Part shown: piece after piece, positions 1 to 64,000 of the stretch | Position numbering within the stretch: position 1 is the stretch's first letter | How the letters are laid out: the number at the start of each line of letters is the position of its first letter | Origin: Streptomyces sp. NBC_00102 | Lineage (GTDB): Bacteria > Actinomycetota > Actinomycetes > Streptomycetales > Streptomycetaceae | DNA length: 64,000 bases | NCBI RefSeq assembly: GCF_026343115.1 | Contig: NZ_JAPEMC010000001.1 | Location: 5,993,001 to 6,057,000 of the forward strand | Direction: 5' to 3' | Made by a program: the position numbers and the translations under genes | The notes under the pieces: generated by a model | Told to the model about the DNA's origin: nothing | Databases searched by the model: none | The model's input: the letters and a program-made list of their open reading frames with translations, nothing else

Positions 1-2
1 CG

Positions 3-3000
3 TACGGCCTTACCCCGGCCGATTTCGTCAGCCTCCACCACGCGCCCCGGGCGCCCGGGGCGTCGTTCGAGCGAGTGGTACAGGCCGAAGTCGCCGCGCG
101 CACCGACCGGCTGGTCGCGCTCGACCTCCGGCTGCCCGGCCTCCTGGAAAACGCCTGGTCCGCCGCGTCCGCCTGGCGGTCGAACGCCGCGTTCCTCGAA
201 GCGGGCCTGAATCAGGAACTCCGCCGGGCCGCCGCGCTCCAGAACGAGATCGACGGCCGGGTGGCGCCCGCGCTGGAGCGTCTGTACGACGCGGACAGGG
301 CTCGTACGGTCTCCACGCAGGGCGTCGCATCCCAGCCCGCCGCACCCGAGCCGGATTCGCCCGGGTTCCTGACCCCGATGCCCGAGGATGCACAGCCCGA
401 CGTACTGAGTGGGCGTATCGCCCTGCTGGCGTCGGAACGGGAAGGCATCGAAGCCGACTTGCTCGCCGCGCGGGGGGCGACCCAGGCGTACACCGCGCAG
501 CTCGCCGAAGCGAGTACACGGCACCGAGAGCTGACCGAGGCCGTGGACGCGATCCGCGATCTCGCGCGACAGCGCCCCACTCCCGCCGATCCTGCTCCCG
601 GTTCCGCTTCCGACCCCGCCCCCAATCCGGCCGTCGTCGACCGGGCGGTCGCCTTGGCCACCGCGCTGCCGCTCACGTCCACCGCGCCCGTTCGTCCGGC
701 CTGGCCATGGAAGAGCGAGGTCGCCGTCACCCCGGCCGGCGACGGCACCTCCGCCCCGCAGATCCACCCGCTGCCCGACATGGACGGGCTGGCCACCGGG
801 TTCGAGACGGACCGCCCTTCGCCGTACGGAACCGACCGCCCCGAAGCCCCCGGCGACACCGATCCCACCCCCGGCATGGACGACATCCTTGGGGGCGGCG
901 CCGAGTCCGACGCGCACGTCGGCTACCCGGACCGGCGGTACGTCAACAGCGGTACGGCGAACACCGCGCCGCCGACCGCGGGTCCCGGCACGGCCAGTCC
1001 TGACACGACCGGTCCTGACACCCAGGCCCCCTCCTGGGAGGGGCAGCTGGTGGAGACACTCAGCAGCCGCGCCGACGTCGTCGCGACCGGCGCCTACGCC
1101 GAGCGGCGGTTGAAGAAGGCTCTGGCGGAACTCCGGCTCGGTTCCCGGCTCGCAGGGCAGCGCGACGCGTGGCTGGCTGCCACCACGTCCTCGCTGAACG
1201 CGCTGCCCGCCGAATGGCGCGCGGCGGGCGAGGAGACGGCCTCGGGCCGGGTGCAGTTGCTCCTGTCGCCCGGGGCGCGGCGGGCCGGTTTCGATGTGCT
1301 GATGGAGTCGGTCTGGGCGATCGCCGGCGACGACGAATTCGTCAGGCTGCTGACCACGGACCTGGCCGGAGAGCCGCTGTTCACCCGCCTGTTCGGCATC
1401 GCGACCGGCACGGGCCCGGCGGGCGGCGCGCCCACGAGCCCGGCGGCGCGCATGCTGATGCTCGGTTCCCGGGTGCTCACTCCCTGGAAGGAGTGGGCGC
1501 CGAGTTACCTCCAGGCCGTCACCGCGTGGGCCGTCGGCACCGGCCGGGACACCCTGGCAGAGGTCGTGCGGGCCTGGCAGGAGGTCAAGCCCGCCTCGGC
1601 CGCGCTCGACCACTACTACTTCGACCTCGCCGACCTCGTCGACGCCAACTCCGCCGACCTCGACTCCGCTGCCGTCGACCCGGCCGACGTCGACAGGGTC
1701 GACCTCCAGGACCCCGAGGCGGTGCAAGCATGGGCCTCGGCGGTCTTCGAGCTGCCGGACGAGGCCGACACCGATCCCGAACCTCAGAGCCCCTTGCCCG
1801 GCAACCCCTGGGCGGTCTCCTCCTGGCAGGTCCCCGGCTCCGCCACGGCCGTCAGATTCCGCGGCTTCTACCGCAACCCCCGGTGGGCGCTGCTCACCGC
1901 CCGGTTCGAGCGGGCCGCAGCCGATCGCCATCTCGGCTGGCCCTCCACCCGGCAAGCCGCCCAGCACGCGGTCCGTGCGCTGCTGAAACGCATCGAGGCC
2001 GTCGCGGAAAACCCGCAGGACGCGGCGCTCGCGTTCCTCCCGCCGGAGAAACCGCCGCTCTCGGCGGAGGAGGCCCGGAGCCGGCTCGACCGGCTCCTGG
2101 ACCCTGGAGACGTGGAACCGCTGATGGAAGTGTTCCTTCGCGCCGCGCGCGAGCACCTTCCGGCGGCCTCGCTTCGCCGCCCCGAGGACGACCTCGCCGA
2201 AGTGCTCCGGGAGCGCCCCGCGTCTGCCGTCCGTCACGACGACCGGGGCTTCCGGCACCTGGCCGGACCGGACGGCGTCGCCCGGTACCTGCTGCGGGCC
2301 TACGCCGAGCTGGGCCCGACGCCGGAGGAGCTGCGCTCCTTCACCCGGGCCGTGCTGGGCTGGTCGGTCCGCACCGGCCGCGGCTCGATGTATGAGGTCT
2401 ACCAGGCTTGGAACGAGGTCGGCGGGGACGCCCCGCTCGCCATCGACGCCTCCCGCATGTACCTGTGGGTCGCCGAGAAGGAGAGCACTCAGTTCCAGGT
2501 GTGGGGCCTTCCCCACCCCGCGATCGAGCCGCTGGAACCGCCACAGCACACGCTGTACACCGACATGACCCGCTTTATCGAACGAGTGGACGATGCCGCC
2601 ATGCCCCGCGAGGTCATGGCGGAAATAAGGGAGTTCGCCACGCGGATGGCCAACGGCACCCGGACGGAGGAAGCACCGCTGTCGGCGGGCGAGCTGGATC
2701 CCTTTTCGCCGACCTACGATTCCTCCAGGCTGACCAGGGCGCGGCGGAAACGGATGACGGATTGGCTCGCCCGCCATGGCGTCGCGGACGCGCTGCGGCT
2801 CTCGCGTGTGCCTCTGGTCCATGTGATCGCGCTGAACGTGTACACCAGGTCGGACTACAAGTCCCTCAACGGCTTCACCCGTACCTCCGCCCTGGGCCAC
2901 ACGGTCGGACTCCGTGTGCAGCGCGCGAAACTGTTCTCCAGGGTCTGGCAGGCGTACACCCTGGACGGTGACTTCGACAGCGTGCCGATGACTCTGCGGG

Positions 3001-6000
3001 GCAGCGAGGCGTTCCGCGAGGCGGTCGCGGTGCTTCCGCGGAGGCCGGCCGACCTGGACCCCGGGGCGCAGCTCCGGTTCCAGCGTTCGATGAACCGGAT
3101 CCTTGAGCGCTACCGCGACGAGGTGGCACTGCACGTCGACATGGCCGCCGAGGCCCTCGAATCGCTTCCCTTGGAGAAGGCACACCCTCTCTGGTGGGGA
3201 ACCACAGCCCCGGGCCGCTTCGGGGTCAGGCCGCAGAGCGACCCGGTCTTCGGCCCCGGCACGGTCCACGCCAACGCGTTCCGCAGCACGTCCATCGCGC
3301 CCGGTGTGACCCTGCACTTCTCTGACCTGGACGAGACCGAGGTGGGCCTGAGACACAGCGCCACGGTGCGGGTCGACCGCGCGTCGACCGCGCGCGACAT
3401 ATCGGTCTTCTCCGTCCTTCCGGCGGAGGCCGAGTTCCTGTACACCCCCGGCTCCCAGTTCCGGATGGTCAGCAGGACCAACGACGAGCTCAATCAGATG
3501 GAGGTCATCGAGGCTACCGAGGTGCCCCCCGGCGACCCGGGCCCGGCCGCGGACAGCGGCCCGGTCGCCGCGACCGCCGAGGAATCCTTCTTCACCGACC
3601 CTCAGTGGTTCGTGCTCGGTCTGGAGTATGAACGCGCCCTGGGCAGGAGCTTCGAGGACGACCCGGACGTCCTGGCCGCGGTGCGCCACGCGATCCGTGC
3701 TGTCCTGGACCACGTGAGCGAACACTGGTCCGAGCCCGACGCGCTGATGACCTTCGGACTCGTCGAGCGGCCCAGTGCGCAGGAGGCCGCCCAGGCGAGG
3801 AGGGATCTCACCGGCGACGACTCGCCCCTGGGCGTTCGCGAACTGTTCGATCTCCTGCTGTACGCCACGGCCGACGAGGAGAACACGAGGTCCCTCGCGG
3901 CGCTGTGGAACGCCAGGCCCGAACTGAACCGGGTGCGCGGGGACTACTCGTCCGTGTCGCCGCTCGGCCCGCGCGCCTACTCCACCCGGATGCACGCCAG
4001 CATGGTCCAGGCGGGACGGCGTCCCGGCCTGGGGGAGGCCCCGCACATCTCCTGGCTGTTCGAGGCCGTCGCCGAACTGCCCGGCGTCACCTATCCCGTG
4101 CTGTACGGCCTGCGCAAGGCCGTGCTGGCGTTCGACGCGGCCAGAGGCGGCCACTCCCTCGCCGAGGTGCTCGCCGCCACCCAGGACGTGGGCATCCGCA
4201 CCGACGGCGAGCCGCCGGCACGGACCACCCCTGGCACCGGCCTGTACCAATGGGCCTGGACCGGCCTGGCTACCGGCTCCACCGCCGAGCTGCTCCTTCC
4301 CCATCAGCGTCTCCACCTGCGGGCGGTGTCCTGGATGAGGGCTCCCTGGATCACCGGCGGGACTGCTCACCTTGCCGCCCTGGAGTATGCGACCGGCCTC
4401 CCGGGCGCCGTCACGACGGCCGGGGACCAGGAGATCCTGCCGGTCCCCGGTGCCGCCGACCAGCTGCGGCGGCAGGCTCTGGTGCGGGACGCGCTGGTCC
4501 GGCAGAACCTCTGGTCCGGCCTCAATGCCGCGCATCTGCCCACTCTTCACCTGCTCGGCGGGCCGGACAACGCTCTGATCGCCGGCCGGATGACGGGTGC
4601 GGAGCTGGCCGCGCGGGTCACCGCTCTGTTCGCCGCGCCCGACCGGGTCGCGCGTCTGCCCTTGCTGGTGGCGCGTGACCACCGGATGCGGGCCCTGATG
4701 CGGGGGGCCGACCGGCTGGCCCCTGACGACCACCGGCGCGAGACTCTGCTCGCCCGCCTCGCCGAGCGGGCGGGCGCCCGTGCGGCGGAGCTGTTCGCCG
4801 GTGAGCTGGGCCCGGAGCTCGCCCGGCACCGGTTCATGGCTCGCGAGGCTCTCTCCCTGCTGCCCGCTCTCGACCAGCCCGTGTACTGGACGGCCGACAG
4901 CGCCGAGGAACCCGTCGCCCCCGGTGCCCTCGTTCCGGTCGCCACCTCGCGTGCCGGGGCTCTCGCCGAGCGGGCCGCCGTCCGGCGGCCCGGCGCCCGG
5001 CCGGTGCTCTACGAGTTGTCCCGTTCTTCTGCCCGGAGCATCGCCGCGTTCGCGCCCCTGGACGGGGCGGGCGCGGTCTTCCCCGAGCAGCCGGAACTCA
5101 CCGTCGTGTCCCGGCGTGTCGTCCACGACACGGTGTCCGGGCTGGTCCACGAGCATGTCGTCCTGGAGGAGCGGTCTGCGACCGCGACCGCGTCCGGGAC
5201 CGGTGGCCGGTCCCGGACGTCCGGCACCCCATCGCCCGGGTCACCGGTGGACGCCGCGCACCCCGCGATGCTGGACGACCGGTGGACCGCGGCGAGTGCC
5301 CGATTCGAACGCGAGGCCGGGCAGGCCCTGGTCCGGTACGTGGAGGGCCGCGGGGGTGTGCGGGGCCTGCTCGCCGCGGTCGCCGACCGGTACTCCAATG
5401 ACCGGGCCCGGGACCGCGCGGCGGCGCGTGGTGGCCTGGCCGCGCAGATGCGCCGGATCGCCGAGCTGGTCCAGGATCTGCCGGGTGTTCCCGACTCCCG
5501 GCAGCAGATGTTCGAGGTCCGCGCCCCGCGCGAGCGGGGCATCCTGGTCCGGGGCGGCACGGCACATGTCGCCGCGCAGGTGCGGCAGGCCTTCCTGGAC
5601 ATCAGCGACGGGGAAGCCTCCGGCGACGAGGTCATCGAGCTGGTCCGGGCCGTGGTCGGCTGGCTGCTGTCCGAGGGACAGCACTCGCTGCACGAGATCG
5701 TGCGCGCCGTGATCGGCACCGCATCGGGCGGTGGCGAGGCCCGGAGCGTCCTGCTGGGCAGCGGAGCCGAACTCTACGACTGGACCCACCGCAAGGTGTT
5801 CCCGCAGCAGAGCTACCCCTTCCCCGAACCCCCGCAGAAGCTCCTGTTCGCTCGTGCTGCCCGTGAGGTGGACGCCCGCGACGACGCGCTGTCCCTGGCC
5901 CTGGGGCTGGCCGAGATCACCTTGAGCCCCGAGTCGCCCGCCACACCCACCGCGCCCGACGCGGCCCCGGACGGCGCGCCCGCGACGGCCGACACCGACG

Positions 6001-9000
6001 CGGCCAGGGCCACAGCGGTACGCGCGTGGCAGCTCCGTCACGGCGGCACGTCCTTGATGCGCCATGACGCCCACGAGATGGCGGAACTGTCCAGGCTGAC
6101 CGGACGGTACGCGGACCTGCTGGGCGCGCCCACGGTCGCGGCCTTGCGCGAACGCATCCACGATCTGGTCACCGACGCGATGGCCGACGGACGGCGGGAC
6201 CTGCCCGGCGTCCTGCTGACCGATCCGGCCGTCGCCGACACCGTGGGCCGCGCCGACGAGAGCGGCACGGTCCCCGGCCCGGCCGGGACCCGGGTCCCGG
6301 CCGCCGGCCTGCTGCACCGGCATTTCGACGACGAGCGGGTCGCGGCGCTGCACGGCACGCTGGCCCCGTACGCGTCTGCCGCCACCCGACTGCTGCGTCA
6401 GCAGCCGCAGATCCACGACCGGGTGTGGTGGACCGGATGGCTGCCGGACACCTCGGCGGGGGACGGGCGGGAGCCCGACCGGCTGACCGTCCCACCGTTT
6501 CACCGGGCATGGCGGCGGCTGGAGGGCGTCCAGCGGCGGCCCGAGCCGTCCCGGCCGGGGGAGCCGATGCTGCCCGTGGACCCGGCGGTGCCCGTGCATC
6601 CGGCGGCGGACGTGGACCCGTCAGCGGCCGAGGCGGGGAGTGGCGACACCATCCGCCCGGCGGCGGCCCTGCCGCGCCGCGCCGTCTTCACCGTGGCGCG
6701 GTCCTCTGCGCACGACCTGTCGGTCTACGCGCCCGACCCCACCACCGGGGCGGCGGGCTATCCGGCGGAGACCGAGTTCGAGGTGATCGGCACCAGGGCG
6801 CACGCGGATGCCCTCGGCCCGTACACCTATGTGACGCTCCGGGAGGTCAACCCCCGGGGAACCCGCACGCTCCCCCAGCCGCAGCCGCAGCCGCAGCCTG
6901 CCGCCGCGACTCCGCAGCCTGGCGCCGCGACCGCGCTGCCTGTCCCCGCTCCGCAGGGCTTCGTCTTCACTGCCCGGGTCGTCGCCCGGGAGATCCGCGA
7001 CGAGGAGGGCAACGAGACCGGCCACGCTTACTTCACCGACGAGGAATGGGCGCTGCGCGAGGAGCCCTACCGCGAGCTCGGAACGCTGGAGACCTACGCC
7101 CGGTGGCGGCGCGGGCCTGGCGATTCCGCGACGTACGAGCGGTGGCTGCTGCCCGCCACCACGGCCACCGGCACTTACTTCTACGCCGCCCACGGCACCC
7201 CGGGCGGCGGCCTACTCGACGACCAGGGCGTGGATGACGGCACCCGTGCCGGACAGCGGCTGAGGGAGCGGAAGGCGCTGCTGGGCTTCTCCAGCGTCAT
7301 GGTGATGCGCTGTTACGTACCCGGCGAACAGCCCCGCCCGGACACCATGTCCGAGGAGGAACTGGTCCGCTTCGGGGCCCGCGTCGCCACCCAGGTGGAG
7401 GCGGACGTGTTCATCTGGCGGGGCCATGGCGCGGTGACCCCGAGGACGCCCCAGTACCCGGTCACGATGCACATCCTGGAGGACGGCCTCGGAAGGCCCA
7501 CCGGGTGGTTGCGCGTCCGGCACGGCACGGCGGGCGGAGGAGACCCCCGGGGCGGGCGCCCGCGCGTCTCCGAGCTCACCGACGAGGTGCCGCTCCCGTA
7601 CCCCGACAGGTCCCTGCACAACGCCGCCGGCGCCGGGCGGACCACCCTCGCCGGCGGCGCGGTGCAGCCGGGCGGGGACGCGGAGAGCCGGATCACGGTG
7701 AGTGACATCGTGGGCCCGGACGGCGCGCTGGTGGGCCGGGACGTGTTCTCGGCGCGCGGCAGGGCCTGGCGGGCGGGGAGCCACGAGGGGCTGCCGCTGG
7801 TGACCCACTACGTCGAGTGGCGGACCGGCCCCAGCGGCGAGCGGATCGCGCGGTGGGTGGCGATGCCGGAGACCAGCGCCACGGGGACGTTCTACCTCGC
7901 CGCGCTCGGAGTCCCGGGCGGCGGCGTCCTGCTGGACGGCGGTGCCGACGACGGCACCCGGTTGGCGGAGGTGCTCGCGGACGTGGCGGGGCGCGGATTC
8001 CGCAGCATCACCCTGCTGACCGGCCAGGACGGAACCCCGCGGTCGGCGGCCGGGATGGCGGCGCTGGCGCGGCGTGTCGCCGACGCGACGGGCCTGCCAG
8101 TGCTGTATCCCCTCGGGGACAGCGCGGTGCTCGGCGACCCCGCCACCGAGATCCATCTCCTGGAGAACGACGCGGGCTGGCCCACCATGTGGGTGAAGGC
8201 GACACCGGGTTCGGACGGCGGCGGGTGGACCTACCCGCCGAGGACGGAGCAGGTGTCCCCGGACGCGGCAGACGGCAACCCGTGGGCGGTGCCGGGCTGG
8301 CAGCCGCCCGGCTCGGCCCGGGCGGTCCGGTTCGCCTCGTTCTACCGCGACGCGCGGTGGCGGGAGGACTCCCTGAGCTTTGAACTGACCCTCGGCGAAC
8401 GGCTGAACGCCGACCCCGAGGCACGGAGTGCCGCGCGAGCCGCCCTGAACACCCTGCACCGCTTCCACGTCCGCCTGCTCGGCCAGGAACGCGCCGGAGA
8501 CCTCCTGCGCCGGGCCACCAGCCGGTCGCTGGTGCCGGGCGCCGCCTCCGCCGTCACCACCCAGCTGGTCGACGTATTCGCCGATCTCGCGATGGGCCGT
8601 GCCACCGTACCGCTGTGGCGGCTGTACCCCGCCGCCTTCTCCGCCGACGCGCACACCTACGCGCGGCCGGCGCCGCCCCTCCAGGAGCGGCGCGGGCACC
8701 TGCACGATACGGCCGGTCTGCGGGTGGCCGGTCCCGTCGACGGTCCGGCGATGTGGGTGCTGCAGGCGTACCGGGCCCTGGGCGCGAGCGACGAGCAACT
8801 GCTCGCCCTGCGGCCGGCGGTGCTGGCGTGGAGCATCCATCACGACGTCAACTCGCTTCCGGAGGTGCTGCGCGCCTCCCATCTGCTGGGCCTGGGCGAC
8901 CCGGAGGAACGTGCCTCCCTGCGGGACGGCTCCCGGCTCCACCGGTGGACATCCCTCACGGTGATGCCTGACGTCGTGCCCCCGCACCAGACGCTGTACG

Positions 9001-10754
9001 AGACCCGCACCGAGTCCCTCACCGAGGGCCCCTGGCTGGACGCCGACTACTCCTGCGCCTTCACCACGCCCGCCGCGATCCACGCCTCCCTGGTCGGGAT
9101 CAGGGACAACATCCGCGTGGGCGGCGGCGTCCGGCAGCGGGCCATCGCGCAGTGGCTCGCCGACTACGACGAAGCCCCGGCAGCCGCCCGGCAGTTGCGT
9201 ATCGGTCACCTGACGGCGATCTTCCTCTACACCGTGGAGGGCGATTCCGCTCTCTACCGGCAATACGTGAACAACAGCCGGTTCGGCGCTCGCTTCAGGG
9301 ACTTCATGATGCGCCAGATGATCTGGCGCCAGCTGGCCCCGCTGAGGACCGCCGACGAGGACGAGATCGGAATCGATGTCGCGGTACAGATCATCAACGC
9401 GGGCAACAGCCTGTACTGGAGCTTCGACCGCGTGACGGAGCTGCTGAGGGGAGAGGCCGACGGAGACCTCCGGGAAGTCGTCCCGGCCCTCGCCCGACGC
9501 GTCACGGACGATCTGGAGCTGCACGTCAGCATGCTGGCCGAGGCGCTGGACATCCTTCCGCCGATGGGGCACTCGGTGGCGTGGGGCAACTGGATGCCCG
9601 GCTCGGTGGACGCGCCCGCCCGGGGAGTCCTGCTGACCGAGGACAGCATGTCCCAGCCGCGCTTCCGGAGCACCAGCGAGGACGAGATGACGGCGGTGAG
9701 CTTCATCCCCGGAGTCCCCCGGGCGGAGAGCGCCGAGCGGCACCCGATGATCGCGCGTGTCCGGGAATCGTCCGGCCGTGAGATCTCCCCGTTCTCCAAC
9801 CTGATCGAGGAGCAGGAAATCCTCTACGAGCCTCGGGTGTTCCGCCTGGTGTCGCACCGGCCGCACGTCGTCGATGGCCGGGCACGCGTCGACTACACCC
9901 TTGAGGAACTGCCGGACTACCCCGACGAACGCCTGCGCAACGCGGGTGGTCCGCCGTACGCGGGTCCCGCCGCGGACGGGGCCGCGGGTGCTGCGGACGA
10001 GGGGGGACGCCGGACCGGCCCGGTCGCGGTCCCATCGGCTCCGGACGCATCGGCTCCGGACGCATCGGCTCCGGTCCCACCCGTTCCGGCCGTACCGGAA
10101 CCGGCTGTACCGGAACCGGCCGCCGTGCCGCTCCGGGCTCTGCCGGTGTTCGCTCGTACGGCGGACTCCGCCGGACTGTTCGACGGCGAGCCGGTTCTCC
10201 TGGGGCGGGCCGGGGAGGGCGGTGCCGGGTTTGTCGCGAGCCTGGCCGAGGCTGTGCGGAGCTCCGTGCCCGCCGCGCTCGACCACGTCGGCGGCACCGG
10301 CCCGGACGCCTTCGAGCGGTGGCTCACCGACCGTCTGACGGACGAGGACCTCCCCGTCGGTGCCCTGGTCCGCCCCGGGGGCGACACACGGTTCAGGCTC
10401 GGTGACCTGGAGGACGCCGGAGTCGTCCTCGCTCCGGGCCAGTGGGCCCAAGCACAGCTCATGGGCGGTGAACTCCCGCTCGGTGGCCTGGGATTGAGCC
10501 AAGCTGCGCTGTTCCGTCTGGCGCTGCGGAACCCGTCCGTGCTGTGGACCGGCACCCCGGAGCAGATCGAGTGGGCCCTTGCCGCCGTCGCCGCGCGGGA
10601 GCTGGGCGTGGCCATCGCCCTTGCCCGGTACGGCGCCGAGGGCCTGCGGCTCGGTGACGGGACGGCGGGCATCGTCCGTATCGTCAGCCGTCCCGGAGAA
10701 GGGGACACCCACGTCTACCGACCGGTGATCCCGGCCCCGCGCCCCCGCCACTGA
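3..10754 (+). CDS. Giant T7SS-associated multidomain protein with ART-like repeats and caspase-like domains (5' partial)
   Basis: The frame is open to the left edge, so the true start is upstream; the GTG at 75 is only the first start-like codon. More than 3,570 residues are visible. An N-terminal helical region (about 75-600) is followed by Pro/Asp-rich linker. Repeat units begin near 1803, 3590, 5265 and 8275. Each has an FYR/FxxxxW opener, a helical segment with a G-x-x-SL-x-EVL-like motif, and an ART-like tail. Units 1 and 4 keep FRSTS (3279, 9663) and ExEFLY/ExEILY-type motifs (about 3423, 9808). In all four, Trp occupies the position expected for the catalytic Arg. Between units 3 and 4 lie two copies of a caspase-like domain (about 6960-7610, 7680-8230). 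It resembles very large Streptomyces proteins that I recall being annotated as lonely Cys domain proteins. The T7SS link comes from the next gene. Effector, toxin or scaffold are all possible; activity is unproven. Confidence 0.85.
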   Translation, partial: YGLTPADFVSLHHAPRAPGASFERVVQAEVAARTDRLVALDLRLPGLLENAWSAASAWRSNAAFLEAGLNQELRRAAALQNEIDGRVAPALERLYDADRARTVSTQGVASQPAAPEPDSPGFLTPMPEDAQPDVLSGRIALLASEREGIEADLLAARGATQAYTAQLAEASTRHRELTEAVDAIRDLARQRPTPADPAPGSASDPAPNPAVVDRAVALATALPLTSTAPVRPAWPWKSEVAVTPAGDGTSAPQIHPLPDMDGLATGFETDRPSPYGTDRPEAPGDTDPTPGMDDILGGGAESDAHVGYPDRRYVNSGTANTAPPTAGPGTASPDTTGPDTQAPSWEGQLVETLSSRADVVATGAYAERRLKKALAELRLGSRLAGQRDAWLAATTSSLNALPAEWRAAGEETASGRVQLLLSPGARRAGFDVLMESVWAIAGDDEFVRLLTTDLAGEPLFTRLFGIATGTGPAGGAPTSPAARMLMLGSRVLTPWKEWAPSYLQAVTAWAVGTGRDTLAEVVRAWQEVKPASAALDHYYFDLADLVDANSADLDSAAVDPADVDRVDLQDPEAVQAWASAVFELPDEADTDPEPQSPLPGNPWAVSSWQVPGSATAVRFRGFYRNPRWALLTARFERAAADRHLGWPSTRQAAQHAVRALLKRIEAVAENPQDAALAFLPPEKPPLSAEEARSRLDRLLDPGDVEPLMEVFLRAAREHLPAASLRRPEDDLAEVLRERPASAVRHDDRGFRHLAGPDGVARYLLRAYAELGPTPEELRSFTRAVLGWSVRTGRGSMYEVYQAWNEVGGDAPLAIDASRMYLWVAEKESTQFQVWGLPHPAIEPLEPPQHTLYTDMTRFIERVDDAAMPREVMAEIREFATRMANGTRTEEAPLSAGELDPFSPTYDSSRLTRARRKRMTDWLARHGVADALRLSRVPLVHVIALNVYTRSDYKSLNGFTRTSALGHTVGLRVQRAKLFSRVWQAYTLDGDFDSVPMTLRGSEAFREAVAVLPRRPADLDPGAQLRFQRSMNRILERYRDEVALHVDMAAEALESLPLEKAHPLWWGTTAPGRFGVRPQSDPVFGPGTVHANAFRSTSIAPGVTLHFSDLDETEVGLRHSATVRVDRASTARDISVFSVLPAEAEFLYTPGSQFRMVSRTNDELNQMEVIEATEVPPGDPGPAADSGPVAATAEESFFTDPQWFVLGLEYERALGRSFEDDPDVLAAVRHAIRAVLDHVSEHWSEPDALMTFGLVERPSAQEAAQARRDLTGDDSPLGVRELFDLLLYATADEENTRSLAALWNARPELNRVRGDYSSVSPLGPRAYSTRMHASMVQAGRRPGLGEAPHISWLFEAVAELPGVTYPVLYGLRKAVLAFDAARGGHSLAEVLAATQDVGIRTDGEPPARTTPGTGLYQWAWTGLATGSTAELLLPHQRLHLRAVSWMRAPWITGGTAHLAALEYATGLPGAVTTAGDQEILPVPGAADQLRRQALVRDALVRQNLWSGLNAAHLPTLHLLGGPDNALIAGRMTGAELAARVTALFAAPDRVARLPLLVARDHRMRALMRGADRLAPDDHRRETLLARLAERAGARAAELFAGELGPELARHRFMAREALSLLPALDQPVYWTADSAEEPVAPGALVPVATSRAGALAERAAVRRPGARPVLYELSRSSARSIAAFAPLDGAGAVFPEQPELTVVSRRVVHDTVSGLVHEHVVLEERSATATASGTGGRSRTSGTPSPGSPVDAAHPAMLDDRWTAASARFEREAGQALVRYVEGRGGVRGLLAAVADRYSNDRARDRAAARGGLAAQMRRIAELVQDLPGVPDSRQQMFEVRAPRERGILVRGGTAHVAAQVRQAFLDISDGEASGDEVIELVRAVVGWLLSEGQHSLHEIVRAVIGTASGGGEARSVLLGSGAELYDWTHRKVFPQQSYPFPEPPQKLLFARAAREVDARDDALSLALGLAEITLSPESPATPTAPDAAPDGAPATADTDAARATAVRAWQLRHGGTSLMRHDAHEMAELSRLTGRYADLLGAPTVAALRERIHDLVTDAMADGRRDLPGVLLTDPAVADTVGRADESGTVPGPAGTRVPAAGLLHRHFDDERVAALHGTLAPYASAATRLLRQQPQIHDRVWWTGWLPDTSAGDGREPDRLTVPPFHRAWRRLEGVQRRPEPSRPGEPMLPVDPAVPVHPAADVDPSAAEAGSGDTIRPAAALPRRAVFTVARSSAHDLSVYAPDPTTGAAGYPAETEFEVIGTRAHADALGPYTYVTLREVNPRGTRTLPQPQPQPQPAAATPQPGAATALPVPAPQGFVFTARVVAREIRDEEGNETGHAYFTDEEWALREEPYRELGTLETYARWRRGPGDSATYERWLLPATTATGTYFYAAHGTPGGGLLDDQGVDDGTRAGQRLRERKALLGFSSVMVMRCYVPGEQPRPDTMSEEELVRFGARVATQVEADVFIWRGHGAVTPRTPQYPVTMHILEDGLGRPTGWLRVRHGTAGGGDPRGGRPRVSELTDEVPLPYPDRSLHNAAGAGRTTLAGGAVQPGGDAESRITVSDIVGPDGALVGRDVFSARGRAWRAGSHEGLPLVTHYVEWRTGPSGERIARWVAMPETSATGTFYLAALGVPGGGVLLDGGADDGTRLAEVLADVAGRGFRSITLLTGQDGTPRSAAGMAALARRVADATGLPVLYPLGDSAVLGDPATEIHLLENDAGWPTMWVKATPGSDGGGWTYPPRTEQVSPDAADGNPWAVPGWQPPGSARAVRFASFYRDARWREDSLSFELTLGERLNADPEARSAARAALNTLHRFHVRLLGQERAGDLLRRATSRSLVPGAASAVTTQLVDVFADLAMGRATVPLWRLYPAAFSADAHTYARPAPPLQERRGHLHDTAGLRVAGPVDGPAMWVLQAYRALGASDEQLLALRPAVLAWSIHHDVNSLPEVLRASHLLGLGDPEERASLRDGSRLHRWTSLTVMPDVVPPHQTLYETRTESLTEGPWLDADYSCAFTTPAAIHASLVGIRDNIRVGGGVRQRAIAQWLADYDEAPAAARQLRIGHLTAIFLYTVEGDSALYRQYVNNSRFGARFRDFMMRQMIWRQLAPLRTADEDEIGIDVAVQIINAGNSLYWSFDRVTELLRGEADGDLREVVPALARRVTDDLELHVSMLAEALDILPPMGHSVAWGNWMPGSVDAPARGVLLTEDSMSQPRFRSTSEDEMTAVSFIPGVPRAESAERHPMIARVRESSGREISPFSNLIEEQEILYEPRVFRLVSHRPHVVDGRARVDYTLEELPDYPDERLRNAGGPPYAGPAADGAAGAADEGGRRTGPVAVPSAPDASAPDASAPVPPVPAVPEPAVPEPAAVPLRALPVFARTADSAGLFDGEPVLLGRAGEGGAGFVASLAEAVRSSVPAALDHVGGTGPDAFERWLTDRLTDEDLPVGALVRPGGDTRFRLGDLEDAGVVLAPGQWAQAQLMGGELPLGGLGLSQAALFRLALRNPSVLWTGTPEQIEWALAAVAARELGVAIALARYGAEGLRLGDGTAGIVRIVSRPGEGDTHVYRPVIPAPRPRH

Positions 10755-10833
10755 ACCGATGCCGCCGGGCGGACGTTGGCACCGATGAACGTGTCCGTGA
10801 CGGCCACGGACCGGTGACGACCGATGAGGAGCC

Positions 10834-11844
10834 ATGGCTGAGGACGAAGACAGCCGACGCGAGGAGCGGCCCGGCGACGCGGCCGAAGGTGCGGCGGACA
10901 GCGTCGCCGGAGGCGATGGAGAGGGCGGTGACGGCGGCGTGGACAGCGCCGCCGGGGGTGATGGAGCGGGCGGTGGCGTGGAGGGGATGCCGCCGGTGCC
11001 GCCCGAGATCCGGGAGGCGGCCCGGCTCGCCCCGGGCAACCTGATCGGTGTCATGGACCCCGCCTGGTCGGCCGAGGGTGACCCGCCGGACTGGGCGCTG
11101 GTGGGCCAGTGGCGCTCCGGCTCGGGCGGCGAGATCGAGGACTGGTACCCGAACCCCGCCTACCGCCCCTCGCCCGAGGCCATGGGCTGGCCCGACCCCA
11201 CGGACGAGATCGACCGGGCCGTACAGCTCGCCGCGACCGGCTACGGCCCCGCCGAGGACATCCCGCGCACCCTGGTCGCGGCGGCGGAAGTGGCCGTACT
11301 GATCCGGTACGACGGCACCCTGTGCTCCGCGACCGCACCGGACGGACAGGCCGTTGTCCCGCTCTACACCTCGCCGCCGCAACTGGAGATGGGCGGACGC
11401 TTCGGCTACGAGCTGATGACGGTACGGGACATCATGGACCTCCTGCCCGAACGGCACGCGCTCTACCTGAACCCGGCGGGCGCGGTCGGCATGACGGTCG
11501 AGCCCGAGGCGGTGCGTGCGGAACTCTCCGCCGTGCGGTCCGGGGACGAGTCGGTGACCGTCCCTGGCTGGGAGGACGCCGGTGCGGAGGGGGTCGGCGT
11601 GAGCGAAACCCACGCGGACGCCGACGCCGACGCGCACACCGGAGGCGGGACCCCGCCGTTCGAGGACGTCCACCTTCCGTCCCGGCCCCTCACCATGAGT
11701 GGCCCCGTCATGCCACGGGTACGGCCCGAGCCGCTGGAGGGCCTGGCGCCCTCCGCGTCCGGCACGGCGGCCGAGCGCCCGGCCGGGGAGACGGCACCGG
11801 CCTCGGTCGAACCGGCGCCCGCCGAATCCGCGAGCGGGACGTGA
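10834..11844 (+). CDS. Type VII secretion system-associated protein
   Basis: This 336-residue protein starts at ATG with GAGGA 3 nt upstream, 79 nt after the giant gene. It has an acidic, Gly-rich N-terminus (1-50). The core at about 65-220 contains WYPNPAYRPSPEAMGWPDP, QLAATGYGPAEDIP and LPERHALYLNPAG, the pattern of the SseB-like T7SS-associated family found in Streptomyces ecc loci. The C-terminus (about 240-336) is Pro/Ala/Glu-rich and looks disordered. There is no signal peptide or membrane segment, so it is likely cytoplasmic, perhaps a chaperone or adaptor for the neighbouring large proteins. Its stop overlaps the next start by 4 nt (GTGA), which implies translational coupling. Family assignment is fairly sure; the role is inferred. 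Confidence 0.85.
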   Translation: MAEDEDSRREERPGDAAEGAADSVAGGDGEGGDGGVDSAAGGDGAGGGVEGMPPVPPEIREAARLAPGNLIGVMDPAWSAEGDPPDWALVGQWRSGSGGEIEDWYPNPAYRPSPEAMGWPDPTDEIDRAVQLAATGYGPAEDIPRTLVAAAEVAVLIRYDGTLCSATAPDGQAVVPLYTSPPQLEMGGRFGYELMTVRDIMDLLPERHALYLNPAGAVGMTVEPEAVRAELSAVRSGDESVTVPGWEDAGAEGVGVSETHADADADAHTGGGTPPFEDVHLPSRPLTMSGPVMPRVRPEPLEGLAPSASGTAAERPAGETAPASVEPAPAESASGT

Positions 11845-14800
11845 GCTGGTCGATCGGGGCCGCGTCGAGGCTCGTACGGAACCCGAGGCGCCGCGCGAAC
11901 CGATCGGGCGGCCCGGAGGGCGAACCCTCAGTGGCGCCGCTGACCGTGCGGGCGGCCGGAGACGTCCTGGTCATCCACGAGGACACCGGGACCCCCGGCC
12001 GGGCCGGCACTCCCGGCCGGGAGGACGTCCCCAGCTGGGACGGCGCGTCCCCCGGGGACGGCACGGCACCGCCGCACAGCGCGCTGAGCGCCGACCCCGA
12101 CACCGTGACGCTGATGGTGACGGCCCCCGGCCACCCCGACCTCTGGCCCTCCCTCGCCGAGGTGCTGGACGCCGTGTGCGAGGCGGAGTACACCGCCGTA
12201 CGGCTGGTCCTGTCCGAGGCGGGCGCCGCGGTGGGCCGCCGTCCGCCGCGGGCCCAGCACATCGCCGACACCTGGGGCATCGATGTGATCGCTCCCGTCG
12301 GGACCGTACTCGTCCACTCCGACGGCTCGCTGTTCGCCAGGGGCGCCGGCCCGGACCATCCGCACGGAGGCCGGGGCGGGCAGCAGCCGGCCGCGGGCTG
12401 GTGGCGGTTCACCCCGGACGGCGAGCCGACCCCGGGCGGCTTCCGTGCGCCGGCGCCCGCTTGGGAGGCGGAGATCTCGGCGCTGCCCGCGACGACCGGT
12501 CGCGGATGCGTGATCGAGCAGGTCCCGGCCGGTGTGATGCTCGCTCCCGGCCCGGACATCGCGCCCACCGCCGCCGAGATCGGCCACGCGGTGCCCGCCG
12601 ATCCGCACCGCCCGGCCGTGCTGATCGCTGCCGGACGGACCGGTTCGCACCCGCCGTCCCGGGAGGTCGCGAGCCTGCTGACCACCCTGTCCGCGCCGCT
12701 CCGCACGGTGATACGGCTCGCCCCGCTCGGTTCGGCCGACCTGCTGCCCCTCGCCCAGGACGTGGCCGACCTGATGGGCGCGGAGGTGGAGGTGATGACG
12801 GCGGCGCCGCTGTACACCCGGCACGACGGGCCGGGCTCCGTCGCCCGGCCCGTACTTTTGGGCCCCGGCCACACTCCGACCTGGCGCCCCTTCGTCGAGT
12901 CCCTGATCTGCCGCCCCGCCGCCGACCCCGAGGCACTGACCTGGCCCGCTCCTCGGCTGGGTGCCTGGCATGCCCCCGTGCCCGAGCTGGAATCCGGGCC
13001 GCGGCCCGGCTCGGTCCGGATGCCGGGCGGCTGGCAGGCGGCGGTGACCCGTTCGGGTCTGACGCTGACGGCGCGGGGTGGCGCGGTACCCCTCGGTACG
13101 CCGCCGCCCGATCCGCTGCGCATGGTGATCGACTTCGGCGAGCCGGGCGAGGAACTGGGCGACGCGGCGCTGTCGGCGCTCTACCGCCTGGTCATGGAGA
13201 TGGACGAGGACGTCCGCGTGCACACGGTCCTGCGGGTACGGGGCCGGTGCGCCGACGGAGGGGTACGGCTGCGGCGCTTCGCGGTCCGGCACGGAGTGGC
13301 GTTCCTGCCCGCGGGGCGGGAGAGCCTGCCCGCGGAGCGGCAGTCCGGGGCGGGCGGTCCGTACGCCGGGCTGGGCAGTCCGGCCGCTGCTGCCGCCTCG
13401 TCCCCGGCGGAGCTCGGGGAGGTCCTTGAACATGAAACGGCGCCGTCGGCGCCGTCGGCGCCGTCAGCTCCGTCAGTGTCACCCCTGTCACCCCTGCCGT
13501 CCCGGGTATCAGTGCCGTCAGTGCCGTCAGTGCCGTCAGTGCCGTCAGTGCCGTCAGTGCCGTCAGTGCCGTCCGCGCTGGTTCAGCCGCTGTGGCAGGC
13601 GCCCTCACTGCACCTGACGCAACCGGACCGGCCGGAGCGCCCGGCCTTCGGCGACGGCGACATCGAGGGCCGCCACGGTGCCGGCCCGTCGGAGCTCGAC
13701 GAGGTTCCGCCGGGATTTCGGCCCTTGCCGACGGCGGCGGGACCGACGGCCGGACCGGCCATGCGGCCGACGTCACGTCAGGAGGCCGCGCCCGCCCCCG
13801 GTCAGGAGGGCGAAGCGCTCGGCACCTCGCCGATGTGGGACGGCCCCTACGCGGAACCGGAACCGGCCGTACCCGTGCCTCCGGCGGGCCCCACGACACC
13901 CGTGCCCGAGCAGCGCACGTCGTGGCCCGCGCCCCCGGAACCCCTGGGCCGGCCGGATTCCGGCCCCGACACGGACGCCCCCGCGCCCCGCCGGGAACCG
14001 GGCCCGCTCCCGCCCCTCCCGGCCCCCGGCCCGCCGGCGCCCCGGCCCGCCCCGGAGCCCGCCTCCGGCGCGGCCGAGCGGCCCGATGCCCGTACGACCC
14101 GTACCGCGCCCGACCCGGCCGAGCGGCCCAACGCCCGCACGAACAGCCCCGCGTCCGACGTGACCGCCCTCAGCGCCGCGCCGCTGCCCTTCACCACGAC
14201 GCACCGCAGCACGGACGCCGAGCGGCAGGCGTTCCGTGTCCTCGCGGGCGAACACTGGCAGGGGCAGTACCAGGCCGTCGTACGTGCCCTCTCCCGCCTC
14301 CCGGCGCTGCGGAACACCGACCAGGAGGCCATGCGCGCCGACCTCGCGGCCACCCGCCTCTGTCTCACCGCCGAGGAGGGCAGCATGTTCCATCACACGG
14401 CACTGAGGCGTTCCCTGCGCTTGGGCGACGGCGAACTCCTGCCCTACGCGCTCTGCCTGGTCTCGGGGCTGCGCCATCTCCCCGCGTACCGGGGCGTGGT
14501 GGTGCGCGGCGGCCCGCCGACGGTTCCGCTGCCGGAGCCCGGCCAGGTCCTGCGTGCCGGCGGGCCGGTGAGTGCGCTGCCCCAGGGCAGCGGCGTGCCG
14601 GGAGTGCGGTACGCGATCTGGTCGTCGACAGCCCGCCGCGTACGTTCACTCCTGGACTCCGCCCCCGGCCCCGCATCGGCAAAGGCCGCCCGCGACGAGC
14701 TGGTCTTCGCTCCGGGCACCGAGTTCGGGGTGCTGGAGATACGCGGCAAGGGGGCGAGTCCGCTCGTACTTATACGTGAACTGGGCTCCGGAGAGCGGGC

Positions 14801-14933
14801 GTTGACGGAGGAGCGGAGAAAGGAGCAGGACCGCACGGCACTCGACCGGCTGACGAGCGCGCTGGACCAGGACACCCCGAAGCCGGACCGGCCGGGCTCC
14901 TGGCCGGACCGGTGTGCGGGACCGCTTCCGTAG
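11841..14933 (+). CDS. T7SS-linked large protein with C-terminal ADP-ribosyltransferase-like domain
   Basis: I chose the GTG at 11841, overlapping the upstream stop by 4 nt, although the frame is open further back; this gives 1030 residues. Residues 1-500 form a mixed alpha/beta region rich in repeated hydrophobic strands that I do not recognise. Residues about 500-750 are a Pro/Ser/Ala linker with a VPS repeat. The C-terminal 260 residues look like an ART fold: an alpha-helical lead-in, YRGVVVRG near 14484, WSST near 14619, and RDELVFAPGTEF near 14691. Unlike the giant protein, the Arg of the R-S-E triad is present; the usual ExE reads RxE, keeping only the last Glu. It ends in a charged tail. 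It is probably a T7SS substrate or effector. No immunity gene is recognisable downstream. Confidence 0.75.
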   Translation: MSWSIGAASRLVRNPRRRANRSGGPEGEPSVAPLTVRAAGDVLVIHEDTGTPGRAGTPGREDVPSWDGASPGDGTAPPHSALSADPDTVTLMVTAPGHPDLWPSLAEVLDAVCEAEYTAVRLVLSEAGAAVGRRPPRAQHIADTWGIDVIAPVGTVLVHSDGSLFARGAGPDHPHGGRGGQQPAAGWWRFTPDGEPTPGGFRAPAPAWEAEISALPATTGRGCVIEQVPAGVMLAPGPDIAPTAAEIGHAVPADPHRPAVLIAAGRTGSHPPSREVASLLTTLSAPLRTVIRLAPLGSADLLPLAQDVADLMGAEVEVMTAAPLYTRHDGPGSVARPVLLGPGHTPTWRPFVESLICRPAADPEALTWPAPRLGAWHAPVPELESGPRPGSVRMPGGWQAAVTRSGLTLTARGGAVPLGTPPPDPLRMVIDFGEPGEELGDAALSALYRLVMEMDEDVRVHTVLRVRGRCADGGVRLRRFAVRHGVAFLPAGRESLPAERQSGAGGPYAGLGSPAAAAASSPAELGEVLEHETAPSAPSAPSAPSVSPLSPLPSRVSVPSVPSVPSVPSVPSVPSVPSALVQPLWQAPSLHLTQPDRPERPAFGDGDIEGRHGAGPSELDEVPPGFRPLPTAAGPTAGPAMRPTSRQEAAPAPGQEGEALGTSPMWDGPYAEPEPAVPVPPAGPTTPVPEQRTSWPAPPEPLGRPDSGPDTDAPAPRREPGPLPPLPAPGPPAPRPAPEPASGAAERPDARTTRTAPDPAERPNARTNSPASDVTALSAAPLPFTTTHRSTDAERQAFRVLAGEHWQGQYQAVVRALSRLPALRNTDQEAMRADLAATRLCLTAEEGSMFHHTALRRSLRLGDGELLPYALCLVSGLRHLPAYRGVVVRGGPPTVPLPEPGQVLRAGGPVSALPQGSGVPGVRYAIWSSTARRVRSLLDSAPGPASAKAARDELVFAPGTEFGVLEIRGKGASPLVLIRELGSGERALTEERRKEQDRTALDRLTSALDQDTPKPDRPGSWPDRCAGPLP
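13511..13573 (+). repeat. 9-bp tandem repeat inside CDS, 7 perfect copies
   Basis: Seven exact copies of AGTGCCGTC encode a Val-Pro-Ser repeat in the linker of the 1030-residue ART-like protein. A looser GCGCCGTCG/GCTCCGTCA stretch precedes it from about 13440. Because the unit is 9 bp, copy-number slippage would lengthen or shorten the linker without breaking the frame. Confidence 0.95.
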
Positions 14934-15050
14934 CACCGGCGGCGCGGGGCGCGCCCGCCGCCCGCGACCGCGAGGGGCGCCGGGTCCGCCCCGACCTTGG
15001 CGCCCTCACGGGACCGCCCTTGCCCGGTTGCCGTGTGGCCGTCCCGCAGC

Positions 15051-15080
15051 CTGAAGGCAGGCGCACAGTGCCGCCTTCAG
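15051..15080 (+). terminator. Hairpin after the T7SS-linked operon
   Basis: CTGAAGGC (15051-15058) and GCCTTCAG (15073-15080) are complementary with a 14-nt loop. It lies about 120 nt after the stop at 14933. There is no T-tract. This is the only clear hairpin in the 278-nt gap before the convergent lectin gene, so it is a modest terminator call. Confidence 0.45.
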
Positions 15081-15211
15081 GGACGCGGGGAACTGCGCGA
15101 CCAGCCACGGCGCCCCCGGCCGCGAAGCCCGCACCCGGCAGCGAAGCCCGCCCCCGGGCCCATGCCCCGGCGCGGGCCAACCGGTTCACCCACCGACCAC
15201 GCGTACCCGGA

Positions 15212-16555
15212 TCAGCACCCCGCCACAGGCGAAGGCGACGTGCTCCACGTGTACTTGGCCGCCTCGTCGACATCCCCGGCCGCGACCAGCGCAACCGACC
15301 CGGTGTTCCAGCCGGTGACGTACTTCCCGAATGTCTTGCTCGTGAGGGTCACGGCGCATCCGCCGGCATCCGGTACCCGCCAGAGCTGGCCCGGATCCTC
15401 GGTGGTGCAGGGCGAGACGTACATGGACTCGCCGTCGGTGTCCAGGCACATCGAGGCCGACGTGGACCGCAGCAGGAACACCCCGTCCCCGGCCGGCTGC
15501 CTCTGCCAGCCGCCCGTACCGCAGGTGTCCTGGACGACCACGCGCTCGGCGCCCACCGCCAGGCACTTGCCCGAATGGGCATTGCGCACGCGGCGCGTCG
15601 TCGTCTCCCCGGACGCGGCATCGCCGCTGTCCTCGGCCGGTGCGGGGTCGTGCGCCGCCGCGGCGGCGGCCTTCTCCTCGGCTGCGGTCCGGCCCGTACC
15701 GCCGTCCTCGCTCGTCCCGTCCGCGGCACCCGCGTCGCCCGCCTGCGTATCCGTGCCGGGCGCGGCCTTCTTGGCGCCGCCCCGCTCGTCCGCGTCCGGC
15801 GACTCGTCGGCCGCCGGGCCGGCGGTGGCATCCGGCTCGTCGCCGGCGGGCTGCCCGCCGTCGAAGTAGTCGTCGTCGCCCACAGGGGAGACCTCGGACG
15901 CGGCCGTGGCGGTGGCGCGGTCCTCGTCGCCGCCCGTGTTCATCAGCAGCAGCGGCACACCCAGCAGCACGACGCCGGTCAGCGCCACCGCGGCCATCAC
16001 CCGCTTGCGCCGCCGTCTCCCGCCGCCTTCCTCGCCGTCGCCTTCCTCGCCGTCGCTGTCGTGGCCGTCCCGCCCGGAGCCCCCGGTGCCGTCCGGACGC
16101 CCGAAGAGGGAGAACTCCGGCCCGGAACCCGGCGCGGAGCCCCCTCGGTCGGGGCCGCCGGATCCCACCGCATCGGACGACCCGCCCGCGCCCGACCCGC
16201 CCGCGCGGGCCGCCCGGGCCGCGCGCTGCCACCGCCCCCGCGTGCCGGTCTCCTCGTCGACGGCCCACGGCGCTCTGGTCCAGGGGATCTCCGCCGCCAG
16301 GGACGCGATGGCCGCGTCCGGCTCGGCGGTCCCGGCCGCCGTCCCGGCGCCCGGCGCGGACTCCTCGGCCGACGTCCCGGAACCGGACTCCCCGCCGTCC
16401 CGCGACCGCCCCGAGGCCCCGTCCAGCGCGGCTTCGGCGATCGAACCGCCGGTGGCGCCGCGGCGGCGGGGGAGAGAGGGGAGGCGAGAAGCGGGCCGTT
16501 CCTCGGTATCGGGCTGGGGGCGGCCGTCGTCGCGGGCCTCGGCTTCAGGGAACAC
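15212..16555 (-). CDS. Membrane-anchored ricin-type beta-trefoil lectin domain protein
   Basis: The frame runs back to a GTG at 16699, but I favour the GTG at 16555. It has GGAG 5 nt upstream and the following sequence reads like a normal Glu/Arg/Pro-rich cytosolic N-terminus, giving 447 residues. A basic stretch RRRKR precedes a single hydrophobic segment (VMAAVALTGVVLLGVPLLLM) near the middle, then an Asp/Ala-rich extracellular linker. The last 120 residues contain NAHSGKCLAV, CLDTDG and LWRV motifs with paired cysteines, typical of one RICIN beta-trefoil. It probably displays a carbohydrate-binding domain outside the cell. It is divergent from the ATPase gene at 16788, with which it may work. 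The ligand is unknown. Confidence 0.75.
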   Translation of the reverse strand: MFPEAEARDDGRPQPDTEERPASRLPSLPRRRGATGGSIAEAALDGASGRSRDGGESGSGTSAEESAPGAGTAAGTAEPDAAIASLAAEIPWTRAPWAVDEETGTRGRWQRAARAARAGGSGAGGSSDAVGSGGPDRGGSAPGSGPEFSLFGRPDGTGGSGRDGHDSDGEEGDGEEGGGRRRRKRVMAAVALTGVVLLGVPLLLMNTGGDEDRATATAASEVSPVGDDDYFDGGQPAGDEPDATAGPAADESPDADERGGAKKAAPGTDTQAGDAGAADGTSEDGGTGRTAAEEKAAAAAAHDPAPAEDSGDAASGETTTRRVRNAHSGKCLAVGAERVVVQDTCGTGGWQRQPAGDGVFLLRSTSASMCLDTDGESMYVSPCTTEDPGQLWRVPDAGGCAVTLTSKTFGKYVTGWNTGSVALVAAGDVDEAAKYTWSTSPSPVAGC

Positions 16556-16787
16556 GGGTACTCCAGATTTGATGGACAGGGCGGGCGGGACGGCAAAGGC
16601 GCCGGTTCGCCCGCTTCCGGTACCGCCGGTACAGCGGCAGCGGGCGGGGAGGCAGGCGCCACACGGCGGTTCCGCGGACCAGTGCGGTGGGCGCGCCACA
16701 CGGCGGTCGCACGGACCACTACGGCGATCCGGCCGTTCCGGTTCGATCGGAGTCCGGGATGTAACACACGCGCCCTAGGATGCGCCT

Positions 16788-18839
16788 GTGAAAACGCACT
16801 CCAGGAACCTGGCGAACCGTCTCCAAGCGGTAAGAAAAGCGACGTTCGTAGGACGATCGGCGGAAATCGATCTGTTCCAGCGTGCTCTGCGGGGCGATCA
16901 GGAGGCCGGGCCGGTCCTCTTCGTGCATGGCCCCGGCGGCGTGGGCAAATCCGCGCTGCTGCGCCGCTTCGAGGACGAGGCGCGGCGCGCGGGCCGCCGT
17001 ATCGTCAGGGTCGACGGCCGCCAGGTCAACCCGTCACCCGCCGGATTCGAGGCGGAGGCGGGCAAGGCGGCCACGGAGGCGGACGTGGCCCTCTTCGTGG
17101 ACGGCTTCGAACACTGCCAGGGGCTTGAGGGCTGGCTGCGGGAACGATTCCTCCCCACCCTGCGGGAGGACGCGGTCGTCGTCGTCGCGGGTCGCCGTCC
17201 GCCGTCCGCGGACTGGCTGTGCGACCTGTCCTGGAGCGGACTGCTCACCGTGCTCCCGCTCGATCTGCTGGACCGGTCCACCGCCGCCGAACTGCTGGAG
17301 CGACGCGGTGTCGCCGCGGACCGCCGCGCGGCCGTCCTCGCCTTCGCGGGCGGCAACGCCCTCGCGCTCAGCCTGGCCGCGTCCGTCTCGTCCGACGACT
17401 CCGCCGACACCGGCGGCTGGACGCCGGGCCCGGACGTGATCGCCACCCTGCTCTCCACCCTGGTCGGCGAACTGCCCTCGCGCGGCCACCGGCTGGCCCT
17501 GGAAGCCGCCGCGCATGCCCAGACGACCACCGAGACCCTGCTGGCCTCGGTGGCCGGCGAGAGCGAGGCCGCCGAACTCTTCACCTGGCTGCGCGAACTG
17601 CCCTTCAGCGAGTTCGGACGGCAGGGCCTGTTCCTGCACGACCTGGTGGGTGACGTACTCGACTACGACTTCCGCTGGCGAGACCCGGAGAACTACGAGC
17701 GGATGCACGTCCGCACCGGCCACTACCTGCTCGACCGGGTCAGATCCGCGCCCGAGGCGGAGGCGATGAACGCGGTCCGCGCGCTCACCTACCTCAAGCG
17801 GTACGGGCAGATGGGACCTTACTTCCGGAAGATCGACCGCGAAGGGGACGTGTACGAGGACGTCCTGCGCCCCGAGGACTACGAGCGCGCCGTCGAGATG
17901 ACTCTGGAGACCGAGGGGCCCCGGTCCGCGGAGATCGTGCGGTTCTGGCTCCAGGAGCAGCCCAGCGCGTTCCACGCCTACCGCAGCGCCCGGACCGGGG
18001 AGTTCGTCGCCTTCATGCTGTGGCTGCGGCTGACCGACCCGGAGGTGGGCGTCACCCTCGACCCGGTGGTCGCCGACGCCTGGGCGAGCGTGGCGGAGAC
18101 CAGCCCGCTGCTGGACGGGCAGCACATCCTGATGAGCCGCTTCATGATCTACCCGGCGGCGTACGGCACGATATCCAACGTCGGGCACCTCATGCAGCTG
18201 CGCATCTGCTGCGACTGGATCCGCTCCCGGGGTCTGGCCTGGTCGTTCATCACCTCGCCGGACGCCGAGCTGTGGCGGGCCCTGATGGACCACCTGGCAC
18301 ACGAGGAGATGTTCAACACCCCCTGGGAACGGGGCCGCACCTTCACCACCTTCGGCTGCGACTGGCGCGTGACGCCCCTGGAGATCTGGTTCGACCGCAC
18401 CCAGCCCGGCGGGCTCGTCGAAAAGCCCGCCCCGCGCGCCGCGGACGACGGACTGCGCAAGGTGCTGACGCGTACGGAGTTCGAGGCCGCGGTGCGTCAG
18501 GCGCTGCGCGACCTGGACCGGCCCGAGACACTGCGCACCAGCGCGCTCTTCTCCAGCAGGCTGGCCGCCCGCTTCGACTGGCGGGCCCGCGAGAAGCCCG
18601 CCGAGGGGCTGCGGGAGATCGTCGTGAGCGCCTTGCAGGAGCTGAGGCGGGACGCCAGGGCGGAGAAGCTCCACCGCGCCCTCGCCATGACCTACCTGGG
18701 GCACACTTCCACCCAGGAGGCTGCGGCGGCCCGCCTGGGCCTCCCGTACAGCACCTACCGGCGTCATCTCGCCGAGGGCCACAAGCGGCTGAGCGAGCTG
18801 CTGTGGCACTGGGAACTCGGGGGTACGCCCGCGGAGTGA
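16788..18839 (+). CDS. AAA/STAND-type ATPase with C-terminal helix-turn-helix
   Basis: The protein has 683 residues and starts at GTG with AGGA 8 nt upstream. FVGRSAEIDLFQRAL at about residue 24 and the Walker A stretch GPGGVGKSAL at about 47 are followed by a Walker B-like VALFVDGFEHC at about 100. Residues 200-560 are a helical region without recognised repeats. The last 60 residues (YLGHTSTQEAAAARLGLPYSTYRRHLAEG) read as a sigma-region-4/LuxR-like HTH. This layout suggests a nucleotide-dependent switch or regulator. It is cytoplasmic, with no membrane segment. Being divergent from the lectin gene, it may control it. The trigger and target are unknown. Confidence 0.75.
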   Translation: MKTHSRNLANRLQAVRKATFVGRSAEIDLFQRALRGDQEAGPVLFVHGPGGVGKSALLRRFEDEARRAGRRIVRVDGRQVNPSPAGFEAEAGKAATEADVALFVDGFEHCQGLEGWLRERFLPTLREDAVVVVAGRRPPSADWLCDLSWSGLLTVLPLDLLDRSTAAELLERRGVAADRRAAVLAFAGGNALALSLAASVSSDDSADTGGWTPGPDVIATLLSTLVGELPSRGHRLALEAAAHAQTTTETLLASVAGESEAAELFTWLRELPFSEFGRQGLFLHDLVGDVLDYDFRWRDPENYERMHVRTGHYLLDRVRSAPEAEAMNAVRALTYLKRYGQMGPYFRKIDREGDVYEDVLRPEDYERAVEMTLETEGPRSAEIVRFWLQEQPSAFHAYRSARTGEFVAFMLWLRLTDPEVGVTLDPVVADAWASVAETSPLLDGQHILMSRFMIYPAAYGTISNVGHLMQLRICCDWIRSRGLAWSFITSPDAELWRALMDHLAHEEMFNTPWERGRTFTTFGCDWRVTPLEIWFDRTQPGGLVEKPAPRAADDGLRKVLTRTEFEAAVRQALRDLDRPETLRTSALFSSRLAARFDWRAREKPAEGLREIVVSALQELRRDARAEKLHRALAMTYLGHTSTQEAAAARLGLPYSTYRRHLAEGHKRLSELLWHWELGGTPAE

Positions 18840-19019
18840 CCGTCCCCGACTCCGGCCGCCCGGCACGAGGACGGGCGAAGAAAAGGGGACATTCTCGTGA
18901 ACTCCTTCCGCGAGGTCAGCGTAGAAGTCCGTGGGAGCCACCGCGGATCCCGGTGACCCCCGCGACTCCGGTGAGACGCCCGCGACTTGGGCGAGGCCGA
19001 ATCGGAAGGAGAGGACGAG

Positions 19020-19298
19020 ATGAGCACCGCGTACAGCGAGAGGCGTACGTCCCACAGCTGGATGGAAAGCGCCGTGTGTCGCCATGTCACCGACCCCGGC
19101 ATCTTCCACGACTCGGTGACGGAGGAGTCGGCGCTGGCGGTCTGTGCCATCTGCCCGGTGATCGCCAGCTGTTTCGCGTACATCCACGACCTGGTGGAGT
19201 TCTCCGGGATCGCGGCGGGCACCGTCTGGCGCGACGGCAACCATCCCAGGGTCCCGTGCGCGTCCTGTCCCGGCACCAGGTGCGGCACGACGGGATAG
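19020..19298 (+). CDS. WhiB-like iron-sulfur transcription factor
   Basis: The ATG at 19020 is preceded by AAGGAGAGG, so I prefer it to an in-frame start 33 nt upstream; this gives 92 residues. The cysteines follow C-x21-C-x2-C-x5-C (AVCRH...CAICPVIASC), the WhiB [4Fe-4S] ligand pattern. The usual G(V/I)WGG turn is replaced by GIAAGTVWRDG, and the C-terminus has an additional CASCPGTRC cluster. These make it an atypical Wbl protein. Family members bind sigma factors or DNA and respond to redox or NO. It is convergent with the array of secreted proteins and shares a terminator with it. Its target is not known. Confidence 0.85.
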   Translation: MSTAYSERRTSHSWMESAVCRHVTDPGIFHDSVTEESALAVCAICPVIASCFAYIHDLVEFSGIAAGTVWRDGNHPRVPCASCPGTRCGTTG

Positions 19299-19345
19299 CG
19301 CCAACCGTGCCGCGTTGTGGGAGTTCGCGCCCACGCGCGGATATG

Positions 19346-19385
19346 CCGAGGCCCTCCGCGCGACGTACCGCGCGGAGGGCCTCGG
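19346..19385. terminator. Bidirectional hairpin between whiB-like gene and secreted-protein array
   Basis: Perfect 17-bp arms (19346-19362 and 19369-19385) flank the 6-nt loop ACGTAC. It sits between convergent stops at 19298 and 19415 and can end both units. Confidence 0.85.
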
Positions 19386-19414
19386 TGCCCCGGCCGGGGC
19401 CGGGGCGGACGGGA

Positions 19415-19795
19415 TCAGAAGAAGTACCAGTAGGCGGTGGACTTGTAGCCGGCGGTGGCGATGTTGGCCTGGTACCAGGCGCGGCCGAGGAGCACCTGGC
19501 CGCCGTCGTCGTACTCCAGGTAGATGTCGACCGCGTGCTGGCCGTCCATCTTGATCGGTATGCACTGACCGGGGAGGACGATCACCGTGGACAGACCGGA
19601 GAGGCCGGAGGCCGCCTCCGCCGCCGTCGGGACGTACTGGGCGAACGACTTGTACGTGCCGTAGGAGCAGAACTTGTACGTGCCGTTGGTGCCGTTGGCG
19701 CTGGCGGTCGTGGCGGTCAGGCCGAGGGTGAGGCCCGCCATGGCCAGCGCGGTGCCGCCCCACTGGAGCAGCTTGCGCCGCGTGGTTCTCATCAT
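19415..19795 (-). CDS. Small secreted protein, array copy 4
   Basis: This 126-residue protein has a signal peptide with TRRKLLQ followed by a hydrophobic core and an ASA cleavage site near residue 33; the twin Arg suggests possible Tat export. The mature part of about 93 residues has two cysteines (KFCSYGTY, LPGQC), a VDIYLEYDDGG strand, GRAWYQANIATAGYKS and a terminal YWYFF. It is the last gene in a row of four paralogues on this strand, 59 nt after copy 3. I do not recognise the family. A small disulfide-bonded beta domain released outside the cell is likely. Confidence 0.8.
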   Translation of the reverse strand: MMRTTRRKLLQWGGTALAMAGLTLGLTATTASANGTNGTYKFCSYGTYKSFAQYVPTAAEAASGLSGLSTVIVLPGQCIPIKMDGQHAVDIYLEYDDGGQVLLGRAWYQANIATAGYKSTAYWYFF

Positions 19796-19854
19796 GAACG
19801 TGAACTACCTTCCGGTGGCAGGACTTTCGCGTGCGGGTGCGGACCCGGTCAGGG

Positions 19855-20229
19855 TCAGAAGAAGTACCAGTTGGCGGTGGACTTGTAGCCGGCGGTGGCG
19901 ATGTTGGCCTGGTACCAGGCGCGGCCGAGCAGCTTCTCGCCGCCGTCGTCGTAGCGCAGGAAGATGTCGACCGGACTGGCGTCCCGGTAGATGGAGACGC
20001 ACTGGCCGGGCATGGCCAGGACCTTCCTGCCGATGAACCCCTGAGCGGCCTCTGCGTCGGTGACGACGGTCTGGACGACCGAGACGTAGGTGCCGCGGGC
20101 GCAGAACTGGTACCAGCCGTCAGTGCCGTTGGCGCTGGCGGTCGTGGTGGTCAGGCCGAGGGTGAGGCCCGCCATGGCGAGCGTGGTGGCGCTCCACTGG
20201 AGCAGCTTGCGCCGCGAGGTCTTCGTCAT
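19855..20229 (-). CDS. Small secreted protein, array copy 3
   Basis: This 124-residue paralogue has the same architecture: SRRKLLQ, a hydrophobic core, ASA, two cysteines (QFCARGTY, MPGQC), a VDIFLRYDDGG strand, GRAWYQANIATAGYKS and a terminal NWYFF. It differs most in the middle (SVVQTVVTDAEAAQGF), so the variable part lies between the two cysteines. It is 58 nt after copy 2. The intergenic sequence, including the leader TAGTTCACGTTC before the ATG, is also duplicated. Confidence 0.8.
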   Translation of the reverse strand: MTKTSRRKLLQWSATTLAMAGLTLGLTTTTASANGTDGWYQFCARGTYVSVVQTVVTDAEAAQGFIGRKVLAMPGQCVSIYRDASPVDIFLRYDDGGEKLLGRAWYQANIATAGYKSTANWYFF

Positions 20230-20287
20230 GAACGTGAACTACTTTCGTTGGTGGGCTGTTGGCGTGCGGGTGCGGACCCGGTCAGGG

Positions 20288-20668
20288 TCAGAAGAAGTAC
20301 CAGTAGGCGGTGGACTTGTAGCCGGCGGTGGCGATGTTGGCCTGGTACCAGGCGCGGCCGAGCAGCTTCACGCCGCCGTCGTCGTACTCCAGGTAGATGT
20401 CGACCGCGTGCTGGCCGTCCATCCTGATCGATGCGCAATGGCCGGGGAGGACGAGCGCCGTGGACATGCCGCCGACGCCGGAGGCCGCCTCCGCCGCCGT
20501 GGGGACGTACCGGGCGAACGACGTGTACGTGCCGCGGGCGCAGAACTTGTACGTGCCGTTGGTGCCGTTGGCGCTGGCGGTCGTGGTGGTCAGGCCGAGG
20601 GTGAGGCCCGCCATGGCCAGCGCGGTGCCGCCCCACTGGAGCAGCTTGCGCCGAGTGGTCTTCGTCAT
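20288..20668 (-). CDS. Small secreted protein, array copy 2
   Basis: This 126-residue paralogue is closest to copy 4. Signal peptide TRRKLLQ is followed by ASANGTNGTYKFC, PTAAEAASG, LPGHC, VDIYLEYDDGG and terminal YWYFF. GGAAGG lies 12 nt before the ATG. It is 55 nt after copy 1. High nucleotide identity to copy 4 across gene and spacer points to recent duplication or gene conversion. Confidence 0.8.
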   Translation of the reverse strand: MTKTTRRKLLQWGGTALAMAGLTLGLTTTTASANGTNGTYKFCARGTYTSFARYVPTAAEAASGVGGMSTALVLPGHCASIRMDGQHAVDIYLEYDDGGVKLLGRAWYQANIATAGYKSTAYWYFF

Positions 20669-20723
20669 GAACGTGAACTACCTTCCGGTGGTGAGATTAT
20701 TTGCGTGTGCGGACCCGGTCAGG

Positions 20724-21182
20724 TCAGAAGAAGTACCAGGAGGGACTGGACTTGTAGCCGGCGGTGGCGATGTTGGCCTGGTACCAGGCGCGGCCGAGGT
20801 TGACCTGGCCGCCGTCGTCGTACTGGAGGTAGACGTCGACCGGGTTGCCGTCCATGTAGATCGGGACGCACTTGCCGGGATAGGCGATGAAGGTCCGCAT
20901 GGGGGAGGCCGGGGAAGTGAGCGAACCGGCGACACTGGAGGTTGAGGTGCTGGAGCCCCCTCCGGTCACGCGCGCCCCGACGAAGCCGGTGAGGTACGAC
21001 GCGTTGGTGTTGCCTTCGACGACGTATTCGGCGAACGCCTTGTAGGTGCCGCGCGAGCAGAGCTGGTACCAGCCGTTGGTGCCGTTGGCGCTGGCGGTCG
21101 TGGTGGTCAGGCCGAGGGTGAGGCCGGCCATGGCGAGCGCTGTGGCTCCCCACCGCAGGAGCTTGTGCCGCTTCGACTTCAT
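20724..21182 (-). CDS. Small secreted protein, array copy 1 (long form)
   Basis: The first and longest paralogue has 152 residues. Its signal peptide has KRHKLLRWG instead of RRKLL, so the twin Arg is lost and Sec export is more likely. The mature part keeps LCSRGTY, YPGKC, VDVYLQYDDGG, GRAWYQANIATAGYKS and terminal SWYFF. It carries about 27 extra residues, rich in Gly/Ser/Thr, between the cysteines. It begins the four-gene unit, so the promoter should lie in 21183-21668. Confidence 0.8.
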   Translation of the reverse strand: MKSKRHKLLRWGATALAMAGLTLGLTTTTASANGTNGWYQLCSRGTYKAFAEYVVEGNTNASYLTGFVGARVTGGGSSTSTSSVAGSLTSPASPMRTFIAYPGKCVPIYMDGNPVDVYLQYDDGGQVNLGRAWYQANIATAGYKSSPSWYFF

Positions 21183-21668
21183 TTCGCGAACTCATTTCTG
21201 TTCAAGGTCTGTTGAAGCCCGTGCATCCGCTGTCAACGGGCGTTCGCACCAGTTGGTTCACCCGGCGCCCGCAGTGCTTTACCTGGCCGTCGCGGCGACG
21301 AGGTCACGGAAGCCCGTCGAGAGTTCTCGTTTACTCAACGGAGCCTCAAATGCCGCTACTCGTAGCTCAGAAGAAACTCAAGCTTTGATAACGGACACGT
21401 CACTGCGACGCCCCCTTGGGGCACTCCGGTCACCTATGTCCGTTTTCCTGTGAGCCGCCCTGACGTACATAACCGGATATGCCGCTGATGCGAGTTGAGG
21501 AATCCGCCTGATACAAGTGCTGCCGCATCCGGCGGGCCTCACCCCGCTCTGTCGAATCGCGCCGAGCCGGCCGGTCGCCGGTGCGGCAGCTCCCTTGCTT
21601 CCGGGGGATCGGAAACCGGTCCGTGGCCGACGAGCGGCCCGGACCCGCCTTGGCGAAAGGCTCAGGAA
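21183..21668. other. Divergent intergenic region without gene
   Basis: This 486-nt gap separates the secreted-protein array (leftward) from the amino-acid permease (rightward). It is less GC-rich than its surroundings, especially 21330-21400, as expected for two divergent promoters. I see no convincing coding frame or palindrome. Confidence 0.6.
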
Positions 21669-23132
21669 ATGACCTCAACACAGATCAACAGTGACAACGA
21701 CGGCCAGGAGGCCGTCCGGGACGGTGACGGCGGTGCCCCGGAGGAGGGGTACGAGCGCGGGCTCAACAGCCGCCAGGTCCAGATGATCGCGATCGGCGGC
21801 GCCATCGGCGTCGGCCTGTTCCTGGGAGCCGGGGCGAACATCGCCAAGGCCGGACCCAGCCTGATCATGATGTACGCCCTCGCCGGGGCCGTCGTCTTCT
21901 TCATCATGCGGGGCCTGGGCGAGCTGCTGCTCTACCGCCCGGTCTCCGGCTCCTTCGCGGAGTACGCGCGGGAGTTCTGCGGTCCGTTCTTCGGGTTCTT
22001 CACCGGGTGGACGTACTGGTTGCTGTGGGTGGTCACGGGGATGGCCGAGTTGACGGCGGCGGCGATCTACGTCAACTTCTGGTTCCCGTCCATCCCACGC
22101 TGGGCGACGGCCCTGGTCTTCTTGATCGTCCTGTACGTGGCGAACCTGATCTCGGTGAAGGTGTTCGGCGAGATCGAGTTCTGGTTCTCGATGGTGAAGG
22201 TCACCGCCCTGATCGGCATGATCGTCATCGGTCTGGGCGTGCTGACCTTCGGGTTCAGCGCGGCGGGCGACACGGCGGCGGTCTCCAACCTGTGGGCGTT
22301 CGACGGCTTCTTCCCCAAGGGCATCGGCTCCTCGCTGATGACCTTGCAGGGCGTGATGTTCGCGTATCTGGCCGTCGAGCTGGTCGGCGTGACGGCGGGG
22401 GAGTCGGAGAACCCGGAGGAGACCCTTCCGAAGGCCATCAACACGCTGCCGTGGCGCATCGCGCTCTTCTACGTGGGCGCGCTGTCGGTGATCCTGTGCG
22501 TGGTGAAGTGGACCGAGTTCGGCGCGGGCGTCAGCCCGTTCGTGGCGGCGTTCGCGAAGATCGGCATCCCGGCGGGCGCGGGCATCGTCAACTTCGTGGT
22601 CCTGACCGCGGCCCTCTCCTCCTGCAACTCCGGCATGTACTCCACCGGCCGCATGCTGCGCACCCTCGCCGAACAGGGCGAGGCACCGAAGGTGTTCGGG
22701 CGGCTGTCCAGTTCGAAGACCCCGGCGCTGGGCGTGACCGTCTCGATGCTGTTCATGGGTATCGGTGTGGTCCTGAACTACGTCGTCCCGGAGAAGGCGT
22801 TCGGCTATGTCACCTCGGTGGCCACGGCCTGCGGCATCTGGACCTGGCTGATGATCAGCATCAGCCACGTCCGCTACCGCCGCGCGGTCGAGGCGGGCCG
22901 CCTGCCCGCCTCCAAGTTCCCGGCGCCGGGCGGCTCGGTCCTGAGCTGGATTGCCATCGTGTTCCTGCTCTTCGTGACCTGTCTGATCGCCATCGACACG
23001 GACGCCCGCGTCTGCCTGTACGTGATGGCCGGCTGGACCGCGCTCTGCGGGATCGGCTGGTACGCCCTGAAGAGCCGCCGGGGCGAGGCCGCAGCCGGCA
23101 GCGGCCCGGGTCAGCAGGGTCAGTCGGCCTGA
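21669..23132 (+). CDS. Amino acid permease, AAT/APC family
   Basis: The ATG at 21669 has CAGGA just upstream. The frame extends 174 nt further back, but that part does not look like permease, so the protein has 487 residues. GLNSRQVQMIAIGGAIGVGLFLGAG at about residue 30 is the signature of the AAT family (AnsP, CycA, GabP type), followed by about 12 hydrophobic segments. AEYAREFCGPFFGFFTGW and ESENPEETLPKAI are also typical. It imports an amino acid by proton symport across the cytoplasmic membrane; asparagine or a small neutral amino acid is the likeliest substrate. An Lrp-type regulator lies tail to tail downstream. Confidence 0.88.
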   Translation: MTSTQINSDNDGQEAVRDGDGGAPEEGYERGLNSRQVQMIAIGGAIGVGLFLGAGANIAKAGPSLIMMYALAGAVVFFIMRGLGELLLYRPVSGSFAEYAREFCGPFFGFFTGWTYWLLWVVTGMAELTAAAIYVNFWFPSIPRWATALVFLIVLYVANLISVKVFGEIEFWFSMVKVTALIGMIVIGLGVLTFGFSAAGDTAAVSNLWAFDGFFPKGIGSSLMTLQGVMFAYLAVELVGVTAGESENPEETLPKAINTLPWRIALFYVGALSVILCVVKWTEFGAGVSPFVAAFAKIGIPAGAGIVNFVVLTAALSSCNSGMYSTGRMLRTLAEQGEAPKVFGRLSSSKTPALGVTVSMLFMGIGVVLNYVVPEKAFGYVTSVATACGIWTWLMISISHVRYRRAVEAGRLPASKFPAPGGSVLSWIAIVFLLFVTCLIAIDTDARVCLYVMAGWTALCGIGWYALKSRRGEAAAGSGPGQQGQSA

Positions 23133-23175
23133 CGAGCGCTCACCGGATGCGGTAGGGAAGTACCACGGAAGGGCA

Positions 23176-23208
23176 CCGGTCCGCCGCACGCCAGACGCGG
23201 CGGACCGG
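23176..23208. terminator. Hairpin between permease and Lrp gene
   Basis: Perfect 12-bp arms (23176-23187, 23197-23208) with a 9-nt loop lie between the convergent stops at 23132 and 23254. Confidence 0.75.
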
Positions 23209-23253
23209 CCAGGTGCGGCGGTCCGCCTCGGGGCGGCCGGGCGCCGCCTCAGG

Positions 23254-23715
23254 TCACGCCTCCGCCAGCACCTCGACCAGCGCCCGCATGCGCGGCGGCA
23301 ATTCCTCGCACAGCGAGATCACCGTATTCGTACGCACCACACCGGGTGCCGCGAGAATGCGCCCGGTGATCCGGTGCAGATCAGCCGTGTCCTCCGCGAC
23401 GACCTTCACCAGGAGATCCGCGTCACCGCTGGTCGCGTGCATCTCGACCACCTCCGGGATGTCATGCAGTTCTCCCGGCGGACGCGGCATGTTCGGCTGA
23501 CTCAGCGAGACCGAGACAAAGGCCACCAGCCGCTTCCCCAGATACGCGGGATCCAGGCGACGGGAGAACTCCTTTATCGCACCTTCCCGCTCCATGCGTT
23601 GCAGGCGTGCTGCGAAAGTGTTACGCGCTATGCCGAGCTTTCCGGCCAGCGCCAGCACGCTCGCGTCGGGATTGTCGTCAATGGCGAGAAGAATACGGGC
23701 GTCAAGGCTGTCCAT
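23254..23715 (-). CDS. Lrp/AsnC-family transcriptional regulator
   Basis: I start it at the ATG encoding MDSLDARIL (153 residues), the standard beginning of this family; the open frame extends further upstream. Residues 3-60 form the winged HTH (LAGKLGIARNTFAARLQRMEREGAI). Residues 70-150 form the RAM effector-binding domain (VVEMHATSGDADLLVKVVAED). Lrp proteins bind DNA as dimers to octamers and sense amino acids. It diverges from the YitT gene and converges on the permease, so both are candidate targets, along with itself. No strong Shine-Dalgarno precedes the chosen start. Confidence 0.88.
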   Translation of the reverse strand: MDSLDARILLAIDDNPDASVLALAGKLGIARNTFAARLQRMEREGAIKEFSRRLDPAYLGKRLVAFVSVSLSQPNMPRPPGELHDIPEVVEMHATSGDADLLVKVVAEDTADLHRITGRILAAPGVVRTNTVISLCEELPPRMRALVEVLAEA

Positions 23716-23815
23716 TTGAGCATGGTGGCACGAAATGCGGGAACAGCTAAGCGAAGTGCCCAGCGGAAAGGGCGTCTCTTGCGCAACGTCGGTATTCATC
23801 CGCACAGTTGTGGGC

Positions 23816-24511
23816 ATGCACCAGCAGAGCTCATTGATCCGCGCGTCGGATGGGGCCCCGCCCTCCGCACCGGCGGCCCCGCCCTCCGTACTGGCGGCCC
23901 CGCCCTCCGCACCGGCGGTGGCGCACACGATGGCCGAGGATGTCATCGCCATGGTCATCGGCACGTTCATCACCTCGTTCGGCCTCTATCTGATCCACTC
24001 GGTGGGAGCGGTGACCGGAGGGACCGCGGGACTCGTCCTGCTGCTCATCCAGGCCGTGCCCTGGTCGTTCGCCGCCGTATTCGCAGCGGTCAACCTGCCC
24101 TTCGCGGTCCTGGCTTGGCGGCGGAGGGGCGCCCGCTTCGTACTGCACTCGGCGGCCTCCGTCGCTCTGCTCTCGGCCTTCTCCGCCGTCCAGCCGAAGC
24201 TGATCGAGACCTCGCACCTGGACCCGCTGTACGCGGTGCTGCTGGGCAACCTCAGCGCGGGGATCGGGCTGCTGATCCTCTTCCGGCACCGTGCGAGCGT
24301 CGGAGGCTTCAACGTCGTCGCGCTCATCTGTCAGGACCGGCTCGGCTGGCGGGCGGGCTATGTCCTGATGGCGCTGGACGCCCTCGTCGTCACGATCTCC
24401 GGGTTCACCGGGCCGGCCCGGACCACGCTGCTGTCCGCACTCGGAGTCGTCGTACTCAACCTCGTGGTCGTCATGAACCACCGGCCGGGGCGGTATCCGG
24501 CCGCGCTGTGA
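23816..24511 (+). CDS. YitT-family multi-pass membrane protein
   Basis: A start is possible at 23735, but that leaves only 19 nt to the divergent Lrp start; I prefer the ATG at 23816 (231 residues). A short Ala/Pro-rich lead with a repeated PPSAPA-type unit is followed by about six hydrophobic segments. MAEDVIAMVIGTFITSFGLYLIHSVGAVTGGTAGL and RHRASVGGFNVVALICQDR are typical of the YitT/YczE-like family. It sits in the cytoplasmic membrane; transport of an unknown substrate is assumed for the family. Its divergence from the Lrp gene suggests an amino-acid-linked role. Confidence 0.8.
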   Translation: MHQQSSLIRASDGAPPSAPAAPPSVLAAPPSAPAVAHTMAEDVIAMVIGTFITSFGLYLIHSVGAVTGGTAGLVLLLIQAVPWSFAAVFAAVNLPFAVLAWRRRGARFVLHSAASVALLSAFSAVQPKLIETSHLDPLYAVLLGNLSAGIGLLILFRHRASVGGFNVVALICQDRLGWRAGYVLMALDALVVTISGFTGPARTTLLSALGVVVLNLVVVMNHRPGRYPAAL

Positions 24512-24578
24512 CGATGACGGCGACGGTGGGGGCGATGCCAAGGGCGATGCCAAGTGGGATGCCAAGGGGGTCGCCAAC

Positions 24579-24629
24579 GGCCGCTGGGCGCACCCTCTCC
24601 TCTTGTCGGGAGCGGTGCGCCCAGCGGCC
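24579..24629. terminator. Hairpin between YitT and lipoprotein genes
   Basis: Perfect 15-bp arms (24579-24593, 24615-24629) with a 21-nt loop lie between convergent stops at 24511 and 24665. Confidence 0.8.
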
Positions 24630-24664
24630 GTACTGTCCGGTGGCCCCACGGGGCGGCCGACGCG

Positions 24665-25393
24665 TCAGACGAGCGGGACCGCGTCCTGCGCGTTGGTGTG
24701 CCAGTTGGTGACGATGGGCTCGTTGACCAGTGCGTTGCCGATGCTGAGCGAGACGGGGTTGGGGTCCTCGTCGCTGACGGAGGCGATCACGGTGGTGTAC
24801 TCGGTGCCGAGGTCGTCGTTGGTGGTCTTCGGATTGACGCCCGCGTACACCGTCTTGCTGCCGGAGAGCGTGATCTCGTCACCCGCGACCTGCTCTGCGG
24901 GACCGGCCTCGGTGCCGCCCGAGCCGAAGGCGATGGAGGGCAGGCCGCCCGGGAGCGCGCAAGTGATGCCCGACTTGGCCTTGACGCTGATCTGGTAGTA
25001 GCCGCCGCCCTGGGTCATCTCCGTGGCTTTCCAGACCAGGTCGTTGGTGCCGCAGGACTGGCCGTAGCCGGTCTTGTCGGCGGCCTCGTCCCCGGAGGTG
25101 TCCGCAGCGGAGTCGGCGGCCGTGCCGGTGCCGGAACCCGAGCCCGAAGAGCCTGAGCCCGAAGTCCCCGAGCCCGAACCCGACTTGGCGGTCGGACGCG
25201 AACTGCCGCTGCTGGCAGCCGACTTGTCCTTTGCCGCACTGGGCGAGGGGGAGGCGTCGGCGGCCTGGACAATGCTCGGGTCGGACTCTGCGGCGGACGA
25301 GTCGTCGGTCTCGCCTCCCCCGCAGGCGGTCATCAGGAAGCCGGACGTGATGGCGGCGGTGACCACGAGGGCGTTGCGCAGACGGCGGTTCAT
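24665..25393 (-). CDS. Secreted lipoprotein with DUF4232-like domain
   Basis: This 242-residue protein has a basic N-terminus, a hydrophobic segment and lipobox LMTAC at residue 24, so it is predicted to be lipid-anchored outside the membrane. Residues 25-105 are a Ser/Gly/Ala-rich spacer. The last 135 residues (SCGTNDLVWKAT, GGGYYQISVKAKSGITCALPGGLPSIAF) match the DUF4232 pattern of two conserved cysteines in a beta-sandwich. Function is unknown for the family. It lies upstream of and on the same strand as nothing obvious; the VanZ gene is 179 nt further upstream. Confidence 0.82.
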   Translation of the reverse strand: MNRRLRNALVVTAAITSGFLMTACGGGETDDSSAAESDPSIVQAADASPSPSAAKDKSAASSGSSRPTAKSGSGSGTSGSGSSGSGSGTGTAADSAADTSGDEAADKTGYGQSCGTNDLVWKATEMTQGGGYYQISVKAKSGITCALPGGLPSIAFGSGGTEAGPAEQVAGDEITLSGSKTVYAGVNPKTTNDDLGTEYTTVIASVSDEDPNPVSLSIGNALVNEPIVTNWHTNAQDAVPLV

Positions 25394-25572
25394 CAGTGTG
25401 TTTCCTTCTCAAGGGATGGTTGCGGTCGTTCGGGCGGCACGCGGCCGAGGTGTCCCTCTCCGCGGGAAGCGGGTGGTACGGAGGTGCTACGGGGCTTCGG
25501 TCCGGACGGTCCGGGGTCCTGCCTCGGGTGGTCCGGGTCCTGCCCGGGTTGTCCGGCCAGTGCTATCGGCTT

Positions 25573-26274
25573 CTACGTGCGTATGGCGGAAGTGGTTCGG
25601 CCGGGGACGGGCGGCAGTCGGGGACGGCTGACGGTCAGGGAAGGGTGACGGGAGGGACGATCGGTGCGGGCCGGAACTTCCTCGGGGGGCGCGGCCGCCG
25701 CCCGGTCTCTGTCGGCGCGCAGCGCCGCGGAGCCGGGCAGCGCGGCCGTCACCAGGGAGCCGCGCAGCGCCGGGGAGCGCAGGGCGAGGGGCAGCAGTAC
25801 GAAGCCGATGTATCCGCCGAGCGTGCTGGCGAGGATGTCGTTGATGTCCACGGAACGCCCGTTGTTCAGGGCGATGTACGACAGCAGCTGGGCGGCCTCC
25901 ACGGCCAGGCCGGCCACCGCGGTCATCAGGGCCGTGTGTTTCGGTGAGGCGGCCCGCCCGGACACCAGGGGCAGCAGGAAACCGGCGGGCATCATCATGA
26001 TGACGTTGGCGACGATGGTGATGTCCGCGGTCAGCAGCGGGACGAAGCCGATTTGGCCGATCCAGGAGGCCTGGTTGGCGCACATGCCCCAGGTCACATC
26101 GGGCGGAAAGATCGTCATGGACAGGACACCGGCGGCGTACACGGCGGTGGCCAGGCGCAGCAGGGCCTGACGCTCGGTCCACGCGGCCCGCCACACCTTG
26201 TAGGCGGCGCCCGCCGCGCACACGACGAGCAGTGGGCCGAGAAGCGCGGCGTCCACCTGGAAGCGGATGTCCAT
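25573..26274 (-). CDS. VanZ-family membrane protein
   Basis: The ATG at 26274 (MDIRFQVDAALL) gives 233 residues; the open frame runs further back without protein-like sequence. It has four to five hydrophobic segments. NVIMMMPAGFLLPL, FPPDVTWGMCANQASW, VEAAQLL and RSVDINDILASTLGGYIGF are the VanZ signature. The C-terminal 50 residues are Arg/Pro-rich and likely cytoplasmic. VanZ proteins are membrane proteins linked to low-level teicoplanin resistance, but most Streptomyces members are uncharacterised, so resistance is not claimed here. Confidence 0.85.
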   Translation of the reverse strand: MDIRFQVDAALLGPLLVVCAAGAAYKVWRAAWTERQALLRLATAVYAAGVLSMTIFPPDVTWGMCANQASWIGQIGFVPLLTADITIVANVIMMMPAGFLLPLVSGRAASPKHTALMTAVAGLAVEAAQLLSYIALNNGRSVDINDILASTLGGYIGFVLLPLALRSPALRGSLVTAALPGSAALRADRDRAAAAPPEEVPARTDRPSRHPSLTVSRPRLPPVPGRTTSAIRT

Positions 26275-26659
26275 GAGGGTGATCTTTCGTGGGTCGGGGT
26301 GAGCTGCGCTGACATCACTCAGCTTCCGTTCGGGACCGGGCCCGGCGGATCTGCCGAAAGATCCATTTCTCTGATGACGGCTACGACTTCTGGCAGAGGG
26401 GCCCGTGAGCGGTGCGGTTGGGGGCCTGACCATGTCCGGATCACCGCGTGCCGAACCCCGGTTCACCGCGTGCCGAGCCCAAGGCGCAGCGCGCCGCCGC
26501 CCCCAGTGCGAGGCTGCCTGCGGTCTTCGAGGCTCCTGCGGCGACCGCCATGCCGGCAACGCCGGTGCGGTGCCTGTCGTCGTGGCCGCCGCCGTCGCTG
26601 GCCCAGTGCACGAACTTGTACGTTGCACAGGGGCAGAGCAACACCAAGACCATCAAGAG
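26275..26659. other. Intergenic region at the edge of decayed element
   Basis: No intact gene is seen. The minus frame at 26441-26656 (containing YKFVHWASDGGGHDDRHRTG) reads like a scrap of another conjugation-type membrane protein, but I cannot name it. This stretch is the left boundary of the decayed element. Confidence 0.4.
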
Positions 26660-27065
26660 GCCCGTCGGAGAGCGCGTCGACCACGGTGATGGCGACGGTC
26701 GTGAAGGCGATGGAGGAGAAGCTGAACAGAACCCTGGTCATGGTGCCGAACGCCGCCTTGGCGAGTGCGCGTTCGTCTCGGCGCCAAGCCGCGGTCATGA
26801 GCTGGACGCAGAGGATGCCGACGGTCAGAGCGAGGCCGATGGGCAGCAGCAGCTCGTAGTTGTCGCGGAACCATCCCGCGTTGAGGTCGATCGCCGTCGT
26901 CTTGTTCACGGCCTTGGCGGCCAGGTCGGCCGCGCTGGACGCCAGCTCGCCCGCCGACTTCGCGATCCACGCGCCGAGGCCGTCGGTGACGGTGCCGGCG
27001 GGGTTGGTGGCGAAGTCGACGACGCCGCACACCTTGTCCATCAGCGGGAAGTCGCAGACTCCCAT
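26660..27065 (-). pseudogene. Truncated conjugation-type integral membrane protein
   Basis: It starts at ATG with MGVCDFPLMDKVCGVVDF and continues through KSAGELASSAADLAAKAVNKTT, AGWFRDNYELLLPIGLALTVGI and TAAWRRDERALAKAAFGTMTRVLFSFSSIAFTTVAITVVDAL. This matches the start of a conserved membrane protein in Streptomyces integrative elements. The similarity stops near 26670 after VVDALS. The frame then runs on as Arg-rich nonsense to 26463, so the 3' part has been deleted. Confidence 0.7.
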
Positions 27066-27093
27066 GGATCGTGCCTCCGTTCTGGGGCGCGGT

Positions 27094-27435
27094 TCAGGGC
27101 GCGACGGACGGCAGGACGCCGACCAGGGCGCAGGGGTGGTTGGGCCGGCACTGGACCGCGAGGGTGGTGGAACGGCTCTCCGCGCCGCTGGCAGCCGAGC
27201 CCTTCCAGCGAATCGACTGCTTGCCGGAGACCGTGACGGCGCAGACGTACGCCTGAGTGATCGCCCCGGGGGCGTCCTGGAGGCCTGGGTGAAGGCGTGC
27301 GGGAAGTGCCCCTCGTTGATCTTGGCGGTGGCGACCTGCTTGTTGGCCGCCATCTCTTTCCACAGCACGGCCGAGGGGACCACTTGGTCGACGGAGGCCG
27401 GGTCGGCGTACTTCGACTCCGTGGTCAGCCAGCTT
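27094..27435 (-). pseudogene. Frameshifted, 5'-truncated conjugation-element protein
   Basis: One frame carries TTESKYADPASVDQVVPSAV...AKINEGHFPHAFTQ. Another carries QDAPGAITQAYVCAVTVSGK...CALVGVLPSVAP and ends at a normal stop 29 nt before the next remnant. The two parts join if one C is restored near 27280. The N-terminus is missing: the sequence is fused directly to the DUF6112-like fragment upstream. Confidence 0.65.
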
Positions 27436-27602
27436 CCCGTTCGCCTCGGCCTGGTGACCACCGAAGTGGTGACCCCAGGCCCACACGCCCGCACTGACTG
27501 CGAGGGCGCCGACCACGGCGACGAGCCCGAAGAGGTTGATCGAGCCCAATACCTGCTTGAGGACGTTGAGGCCAGGGAGCCCGCCCTCGTTGGGCTTGAT
27601 TC
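27436..27602 (-). pseudogene. DUF6112-like membrane protein fragment
   Basis: IKPNEGGLPGLNVLKQVLGS, then INLFGLVAVVGALAVSAGVW and AWGHHFGGHQAEANGK, resemble the small single-membrane-span DUF6112 family of Streptomyces conjugative elements. No start codon is preserved. After EANGK the frame switches into unrelated sequence, so both ends are lost. Immediately upstream on the same strand (27603-27650) is a C-terminal scrap, RVPIYLADQVIQLAYDP followed by a stop, which looks like the end of the preceding gene of that operon. Confidence 0.6.
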
Positions 27603-27650
27603 AGGGGTCGTAGGCGAGCTGTATGACCTGGTCAGCGAGATAGATGGGGA

Positions 27651-28109
27651 CTCGACTGGCGACAGGAGCCGACCACCTCCGACGCACTGCAGATGGCGGG
27701 ATGGACCTGGAGCGGCACAATTCCGTGGATCAAGCCGTCCAGTCGGCCCCGCAAGGGCGGGCCGAAGCAGGACTCGGAGTTCATCATCTGGGGGGGCAAG
27801 GGCTCCCTCGACAACACCCGCGACCTCTACCTGCCGGGGCACTACATCGCCTCCCAGCCCCGCAAGGGCCGGGTTCACATCACCCAGAAGCCGGTCGAGG
27901 TCATGCAGCAGCTCGTCCAGGTCTGCCCCGAGGGCGGCACCGTCCTCGACCCGTTCACCGGCAGCGGCTCCACCGGAGTCGCGGCCCTGCGCGAGGGACG
28001 CCGCCTCGTGGGCGTCGAGCTGTCCGCGCACTACGCGGACGTCGCCGAGGAGCGGCTGCGGGCCGAACTGACGAAGGACGACTTCGAGCCAGCCGGACCG
28101 GAGGCATGA
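27651..28109 (+). pseudogene. C-terminal fragment of site-specific DNA methyltransferase
   Basis: The fragment contains DALQMAGWTWSGTIPWIKP, QDSEFIIWGGKG, SQPRKGRVHITQKPVEVM and the SAM-binding DPFTGSGSTGVAALREGRR. Family-like residues (LDWRQEPTTSD) continue upstream of the ATG at 27693 to about 27651. So the reading frame was cut there, not started at that ATG. The N-terminal DPPY catalytic motif is missing. It abuts oppositely oriented conjugation-gene scraps at 27650. It may still be transcribed but should be inactive. Confidence 0.8.
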
Positions 28110-28154
28110 GCGTGAGAGCGGAGAGGCCGGGGCCGGCGGCCCGCAGACGCCAGA

Positions 28155-28194
28155 GGGCGGCTGGTGCATCGACTAACCGATGCACCAGCCGCCC
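28155..28194. terminator. Hairpin after methyltransferase fragment
   Basis: Perfect 17-bp arms (28155-28171, 28178-28194) with the 6-nt loop ACTAAC lie between convergent ends at 28109 and 28206. Confidence 0.85.
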
Positions 28195-28205
28195 TTCCTA
28201 TTGCG

Positions 28206-29093
28206 TCAGGCTGCCCCGAACGCCCGGCGGATCAGCGGCGTCGCCCTTTCCAGATCAGCGGCCGAGACGATGCGGACCTCCAGGTCGCCGGTGCCCAGGT
28301 GTCCGATGCCGCGCATGTCCCGGGTGAAGCCCTCCTCGAGCTCGACCGTGTCCGGGTCGAGTCTGAGGTACACCAGGATCGCCTCGTACTTCGGACGGAA
28401 GATCACCGACGCCACGTTCACCAACCGCCGGTAGGCGATGTAGTGCCGCAGCGGCGCCACCTCCACCTCGCCCCACGCCGTGAGCGCCTCGTCCAGCTCC
28501 GCGTACAGGTGCCGCAGGCACTCCGGCACCGCTCCGCCACCCGCAGGCGGAAAGATCGCCGAAGCCGTCGGCACCCTGTCCGCCACGGGTGCCCGCTCCC
28601 GACCCCGGCGAGACGAGGCAGCGCTCGGGAAGCCGGTCGCGGAGTCCACGAGCAGCAGCCCCAGCAGGCCACCGTCGAAGACCCGGTAGCGGACCAGGTC
28701 GATCCGCTCGGGCAACCTCTGCACCGCCACCCGGTCGTGGTGCGAGAAGCCCGCTGCGATGCAGATCATCCGCGGACGACGCCAGTCGACGGACTCGGCG
28801 GCCTCCGCCCCCAGCACCTTCCGCACGAGCGCCTCGAACTCGTGGTGCGCCGATTCCAGCCAGGACAGGTAGGAGACGGCCTGGGACATCACCCCGTTGT
28901 CCGAGCCCTTCTTGAACTCGATCACCACCGGGCTGCCGTTCTCGTCCAACCCCAGGGTGTCGATCGCCCCCGGTGCCAGGGGCCGGTCGGGTACTCCGAT
29001 GCCAGGAACCGAATGCCCAGCATCTGCTCCAGACCGGCCTCGACTCGCCGCTGGAGCTCCACCTCCAGCGCCACCTTCGAACTGGACAGCTCT
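28206..29093 (-). pseudogene. Frameshifted DUF91/NucS-like nuclease with DUF5655 C-terminus
   Basis: The C-terminal 290 residues read well. AIDTLGLDENGSPVVIEFKKG gives the D...ExK nuclease core, followed by MSQAVSYLSWLESAHHEFEALV and a DUF5655-like tail (LRHLYAELDEAL...EDLEVRI-type). The N-terminal part VALEVELQRRVEAGLEQMLG and IRFLASEYPTGPWHRG is in a different frame, and the two join with a one-base correction near 28975. The true 5' end is gone: upstream DNA from 29094 is transposase sequence. The gene was probably part of the defence cargo of the decayed element. Confidence 0.7.
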
Positions 29094-29258
29094 GCGCTTG
29101 CGGCCCACGATCTTCTTGCCGGCATCCGTGCCCTGGGTGTCGGTGGGGACACTGGCTGCGGTCTTCGCGCTCTGCGTGTCGATCACGCAGGCGGTGGGCT
29201 CGGCGGGGCGTCCTGGAAGTAGCCGAACACGGTGGTGTGCGGCGGCCGTCGGTGGGGA
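29094..29258 (-). mobile_element. IS5-type transposase remnant
   Basis: VIDTQSAKTAASVPTDTQGT followed by DAGKKIVGRKR is the conserved first catalytic block of IS5-family transposases of Streptomyces. A frameshifted scrap, PPHTTVFGYFQ, lies just upstream. No inverted repeats or remaining DDE residues are present. It joins the nuclease remnant at about 29093. Confidence 0.7.
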
Positions 29259-29438
29259 CATCGCGAGGGCGCCCTTTGGTGAGCACTGTCCGTGATGGCT
29301 GACTGTCGTCCGACGTTCCTGATGTGGCGTCACCTATTCAAGATCATCTTGCGCGCATGTTGCACAAGGTGGCGAGAGACAGTGATGCTCAATGGAAGGT
29401 CGCGCAAGGGTGTAACCGCAGTTCAGAGGGTATTTGGA

Positions 29439-29472
29439 GTGGCGTGCCCCTTGCCCCCAAGGGGCACGCCAC
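29439..29472 (-). terminator. Hairpin after HTH-murA
   Basis: Perfect 14-bp arms (29439-29452, 29459-29472) with a 6-nt loop begin 8 nt after the murA stop. Confidence 0.85.
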
Positions 29473-29480
29473 CCCGCCGG

Positions 29481-31010
29481 TCAGATGTCCCGGAAGATCT
29501 CGATCTGCGCGCCCACCGAGTTGAGCCGCTCCGCCAGCTCCTCGTAACCGCGGTTGATCACGTAGACGTTGCGGAGTACGGAAGTCCCCTCGGCGGCCAT
29601 CATCGCGAGCAGCACGACGACGGCCGGGCGGAGGGCCGGCGGGCACATCATCTCGGCGGCGCGCCAGCGGGTCGGGCCCTCGACGAGGACGCGGTGCGGG
29701 TCGAGCAACTGGAGGCGGCCGCCGAGGCGGTTGAGGTCGGTGAGGTAGATGGCGCGGTTGTCGTAGACCCAGTCGTGGATCAGCGTCTGGCCGTGCGCGG
29801 AGGCGGCGATGGCCGCGAAGAACGGCACGTTGTCGATGTTCAGGCCGGGGAACGGCATCGGGTGGATCTTGTCGATCGGCGCCTCCAGCTTGGAGGGGCG
29901 CACGGTCAGGTCCACCAGCCGGGTACGGCCGTTGTCCGCCGCGTACTCGGTGGTACGGGCGCAGTCCACGCCCATCTCCTCCAGTACGGCCAGCTCGATC
30001 TCCAGGAACTCGATGGGCACCCGGCGGATCGTGAGCTCCGACTCCGTCACCACGGCCGCGGCCAGCAGGCTCATCGCCTCGACCGGGTCCTCGGAGGGGG
30101 AGTAGTCCACGTCGACGTCGATCTGCGGCACGCCGTGCACGGTCAGCGTCGTCGTCCCGACGCCGTCCACCCGTACGCCCAGGGCCTCCAGGAAGAAGCA
30201 GAGGTCCTGGACCATGTAGTTGGAGGAGGCGTTGCGGATGACGGTGGTGCCGTCGTGCCGGGCGGCGGCGAGCAGCGCGTTCTCGGTCACGGTGTCCCCG
30301 CGCTCGGTCAGCACGATGGGGCGGCCGGGGGTGACGGAGTGGTCGATCTGGGCGTGGTAGAGACCGTCCGTCGCGGCGATCTCCAGGCCGAAGCGGCGCA
30401 GCGCGATCATGTGCGGTTCGATCGTGCGGGTGCCGAGGTCGCAGCCGCCGGCGTACGGCAGCTTGAACTGGTCCATGCGGTGCAGCAGCGGGCCCAGGAA
30501 CATGATGATCGAGCGGGTGCGGCGCGCGGCGTCGGCGTCGATCGCCTCCATGTCCAGCTGTGCGGGCGGCACGATCTCCAGGTCCACGCCGTCGTTGATC
30601 CAGCGGGTGCGGACACCGATGGAGTTGAGGACCTCCAGGAGCCGGAAGACCTCTTCGATGCGGGCGACGCGGCGCAGCACGGTGCGGCCCTTGTTGAGGA
30701 GGGAGCCGCAGAGCAGGGCGACGCAGGCGTTCTTGCTCGTCTTGACGTCGATGGCGCCCGAGAGGCGTCGGCCGCCGACGACCCGCAGATGCATGGGGCC
30801 GGCGTAACCGAGCGACACGATCTCGCTGTCGAGAGCCTCGCCGATGCGGGCGATCATCTCAAGGCTGATGTTCTGGTTGCCGCGCTCGATGCGGTTGACG
30901 GCGCTCTGGCTGGTGGCGAGAGCCTCGGCCAACTGTGTCTGTGTCCAGCCCCGGTGCTGACGGGCGTCACGGATGAGCTTGCCGATGCGTACGAGGTAGT
31001 CGTCTGACAT
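29481..31010 (-). CDS. murA: UDP-N-acetylglucosamine 1-carboxyvinyltransferase fused to N-terminal XRE HTH
   Basis: This 509-residue protein is a fusion. Residues 5-65 form an XRE/Cro helix-turn-helix (WTQTQLAEALATSQSAVNRIERG). Residues about 75-509 form an EPSP-synthase-fold MurA with LRVVGGRRLSGAIDVKTSKNA at the start. The catalytic-loop Cys is present in GGCDLGTRTIEPH. MurA transfers enolpyruvate from PEP to UDP-GlcNAc, the first committed step of peptidoglycan synthesis. Streptomyces usually has a second, stand-alone MurA. The HTH suggests the protein also acts as a regulator, and an inverted repeat lies 12 nt upstream of its start. The catalytic Cys implies fosfomycin sensitivity. Confidence 0.9.
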   Translation of the reverse strand: MSDDYLVRIGKLIRDARQHRGWTQTQLAEALATSQSAVNRIERGNQNISLEMIARIGEALDSEIVSLGYAGPMHLRVVGGRRLSGAIDVKTSKNACVALLCGSLLNKGRTVLRRVARIEEVFRLLEVLNSIGVRTRWINDGVDLEIVPPAQLDMEAIDADAARRTRSIIMFLGPLLHRMDQFKLPYAGGCDLGTRTIEPHMIALRRFGLEIAATDGLYHAQIDHSVTPGRPIVLTERGDTVTENALLAAARHDGTTVIRNASSNYMVQDLCFFLEALGVRVDGVGTTTLTVHGVPQIDVDVDYSPSEDPVEAMSLLAAAVVTESELTIRRVPIEFLEIELAVLEEMGVDCARTTEYAADNGRTRLVDLTVRPSKLEAPIDKIHPMPFPGLNIDNVPFFAAIAASAHGQTLIHDWVYDNRAIYLTDLNRLGGRLQLLDPHRVLVEGPTRWRAAEMMCPPALRPAVVVLLAMMAAEGTSVLRNVYVINRGYEELAERLNSVGAQIEIFRDI

Positions 31011-31021
31011 ATCGGCAGGCT

Positions 31022-31037
31022 ATCTCACATATGAGAT
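31022..31037. promoter_or_regulatory. Inverted repeat upstream of HTH-murA, candidate autoregulatory operator
   Basis: ATCTCA and TGAGAT are separated by CATA, and the extended form is TATCTC-N6-GAGATG. It lies 12-27 nt before the murA ATG, where a bound HTH protein would block expression. The same half-sites recur upstream of the aconitase gene (32819-32836). Confidence 0.5.
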
Positions 31038-31201
31038 GTGCGTGCATTCGGGCGGGGCATTCGAGTGAAAAGACGACCGGGGCGCCGGGCGGCCGTTCGT
31101 GGCACCGGGGCGGGCGCGCCAGGGTTTCCGGGCCCCTGTCGTGCCAGGGCCTGCGCCAGGAGTGTGAGAGTGACCCGGCGTCAGGGTTGCACGGTCGCTC
31201 C

Positions 31202-31906
31202 ATGAACGCATGGCCACGCGTCCCGAGCGGGTATGTCGCCGGTCCGGCGGCTCGTGTCCCGGTCCGCCGGGCCTGGCGGCCACGCGCACGTTGCGGCGGC
31301 GCTCCCCCTGGGCGGAGCCCGTGCGTAGAGCACGAGGTGGTGGACGGGGACGGGCTGCCCATCGCGTTCCTGGACCGCTGGCCCACCCTCCCGGCGAAGG
31401 TGCTGGTGGCGCCCAAGGCGCGCCTGGAACACGTGGTCGCGGACCTGGATGCGGAGGGGTTCCACCGGCTGATGGAGGTCGTCCGGCTGGTGGCGAGGGC
31501 CGTCGAGGCCGTCGCCGCGCCCGAGCGGACCTACCTGTACTCGCTGGGCAGCCAGGAGGGCAACGCCCACATCCACTGGCACATCGCTGCGCTGCCGCCC
31601 GGCGTCCCGTACGCCGAGCGGCAGTTCCACGCGCTGATGGCCGAGAACGGTGTGCTGCGCGGCACGCCCGCCGACGAGCGGCGGCTCGGCCGGCGGATCA
31701 GGGTCGGTGCCTGGCACCTGTTGCGGCCGGGTCCGCGGGAAGTCCTCCGGCGGACTCTGGCGTGCGGCGACCTGGAGTGGGAGCGCGGCAAGGCATGGGC
31801 GTTCGAACAGGCGATGGGTCTTGTCTGGTACTACGCCAGGAGCAACCCGACGATGAGCGCCGCGGCCCGCCGGACCCTCGACCGCATTCTGGAGGCTGAA
31901 CAGTGA
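31202..31906 (+). CDS. HIT-family protein
   Basis: The ATG at 31202 gives 234 residues; an earlier in-frame start at 31031 would run through the murA promoter. The region from residue 45 (EHEVVDGDGLPIAFLDRWPTLPAKVLVAPK) and the HIT motif NAHIHWHIAALPPG near residue 122 identify the fold, with the His triad H-x-H-x-H intact. HIT proteins are nucleotide hydrolases or transferases. The N-terminal 40 residues are Arg/Pro-rich and uncertain. The stop overlaps the next gene by 4 nt, so the two are coupled. The substrate is unknown. Confidence 0.8.
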   Translation: MNAWPRVPSGYVAGPAARVPVRRAWRPRARCGGAPPGRSPCVEHEVVDGDGLPIAFLDRWPTLPAKVLVAPKARLEHVVADLDAEGFHRLMEVVRLVARAVEAVAAPERTYLYSLGSQEGNAHIHWHIAALPPGVPYAERQFHALMAENGVLRGTPADERRLGRRIRVGAWHLLRPGPREVLRRTLACGDLEWERGKAWAFEQAMGLVWYYARSNPTMSAAARRTLDRILEAEQ

Positions 31907-32526
31907 CACCACCCGTGCCCGCCACCACCGAGTGGGGCCCCGCCCCCTGGCCGCCCGCCCCGATACGGACCGAGCGGCTCGTCCTCCGCGAGTCCGAGGC
32001 GCGCGACCGCGAGGGCTGCATCGAGCTGTTCGCCTCGCCGGAGGTGCGCACCTACCTCGGTGGCCCCCGGCCCCGTGAAGAGCTCGAAGGCGCGGTGCCC
32101 GGCCTGCCCGGCCGCCGTCCCGGCGTCTTCGTGGTCGATCTCGACGGAGAGATGATCGGCTCGGTCACGCTCGAACGACGCGACGCCGGGCGTCCGGGGC
32201 GCGTTCCCGCAAGCGCCGGGGATGCGGGACACGCCGGGGACATCGAGCTCGGCTACATGTTCCTGCCGACGGCATGGGGGCGCGGGTACGCCGCCGAGGC
32301 GTGCGCGGCGGCGCTCGGCTGGTTCGCGAAAGCGCTGCCCGGCGAGCCCGTGGTGCTCTGCACCCAGACCGCCAACGACCGCTCGATGCGCCTGGCGGCG
32401 AAACTTGGGTTCACCGAGGTGGAACGGTTCCAGGAGTGGGGCGCCGAACAGTGGTTCGGCGCGTGGTCCCCGGTCGCCCCGGTCACCACGGTCGGTCCGC
32501 CCGCCCCGGTCGGTCCGCCCGCCTGA
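31903..32526 (+). CDS. GNAT-family N-acetyltransferase
   Basis: This 207-residue protein starts at a GTG that overlaps the HIT stop (GTGA). IRTERLVLRESEARDREGCIELF at about residue 21 and ELGYMFLPTAWGRGYAAEACAAAL at about residue 115 (acetyl-CoA-binding motif A) define the RimJ/RimL-type GNAT fold. NDRSMRLAAKLGFTEVERF gives motif B. The C-terminus ends in a repeated Val-Gly-Pro-Pro-Ala tail. It would acetylate an amine on a small molecule or protein; the substrate is unknown. Confidence 0.88.
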   Translation: MTPPVPATTEWGPAPWPPAPIRTERLVLRESEARDREGCIELFASPEVRTYLGGPRPREELEGAVPGLPGRRPGVFVVDLDGEMIGSVTLERRDAGRPGRVPASAGDAGHAGDIELGYMFLPTAWGRGYAAEACAAALGWFAKALPGEPVVLCTQTANDRSMRLAAKLGFTEVERFQEWGAEQWFGAWSPVAPVTTVGPPAPVGPPA

Positions 32527-35706
<3,180 letters not shown>

Positions 35707-35745
35707 GCCCGAGCGGCGCACACCACGCGCTGCCTGAAGCCGACG

Positions 35746-35794
35746 AAGGGGCCGCACCACCCCGGACGAGAGTCCGGCGGGGGTGCGGCCCCTT
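35746..35794 (+). terminator. Terminator after acnA
   Basis: 13-bp arms (35746-35758, 35782-35794) enclose a second inner stem, CCGGAC/GTCCGG. It starts 40 nt after the acnA stop. Confidence 0.85.
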
Positions 35795-35857
35795 CCGCGT
35801 ACCCGTACAGTGCCCGGGTCGCCGCGGCCGTCGCGGTGGGGAGAGGCGGTCGAGAAC

Positions 35858-36847
35858 GTGGCACCCGGGGCGGGGACGAGGGAGCGGCTGGCGGACGCGG
35901 CGCGGGCCGCGCTGGGCGGCGGGCGACGGCTGGAGGCGGTCGAGCGGGTCACGGGCGGCAGTAAGAAGGGCGTGTACCGCTTGCTGATGGACGACGCGAC
36001 GACGGCGGTCGCCTACCTGTGGGACGACGCGGAGAACTACTGGCCCGCCGCCGAGGGCGACGACGACCTCACCGACCCGTTCTCGCCCGGCCTCGGAATC
36101 GATCTGTTCCACGCCGCCCACGCGCGTCTGGACGCGCTCGGGGTCCGCGTCCCGGCGCTCCGCCTCCTCGACCGCGACGGCGCCCACGGCGAGGGCGGCC
36201 TGGCGATCGTGGAGGACCTCCGGGGGGAGAGCCTGGAAGAGCTGCTGGCGCGCGACCGGCACGCGGCCCGTCCGGTCATGGACCGGCTCGCGGAGTCGCT
36301 GAACGCGATGCGGGCCCACCGGGCACCGGCGTACGGCAAGGTGGCCGTGGTCGACGGCGGAGGAACGTCACGCGGATCGTCCTGCGAGGAGGTCGTCCTC
36401 GGCCGTGCGCTGCGCGACCTCGCCGAGGCCGCCTCGCGCGACCCCCGGATCGCCGACGCCCGCGACCGGCTGGAGGAACGGCTGCTCGGCCTGGCGGCGG
36501 TGGTGCGGCCGCGCGCGGAGTACGCGGTCGTCCACGGCGAACTGGGACCCGACCACGTGCGGGTGGACGCCGACGGCAACCCCGTGGTGATCGACATCGA
36601 GGGGGTGATGTACTTCGACGTCGAGTGGGAGCACGTGTTCCTGCGCATCCGCCTGCACGAGGCCTACCGGCCGCTGGAGGCGGACGGGCTGGACCAGGAC
36701 CGGCTCGCGCTGTACCTGCTCGCCCAGCGGCTCTCGCTGACCGCGGGCCCGCTGCGCCTGCTCGACGGAGACTTCCCCGACCGGGCTTTCATGGCGGGCA
36801 TCGCCGAGTACAACCTCAAGCAGGCGCTTGAGCTGGTCCGCCCCTGA
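35858..36847 (+). CDS. Aminoglycoside phosphotransferase-fold protein with altered catalytic loop
   Basis: The GTG at 35858 follows GGGGAGAGG and gives 329 residues; the frame extends 75 nt further back into the acnA terminator. VERVTGGSKKGVYRLLMDD is the nucleotide-binding lobe, and AYLWDDAENYW carries no clear Lys. The catalytic loop reads HGELGPDHV where the family has HGDLHxxN, so Asp is replaced by Glu and Asn by His. The metal-binding Asp is kept in VIDIEG. It may phosphorylate a small molecule weakly or be a pseudokinase. Substrate is unknown; a resistance role should not be assumed. Confidence 0.8.
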   Translation: MAPGAGTRERLADAARAALGGGRRLEAVERVTGGSKKGVYRLLMDDATTAVAYLWDDAENYWPAAEGDDDLTDPFSPGLGIDLFHAAHARLDALGVRVPALRLLDRDGAHGEGGLAIVEDLRGESLEELLARDRHAARPVMDRLAESLNAMRAHRAPAYGKVAVVDGGGTSRGSSCEEVVLGRALRDLAEAASRDPRIADARDRLEERLLGLAAVVRPRAEYAVVHGELGPDHVRVDADGNPVVIDIEGVMYFDVEWEHVFLRIRLHEAYRPLEADGLDQDRLALYLLAQRLSLTAGPLRLLDGDFPDRAFMAGIAEYNLKQALELVRP

Positions 36848-36881
36848 ACTCCCGCCGCCGCACGGCCCGTCGCACACGGAA

Positions 36882-36925
36882 GCGGGGCCGTACGGCGTGT
36901 TCACCAACACGCCGTACGGCCCCGC
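36882..36925. terminator. Bidirectional hairpin between phosphotransferase and GH1 gene
   Basis: Perfect 20-bp arms (36882-36901, 36906-36925) with loop CACC lie between the convergent stops at 36847 and 36966. It is the longest perfect stem among the terminators seen here. Confidence 0.9.
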
Positions 36926-36965
36926 ACCCGATGGCTCCGGGGGTCAGGACCCGGAGCCGTGCCGG

Positions 36966-38345
36966 TTACTTCCGGTGCGCCTTGATCAGCTCCTGGTACC
37001 AGCGGTAGCTGTCCTTCGGGGTGCGCTCCTGGGTGTCGTAGTCGACCCGGATGATCCCGAACCGCTTCGCGTACCCTAGGGCCCACTCGAAGTTGTCCAG
37101 CAGCGACCAGACGTAGTAGCCCTGGACCTCCACCCCGGCGTCCATGGCGGCCTTGAGGGCCGTCAGGTGGTCGCGCAGGTACTCGACGCGGTCCGTGTCG
37201 TGCACGGCGCCGTCCTCGTCGACGGTGTCGTACTCGGCCGAGCCGTTCTCCGTGATGTGGATGGGCGGCAGGGCCTCGCCGTAGGTCTTCTTCAGATCCG
37301 TCAGCAGATCGGTGAAGGTCTCCGGGACGACCGGCCAGCCCATCGCGGTGCGGCGGACGTCCGGGTACTCCGTCTCGCGGAGCCGGTTGTCGGTCGCCAC
37401 GCGCAGCGACGGGTCGGCCTCGCGGTACGGGGCGTCCGCGACGACGATCGGGCGGTAGTAGTTGATGCCCAGGAAGTCGAGCGGCTGGGAGATCAGCTCC
37501 AGGTCGCCGTCGAGACGGAAGTCCTGGTTGGTGATGAGCTCGCCCCAGGTCTCCTCGTCACTGGCCGGGTAGCGGCCCGCGAGGATCGGCTCGGTCCACA
37601 CCAGGTTGTGCTGGGTGTCCGCGCGGAGCACCGCGCCGCGGTCGGCGTCGGTGTCGGCCGCCGGCAGGTTGCGGTCCAGGTTGAGGGTGATGCCCGCGTC
37701 GCGGACGCCCGCGGCGCGCAGCGCCTTCATGGCCAGGCCGTGGCCGACCAGCAGGTGGTGGGCGGCGGCCAGTGCGCCGGTGCCCTCCTTGGCGCCCGGG
37801 GCGTGCCGGCCGACGGAGTAACCGAGGAAGGCGCTGCACCAGGGCTCGTTGAGGGTGATCCAGCGCGGCACCCGGTCGGCCAGGTGCTCGGCCACGATCG
37901 AGGTGAACTCGCCGAATCGCTCGGCGGTCTCACGGACCCGCCAGCCGCCCTTGTCCTCCAGGGCCTGCGGAAGGTCCCAGTGGTAGAGGGTCGCGGCGGG
38001 CTCGATGCCCGCTTCGAGCAGGTTGTCGACCAGACGCGAATAGAAGTCCAGGCCCTTGGCGTTGGCCGGGCCGCTGCCGGTCGGCTGGATGCGGGGCCAG
38101 GCTATGGAGAAACGGTACGAATCCACGCCCAGGTCGCGCAGGAGCGCCACGTCCTCGGGGTAGCGGTGGTAGTGGTCGCAGGCCACGTCACCCGTGTCGC
38201 CGCCGTCCGTACGTCCCGGTGTGTGGCTGTAGGTGTCCCAGATGGAGGGGCCGCGGCCGTCCTCGGCCACCGCGCCTTCGATCTGGTACGACGCGGTGGC
38301 CGCACCGAACACGAATCCCGGAGGGAAGACAGGGAACTCACTCAT
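36966..38345 (-). CDS. GH1 beta-glucosidase
   Basis: This 459-residue protein of normal GH1 length has no signal peptide, so it acts in the cytoplasm on imported sugars. PPGFVFGAATASYQIEGA begins the barrel. The acid/base Glu is in TLNEPW, the nucleophile Glu in ITENGS, and WSLLDNFEWALGYAKRFG is the C-terminal aglycone-binding signature. It would cut glucose from the non-reducing end of beta-glucosides. It is the last gene of a four-gene unit after a carbohydrate ABC importer, like cebEFG-bglC. The neighbouring xylose genes, however, suggest mixed glucose/xylose oligosaccharides. Confidence 0.93.
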   Translation of the reverse strand: MSEFPVFPPGFVFGAATASYQIEGAVAEDGRGPSIWDTYSHTPGRTDGGDTGDVACDHYHRYPEDVALLRDLGVDSYRFSIAWPRIQPTGSGPANAKGLDFYSRLVDNLLEAGIEPAATLYHWDLPQALEDKGGWRVRETAERFGEFTSIVAEHLADRVPRWITLNEPWCSAFLGYSVGRHAPGAKEGTGALAAAHHLLVGHGLAMKALRAAGVRDAGITLNLDRNLPAADTDADRGAVLRADTQHNLVWTEPILAGRYPASDEETWGELITNQDFRLDGDLELISQPLDFLGINYYRPIVVADAPYREADPSLRVATDNRLRETEYPDVRRTAMGWPVVPETFTDLLTDLKKTYGEALPPIHITENGSAEYDTVDEDGAVHDTDRVEYLRDHLTALKAAMDAGVEVQGYYVWSLLDNFEWALGYAKRFGIIRVDYDTQERTPKDSYRWYQELIKAHRK

Positions 38346-38354
38346 GAAAAGCCC

Positions 38355-39218
38355 TTACTTGACCGAGCCGCCGGTGATCCCGGCGGCGATGTACTTCTGG
38401 GACAGGACGAGCAGCACGGCTGCCGGGATCGCCGACAGAACCGCCGCGGACATGACCGAGCCCCAGTCTCCGACGTGCGCACCGATGTACTGGTAGATGC
38501 CGAGGGTGATCGGCTTCACGTCGTCCGTGGTGTTCAGTGTGAGGGCAAACATGAAATCGCTCCAGGCGTACAGGAACGAGAACAGCCCCGCTGTGATCAG
38601 GGAGTTGCGGCTCATGGGCAGCACGACCTGGACAAAGGTACGGAACTTGCCCGCGCCGTCGACCTCCGCCGCCTCGATGACCTCGCGCGGGATGGCCACC
38701 ATGAACGAACGCATCAGCACGATCGCGAACGGGATGCCCAGCGAGGCGTCCGCCAGCATCAGGCCGGCGTAGGAGTTGACCAGCCCCAGGTCCACGTAGG
38801 CACTGTACAGAGCGTTCGCGATGACGATGCCGGGGACCATCTGCGTGATCAACGTGCCGAAGACGACGGTCTTCGTGCCGCGCAGCTTGAACTGGGCGAG
38901 CCCGTAGGCGGCCGGCGCCGAGAACGCGAGACAGATGACGACGGCGCCGAGCGCGACGCCGAGCGAGGTCAGCAGGTGCCCGCCCTGCTCCTTGAACGCG
39001 TCGCTGAAGCCGGACAGGTCCAGGCTGTGCGGGACCGGCGAGACCTCCAGCAGGCCCGACTCCGGCTGGAGGGCCGTGTTGACCATCCAGTAGAGCGGGA
39101 AGAGCATCACGCAGAGGATGACGATGCCGACGATCGTCGCGCCCCAGCGGCGCTTCGGCCGGTTCTCGGCCGGGCTGCCCGTCGTGCGGGCCGAAACGGC
39201 GGGAGTGGTGGTCGCCAT
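38355..39218 (-). CDS. Carbohydrate ABC transporter permease (MalG type)
   Basis: The ATG at 39218 gives 287 residues; it lies 5 nt after the previous stop and its GAGGGG site is inside the previous gene. Six hydrophobic segments are seen, starting with ATIVGIVILCVMLFPLYWMVNTAL. The EAA loop that contacts the ATPase reads EAAEVDGAGKFRTFVQVVLP. It forms the channel with the permease encoded just upstream. No ATPase is encoded here; Streptomyces importers of this type usually use the shared MsiK ATPase. Confidence 0.92.
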   Translation of the reverse strand: MATTTPAVSARTTGSPAENRPKRRWGATIVGIVILCVMLFPLYWMVNTALQPESGLLEVSPVPHSLDLSGFSDAFKEQGGHLLTSLGVALGAVVICLAFSAPAAYGLAQFKLRGTKTVVFGTLITQMVPGIVIANALYSAYVDLGLVNSYAGLMLADASLGIPFAIVLMRSFMVAIPREVIEAAEVDGAGKFRTFVQVVLPMSRNSLITAGLFSFLYAWSDFMFALTLNTTDDVKPITLGIYQYIGAHVGDWGSVMSAAVLSAIPAAVLLVLSQKYIAAGITGGSVK

Positions 39219-39223
39219 GCCGT

Positions 39224-40195
39224 TCACTTCCCCTCGTTGCGGTTGGCCCGCAGGTAGAACACCGCGAAGACCGCGGAGATCAGGATCAGGATGTTGCCGA
39301 CCACCGCGCCCGCGCCGAAGTCCAGCTGGGCGAAGGAGTTCTGGTACGTCAGGGTGCCGAGCGTCTGGGTGGAGTCGGCGGGACCGCCGTCCGTCAGGGC
39401 GAGGACCAGGTCCAGGATCTTGACGGTCGACATGAAGCCCAGCACCAGCACCACGGTGATGACCGGCTTCAGCAGCGGCAGGGTGATGGAGCGGAACTGG
39501 CGCCAGGCGGAGGCGCCGTCGAGCGAGGCCGCCTCGTACATCTCCTTCGGGACCTCCTGGAGGCCGCCGTAGAGGATCACCATGTTGAACGGGATGCCGA
39601 TCCAGATGTTCACCATGACGACGGAGATCAGCGCCATGCCGGTGCTGCTCAGCCAGGGGGTGTCACCGGCACCGAACAGACCCAGGAAGGAGTTGAGCAC
39701 ACCGGTGTCCTGGTCGAGGATGCGGCGCCAGACGACACCGGAGACGACCATCGGGACCAGCCAGGGCAGCAGGATCAGCGAGCGCAGCACCCCGTTGAGC
39801 GGGAAGCGGCGGTTGAAGAACACCGCGAGGGCGAGGCCGATGCAGAACTGCCCGATCAGCGAGCCGATCGTGAAGAGGATGGTCTGCCAGAGGGCCTTGC
39901 CGAACAGGTCGTCCTGGAAGACGTTCCGCCAGTTGTCCAGCCCGTTGAAGGGGGCCTTGCCGGTGAAGAAGGTGGACGGCGTGTAGTGCTGGAAGCTCAT
40001 CACGACGTTGCGGACGAGCGGGTAGCCGAAGAACAGCAGCATGAAGATCACGGCGGGGGCGATGAACCCCCACTGGGCCAGCGTGCGGCGGCGCTTGAGC
40101 GAGCCGGGCTTCGGGACCTTTGCCACGGGGGCAGCCTTGGGTGCGGTGCTCGCGGGTGCGGAGCCGGCGGGTGCGGAGGCAGCGGTGGATGACAT
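39224..40195 (-). CDS. Carbohydrate ABC transporter permease (MalF type)
   Basis: This 323-residue protein starts with an Ala/Pro-rich cytoplasmic tail of about 40 residues, then six membrane segments (WGFIAPAVIFMLLFFGYPLV first). The EAA loop reads EAASLDGASAWRQFRSITLPLL. It starts 11 nt after the binding-protein stop and pairs with the MalG-type protein. The operon order binding protein, F, G, beta-glucosidase matches oligosaccharide importers of Streptomyces. Confidence 0.92.
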   Translation of the reverse strand: MSSTAASAPAGSAPASTAPKAAPVAKVPKPGSLKRRRTLAQWGFIAPAVIFMLLFFGYPLVRNVVMSFQHYTPSTFFTGKAPFNGLDNWRNVFQDDLFGKALWQTILFTIGSLIGQFCIGLALAVFFNRRFPLNGVLRSLILLPWLVPMVVSGVVWRRILDQDTGVLNSFLGLFGAGDTPWLSSTGMALISVVMVNIWIGIPFNMVILYGGLQEVPKEMYEAASLDGASAWRQFRSITLPLLKPVITVVLVLGFMSTVKILDLVLALTDGGPADSTQTLGTLTYQNSFAQLDFGAGAVVGNILILISAVFAVFYLRANRNEGK

Positions 40196-40206
40196 GTTCA
40201 GATACC

Positions 40207-41469
40207 TCAGTTCCCGCTCTCGACACGCTGCTGAGCGTGGTGGAGGGCCGACTCGCTGGACTGCCCGGTGAGGGCCGACTGGAAGGCGCTCTGCAGGGCC
40301 AGCGACACGGAGGTCCAGCCGGAGCCGAGCTTCGCGGTGCGCGAGCGGGCGGTGGCCACCTGGTCGGCGAGCGAGCTGAGCGACGGCACCTTGGTGCGCC
40401 ACACGGCCGCGGCCTTCTCGTTGGCCGGGATCATCCAGCTGTTCAGCGCGTAGGTGACCTCCTCCTGCTCGCTGGTCATGCAGTTGACGATCTTCGCGGA
40501 GGTCTTCTCCCGCGCGGTGTCGCCGACGTCCGGGATGGTCAGCATCCCGCCGCCCAGCGGACCCACCGAGTCCTCACCGGCCTTCGGGACCGGGATCTGC
40601 GCGATGCCCCAGTGCAGGTTCTTCTTCGTGTTGAGCGTCTCGACCTGCCACGGACCATTGATCATCATGGCCGCGTTGCCCGCCATGAACTGGTCGTTGA
40701 CGTCGGCCTGCGTCCAGTTGACCGTGGACTTGGAGAGGGAGCCGTCCTTGATGAGGCCCTTCCAGTAGTCCAGCGCCCCGACCACGTTCGCGGAGTCGAG
40801 GTCGGTCTCGTCACCGCCGTTGGACCACATGAACGGCGTGAACTGGTAGACACCGTCCTCCGCGCCGCCCGCGCTGAGCGCGATGCCGTAACTGCCGCTC
40901 TTGGTGAGCTTCTTGGCGGTGGCCTGCATCTCGGCCCAGGTGGTGGGCACCGGCAGCCCGGCCTTGTCGAGGATGTCCTTGTTGTAGAAGAGCGCGAGGG
41001 TGTTGACCGTGCGCGCCGCTCCGTAGTACGTGCCCTTGTACGAGCCGTAGTCGAGGATGCCCTGGGGGATGTCCGCGGTGGAGACGCCCAGCTTCTTCAG
41101 GTCCAGCAGACCGCCGGTCTCGGCGAAGGTCGGCATCTCGGAGCCGTCGAACTGGATGATGTCGGGCAGTGACTTCGAGGAAGCCATCCGCAGCGACTTC
41201 GTCATGACCTGCGCGGCGGGGACGGACTGTTGCTCGATGGTGACGCCCAGCTGCTTGCTGCAGCGCTTCAGCGTCGCGGCGTCCCAGCCGTGGTACGAGT
41301 CGTCCGTCGAGGAGTTCAGGACGGTGAACACGCTCGCGTCGCGCTGCGAGCCGCAGCCGGAGAGCGCTACGGCGCCGACGAGCGCGGAGACAACGGTGAG
41401 CGGGACGATGACCCGCCGGTCGAGACGGCGGCGCCGCTGGCGCGATCCGTCCGTTATGTGTGCTGTCAC
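40207..41469 (-). CDS. Carbohydrate ABC transporter substrate-binding lipoprotein
   Basis: The GTG start gives 420 residues. A long basic N-terminus (RQRRRRLDRR) precedes a hydrophobic core and the lipobox LSGC at about residue 40. The mature protein is of the family-1 extracellular solute-binding type, with DIIQFDGSEMPTFAETGGLLDL, YYGAARTVNTLALFYNKDIL and MAGNAAMMINGPWQVE. It captures the sugar outside the cell and delivers it to the two permeases. Neighbouring glycosidases suggest a beta-glucoside or xylosylated oligosaccharide; the ligand cannot be read from sequence. Confidence 0.9.
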   Translation of the reverse strand: MTAHITDGSRQRRRRLDRRVIVPLTVVSALVGAVALSGCGSQRDASVFTVLNSSTDDSYHGWDAATLKRCSKQLGVTIEQQSVPAAQVMTKSLRMASSKSLPDIIQFDGSEMPTFAETGGLLDLKKLGVSTADIPQGILDYGSYKGTYYGAARTVNTLALFYNKDILDKAGLPVPTTWAEMQATAKKLTKSGSYGIALSAGGAEDGVYQFTPFMWSNGGDETDLDSANVVGALDYWKGLIKDGSLSKSTVNWTQADVNDQFMAGNAAMMINGPWQVETLNTKKNLHWGIAQIPVPKAGEDSVGPLGGGMLTIPDVGDTAREKTSAKIVNCMTSEQEEVTYALNSWMIPANEKAAAVWRTKVPSLSSLADQVATARSRTAKLGSGWTSVSLALQSAFQSALTGQSSESALHHAQQRVESGN

Positions 41470-41500
41470 GGGGGTGCCCTTGCGTGGGGAGTGGGCCGGG

Positions 41501-41528
41501 CTCCCGGAGACACCGGTGTCTCCGGGAG
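41501..41528. promoter_or_regulatory. 28-bp perfect palindrome upstream of binding-protein gene
   Basis: The arms CTCCCGGAGACACC and GGTGTCTCCGGGAG meet without a loop, 32-59 nt before the binding-protein start and after xylA. A LacI- or ROK-type operator with a central CG, or a leader hairpin, are both possible. It is not the CebR box. Confidence 0.45.
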
Positions 41529-41576
41529 AGGGGGTCGTGCCCCGGGTACGGGTCCGGCTGGTTCCGTACCCGGCGG

Positions 41577-41610
41577 GGGGCGTCCCGCACGACCGTGCGC
41601 GGGACGCCCC
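41577..41610 (-). terminator. Hairpin after xylA
   Basis: Perfect 12-bp arms (41577-41588, 41599-41610) with a 10-nt loop begin 11 nt after the xylA stop. A second stem with CCGGGTACGG/CCGTACCCGG arms lies at about 41542-41573. Confidence 0.75.
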
Positions 41611-41621
41611 GTCCGTCGGGG

Positions 41622-42791
41622 TCAGCGGACGCCGAGGAGGTGGTCCAGGGCGAGCTGGTCGAGGGCTTCGAAGGCCATGGAGCGCTGGGCGGCGGCGTCG
41701 ACGTCGAAGTCCTCGTAGGCGGAGGTGTCGGCGAGGAGGCCCTTGAGGCCGTCGGCGGCGGTCGGGGTGGCGAGCTCGTCCAGGCGGGAGGCGGTGAGGG
41801 CTTCCTTGACGGCGGGGTCGTTGCGGAAGGCGGCGGCGCGCTCCTTGAGGATCAGGTAGTTGCGCATGCAGTTCTTCGCGGACTCCCAGACGCCGTCGAT
41901 GCCGTCGGTGCGGACCGGCTTGAAGTCGAAGTGGCGGGGGCCGGTGTAGTCGGAGTTCTCCAGGAGGTCGACGAGCCAGAAGGCCTGGCGCAGGTCGCCG
42001 GCGCCGAAGCGGAAGTCCTGGTCGTACTTGATGCCGGACTGGCCGTTGAGGTCGATGTGGTAGAGCTTGCCGGCCCACAGGGCCTGGGCGATGCCGTGGG
42101 GGAAGTTGAGCCCGGCCATCTGCTCGTGGCCGACCTCGGGGTTCACGCCGTAGAGCTCGGGGCGTTCCAGGCGCTCGATGAAGGCGAGGGCGTGGCCGAC
42201 GGTGGGCAGGAGGATGTCGCCGCGGGGCTCGTTGGGCTTGGGCTCGATCGCGAAGCGGATGTCGTAGCCCTTGTCGGTGACGTACTCGCCGAGGAGGTCG
42301 AAGGCTTCCTTCATGCGGTCGAGGGCGTCGCGGACGTCCTTGGCGCCGCCGGACTCGGCGCCCTCGCGGCCGCCCCAGGCGACGTAGGTCTCGGCGCCGA
42401 GCTCGGCGGCGAGGTCGATGTTGCGGATGACCTTGCGCAGCGCGTAGCGGCGGACGTCACGGTCGTTGGAGGTGAAGCCGCCGTCCTTGAACACGGGGTG
42501 CGTGAACAGGTTGGTGGTGGCCATCGGGACCTTCAGGCCGGTGCGCTCCAGAGCGTCCTTGAACCGGCCGATCACCGCGGCGCGCTCGCTGTCCGAGGAG
42601 CCGAACGGGATCAGGTCGTCGTCGTGGAACGTCACACCGTGCGCGCCGAGCTCCGCGAGCTTCTCGACGGACTCGACCGGGTCCAGCGCCGGACGGGTCG
42701 GCTCGCCGAAGGGGTCGTTGCCCCGCCAGCCCACGGTCCAGAGACCGAAGGTGAACTTGTCAGCGGAAGTGGGAGTGAAGCGGTCCGACAT
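41622..42791 (-). CDS. xylA: Xylose isomerase
   Basis: The ATG at 42791 (AGAGG upstream) gives 389 residues, the standard length of Streptomyces xylose/glucose isomerase. [17 protein letters not shown] starts the barrel. The active-site stretch [10 protein letters not shown], the metal ligands in [25 protein letters not shown] and LYHIDLNGQ are intact. It converts D-xylose to D-xylulose in the cytoplasm. It is divergent from xylB across a 255-nt AT-richer region with repeated elements, which probably gives joint xylose-responsive control. Confidence 0.98.
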
Positions 42792-42840
42792 GTCTGCCTC
42801 TTGATCGACGGGCCCGGACGGCTGCTCTGCCGACCGACCA

Positions 42841-42864
42841 ATTTGTTCAGTGCCAGTACTAATA
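42841..42864. promoter_or_regulatory. Candidate xylose-regulator site, xylA side
   Basis: It begins ATTTGTTCAGTG and ends with ACTAATA, in an AT-rich patch 50-73 nt before xylA. It matches the element at 42997-43020 at 14 of 24 positions, including ATTTGTT-N2-GTG, which is unusual in this GC-rich genome. Confidence 0.45.
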
Positions 42865-42996
42865 CTCCAATTTCTGACAACGCACCAGACCTCTTCCGTG
42901 ACACATCGGTCACTCCGGGACAACCTTCCCGTCATATGTATGACGACATCGATCACAGAGCTCCGATTCAGGGTCGATCCACAGCAATCACGTCGG

Positions 42997-43020
42997 ATTT
43001 GTTTTGTGTACGATCAAAAT
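42997..43020. promoter_or_regulatory. Candidate xylose-regulator site, xylB side
   Basis: It begins ATTTGTTTTGTGTACG and ends with CAAAAT, 27-50 nt before the xylB ATG. It shares ATTTGTT-N2-GTG with the xylA-side element in the same orientation and resembles the A/T-rich sites bound by ROK-type xylose repressors. Confidence 0.45.
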
Positions 43021-43046
43021 GAGACTCACCAGGAACGAGGTACGTC

Positions 43047-44528
43047 ATGCCGTCCGGAGCAACACGGGACGAGGCAGTCCCACGGCCGTCCGCGGTCATC
43101 GGCGTGGACAGTTCCACCCAGTCCACCAAGGCCGCCGTCATCGACATCCGGACCGGCCGCCTCCTGGCCGTCGGCCGCGCCCCGCACACCGTGACCGGCC
43201 GGGACGGCGCCCGCGAGAGCGACCCCGAGGAGTGGTGGCAGGCCCTGCGCGCGGCCGTCGCCGAAGGTCTCGCCGCAGCGGGGACCGACCCCGCCGCGAT
43301 CGCCGGCATCGCCGTCGCCGGACAGCAGCACGGCCTGGTCGTCCTGGACGCCGACGGCCGTCCCCTGCGTCCCGCGCTGCTCTGGAACGACACCCGCTCC
43401 GCACCGCAGGCCGCCGCCCTCACCGAGGCGCTCGGCGGCCCCGAGGCGTGGCTGGAGCGGACCGGCTCGGTGCCCGTCGCCTCGATGACCGCCACCAAGT
43501 GGCAGTGGCTGCGCGAGAACGAACCGGAGACCGCCGCCGCCACCGCGGCCGTCCGCCTCCCGCACGACTACCTCACTGAACGGCTCTCCGGCGCCGCCGT
43601 GACCGACCCGGGCGATGCCTCCGGCACCCTCTGGTACTCCCATGCCACCCGCGGTTACGACCCCGAGCTGCTCGCCCTCACCGGCATACGCGAGAGCATG
43701 CTCTCCACCGTCGCCCCCACCGGAGCGACCCCGGCCGGACACCTCACCGAGCGGGCCGCCCGCGACCTCGGCCTCCCCGCCGGGATCGTCGTGGCCGCGG
43801 GCACCGGCGACAACATGGCCGCCGCGGTCGGCCTCGGCCTCGGCGCCGAGGGACTGCTCGACCACCCGGTCGTCAGCCTCGGCACCTCCGGCACCGTCTT
43901 CGCCGCCACCCGCACCCGGCCCGCCTCCCCGCTGCTCGCCGGGTTCGCCGCCGCGGACGGCACCCACCTGCCGCTCGGCTGCACGCTGAACTGCACCCTC
44001 GCCGTGGACAAGGTGGCCGACCTGTTCGGCCTGGACCGCGAGGACGCCGAACCCGGCGGCGAGGCCGTCCTGTTGCCCTTCCTCGACGGCGAACGCACCC
44101 CCGACCTGCCGCACGCCTCCGGCCTGCTCACCGGCCTGCGCCACGACACCACCCCGCGGCAACTCCTGGGCGCCGCCTACGAGGGAGCCGTCGTGGCGAT
44201 CCTCCGGGCCCTGGACGAACTGCCCCTGGACGCCCCGGACGCCCCGCTGCGCCTGATCGGCGGCGGTGCCCGCGGCACGTGGTGGGTCGAGACCGTGCGC
44301 CGGCTCTCCGGCCGGCCCGTGATCGTCCCCGAGTCCACCGAACTGGTCGCGCTGGGCGCCGCCGCGCTCGCCGCGGGCGCGGTCACCGGTGACGATCCGG
44401 TGGCCCTGGCCGCCCGCTGGGGTACCGGCGCGGACCGCCGGCTGGCCGCCGTGCCCCGTGACACCGCCACCTGGGAGCGGATCGTCCAGGTCCTCGACCG
44501 GGCCACCCCCGCCCTCCTGAACCCCTGA
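43047..44528 (+). CDS. xylB: Xylulokinase
   Basis: This 493-residue FGGY-family kinase starts at ATG with AGGAACGAGG upstream. VIGVDSSTQSTKAAVID is the phosphate 1 loop, GIAVAGQQHGLVVLD the substrate region (QQHG), and RLIGGGARGTWWVETVRRLSGRPV the C-terminal ATP-binding FGGY part. It phosphorylates D-xylulose to xylulose 5-phosphate for the pentose phosphate pathway. It is divergent from xylA and followed by the alpha-xylosidase gene after 150 nt. Confidence 0.95.
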   Translation: MPSGATRDEAVPRPSAVIGVDSSTQSTKAAVIDIRTGRLLAVGRAPHTVTGRDGARESDPEEWWQALRAAVAEGLAAAGTDPAAIAGIAVAGQQHGLVVLDADGRPLRPALLWNDTRSAPQAAALTEALGGPEAWLERTGSVPVASMTATKWQWLRENEPETAAATAAVRLPHDYLTERLSGAAVTDPGDASGTLWYSHATRGYDPELLALTGIRESMLSTVAPTGATPAGHLTERAARDLGLPAGIVVAAGTGDNMAAAVGLGLGAEGLLDHPVVSLGTSGTVFAATRTRPASPLLAGFAAADGTHLPLGCTLNCTLAVDKVADLFGLDREDAEPGGEAVLLPFLDGERTPDLPHASGLLTGLRHDTTPRQLLGAAYEGAVVAILRALDELPLDAPDAPLRLIGGGARGTWWVETVRRLSGRPVIVPESTELVALGAAALAAGAVTGDDPVALAARWGTGADRRLAAVPRDTATWERIVQVLDRATPALLNP

Positions 44529-44678
44529 CGTACGAAGGTCCGTACCCCCGAGCGCGTACCCCTCCGGGCGTCCGCCTCCGCACTCCCGAACCTTCGGACC
44601 CCCGTACCAGCCTCACGAGTTCCCGAACCCGCGGACTCCCGATCCTCCGAACGACAGCAGAACGGCTAAGGACCCCCC

Positions 44679-46934
44679 ATGAAGTTCACCGACGGCTTCT
44701 GGCAGATGCGGGACGGTGTGGTCGCCTCGTACGCCACCGAAGTCCGCGATCTGCGCCTGAACACCGACCGGCTCATCGCCCACGCCGCCGTCAAGCGCGT
44801 CGAGCGCCGCGGTGACACCCTCAACGCCCCGCTCATCACGGTCGAGGCGTACTCGCCCGCCGAGGGCGTCATCGGCGTGCGCGTCACGCACCTCGCCGGA
44901 AAGCGCAACCCCGGCCCGGAGTTCGGGCTGCCCGGTGCCACCGGGGAGGCGACGGCGACCACCCGCCGTGAGAACGGCACCGCCGAGCTCACCAGCGGCC
45001 CGCTCACCCTGCGGCTCGCCGACTCGGGCGTCTTCGGCCTGGAATTCCTGGACGGCGAGGGCCGCCCGCTGACGTCCGCCGGCCGCAAGGGCACCGCCTT
45101 CGCCACCCTCCCGGACGGCGGCCACCACACGGCCGCCCAACTCGCCCTCGGCGTCGGCGAGACCATCCACGGGCTCGGCGAGCGCTTCACCCCGTACGTG
45201 AAGAACGGCCAGGTCGTCGACATCTGGCAGGCGGACGGCGGCACCAGCAGCGAACAGGCGTACAAGAACATCCCGTTCTACCTCTCCTCGCGCGGCTACG
45301 GCGTCTTCGTCAACCACCCCGGCAAGGTCTCCTTCGAGGTCGGCTCCGAGGCCGTGGGCCAGGTGCAGTTCAGCGTCGAGGACCAGACGCTGGAGTACTT
45401 CGTCATCGCCGGCCCGACGCCCAAGGACGTCCTGGCCCGCTACACCGCCCTCACCGGCCGCCCCGCCCTGCCGCCGGCCTGGTCCTTCGGCCTCTGGCTG
45501 ACGACCTCGTTCACCACCTCGTACGACGAGAAGACCGTCACCTCGTTCGTGGAGGGCATGGCGGACCGGGGCATCCCGCTCTCCGTCTTCCACTTCGACT
45601 GCTTCTGGATGCGCGAGTACCAGTGGTGCGACTTCGAGTGGGACCCGGAGGTGTTCCCGGACCCGGTGGGCATGCTCGCCCGGCTCAAGGCCCGAGGTCT
45701 GCGGATCTGCCTCTGGATCAACCCGTACATCGCGCAGAAGAGCCCCCTGTACGCGGAAGGGGCCGAGAAGGGCTACTTCGTCCGCACCGCCGACGGCGAC
45801 GTCTGGCAGTGGGACAAGTGGCAGGCAGGCATGGCGCTGGTCGACTTCACCAACCCCGAGGCGACCGCCTGGTTCCAGGCCAAGCTGAAGGTCCTGCTCG
45901 ACCAGGGCGTCGACGGCTTCAAGACGGACTTCGGCGAGCGCATCCCCACGGACGTCGTCTGGCACGACGGCTCCGACCCCGAGCGGATGCACAACTACTA
46001 CACGCACCTCTACAACAAGGCCGTCTTCGAACTCCTGGAGAAGGAGCGCGGCCAGGGCGAGGCCGTGCTCTTCGCCCGCTCGGCGACCGCCGGCGGCCAG
46101 CAGTTCCCCGTCCACTGGGGCGGCGACTGCTGGTCCTCCTTCGGCGCGATGGCCGAATCCCTGCGCGGCGGCCTCTCGCTGAGCCTGTCCGGCTTCGGGT
46201 TCTGGAGCCACGACATCGGCGGCTTCGAGGGCACCCCCGACCCGGCCGTCTTCAAGCGCTGGCTCGCCTTCGGCCTCCTCTCCTCGCACAGCCGGCTGCA
46301 CGGCTCCTCGTCCTACCGCGTGCCGTGGGAGTTCGGCGACGAGGCGGTGGACGTGGCCCGGCAGTTCACCGAGCTCAAGCACCGCCTGATGCCGTACCTG
46401 TACGGCGCCGCCGTGGAGGCCCACACCACCGGCGTGCCGGTGATGCGCCCGATGTTGCTGGAGTTCCCGGACGACCCGGCGACCCGCACGGTGGACCGGC
46501 AGTACCTGCTCGGCGGCGACGTGCTGGTGGCCCCGGTGTTCACCGAGGACGGCCAGGTCGAGTACTACGTCCCCGAGGGCACCTGGACCCACCTGCTCTC
46601 CGGCGAGACGGTGACCGGCCCCGCCTGGCGCCACGAGACCCACGGCTTCGACAGCCTCCCGCTGCTGGTCCGCCCCGGTGCGGTCCTGCCGCTCGGCGCG
46701 GACGTCTCGCGCCCGGACGGCGACTGGCTGGACGGGCTCGAACTGCGCGTGTACGCCCCCGCGGGCACCGGTGACTTCACCCGAACCGTCACCGTTCCCG
46801 ACCTCACCGGCGCCCCCGCGGCCACCTTCCGGGTGGTGCGCGAGGGCGACACGGTCCACGTGACCTCGGACACAACCCGCCCGTACACCGTCGAGATCGT
46901 CGGCGAGGACGGACCGAGGGTCGTCCGCGGCTGA
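44679..46934 (+). CDS. yicI: GH31 alpha-xylosidase, YicI type
   Basis: This 751-residue protein lacks a signal peptide and is cytoplasmic. A beta-sandwich N-domain (1-250, GVGETIHGLGERFTP) is followed by a barrel. The nucleophile Asp is in DGFKTDFGERIP and the acid/base Asp in HWGGDCWSSFGAM. CDFEWDPEVFPDP, FWSHDIGGFEG and HSRLHGSSSYRVPW match YicI-type alpha-xylosidases rather than alpha-glucosidases. It would remove alpha-1,6 xylose from isoprimeverose or xyloglucan oligosaccharides. It lies after xylB on the same strand, so released xylose feeds directly into XylA and XylB. Confidence 0.9.
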   Translation: MKFTDGFWQMRDGVVASYATEVRDLRLNTDRLIAHAAVKRVERRGDTLNAPLITVEAYSPAEGVIGVRVTHLAGKRNPGPEFGLPGATGEATATTRRENGTAELTSGPLTLRLADSGVFGLEFLDGEGRPLTSAGRKGTAFATLPDGGHHTAAQLALGVGETIHGLGERFTPYVKNGQVVDIWQADGGTSSEQAYKNIPFYLSSRGYGVFVNHPGKVSFEVGSEAVGQVQFSVEDQTLEYFVIAGPTPKDVLARYTALTGRPALPPAWSFGLWLTTSFTTSYDEKTVTSFVEGMADRGIPLSVFHFDCFWMREYQWCDFEWDPEVFPDPVGMLARLKARGLRICLWINPYIAQKSPLYAEGAEKGYFVRTADGDVWQWDKWQAGMALVDFTNPEATAWFQAKLKVLLDQGVDGFKTDFGERIPTDVVWHDGSDPERMHNYYTHLYNKAVFELLEKERGQGEAVLFARSATAGGQQFPVHWGGDCWSSFGAMAESLRGGLSLSLSGFGFWSHDIGGFEGTPDPAVFKRWLAFGLLSSHSRLHGSSSYRVPWEFGDEAVDVARQFTELKHRLMPYLYGAAVEAHTTGVPVMRPMLLEFPDDPATRTVDRQYLLGGDVLVAPVFTEDGQVEYYVPEGTWTHLLSGETVTGPAWRHETHGFDSLPLLVRPGAVLPLGADVSRPDGDWLDGLELRVYAPAGTGDFTRTVTVPDLTGAPAATFRVVREGDTVHVTSDTTRPYTVEIVGEDGPRVVRG

Positions 46935-46957
46935 TTCGTATACGACCCGTGCACGGC

Positions 46958-47012
46958 CACCGGCCCCGGTGACGGACGAGCGCTTCCGGCTCGCGCGTCA
47001 CCGGGGCCGGTG
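46958..47012 (+). terminator. Terminator after alpha-xylosidase
   Basis: Perfect 17-bp arms (46958-46974, 46996-47012) with a 21-nt loop, 24 nt after the stop at 46934. Confidence 0.85.
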
Positions 47013-47156
47013 CGCTCGGTGCGGGGCGCGTGCGGGCGGGGCGCGTGCGGCGCGTGCGGGCGGGCGCGTCGCGGGCGCACCGGGTCCGCACGGAATGCGA
47101 TCGTGGTCCGGCGGGTTTGCACGATCGCAGCGACACGCACGAAGAACGGACGCACC

Positions 47157-47792
47157 ATGGGCGAGTTGATCCTGATCCGGCACGGCGAGACCGAATGGTC
47201 CCGCAACGGCCGGCACACCAGCTACACCGATCTGCCGCTCACCGAGTTCGGCGAGACCCAGGCCCGCGCGCTCGTACCGCTGCTGGCCGACCGCCAGATC
47301 GGGCTCAGTCTGGTCAGCCCCTCGGTCCGGGCCCGCCGTACCGCCGAACTGGCCGGACTCACCTCACCCCGCATCATCCCGGAGCTGCGCGAGTGGGACT
47401 ACGGCGGCTACGAGGGCATCACCACCATCGACATCCACCGCACCCGCCCCCTCTGGAACCTCTGGACCGATGGGGTCGAGGCCGGTCCCACCGCGCACCC
47501 GGGCGAGAGCCCGGCCGAGATCGGGGAGCGGGCCGACAAGGTGCTCGCCGGGGTACGCGCGACGGCCGAGGGCCTCGCGAGCGACGAGGACGTCGTGCTC
47601 GTCGCCCACTCCCACTTCCTGCGCGTGCTCACCGCCCGCTACCTGGACCTGCCCCCGGCGGGCGGGAGCCTCTTCCAGCTGGCCACCGGCGCGATCTCCC
47701 GGCTGGGCACGGAACACGGGCAGCCGGTGATCACGGCCTGGAACCTGGCCCTGCCCGAGAGCCTCGTCCGCGAGGTACGCCGGGAGCGCTGA
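47157..47792 (+). CDS. Histidine phosphatase family protein
   Basis: The ATG gives 211 residues. ELILIRHGETEWSRNGRHTSYTDLPLTEFGETQA carries the RHG catalytic His. VSPSVRARRTAELAG, LREWDYGGYEGIT and the second His in VVLVAHSHFLRVL complete the phosphoglycerate mutase-like active site. The frame extends upstream into repetitive GC-rich DNA and is not real there. It is a cytoplasmic small-molecule phosphatase; the substrate is unknown. It has its own terminator. Confidence 0.9.
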   Translation: MGELILIRHGETEWSRNGRHTSYTDLPLTEFGETQARALVPLLADRQIGLSLVSPSVRARRTAELAGLTSPRIIPELREWDYGGYEGITTIDIHRTRPLWNLWTDGVEAGPTAHPGESPAEIGERADKVLAGVRATAEGLASDEDVVLVAHSHFLRVLTARYLDLPPAGGSLFQLATGAISRLGTEHGQPVITAWNLALPESLVREVRRER

Positions 47793-47794
47793 GC

Positions 47795-47813
47795 GGGGAA
47801 CCGCTGGTTCCCC
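47795..47813 (+). terminator. Hairpin directly after phosphatase gene
   Basis: GGGGAACC/GGTTCCCC with loop GCT starts 3 nt after the stop and is followed by CTTCC. A second, larger hairpin follows at 47899. Confidence 0.7.
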
Positions 47814-47898
47814 TTCCGCAGCACCCACGGGCGCCCGGGGCAGGGCCGTACGGCGCCGGACCGGTGACGGCACTGACCGCACGGTGACGACACGCCCC

Positions 47899-47935
47899 GA
47901 ACGGCCGGCACACCGGGACACGGTGCCGGCCGTTC
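47899..47935. terminator. Second hairpin in the gap after phosphatase gene
   Basis: Perfect 13-bp arms (47899-47911, 47923-47935) with an 11-nt loop, followed by CGCTTTTCC. Confidence 0.75.
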
Positions 47936-48391
47936 CGCTTTTCCCGGGGCCGGTCCGGGCCGTCCCCATCACCCTTTTCTTCGGTATCGAACCATTCGGC
48001 GTCGAACTATTCGGGAATTGAACACAGTCGCGTCGGTGGTGCGGGTGTACGGCATGAACTCGACCGATTCGCCCGGATCGCATTTCCCCGGCCGGTGGAC
48101 AGGGGGTGCGGGCCCGTCGCCCCGGGATCGGTGTTTGCCGCCATTTACTGTGACCCGGGCCATGGGCGATTCCGCCGGATTCGTCGCCCGCGGGCGCCCG
48201 GTCGAGGCGCGCATGACAGGCGGGTGATCCCGCGTTTCGAGGCCGTTACGGGAGAGCTGCCGGGCGAATCGTCGAAATCCGGGAAATGCTGCCGTCGGTC
48301 TCCGGGCGCACGGTGCCGACGTATCCGTGAGGTCTCAACTCGGGAAAGACTCCCGGGCAAACCTGCATTCGATCTTGCTCCTCCGGCGGCA

Positions 48392-48407
48392 AGTGGACTA
48401 TACCTGT
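48392..48407. promoter_or_regulatory. DasR-like element upstream of ngcE
   Basis: AGTGGACTATACCTGT matches the known GntR-type DasR site A(G/C)TGGTCTAGACCA(G/C)T at 13 of 16 positions. It lies 250 nt before the ngcE start. DasR represses GlcNAc and chitin genes in Streptomyces, which fits the downstream importer. Confidence 0.5.
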
Positions 48408-48656
48408 CGGCGTCTGCACAGCCGTTTCACACGGTTGCGCACTCGCCAGGGGTACGGGGGAGCTGTACGAGGCACGCCATGAGCTGTTTCGCTGTACGTT
48501 CTCCCGGCACGCCCGGCCGAGTCAGGCACATTGGTACGTCTCTCTGCATGACCCAATCGCAACCGACCGCGCGGTGGCGGGGCCCTTCGCCTGTGGCGAG
48601 ATCTCGACGGGTGACCGGTACACCGCCTGAGTCCTGATGAAGGTGAGGACTTGAGC

Positions 48657-50102
48657 ATGGGATCGACCTCCGCCCACAACAATGAGGGCCTCGGCCGTCG
48701 CGATCTGATCAAGCGGTCCGCCGCTCTCGGCGTGATCACCGTTCCCACGATGAGCTTCCTGGCGTCCTGCGCCAGTGGCGACAGCGGCTCCGACGAGAAG
48801 GTCGAGAAGGGCACCAAGTCGGCGGAGAACCCGCTGGCCGTGAACGAGAGCGCACCCCTCGAACTGGTCATCTTCGACGGCGGATTCGGCACGAAGTACG
48901 CCGAGGACGCCAAGGCCGTGTACGCGAAGACGTACCCCAAGGCCAAGGTCACGTTCTCCAAGACCCAGAAGATCCAGTCGGTCCTGCAGCCGCGCTTCAA
49001 CGGCGGCACCCCGCCGGACCTGATCGACAACTCCGGTGCCCAGCAGATGGACATGGGCGTCCTGGTCGGCAAGAAGCAGCTCGCGGACCTGACTCCGCTG
49101 CTCGACGCGCCGTCCATCGACGACCCGAACAAGACGGTGCGCGACACCCTGCGCCCCGGGATCGTCGAGATGGGCCAGTTCGACGGCGACCCGGTCTGGA
49201 TCATGTACTACGCCTACACCGTCTACGGCGTCTGGTACTCGCAGACCGCTCTGGACAAGCTCGACGCGACGTACCCGGAGAACTGGGACGACATGCTCGC
49301 GCTCTGTGCGAAGGCCAAGAAGAAGGGCATCGCCGGCTGGACCTACGCCGGTAAGTACCCCTACTACCTGCCGTTCTCGCTCTACCCCTTCATCGCCAAG
49401 ATCGGCGGTGTCGAGGTGCTCGACGCGATCGACAACCTGGAGCCCAAGGCGTGGGAACACCCCGCCGTCAAGGCCGCGTTCGAGGCGTACTACGAGCTCT
49501 TCAAGAAGGGCTACATCCTCGAGGGCACCCCGGGTCTGGACCACCGCGGTTCGCAGGGCGCGTGGGCCAACGGCAAGGCGCTCTTCATTCCCAACGGCTC
49601 CTGGGTGGAGAACGAGGAAGCCGCCATCATTCCCAAGGACTTCAAGCTGTCCGTGGGTGCGCCCTCCAGTCTCGACGCCTCCGACAAGATGCCCTTCGGC
49701 ACCATCTGGGCGTCCGGCGGTGAGCCCTTCATCGTCCCGGCCAACGCGAAGAACGCCGAGGGCGGCATGGAGCAGCTGCGCATCATGCTCAGCGAGGCCT
49801 CCTCGAAGTCCTTCACCACCAGCACCAAGTCCCTGTCCGCCTACAACGGCGGCACCGACGGCATCGAGCTGTCGGACGGCCTCAAGTCCGGTGTCGCCGC
49901 GCTGGAGAAGGCCGGGACCAACGTCGTCAACCCGCGCCTGCAGGACTGGTACGTGAAGCTCCAGAAGGAGCAGATCGGCGTCTCCGGTCTCGGCGAGATG
50001 ATGGCCGGCCGTGCGACCCCCGCCGAGGCGATCAAGAAGATCCAGGGCTACGCGGACGCGGCGGCCAAGGACGAGTCCATCAAGCACTTCAAGCACCAGT
50101 GA
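48657..50102 (+). CDS. ngcE: N-acetylglucosamine/chitobiose-binding lipoprotein, NgcE type
   Basis: The ATG at 48657 has GGTGAGG 8 nt upstream; an in-frame TTG at 48651 is too close to it. The protein has 481 residues. The N-terminus GRRDLIKRSAALGV carries a twin-arginine motif and ends in the lipobox LASC near residue 40, a Tat-exported lipoprotein. The mature part (LVIFDGGFGTKYAEDAKAVY, NGGTPPDLIDNSGAQ, GLDHRGSQGAWANGKALFIP) matches NgcE, the GlcNAc and N,N'-diacetylchitobiose receptor. It begins the ngcEFG operon. Substrate is assigned by family and by synteny with SCO6005. Confidence 0.9.
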   Translation: MGSTSAHNNEGLGRRDLIKRSAALGVITVPTMSFLASCASGDSGSDEKVEKGTKSAENPLAVNESAPLELVIFDGGFGTKYAEDAKAVYAKTYPKAKVTFSKTQKIQSVLQPRFNGGTPPDLIDNSGAQQMDMGVLVGKKQLADLTPLLDAPSIDDPNKTVRDTLRPGIVEMGQFDGDPVWIMYYAYTVYGVWYSQTALDKLDATYPENWDDMLALCAKAKKKGIAGWTYAGKYPYYLPFSLYPFIAKIGGVEVLDAIDNLEPKAWEHPAVKAAFEAYYELFKKGYILEGTPGLDHRGSQGAWANGKALFIPNGSWVENEEAAIIPKDFKLSVGAPSSLDASDKMPFGTIWASGGEPFIVPANAKNAEGGMEQLRIMLSEASSKSFTTSTKSLSAYNGGTDGIELSDGLKSGVAALEKAGTNVVNPRLQDWYVKLQKEQIGVSGLGEMMAGRATPAEAIKKIQGYADAAAKDESIKHFKHQ

Positions 50103-50151
50103 TCCATGCGTCACCAGCGGCGGCACGGCAGGAAGGTCGGAGTCGGTAACG

Positions 50152-51072
50152 ATGCAGCACGGTAAATACCGGTTCATAATCGGGTTCTTGATCGCCCCGA
50201 TGGCGTTGTACGTCATCTTCGTGATCTGGCCCTTCATCCAGTCCATCTACTACTCGTTCACGGACTGGACGGGGTTGAGCCCCGACTTCGAGATGGTCGG
50301 CTTCGACAACTACACCAAGATGTTCAAGGACGACATCTTCTGGAAATCGCTGGAGCACAGTGTGCTGCTGGCGATCCTGCTGCCGCTGGTGACGCTGGGG
50401 CTCGCCCTCTTCTTCGCCTTCATGCTCAATGTGGGCGGCCGGCGCCGAAAGGGCGCTCTCATCTCGGGCGTGCGGGGGTCGGGCTTTTACAAGATCGCCT
50501 ACTTCTTCCCGCAGGTTCTCTCCATCGCGATCGTGGCGATCCTCTTCCAGTTCGCGTTCGACCCGGCCCAGGGCATGATCAACGGTTCGCTGAAGGCGCT
50601 CGGATTCGAGCACCTGCCGAACTGGCTGGGCGATCCGAAGCTGGCGCTCTGGTGCATCATGGCGGTCCTCGTCTGGTGCACGACCGGCTTCTTCGTGGTG
50701 CTCTTCTCGGCGGGCATGGCGTCCATCCCGAAGGACTTCTACGAGGCGGCCCTGCTGGACGGCGCCACCAGGTTCACCACGTTCTTCCGGATCACCCTCC
50801 CGCTGCTCTGGGACACCGTGCAGTCCGGATGGGTCTACATGGGCATCCTCGCGCTCGGCGCCGAGGGCTTCGCCGTGGTGAACATCATGAGCGTCGGCCC
50901 GGGCGGGCCGGACTACTCGACCACCGTCCTGCCGCTGTACGTCTACCAAGCGGCGTTCCGGGACGGGCAGGCGGGCTATGCGACCACGATCGGCGTCGCC
51001 CTGCTCCTCGTGACCCTGGCGTTCGCCGCCGTCGTCATGAAGCTGGGCCGGCGCGAGCGGCTGGAGTACTGA
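50152..51072 (+). CDS. ngcF: N-acetylglucosamine ABC transporter permease, NgcF type
   Basis: The ATG at 50152 (GGAG upstream) gives 306 residues. Six membrane segments start at FIIGFLIAPMALYVIFVIWPFI. YYSFTDWTGLSPDFEMVGFDNYTKMF and the EAA loop EAALLDGATRFTTFFRITLPLL are typical of MalF-type sugar permeases. It begins 49 nt after ngcE and its stop overlaps ngcG by 1 nt. No ATPase is encoded; MsiK or a similar shared ATPase is expected. Confidence 0.9.
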   Translation: MQHGKYRFIIGFLIAPMALYVIFVIWPFIQSIYYSFTDWTGLSPDFEMVGFDNYTKMFKDDIFWKSLEHSVLLAILLPLVTLGLALFFAFMLNVGGRRRKGALISGVRGSGFYKIAYFFPQVLSIAIVAILFQFAFDPAQGMINGSLKALGFEHLPNWLGDPKLALWCIMAVLVWCTTGFFVVLFSAGMASIPKDFYEAALLDGATRFTTFFRITLPLLWDTVQSGWVYMGILALGAEGFAVVNIMSVGPGGPDYSTTVLPLYVYQAAFRDGQAGYATTIGVALLLVTLAFAAVVMKLGRRERLEY

Positions 51073-52001
51073 TGAAGACCACCGACACCCCGCCCGCACT
51101 CCGCGAGGAGTCCGGCATCCCCGGACAGCGGACCGCCAACAGCGGCGTCCCGGGCACGTCCCGGACCAAGCGCGGCGAGGGACACGTCCTCAACGTGTTC
51201 TCGCACGGCGTGCTCGTCATCTGGGCGATCCTGGTGATCCTGCCGCTGTTCTGGGCCGTGATGTCCGCCTTCAAGTCGGACAAGGCCATCTTCAACTCGC
51301 CGTGGGCGCTGCCCGACTCCCTGAGCTTCGACGCCTGGGGACGGGCCTGGAACCAGGCGCACATGAGCGAGTACTTCCTCAACACCGTCCTGGTGGTCGG
51401 GGGTTCGCTCGTCGGCACCCTGGTGCTGGGATCGATGGCCGCGTACGTACTGGCCCGGTTCGAGTTCCCCGGCAACCGGTTCATTTACTTCTTGTTCGTC
51501 GGCGGCATGAGCTTCCCGGTCATGCTGGCGCTGGTCCCGCTGTTCTACGTCATGGACAACATGGGGCTGCTGAACACGATCCACGGCCTGATCCTCGTGT
51601 ACATCGCGTACTCGCTGCCGTTCACCGTGTTCTTCCTGACCTCGTTCTTCCGCACGCTGCCGACCTCGGTGGCGGAGGCCGCGCTGATCGACGGGGCCTC
51701 GCACACCCGGACCTTCTTCCAGGTGATGCTGCCGATGGCGAAGCCCGGACTCATCAGCGTCGGGATCTTCAACTTCCTCGGGCAGTGGAACCAGTACATG
51801 CTGCCCACGGTGCTGAACACCGACCCGAACAAGCGGGTACTCGCGCAGGGCCTGGTGGAGCTCTCCACCAGCCAGGGTTACAAGGGGGACTACTCCGGGC
51901 TCTTCGCCGGACTCGTCATCGCCATGCTCCCCGTCCTGGCCGCGTACATCGTCTTCCAGCGTCAGGTCGTGGCGGGTCTGACCGCCGGAGCCCTGAAGTA
52001 G
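51072..52001 (+). CDS. ngcG: N-acetylglucosamine ABC transporter permease, NgcG type
   Basis: This 309-residue MalG-type permease starts at an ATG overlapping the ngcF stop (TGATG). A 40-residue hydrophilic tail is followed by six membrane segments (VLVIWAILVILPLFWAVMSAF first). The EAA loop reads EAALIDGASHTRTFFQVMLPM and the protein ends VVAGLTAGALK, the usual C-terminus of this group. It completes the GlcNAc/chitobiose importer. Confidence 0.9.
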   Translation: MKTTDTPPALREESGIPGQRTANSGVPGTSRTKRGEGHVLNVFSHGVLVIWAILVILPLFWAVMSAFKSDKAIFNSPWALPDSLSFDAWGRAWNQAHMSEYFLNTVLVVGGSLVGTLVLGSMAAYVLARFEFPGNRFIYFLFVGGMSFPVMLALVPLFYVMDNMGLLNTIHGLILVYIAYSLPFTVFFLTSFFRTLPTSVAEAALIDGASHTRTFFQVMLPMAKPGLISVGIFNFLGQWNQYMLPTVLNTDPNKRVLAQGLVELSTSQGYKGDYSGLFAGLVIAMLPVLAAYIVFQRQVVAGLTAGALK

Positions 52002-52031
52002 CACCACCGCTTTACCGACGCTTCACCACGG

Positions 52032-52064
52032 AACCGCCCGACAGCCTCCGGCCGTTGGGCGGTT
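52032..52064 (+). terminator. Hairpin after ngcG
   Basis: AACCGCCC and GGGCGGTT pair over a loop of about 17 nt, followed by TCGTCC; 30 nt after the stop. Confidence 0.6.
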
Positions 52065-52216
52065 TCGTCCGTGTTCCCCCGAAAACAACCGACCTCATGT
52101 GGGGAGGTGCTGCGCTCAAACGGGGCTCCGAGCGTTCAAGGTCTTGACGGGGCGCACCCCGGAACGGTCAGCTATTGGTTCACATGTTAGAGAAAACGGC
52201 AGGAGTGAGTGAGTCG

Positions 52217-53416
52217 ATGGAGACTCCGGGGTCGCAGACATCTCTGCATCGGGCCAATCTTGAGCGGGTCGTACGTGCCGTGCGCATGGCGGGGTCGCTC
52301 ACCCAGGCGGAAATCGCCAGGAGTACCGGCCTCTCCGCGGCCACCGTCTCCAACATCGTGCGCGAGCTGAAGGACGGCGGCACCGTCGAGGTGACCCCCA
52401 CCTCGGCCGGGGGCCGCAGGGCCAGGAGCGTCTCGCTCAGCGGCGACGCGGGTGTCGTCATCGGGGTGGACTTCGGCCATACGCATCTGCGCGTGGCGAT
52501 CGGCAACCTGGCCCACCAGGTCCTCGCCGAGGAGTCCGAACCGCTGGACGTGGACGCTTCCTCCGCGGACGGGTTCGGGCGGGCGGAAGCGCTGGTCAAC
52601 CGGTTGATCAGGACCACCGGGATCGGCCAGGACAAGGTCATAGGCGTGGGGCTCGGAGTGCCCGGCCCGATCGACGTGGAGTCGGGCACCCTCGGCTCCA
52701 CGTCGATCCTGCCGGGATGGACGGGCATCAACCCCAGCGCGGAGCTCGCCACCCGCCTCGGAGTGCCCGTCTACGTCGACAACGACGCCAATCTCGGCGC
52801 CCTGGGAGAACTGGTCTGGGGGAGCGGGCGCGGGGTCCGCGACCTCGCCTACATCAAGGTCGCCAGCGGGGTGGGGGCGGGCCTGGTGATCAACGGGGCG
52901 ATCTACCGGGGCCCCGGCGGGACCGCCGGGGAGATCGGCCACATCACCCTCGACGAGGCCGGCCCGGTCTGCCGCTGCGGGAACCGCGGGTGCCTGGAGA
53001 CCTTCACCGCCGCCCGGTACGTCCTGCCGCTCCTGCGGCCCAGCCACGGACCGGACTTGACCATGGACCGGGTGGTCCAGCTGGCCCGTGAGGGCGACCC
53101 GGGGTGCCGCCGGGTGATCGCCGACGTCGGCCGGCACATCGGCAGCGGCGTGGCCAACCTGTGCAACCTCCTCAATCCGAGCCGGGTCGTACTCGGCGGA
53201 TCGCTCGCGGAGGCAGGGGAGTTGGTCCTCGGGCCCATCCGCGACTCCGTCGCGCGCTACTCCATCCCCAGCGCCGCGCGACAGCTCTCGGTCCTTCCGG
53301 GGGCGCTCGGCGGGCGCGCCGAAGTGCTCGGCGCGCTCGCTCTGGTGCTGAGCGAAATGGGCGATTCCACCCTGTTGGAGAACACGCTCTCCGCCGCCAG
53401 CCCTGCCTTCACTTAG
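52217..53416 (+). CDS. ROK-family transcriptional regulator (Rok7B7/XylR-like)
   Basis: I choose the ATG at 52217 (399 residues), with AGGAG 11 nt upstream; ATG at 52184 and GTG at 52205 are alternatives. Residues 10-75 form a winged HTH (GSLTQAEIARSTGLSAATVSNIVRELKDGG). The ROK sugar-kinase fold follows, with VIGVDFGHTHLRVAIG, GPGGTAGEIGHITLDEAG and the zinc motif CRCGNRGCLETF intact. It lies between ngcEFG and xylFGH exactly as SCO6008 (rok7B7) does. Such proteins repress xylose transport and influence carbon-catabolite and antibiotic control. The xyl genes in this window are likely targets. Confidence 0.92.
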   Translation: METPGSQTSLHRANLERVVRAVRMAGSLTQAEIARSTGLSAATVSNIVRELKDGGTVEVTPTSAGGRRARSVSLSGDAGVVIGVDFGHTHLRVAIGNLAHQVLAEESEPLDVDASSADGFGRAEALVNRLIRTTGIGQDKVIGVGLGVPGPIDVESGTLGSTSILPGWTGINPSAELATRLGVPVYVDNDANLGALGELVWGSGRGVRDLAYIKVASGVGAGLVINGAIYRGPGGTAGEIGHITLDEAGPVCRCGNRGCLETFTAARYVLPLLRPSHGPDLTMDRVVQLAREGDPGCRRVIADVGRHIGSGVANLCNLLNPSRVVLGGSLAEAGELVLGPIRDSVARYSIPSAARQLSVLPGALGGRAEVLGALALVLSEMGDSTLLENTLSAASPAFT

Positions 53417-53418
53417 AT

Positions 53419-53445
53419 AACGAATGGCACCGTTGTCATCTCGTT
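53419..53445. promoter_or_regulatory. Imperfect inverted repeat before xylF
   Basis: AACGA and TCGTT are separated by 17 nt, in an AT-rich patch 3 nt after the ROK stop and about 93 nt before xylF. It could be the ROK operator in the xylF promoter. Confidence 0.35.
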
Positions 53446-53537
53446 AAGTATTTACTCCTTGACGTCGCCCTTGCGGCCGAGTTGACTTCCGTCCACCTCG
53501 GCCGCAACGTCGCGGCCTCGTCAGGGAGGTTCGAGTT

Positions 53538-54662
53538 ATGAACACGCGTATGCGCCGTGCCGCCGTCGCCGTTGCCGCCACCGCCATGGCGGTCTCGCTT
53601 GCCGCTTGTGGGAGCGCCAAGGAGTCCGGCGACAAGGCCGACAGCTCTTCGTCGTCGTCCGCCAAGAAGGGCGACGACCTCAAGATCGGTCTGCTCCTTC
53701 CGGAGAACGCCACCGCACGTTACGAGCAGTTCGACAAGCCGATCATCGAGAAGAAGATCGGCGAGCTCACCGGCGGCAAGGCCGAAGTCGTCTACAGCAA
53801 CGCCAAGCAGGACGCCACGCTGCAGGCGCAGCAGGTCGAGACCATGATCACCAACAAGGTCGACGCCCTCATCATCGACGCGGTGGACTCCAAGTCGATC
53901 GCCAACAGCGTGCAGAAGGCCAAGGACGCGGGCATCCCCGTCGTCGCCTTCGACCGCCTCGCCGAAGGTCCCATCGACGCCTACACCTCCTTCGACAACG
54001 AAGAGGTCGGCCGGGTCCAGGGCAAGGCCCTCCTGGAGGCGCTGGGCGACAACGCCTCCAAGGGTCAGATCGTGATGATGAACGGCGCCATCACCGACCC
54101 GAACGCCGCACTCTTCAAGAAGGGCGCCAAGTCCGTCCTGGACGGCAAGGTGACCGTCGGCAAGGAGTACGACACCAAGGAGTGGAAGCCGGAGAACGCC
54201 AACGCCAACATGGAGGCGGCGATCACGGCTCTCGGCAAGGACAAGATCGTCGGCGTCTACTCCGCCAACGACGGCATGGCCGGCGGTATCATCACCGCCC
54301 TCAAGGCCTCGGGTCTCAAGACCCTCCCGCCGGTCACCGGCCAGGACGCCGAGCTCGCGGGTGTCCAGCGCATCGTCGCCGGTGAGCAGTTCATGAGCGT
54401 CTACAAGCCGTACGCCCCGGAGGGCGAGGCCGCCGCCACCATGGCCGTCTCGCTGGCCAAGGGCGAGAAGATCGCCGCGTCGGTCGCCACCTCGACCGTG
54501 GACAGCCCCACCACCAAGGGTGTCCCGACCTACCTCGTCCCGGTCGTCTCGCTGACCAAGGACAACATCAAGGACACGGTCATCGAGGACGGCGTCTACA
54601 CCGTCGCCCAGATCTGCACCGGCCAGTACAAGGCCGCCTGCGACACGCTCGGCCTGAAGTAG
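53538..54662 (+). CDS. xylF: Xylose ABC transporter substrate-binding lipoprotein
   Basis: The ATG has GGGAGG 8 nt upstream and gives 374 residues. The signal peptide ends in lipobox LAAC at residue 24, followed by a Ser/Lys/Asp linker. The periplasmic-binding-protein fold (LKIGLLLPENATARYEQFDKPII, DALIIDAVDSKSI, AYTSFDNEEVGRVQG, YSANDGMAGGIITAL) matches XylF-type receptors. It should bind D-xylose outside the cell. It is the first gene of the xylFGH unit, directly after the ROK gene, and in the order of SCO6009-6011. Confidence 0.9.
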   Translation: MNTRMRRAAVAVAATAMAVSLAACGSAKESGDKADSSSSSSAKKGDDLKIGLLLPENATARYEQFDKPIIEKKIGELTGGKAEVVYSNAKQDATLQAQQVETMITNKVDALIIDAVDSKSIANSVQKAKDAGIPVVAFDRLAEGPIDAYTSFDNEEVGRVQGKALLEALGDNASKGQIVMMNGAITDPNAALFKKGAKSVLDGKVTVGKEYDTKEWKPENANANMEAAITALGKDKIVGVYSANDGMAGGIITALKASGLKTLPPVTGQDAELAGVQRIVAGEQFMSVYKPYAPEGEAAATMAVSLAKGEKIAASVATSTVDSPTTKGVPTYLVPVVSLTKDNIKDTVIEDGVYTVAQICTGQYKAACDTLGLK

Positions 54663-54930
54663 TCCCACCCGCCGGACCCCGCCCCCGCCTCCGCGCGGCC
54701 GGCGGGGTTCCGGCAGGGACCGGCCCCCGCCCGGCGGAGCAGCCGGCCCAGGGCCCGCCGCGCAGCGGCCCGCCCACCCGAAGCCTGTCCGGTGCCCCGC
54801 CCCACATTCAGCCCCGCTAACGGGCGGGGCGCCGGACGGAAACGCTTCTCGCTTTCTCTTCTGCTCAACCACCGCGCCTCCCCCCAGGCGCGGCATCCCC
54901 GCCGGTCAGGCGGCGAAGGAGATGGTTCAC

Positions 54931-55710
54931 GTGTCCGCTACGCCCGTGTTGGCGTTGCGAGGAGTCTCGAAGCGATTCGGTGCCGTACAGGTACTCACCG
55001 AAGTCGACCTCGAGGTTCACGCCGGAGAGGTTGTCGCCCTGGTCGGCGACAACGGTGCCGGTAAATCAACGCTGGTCAAGACCATTGCCGGTGTCCACCC
55101 CATCGATGACGGCGTCATCGAGTGGGAGGGCAAGCCGGTCCACATCAACCGCCCCCAGGACTCCCAGGGTCTGGGCATCGCGACGGTCTACCAGGACCTC
55201 GCCCTGTGCGACAACCTCGATGTCGTGGGCAACCTCTACCTCGGCCGGGAGCTGCGCCGCTTCGGCATCCTCGACGAGGTGGAGATGGAGCGCCGCTCCC
55301 GCGAGCTGCTCTCCACGCTCTCCATCCGCATCCCCAGCGTCCGCATCCCGATCGCCTCGCTCTCCGGCGGTCAGCGCCAGACGGTGGCCATCGCGCGTTC
55401 GATGCTCGGTGAGCCGAAGCTGGTCATCCTCGACGAGCCGACGGCCGCCCTCGGTGTCGAGCAGACCGCCCAGGTCCTCGACCTGGTCGAGCGACTGCGC
55501 GAGCGCGGTCTCGCGGTCATCCTCATCAGCCACAACATGGCCGACGTCAAGGCGGTGGCCGACAAGGTCGCCGTGCTGCGTCTCGGCCACAACAACGGCG
55601 TCTTCGACGTGAAGACCACCTCGCACGAAGAGATCATCTCTGCCATCACGGGTGCCACGGACAACGCCGTGACCCGTCGTGCGGCGCGCACCGCGGAGGT
55701 TTCGAAGTGA
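54931..55710 (+). CDS. xylG: Xylose ABC transporter ATPase
   Basis: I choose the GTG at 54931. The ATG at 54922 directly abuts AAGGAG, whereas the GTG lies 9 nt from it. The protein has 259 residues. Walker A GDNGAGKSTL, Q-loop YQDLALCDN, signature LSGGQRQTVAIAR, Walker B KLVILDEPTAALG and the H-loop SHNM are intact. E. coli XylG has two such cassettes; this protein has one and would work as a homodimer. It follows xylF after 268 nt containing GC-rich stems that may lower its expression, and overlaps xylH by 4 nt. Confidence 0.9.
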   Translation: MSATPVLALRGVSKRFGAVQVLTEVDLEVHAGEVVALVGDNGAGKSTLVKTIAGVHPIDDGVIEWEGKPVHINRPQDSQGLGIATVYQDLALCDNLDVVGNLYLGRELRRFGILDEVEMERRSRELLSTLSIRIPSVRIPIASLSGGQRQTVAIARSMLGEPKLVILDEPTAALGVEQTAQVLDLVERLRERGLAVILISHNMADVKAVADKVAVLRLGHNNGVFDVKTTSHEEIISAITGATDNAVTRRAARTAEVSK

Positions 55711-56999
55711 CCACGGACAAGACCTCCACCGCCACGGCGGACTCGCCGGTCGTCAACCAGGAGGCCGCCGACGGCGCCGCCACCGCGGTCGACCCCCGGC
55801 TGCTCGTCCGCGAGCAGGGCCTGAGCGGCTACTTCAGCGAGTTCAAGCGCAAGATCGGCGCCGGTGACCTGGGTTCGCTCCCGGTGATCCTCGGCCTGGT
55901 CATCATCTGCGTCGTCTTCCAGAGCATGAACTCCGAGTTCCTCTCCGCGAAGAACATCACCGACATCTCCGTCACGATGGTCGCCACCGGCATGATGGCG
56001 GTCGGCATCATCTTCGTGCTGCTGCTCGGTGAGATCGACCTCTCGGTCGGCTCCGTCAGCGGTGTCTCGGGCGCCCTGGTCGCGGTGCTCACCATCACGC
56101 ACGGCATGAACGAATGGCTCGCCATTCTCATAGCCATCATCAGCGGTGCGGTGATCGGCGCGATCCACGGCTTCTTCTTCGCCAAGATCGGCGCTCCGGC
56201 CTTCGCCGTCACCCTGGCCGGCCTGCTGTTCTGGCTCGGCTTCATGCTCAACCTGCTCGGCGACACGGGCACCATCAACCTGGACAGCAAGGGCGTCGTC
56301 GGCCAGATGACGACCTACTACTTCACGGACGTCGCCGCGGCCTACGGCCTCGCCACCGTCGGTGTGGTGGCCTTCTTCCTGTCGGCCTTCTTCGACAGCC
56401 GCCGCCGTGAGAAGGCCGGGGTCCCGTCCCGCCCGCTCGCCGACATCATCCTGCGCACGGTCGTCCTGGCGGTCTTCGCCTTCGCCGCCGCGTTCATGTT
56501 CAACCAGGACCGCGGTCTGCCCCTGGCGTTCGTCCTCTTCATCGTCGCCCTGGTCCTCACGGACTTCGTCCTGCGCCGTACGGCCTACGGCCGGAAGATC
56601 TTCGCCCTCGGCGGCAGCGTCGAGGCGTCCCGCCGTGCCGGTATCAACGTCACCGCGATCCGCGTCTCGGTGTTCGCCATCGCCGGTACGTTCGGCGCCA
56701 TCGGCGGCCTGTTCTGGGCCTCGAAGATCGCCTCCGCCAACCAGAGCGCCGGCACCGGCGACCTGCTGATGAACGTCATCGCGGCGGCCGTCATCGGTGG
56801 CACCAGCCTCTTCGGTGGCCGGGGCCGCACCTGGAACGCCCTCCTCGGCGTGATGGTGATCGTCTCCATCCAGTACGGTCTGAACCTCGAAGGCATCGCC
56901 ACCCCGGTCCAGTACATGATCACGGGTGCCGTCCTCCTGGCTACGGTCTGCATCGACTCCGTCACCCGGAAGACCCAGAAGACGGCGGGCCGCGCCTGA
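55707..56999 (+). CDS. xylH: Xylose ABC transporter permease
   Basis: This 430-residue protein starts at a GTG overlapping the xylG stop (GTGA). A 60-residue cytoplasmic tail precedes 10 or more membrane segments. [56 protein letters not shown] and [18 protein letters not shown] are the signature of the RbsC/XylH branched-type permeases. It forms the channel for the xylose importer. Confidence 0.92.
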
Positions 57000-57010
57000 A
57001 CCACGGCTCC

Positions 57011-57054
57011 GCGCGGGTGCCCGGCGTCCCTCAGGGGGCGCCGGGCACCCGCGC
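57011..57054 (+). terminator. Terminator after xylH
   Basis: Perfect 16-bp arms (57011-57026, 57039-57054) with a 12-nt loop, 11 nt after the stop. The rest of the 302-nt gap to dxs holds only the dxs promoter region and its AAGGAGG site. Confidence 0.85.
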
Positions 57055-57301
57055 GTCCGTGTGCCGGGCGCCGCGCCGGCCGCTTCCCTCGTGTTCCCCC
57101 GGTGTTCGAGGGGGAAGACGGGGGACGACCGGCACCGGCGGGGTAGGAGGACCCCGCGCGGGTTCCGGCGGGGCGGGCATCACGCCCGGCCGTACGCCGG
57201 GCGTGAGAAGGAACGCACCGCCCGATGCCCCGGCTCCGGGCCGGAACATTAGACTCGTCGGAATCGACACGCTCGACCAGCTCACACGCAAGGAGGCACG
57301 G

Positions 57302-59215
57302 GTGGACCTGCTGACCCGCATCGAGGGACCGCGCGACCTGGACCGGCTCAGCCTCGACCAGCTGGAACAGCTCGCCGGGGAGATCCGTACGTTCCTGGTC
57401 GACGCCGTGTCCAAGACCGGTGGGCACCTGGGCCCCAACCTGGGCGTGGTCGAGCTGACCATCGCCCTCCACCGGGTCTTCGAGTCGCCCCGCGACAAGG
57501 TCCTCTTCGACACCGGCCACCAGAGCTACGTGCACAAGCTCCTCACGGGCCGCCAGGACTTCTCCCGGCTCAAGAGCAAGGGCGGCCTCTCCGGCTACCC
57601 CTCGCGCGCCGAGTCCGCGCACGACGTCATCGAGAACTCGCACGCCTCCACCGTCCTCGGCTGGGCCGACGGCCTCGCCAAGGCCAACGAGGTCCTGCGC
57701 AAGGACGACCACGTCGTCGCGGTCATCGGGGACGGCGCCCTCACCGGCGGCATGGCCTGGGAGGCGCTGAACAACATCGCCGCCGCCAAGGACCGCCCGC
57801 TCGTCATCGTCGTCAACGACAACGAGCGCTCCTACGCGCCCACCATCGGCGGCCTCGCCAACCACCTCGCCACCCTGCGCACCACGGACGGCTACGAGCG
57901 CTTCCTCGCCCGCGGCAAGGACCTCCTGGAGCGCACCCCCGTCGTCGGCCGGCCGCTCTACGAGACGCTGCACGGTGCGAAGAAGGGCCTCAAGGACTTC
58001 ATCGCGCCGCAGGGCATGTTCGAGGACCTCGGCCTGAAGTACGTCGGCCCCATCGACGGCCACGACATCGAGGCCCTGGAGTCCGCCCTGCTGCGCGCCA
58101 AGCGCTTCGGCGGACCGGTCATCGTCCACTGCATCACCGAGAAGGGCCGCGGCTACACCCCCGCCCTCCAGGACGAGGCCGACCGCTTCCACGCCGTCGG
58201 CAAGATCCACCCCGACACCGGTCTGCCCATCTCCACCTCCGGCCTCGACTGGACCTCCGTCTTCGGCGAGGAGATGGTCAAGCTCGGCCGGGAGCGCGAG
58301 GACATCGTCGCGATCACCGCCGCCATGCTCCAGCCGGTCGGCCTCGGCAAGTTCGAGGAAGCCTTCCCCGAGCGCATCTACGACGTCGGCATCGCCGAGC
58401 AGCACGGCGCGGTCTCCGCGGCCGGCCTCGCCACCGGCGGGCTGCACCCGGTCTTCGCGGTGTACGCCACCTTCCTCAACCGCGCCTTCGACCAGGTCCT
58501 GATGGATGTCGCCCTGCACAAGTGCGGCGTCACCTTCGTCCTGGACCGGGCCGGCATCACGGGCACCGACGGCGCCTCGCACAACGGCATGTGGGACATG
58601 TCGATCCTCCAGTGCGTGCCGGGGCTGCGGATCGCCGCCCCGCGCGACGCCGACCAGGTCCGCGCCCAGCTGCGCGAGGCCGTCGACGTCGACGACGCGC
58701 CCACCGTGGTCCGCTTCTCCAAGGGCGCGGTCGGCCCGGCCGTCAAGGCGGTCGGCACCGTCGGCGGCATGGACCTGCTGCGCGTCCCCGACACCGACCG
58801 GCCGGACGTGCTGCTGGTCTCCGTCGGCGCGCTCGCGCCCATGTGCCTGGAGATCGCCGACCTGCTCGACGCCCAGGGCATCTCCACCACCGTGGTCGAC
58901 CCCCGCTGGGTCAAGCCGGTCGACGAGGCGATGGCCCCGCTCGCGGACCGGCACCGGGTCGTCGTCACCGTCGAGGACAACAGCCGCGTCGGCGGCGTCG
59001 GCTCCGCGGTCGCCCAGGCGCTCCGCGACGCCGGCGTCGACCTGCCGCTGCGCGACTTCGGCATCCCGCCGGTCTTCCTCGACCACGCCTCCCGCAACGA
59101 GGTCATGGCCGAGATCGGCCTCACCGCCCCGGACATCGCACGCCAGGTCACCGGGCTGGTCGCCAAGCTCGACGGCCGCTACGAGACCCGGGACGCGGAG
59201 CCCGCCCGCGACTGA
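57302..59215 (+). CDS. dxs: 1-deoxy-D-xylulose-5-phosphate synthase
   Basis: The GTG at 57302 has AAGGAGG 6 nt upstream and gives 637 residues, a normal length; the longer open frame upstream is not protein-like. [32 protein letters not shown], the thiamine-diphosphate motif [16 protein letters not shown] and the transketolase C-domain ([23 protein letters not shown]) are intact. It condenses pyruvate and glyceraldehyde 3-phosphate, the first step of the MEP isoprenoid pathway. It is a single-gene unit with terminators on both sides, in SCO6013-like synteny. Confidence 0.97.
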
Positions 59216-59256
59216 CCCCGCCCGCCGGACGCGTCCGGCGCACCCCCGCGTACCGC

Positions 59257-59307
59257 CGAATGGGCCGGTGCCGCCGCCCTGTACGGGTGGTGGCACCGGC
59301 CCATTCG
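59257..59307 (+). terminator. Terminator after dxs
   Basis: Perfect 16-bp arms (59257-59272, 59292-59307) with a 19-nt loop, 42 nt after the stop. Confidence 0.85.
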
Positions 59308-59388
59308 CGCGACATGCCCCGCACGGCGTTCCGGTGCCCGGGGGCCTCCCCATGATGGCGCCCAGGACGAGTGCGTGGAGGTACGCAG

Positions 59389-60894
59389 GTGAGCGTGGAG
59401 CAGGGGACACCCCCCGGCCGGGACGGTCTGTTCCGGACCAAGACGATCGAGCAGTCCCTGCGGGACACCGAGGAGCCCGAGCACGCCCTCAAGAAGTCGC
59501 TCTCCGCCCTCGATCTCACGGTCTTCGGCGTCGGTGTCGTCATCGGCACCGGCATCTTCGTCCTCACCGGCAAGGTGGCCAAGGAGACCGCGGGCCCCGC
59601 GACCGCCATCGCCTTCGCGGTGGCCGGCGTGGTCTGCGCACTGGCCGCCCTCTGCTACGCCGAGTTCGCCTCCACCGTCCCCGTCGCGGGTTCCGCGTAC
59701 ACCTTCTCTTACGCCTCGCTCGGCGAGCTGGTGGCGTGGATCATCGGCTGGGACCTGGTGCTGGAGTTCGCGCTCGGCACCGCGGTGGTCGCGGTCGGCT
59801 GGTCCGGGTACGTCCGCTCGCTGATGGACAACGCGGGCTGGGCGCTGCCCGACGCCCTCGCGGGAACGGACGTGGCGTCCGGGGTCGGATTCGACCTGCT
59901 GGCGTTCCTCCTCGTCCTGGTCCTCACCGCCGTCCTCGTCCTCGGCATGAAGCTCTCGGCGCGGGTCACCACCGTGGTCGTCGCGATCAAGGTGGCCGTC
60001 GTCCTGATCGTCATCGTCGCCGGGCTCTTCTTCATCGACGGCGCCAACTACTCTCCCTTCATCCCGGAAGCCCAGCCCCAGCCGTCCGGCGGTGGTCTCG
60101 ACTCCCCTTTGGTACAAGCGCTGTTCGGCTACGCGCCCACCAACTTCGGCGTGATGGGCATCTTCACCGCCGCCTCCATCGTCTTCTTCGCCTTCATCGG
60201 CTTCGACGTCGTCGCCACCGCCGCCGAGGAGACCCGGCACCCGCAGCGGGACATGCCCCGGGGCATCCTCGGGTCGCTCCTCATCTGCACGGTGCTCTAC
60301 GTCGCCGTCTCCGTCGTCGTCACCGGCATGCAGCACTACACCGAACTCTCCGTCAGCGCCCCGCTGGCGGACGCCTTCAAGGCGGTCGGCCACCCCTTCT
60401 ACGCGGGTGTCATCAGCTTCGGCGCCGCGGTCGGGCTCACCGTCGTCTGCATGATCCTGCTGCTCGGTCAGTCCCGGGTCTTCTTCGCGATGAGCCGCGA
60501 CGGTCTGCTGCCGCGGTTCTTCTCCGTGACCCACCCGAAGTACAAAACCCCGTACCGTCCGACGATCCTGCTCGGCGTGATCATCGCGATCGTCGCCGGC
60601 TTCACCAGCATCGACGAGCTGGCGACCCTGGTGAACATCGGGACGCTCTTCGCGTTCGTGGTGGTCGCCCTCGGCGTGATCGTGCTCCGCCGTACCCGCC
60701 CCGACCTGCCCCGCGCCTTCCGCACTCCGTGGGTGCCCGTGCTGCCGGTCCTCTCGGTGGCCGCCTCGGTCTGGCTGATGCTCAACCTGCCGGTGGAGAC
60801 CTGGCTCCGGTTCGCGATCTGGATGGCGCTGGGCGTCGTCATCTACTTTGCGTACGGGCGCAAGCACAGCCGACTGGCCACCGACCGGACGTGA
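59389..60894 (+). CDS. Cationic amino-acid transporter-type APC permease
   Basis: The GTG at 59389 has GGAGG 8 nt upstream and gives 501 residues. HALKKSLSALDLTVFGVGVVIGTGIFVLTGKVAKETAGPA is the opening of the CAT subgroup. About 12 membrane segments follow, with IGFDVVATAAEETRHPQRDMP and GQSRVFFAMSRDGLLPRFFS as further signatures. It imports or exchanges an amino acid, possibly Arg, Lys or a neutral one. It is a monocistronic gene ending in a hairpin shared with the LCP gene. Confidence 0.9.
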   Translation: MSVEQGTPPGRDGLFRTKTIEQSLRDTEEPEHALKKSLSALDLTVFGVGVVIGTGIFVLTGKVAKETAGPATAIAFAVAGVVCALAALCYAEFASTVPVAGSAYTFSYASLGELVAWIIGWDLVLEFALGTAVVAVGWSGYVRSLMDNAGWALPDALAGTDVASGVGFDLLAFLLVLVLTAVLVLGMKLSARVTTVVVAIKVAVVLIVIVAGLFFIDGANYSPFIPEAQPQPSGGGLDSPLVQALFGYAPTNFGVMGIFTAASIVFFAFIGFDVVATAAEETRHPQRDMPRGILGSLLICTVLYVAVSVVVTGMQHYTELSVSAPLADAFKAVGHPFYAGVISFGAAVGLTVVCMILLLGQSRVFFAMSRDGLLPRFFSVTHPKYKTPYRPTILLGVIIAIVAGFTSIDELATLVNIGTLFAFVVVALGVIVLRRTRPDLPRAFRTPWVPVLPVLSVAASVWLMLNLPVETWLRFAIWMALGVVIYFAYGRKHSRLATDRT

Positions 60895-60900
60895 GACGTA

Positions 60901-60944
60901 CGAAGGCGGGGCGCACGGTCCTCGGACCGGGCGCCCCGCCTTCG
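60901..60944. terminator. Bidirectional hairpin between permease and LCP genes
   Basis: Perfect 14-bp arms (60901-60914, 60931-60944) enclose a second stem, CGGTCC/GGACCG. It lies between the convergent stops at 60894 and 60970. Confidence 0.88.
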
Positions 60945-60969
60945 CGTGACAGGCGGGAGTGACGATCCG

Positions 60970-62064
60970 TCAGCCGCCGGTGGCCGGGGACTTCTTGGCC
61001 GACTCCGGGATGGTGGCATCCGTGCGGATCGCCTTCCACAGGTCGTCGGACTGCGGATGCGCGGCCACCACCCGGTTCGGGTCCGCCTTGTCGTACTCGA
61101 CCGGCAGCATGATCGTCTCCATGTTCGCCGGGTCGACGCCGTTCATCGAACGGGCGAACTCCGCCAGCGAGGTCAGCGACGCGAGGCTGGAGTCGGTGGT
61201 CAGCGACTCGGTCGCGGCGCTCGCGATCTTGTACGACTTGGTGGGGCTGCCCAGCAGGTCCTGCTTCTTGACCTCCTTCAGCAGCGCGAACATGAACTGC
61301 TGCTGGAGGCCGATTCGGCCGAGGTCGCTGCCGTCCCCGATGCCGTGCCGGGTCCGGACGAAGGCGAGGGATTCCTTGCCGTCGAGCTTGTGCGTACCGG
61401 CGGAGAGGTTCAGGCCGGACGAGCTGTCCTTGATGGGCTCGTCGACCTCGACGGTGACCCCGCCTATGGCATCGACGAGACCCTTGAAGCCGGCGAAGTT
61501 GATCTCCAGGTAGTGGTCGATCCGCACGCCGGACATCTTCTCCACGGTCTTGACCACGCAGGCCGGACCGACCTGCGAGTAGACCGAGTTGAACATGACG
61601 CGCTCGGCGGACGCCATCGTGGAGCCGTCGCTCTTCTCGCACTCGGGCCGGGTCACCAGGGTGTCGCGGGGGATCGATATCGCGAACGCCTTGGCGCGGC
61701 CCTCGGGTATGTGCACCACCATCGCCGTGTCGGAGCGCGCCCCGCTGACGGCGCCACCGCCGCCGAGCTCCTTGTTCTCCGCCCCGGCCCGGGAGTCCGA
61801 GCCGAGAACGAGGATGTTCTGCCCGGAGGTCGGCAGTTTCTCCGGCCGCTCCTTCTCGTCGATCTTGGAGTCGATGTCGACGGCCGTGATGTTGTTGTCG
61901 AGGTCGCGGTACATCCAGTAGACGGTGCCCGCGCCCGCGATCAGCAGGACGAGGACGATGCCGAGCGTGATCTTGAGACCCCGGCGCTTGCGCGGGGCCT
62001 TCTTCTTGCGGGACCCGGACCGCGGAGCGGGTCCCTGGTCCTGGGGAACGGAGTCGTGGCTCAT
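60970..62064 (-). CDS. LytR-CpsA-Psr family wall glycopolymer ligase
   Basis: The ATG at 62064 gives 364 residues. A basic cytoplasmic tail (SRKKKAPRKRRG) precedes one membrane anchor (LKITLGIVLVLLIAGAGTVYWMY). The extracytoplasmic LCP domain has NILVLGSDSRAG, RSDTAMVVHIPEG, AFAISIPRDTLV and SLAFVRTRHGIGDGSDLGRIGLQQQFM, with the conserved Arg and Asp residues that bind the polyprenyl pyrophosphate. LCP proteins attach teichoic acids or other polymers to peptidoglycan. The gene is divergent from the 62426 gene. Confidence 0.93.
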   Translation of the reverse strand: MSHDSVPQDQGPAPRSGSRKKKAPRKRRGLKITLGIVLVLLIAGAGTVYWMYRDLDNNITAVDIDSKIDEKERPEKLPTSGQNILVLGSDSRAGAENKELGGGGAVSGARSDTAMVVHIPEGRAKAFAISIPRDTLVTRPECEKSDGSTMASAERVMFNSVYSQVGPACVVKTVEKMSGVRIDHYLEINFAGFKGLVDAIGGVTVEVDEPIKDSSSGLNLSAGTHKLDGKESLAFVRTRHGIGDGSDLGRIGLQQQFMFALLKEVKKQDLLGSPTKSYKIASAATESLTTDSSLASLTSLAEFARSMNGVDPANMETIMLPVEYDKADPNRVVAAHPQSDDLWKAIRTDATIPESAKKSPATGG

Positions 62065-62425
62065 CCTGCTCGAGTTCCTTGATCTCGTGGCCGCCGAGGA
62101 CCGGGGTGGGAGCGGGGACTCGGGTTCGGCCGGTCCGCGTGGGTGCACCGTGGAGAGGAGGCGCGCACTGAAGAGAGAGCGTGCACTATAGACATATTTT
62201 CGAATGTGAGGGAAGTCTTCGCATGATCTTCGAATGTGGTTGCAGATCGTTACGCGGCCCTTCCGGAGGGGTCTTTCGGGCGGGTCCCGCACGTGGATGG
62301 AGGGTGACGTCCGCCCGAACGGTGCAGAAACTATGATGATCGGGTTCGGTCCTCTCCCTGAAGGAGAGCCGCGAGAGCCCCTGCGGACGCGGCCGGGCAA
62401 GCACGGGGAAGGATGACTCCACGCC
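62065..62425. other. Divergent promoter region with repeated TTCGAATGTG
   Basis: No gene is seen in this 361-nt gap. It contains a near-identical 16-17-nt direct repeat ending TTCGAATGTG (62199-62208 and 62229-62238), spaced 30 nt apart in an AT-rich patch upstream of the LCP gene. Confidence 0.6.
62199..62238. promoter_or_regulatory. Direct repeat TTCGAATGTG, 30-nt period
   Basis: The two exact decamers and their flanks (CAT, A/T-rich) are spaced by about three helical turns, 135-174 nt upstream of the LCP start. This spacing suits two regulator molecules on the same DNA face. Confidence 0.45.
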
Positions 62426-63586
62426 ATGCCGGTCAGATCCGGGCGCGATGCCCAGCGAAAGGTCTCCGCCCGCCAAGTCCGTCCCGAACGCACCGAGGTC
62501 ACCCGCGCGGCACGCGAAACGGCGGACGGCCAGTGGCTCGTACGGGGCAAGGACGGCAGGCTCGCCGCCTACGCGCTCGGTGACGGAGAACTGCTCCGCT
62601 GGACCGAGACCCGCCCAGCGGGACCGGACTGGACGGGGCCGGAAGTCTTCCCCGCTACGGGCCTGACGGACCTGACGGTGCATCAGGGGCGTGACGGCTT
62701 CGTGCGCTTCGTCGCACGCCGCACGACCCGCCGCGCGGAGGGCGACACCGTCGACCTGGTCCACGCCACACAGTTCCAGTCCGGTCGACCGGTCACGGCG
62801 TGGCACTCCCTGGGCAACCCCCACCGCGACCGCGAACAGGGGGTACGCGTCGGCGTGCCCACCGTCGGCACCGGAGCCGACGGACTGCTCCACGTCCTCG
62901 TCCGTGACGCCGACGGCAGACTCCTGCTGCGCCGCGAACAGGACGGCGGCAAGTGGACCGGATGGACGGCGCTGGGCAAAGGCCTCGGGGACGGCGCCGT
63001 GCTCGCGACGACCGAGGCCGGCCGGATCGAGATCCTCGCCCCCCTGGTGCCCGGAACCGCCGGCGCTCCCGCGGGAGGCTGCCCGGCCAAGCGCTGGAGC
63101 CAGAAGCAGCCGGGCGGTGAGCTCACCGAGGACCACGAGATCCCGTTCGGCCACGTGCCCGGCACCGCCGTTGCCCTGGAGACCACGCCCGACGTCCTCA
63201 CCTACTACTGGGCCGACGTGGGCACCGGAGGCATCTTCGCCCACCGCCCCGGCAGCTGGGTCATTCCGCTCGACAGCTCGCCCGTCACCGGCCGGCCCGC
63301 CGTCCTGCGGGCCCCCCTCGACGGCTACGACTGCACGGTGCTCGCCCACCGGGGCGCCGACGGAGGCATCATGCTCACCGCGTGCGGGACGGAGAACGAG
63401 GGAGCCGGCGTCTGGTGGTCGCCGACGGGCGAGCACTCCGCCGGAGCCCCCGCCCTCGCCCACGACGCGGACGGACGCGTCGTGCTCGCCCTGATCGACC
63501 GCGACGGCGCCCTCCGGATCGCGCGGCAACGCCCCGAACCGGGCCTGGCGATGGAGCCCGCCACTCCCGTACGGCACACCGGCTGA
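62426..63586 (+). CDS. Hypothetical protein, probable beta-propeller
   Basis: The ATG gives 386 residues. Repeated units of about 45-50 residues have a DGxLxxW/DGRLLLRR-like pattern (ADGQWLVRGKDGRLAAYALG, GADGLLHVLVRDADGRLLLR, DADGRVVLALIDRDGALRIA), suggesting a PLL-like beta-propeller or carbohydrate-binding fold. There is no signal peptide or membrane segment. It is divergent from the LCP gene, which hints at a cell-envelope link. I do not recognise a named family. Confidence 0.65.
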   Translation: MPVRSGRDAQRKVSARQVRPERTEVTRAARETADGQWLVRGKDGRLAAYALGDGELLRWTETRPAGPDWTGPEVFPATGLTDLTVHQGRDGFVRFVARRTTRRAEGDTVDLVHATQFQSGRPVTAWHSLGNPHRDREQGVRVGVPTVGTGADGLLHVLVRDADGRLLLRREQDGGKWTGWTALGKGLGDGAVLATTEAGRIEILAPLVPGTAGAPAGGCPAKRWSQKQPGGELTEDHEIPFGHVPGTAVALETTPDVLTYYWADVGTGGIFAHRPGSWVIPLDSSPVTGRPAVLRAPLDGYDCTVLAHRGADGGIMLTACGTENEGAGVWWSPTGEHSAGAPALAHDADGRVVLALIDRDGALRIARQRPEPGLAMEPATPVRHTG

Positions 63587-63665
63587 GACCCCTGCGGGGG
63601 CGGGGAGACTCCGGGAGACCGGTCCACCCCGCCCCTCGTCCGGGACACACGGAAAGAACGGCACG

Positions 63666-64000
63666 TCAGGACACGAGCTTCAGGCCGATCGACAGGTAAT
63701 TGCTGTCGGTGTAGTACGGATGGAAGGCGACCGCGCGGCCCCCGGACGTGGTGACGGTCCGCTTCGGGTAGACGTTGACCGGCTTGCGCTTGAGGATCTC
63801 GTCACCGAACCGCCCCAGCCGCAGCCGGTAGGACTCGCCCGAGACCGTCAGGTTCCCCGGAATGCTCAGCGACAGGTCCCAGATGGTGTCGAGGTCGATC
63901 ATCCGGTCGCCGTACTGCTGGAGGTCGACGGTGAAGCTCGCCGACCCGTCCGAGAACGCGCAGGGGATCAGGACCTGCGCATCCGCGTTCTTGCGGCTCT
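63666..64000 (-). CDS. Unrecognised protein, 3' end only
   Basis: The frame is open to the right edge, so the start is outside the window; the ATG at 63902 is internal. About 111 residues are visible, reading ADAQVLIPCAFSDGSASFTV, DRMIDLDTIWDLSLSIPG and YPKRTVTTSGGRAVAFHPYY, and ending SIGLKLVS. The strand-rich text resembles the C-terminal accessory domain of cell-envelope glycosyl- or glycerophosphotransferases, but I cannot confirm this. The neighbouring LCP gene fits such a role. Confidence 0.6.
   Translation of the reverse strand, partial: SRKNADAQVLIPCAFSDGSASFTVDLQQYGDRMIDLDTIWDLSLSIPGNLTVSGESYRLRLGRFGDEILKRKPVNVYPKRTVTTSGGRAVAFHPYYTDSNYLSIGLKLVS

What the first reader, a model, noticed from the sequence alone, without database searches (positions are those of the whole stretch)
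3..10754. Giant protein with four ART-like domains, all with Trp in place of the catalytic Arg
Each of four ~1.6-kb repeat units ends in a segment with the ADP-ribosyltransferase layout. Units 1 and 4 keep FRSTS and an ExE-type motif before a PGSQF-like strand. Where the first-strand Arg of the R-S-E triad is expected, the four copies read LWWG, VYWT, VWWT and VAWG, a shared Arg-to-Trp change. A consistent change suggests repurposing (binding or structural role) rather than random decay.
Basis: partly seen in the sequence, partly recalled or inferred. Interest (0 to 1): 0.8.

Follow-up and report, generated by a model that had tools for sequence, protein, structure and literature searches.

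The report
Giant protein with Trp-marked pseudo-ART repeats
A giant, probably exported Streptomyces protein carries repeated domains folded like toxin enzymes, but the arginine that such enzymes use to hold NAD has become a tryptophan that its close relatives keep, so the domains are probably binding or building modules and not working enzymes.

The parts
3..10754 (+). C-terminal 3,583 codons of the giant gene (start upstream of the window, likely L006:3318 = C1:5981318)
1788..3572 (+). whole unit 1 (helical first half plus ART domain), modelled
2742..3524 (+). ART core of unit 1 (A2); Trp codon 3195-3197, FRSTS from 3279, E-A-E 3426-3434
4515..5171 (+). ART-like core of unit 2 (B2); Trp codon 4887-4889, no STS, no E-x-E
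   Evidence: profile E 3.9e-17
6000..6857 (+). ART-like core of unit 3 (C2); Trp codon 6429-6431, no STS, no E-x-E
   Evidence: weak independent profile match E 5.6e-6
9132..9908 (+). ART core of unit 4 (D); Trp codon 9582-9584, FRSTS from 9663, E-Q-E 9810-9818
6939..7508 (+). H...C repeat domain between units 3 and 4, His and Cys kept
7650..8282 (+). second H...C repeat, both residues lost
10834..11844 (+). SseB-domain protein gene, next downstream
   Evidence: PF07179 36.3 bits, cut-off 21
11931..14933 (+). companion gene (start uncertain) with a C-terminal ART-fold domain at about 14271-14876 that keeps the first-strand Arg

Best explanation
A type VII secretion-linked giant protein built of repeated modules, in which an ADP-ribosyltransferase domain was turned, probably once, into a pseudo-ART. 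Shown by computation: ART fold (unit 1), Trp fixed in place of the first-strand Arg that in Vis is assigned to NAD phosphate, a basic residue gained next to the catalytic Ser, Ser and Glu kept in one set of units and lost in another. Inferred: the Trp occupies part of the NAD cleft and NAD is no longer bound in the usual way; in units 1 and 4 the remaining cleft with Ser and E-x-E binds a protein or peptide ligand, much as the ART fold of XopAI, which also lacks this Arg, binds an Arg-containing peptide; units 2 and 3 act as structural or recognition repeats. If the locus ADP-ribosylates anything, the downstream companion, which keeps the Arg, is the likelier enzyme, though its other motifs are altered too.
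Against: Ser and E-x-E kept in 73 of 103 Trp units would also fit an enzyme that still works. The gained Arg before the Ser could replace the lost one. 5 of 130 units have V, I, F or H in place of Trp, so the Trp is not indispensable everywhere. Peptide binding rests on analogy only. No coordinates, no assay. Single origin has support 73.6 only.
Confidence: 0.55

Rival explanations
1. Rewired but active ART: the phosphate-binding Arg moved from the first strand to the position before the catalytic Ser (helped in many units by a Lys where Arg units have Asn), and Ser-Glu chemistry on NAD continues in units 1 and 4.
For: Arg before Ser in 32 of 33 Trp-Ser-Glu units, 0 of 18 Arg units; Lys or Arg in 30 of 30 units of the larger Trp-Ser-Glu group where 9 of 9 near Arg units have Asn; Ser and both Glu in all 33. 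Migrated catalytic residues are known in other pseudoenzymes (PMC10211241 passages).
Against: Residues next to each other on a strand point to opposite sides, so the new Arg likely faces away from the cleft (inference, not measured). It is one co-inherited event, not a repeated one. Units 2 and 3 cannot be explained this way.
Confidence: 0.13
2. The cleft now binds another small ligand, such as a nucleotide, nucleotide sugar or wall fragment, with the Trp as a stacking surface.
For: Conserved cleft residues Ser, Glu, Trp and gained basic residues.
Against: No ligand evidence; Ser/Glu-less units keep the Trp.
Confidence: 0.13
3. Decay: leftovers of toxin domains in a large, loosely constrained protein.
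For: Units 2 and 3 lost Ser and Glu; V, I, F, H replace Trp in 5 of 130 units.
Against: Trp fixed in units that are 21-50% identical to unit 1; frames of about 4,300 to 17,000 codons stay open, some cut by contig ends; correlated changes.
Confidence: 0.09
4. Ordinary R-S-E ART toxin domains, as the 2012 survey places the three of SACTE_5178.
For: ART fold, STS and E-x-E in units 1 and 4; published assignment (PMC3482391 section 32).
Against: The defining Arg is absent in all seven own units and in all three of SACTE_5178.
Confidence: 0.04

Closest known systems
SACTE_5178 (gi 345002682, Streptomyces sp. SirexAA-E, 13,652 aa), Zhang et al. 2012, PMC3482391
   Same: Same repeat family: the SirexAA-E record has three matches, all in one 13,652-aa open frame, all Trp; giant, multi-domain.
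   Different: The survey text lists its three ARTs with R-S-E ART toxin domains; the text read (section 32 and passages) does not mention a missing Arg; figures were not available. Own protein has seven units.
XopAI of Xanthomonas (6k93, 6k94, 6kly), PMC6829252
   Different: XopAI reads FTG there and AAS at STS; single type III effector domain; here Trp, STS kept in units 1 and 4, repeated in a giant.
Vis toxin of Vibrio splendidus (4xzj), active R-S-E ART
   Different: Vis has Arg (R117) where the units have Trp.
Arg-bearing units of the G394 giant (19,677-codon frame)
   Same: Same repeat family in a Streptomyces giant.
   Different: All seven units keep Arg, Ser and Glu.

Membership tests
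R-S-E clade ADP-ribosyltransferases | ART fold | tested here: met
R-S-E clade ADP-ribosyltransferases | Arg of the arom-R motif on the first strand | tested here: not met
   Trp in all seven own units
R-S-E clade ADP-ribosyltransferases | STS motif and [QE]-x-E, units 1 and 4 | tested here: met
   FRSTS with E-A-E and E-Q-E
R-S-E clade ADP-ribosyltransferases | STS motif and [QE]-x-E, units 2 and 3 | tested here: not met
R-S-E clade ADP-ribosyltransferases | NAD binding and transfer | not testable with these tools
   needs assay
XopAI-like pseudo-ART | ART fold without the arom-R Arg | tested here: met
XopAI-like pseudo-ART | no NAD binding, Arg-peptide in the cleft | not testable with these tools
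   known for XopAI only
type VII secretion substrate | WXG100-like N-terminal domain | tested here: met
   PF25547 35.9 bits, cut-off 27
type VII secretion substrate | T7SS genes alongside | tested here: inconclusive
   mycosin model 170 bits, below its cut-off 279; AAA+ protein over the EccA cut-off but also over those of SpoVK and CbbX; nearest EccC about 50 kb away
type VII secretion substrate | secretion | not testable with these tools
   needs secretome
lonely Cys domain proteins (NF012197) | match to the model | tested here: not met
   relative P0007 matches (965.6 bits, cut-off 200); own halves P0001 and P0002 show no match at E up to 1
giant multi-toxin proteins of Zhang et al. 2012 | lethal-factor-like peptidase, caspase and MCF1-SHE domains | not tested
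   no models of these were run on their own; Pfam scans show none

The most novel reading that the evidence does not exclude
A further active-site solution of the ART fold: Trp on the first strand, Arg directly before the catalytic Ser, and Glu, in which the NAD-phosphate Arg moved to the STS strand, leaving a working but rewired enzyme repeated several times in megadalton exported proteins.
Probability: 0.12. Interest if true: 0.8.

Novelty: new variant of a known kind. Interest (0 to 1): 0.52.

Why it matters
Domains that a standard survey lists with R-S-E ART toxins in a giant Streptomyces protein lack the Arg that gives the class its name. Annotation and ideas of what these giants do should treat them as pseudo-ARTs until assayed. 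The family also offers a graded series, Arg-Ser-Glu, Trp-Ser-Glu, Trp alone, for how an enzyme fold becomes a binding or building repeat, with Arg-bearing giants as natural controls.

Tried and rejected
Rejected: chance motif match (profile, model and conservation speak against it). Rejected: Arg hidden by misalignment next to the Trp; in the rows tabulated the stretch from LP to the Trp +1 shows none at the place. Led nowhere: search for proteins of about 165-525 aa with this domain, none at E 0.001 among the 8,000 candidates scored; profile of the H...C repeat against solved structures, best E 0.47; Pfam and NCBIfam, borderline only; paper searches for 'lonely Cys' (none) and for pseudo-ARTs, T7SS and giants: no title or passage that I saw describes a Trp at this site. 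Side-chain positions could not be measured: no coordinates are handed out. One search printed motif columns with a wrong index; one search replaced it. Rows dropped: of 157 matches 130 kept (column present, more than 150 aligned columns), 112 after identical rows were removed (85 W, 19 R, 3 P, 2 V, 1 H, 1 F, 1 I), 86 under 85% identity. Ser/Glu calls depend on the alignment in degenerate units. Tree: quick search, no bootstrap; holding all Trp-Ser-Glu units as one clade is rejected (p 0.0016), because the Ser/Glu-less clade nests among them. Profile comparison of the companion with the Trp units is weak (probability 62.8).

Full report
What is there. The window is G000:C1:5993001-6057000 of a genome whose nearest named relatives in this family are Streptomyces. 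Frame 3-10754 is the C-terminal half of one gene; the open frame is 7,528 codons long in all. The likeliest start is the Met at L006:3318, because a second WXG100_2 protein upstream begins with the same residues; that gives about 7,478 aa. The N-terminus matches WXG100_2 (PF25547, 35.9 bits, cut-off 27). Then come a Pro/Thr-rich stretch and two long repeats of the same module order, 63% identical over about 2,280 residues. Seven ART-like units: A1, B1, C1 upstream; A2, B2, C2, D in the window; all seven have Trp at the Arg place. B1 and B2 lie in a block of 1,370 identical bases, whereas other aligned stretches of the halves are 69-83% identical: recent gene conversion or, less likely, an assembly slip.

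How general is the Trp? In the first survey 79 rows were aligned; 76 span the column and all 76 have Trp. The residue before it varies (54 W, 18 Y, 2 A, 1 S, 1 G), and the catalytic Ser and last Glu are kept in 58 of 75 each. Wider searches (18 of 293 genomes of the order, 16 of 345 of the class, own genome included in both) reached Arg-bearing relatives. Of 157 matches 130 were usable: 103 Trp, 19 Arg, 3 Pro, 2 Val, 1 each His, Phe, Ile. All 19 Arg units keep Ser and Glu. Of 103 Trp units 73 keep both, 27 neither, 3 one; the 5 Val/His/Phe/Ile units keep neither; the 3 Pro units keep both. No locus listed mixes Arg and Trp. With a single-sequence query the family is in 5 of 246 sampled genomes of the genus, own included.

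Order of events. On a tree of 86 units without the motif columns, the seven states need six changes, the fewest possible; Trp needs three, which one gain and two losses would explain. Trp rows and their V, I, F, H offshoots are one side of a branch in the best tree, support 73.6: one origin is favoured, not shown. Nearly all units without Ser and Glu fall in one clade of 32 rows (SH-aLRT 99), nested among Trp-Ser-Glu units. So Arg went first, Ser and Glu later and in part. The Trp column is more conserved than the catalytic ones, the opposite of what plain decay predicts.

What changed with it. Between 33 Trp-Ser-Glu units and 18 Arg units the sharpest difference after the Trp is the residue before the catalytic Ser: Arg in 32 of 33 against 0 of 18; several other columns differ too, for example Ser1128 and Glu1050. 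The Fisher p of 7e-13 ignores relatedness and is descriptive only. In the other Trp units it is His in 16 of 28. Before that, 9 of 9 near Arg units have Asn at a place where the larger Trp-Ser-Glu group has Lys or Arg in 30 of 30, while the 3 A-type units, own unit 1 among them, keep Asn; in the 9 far Arg units the column is a gap. I equate this Asn with the adenine-phosphate Asn of Vis (N76) from the motif pattern, not from an alignment. These look like coordinated changes on the phosphate side of the cleft; whether they build a new site or compensate for the lost Arg cannot be told without coordinates.

What is known. Zhang et al. 2012 (PMC3482391; section 32 read whole, other passages by search; figures not held) describe giant actinobacterial proteins with several toxin domains, example SACTE_5178, 13,652 aa, with three ARTs that they list with R-S-E ART toxin domains. 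The SirexAA-E record holds three matches of this family, all in a 13,652-aa frame, all Trp. So the domains were known; the text that I read does not mention the missing Arg. XopAI is the nearest precedent (PMC6829252, passages). A review treats pseudo-ARTs and migrated residues in pseudoenzymes (PMC10211241, passages). The roles of Vis residues come from PMC3000352 (passages). Passages of PMC12419801 and PMC7159879 gave nothing used here.

Verdict. The Trp units are most likely pseudo-ARTs: fold kept, NAD Arg gone, cleft conserved in some units and reduced in others. They fail the R-S-E membership test at its first residue. 'Works like an ART' is unlikely but untested; 'works like XopAI', a ligand-binding ART fold, is the best analogy. 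New are the fixed, family-wide Trp variant, its Arg-bearing relatives and the correction to a published assignment; the protein class itself is known.

Noticed in passing
G069 (L058-L061), G023 (L132), G394 (L130, L131): Open frames of 17,018, 18,430 and 19,677 codons with ART-like units in Streptomyces-group genomes; the G394 one has seven units with Arg, Ser and Glu all kept.
   Followed up: partly
window 4251-5620 and L006:11511-12880: 1,370 identical bases shared by the two halves of the giant gene: gene conversion or assembly slip.
   Followed up: partly
G000, contigs 1-3: Five EccC genes over the model's cut-off in one genome; three further matches to the companion's ART domain lie on contigs 2 and 3.
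   Followed up: no
window 15212-15997 (-): Protein with a Ricin-B-type lectin domain beside the locus; proteins with a similar start stand beside the companion in several other genomes, by eye.
   Followed up: no
window 19415-21182 (-): Four small proteins in tandem with near-identical signal-peptide-like starts.
   Followed up: no
L086, L087, L090: Another genus of the order has Pro in the Arg place with Ser and Glu apparently kept: a second departure from R-S-E.
   Followed up: no
window 6939-8282: Repeated H...C domain; the second copy has lost both residues, perhaps a second pseudoenzyme in the same protein.
   Followed up: partly
window 14271-14876: The companion's best profile match among solved structures is XopAI (3.2e-12), yet the companion keeps the Arg that XopAI lacks.
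   Followed up: partly
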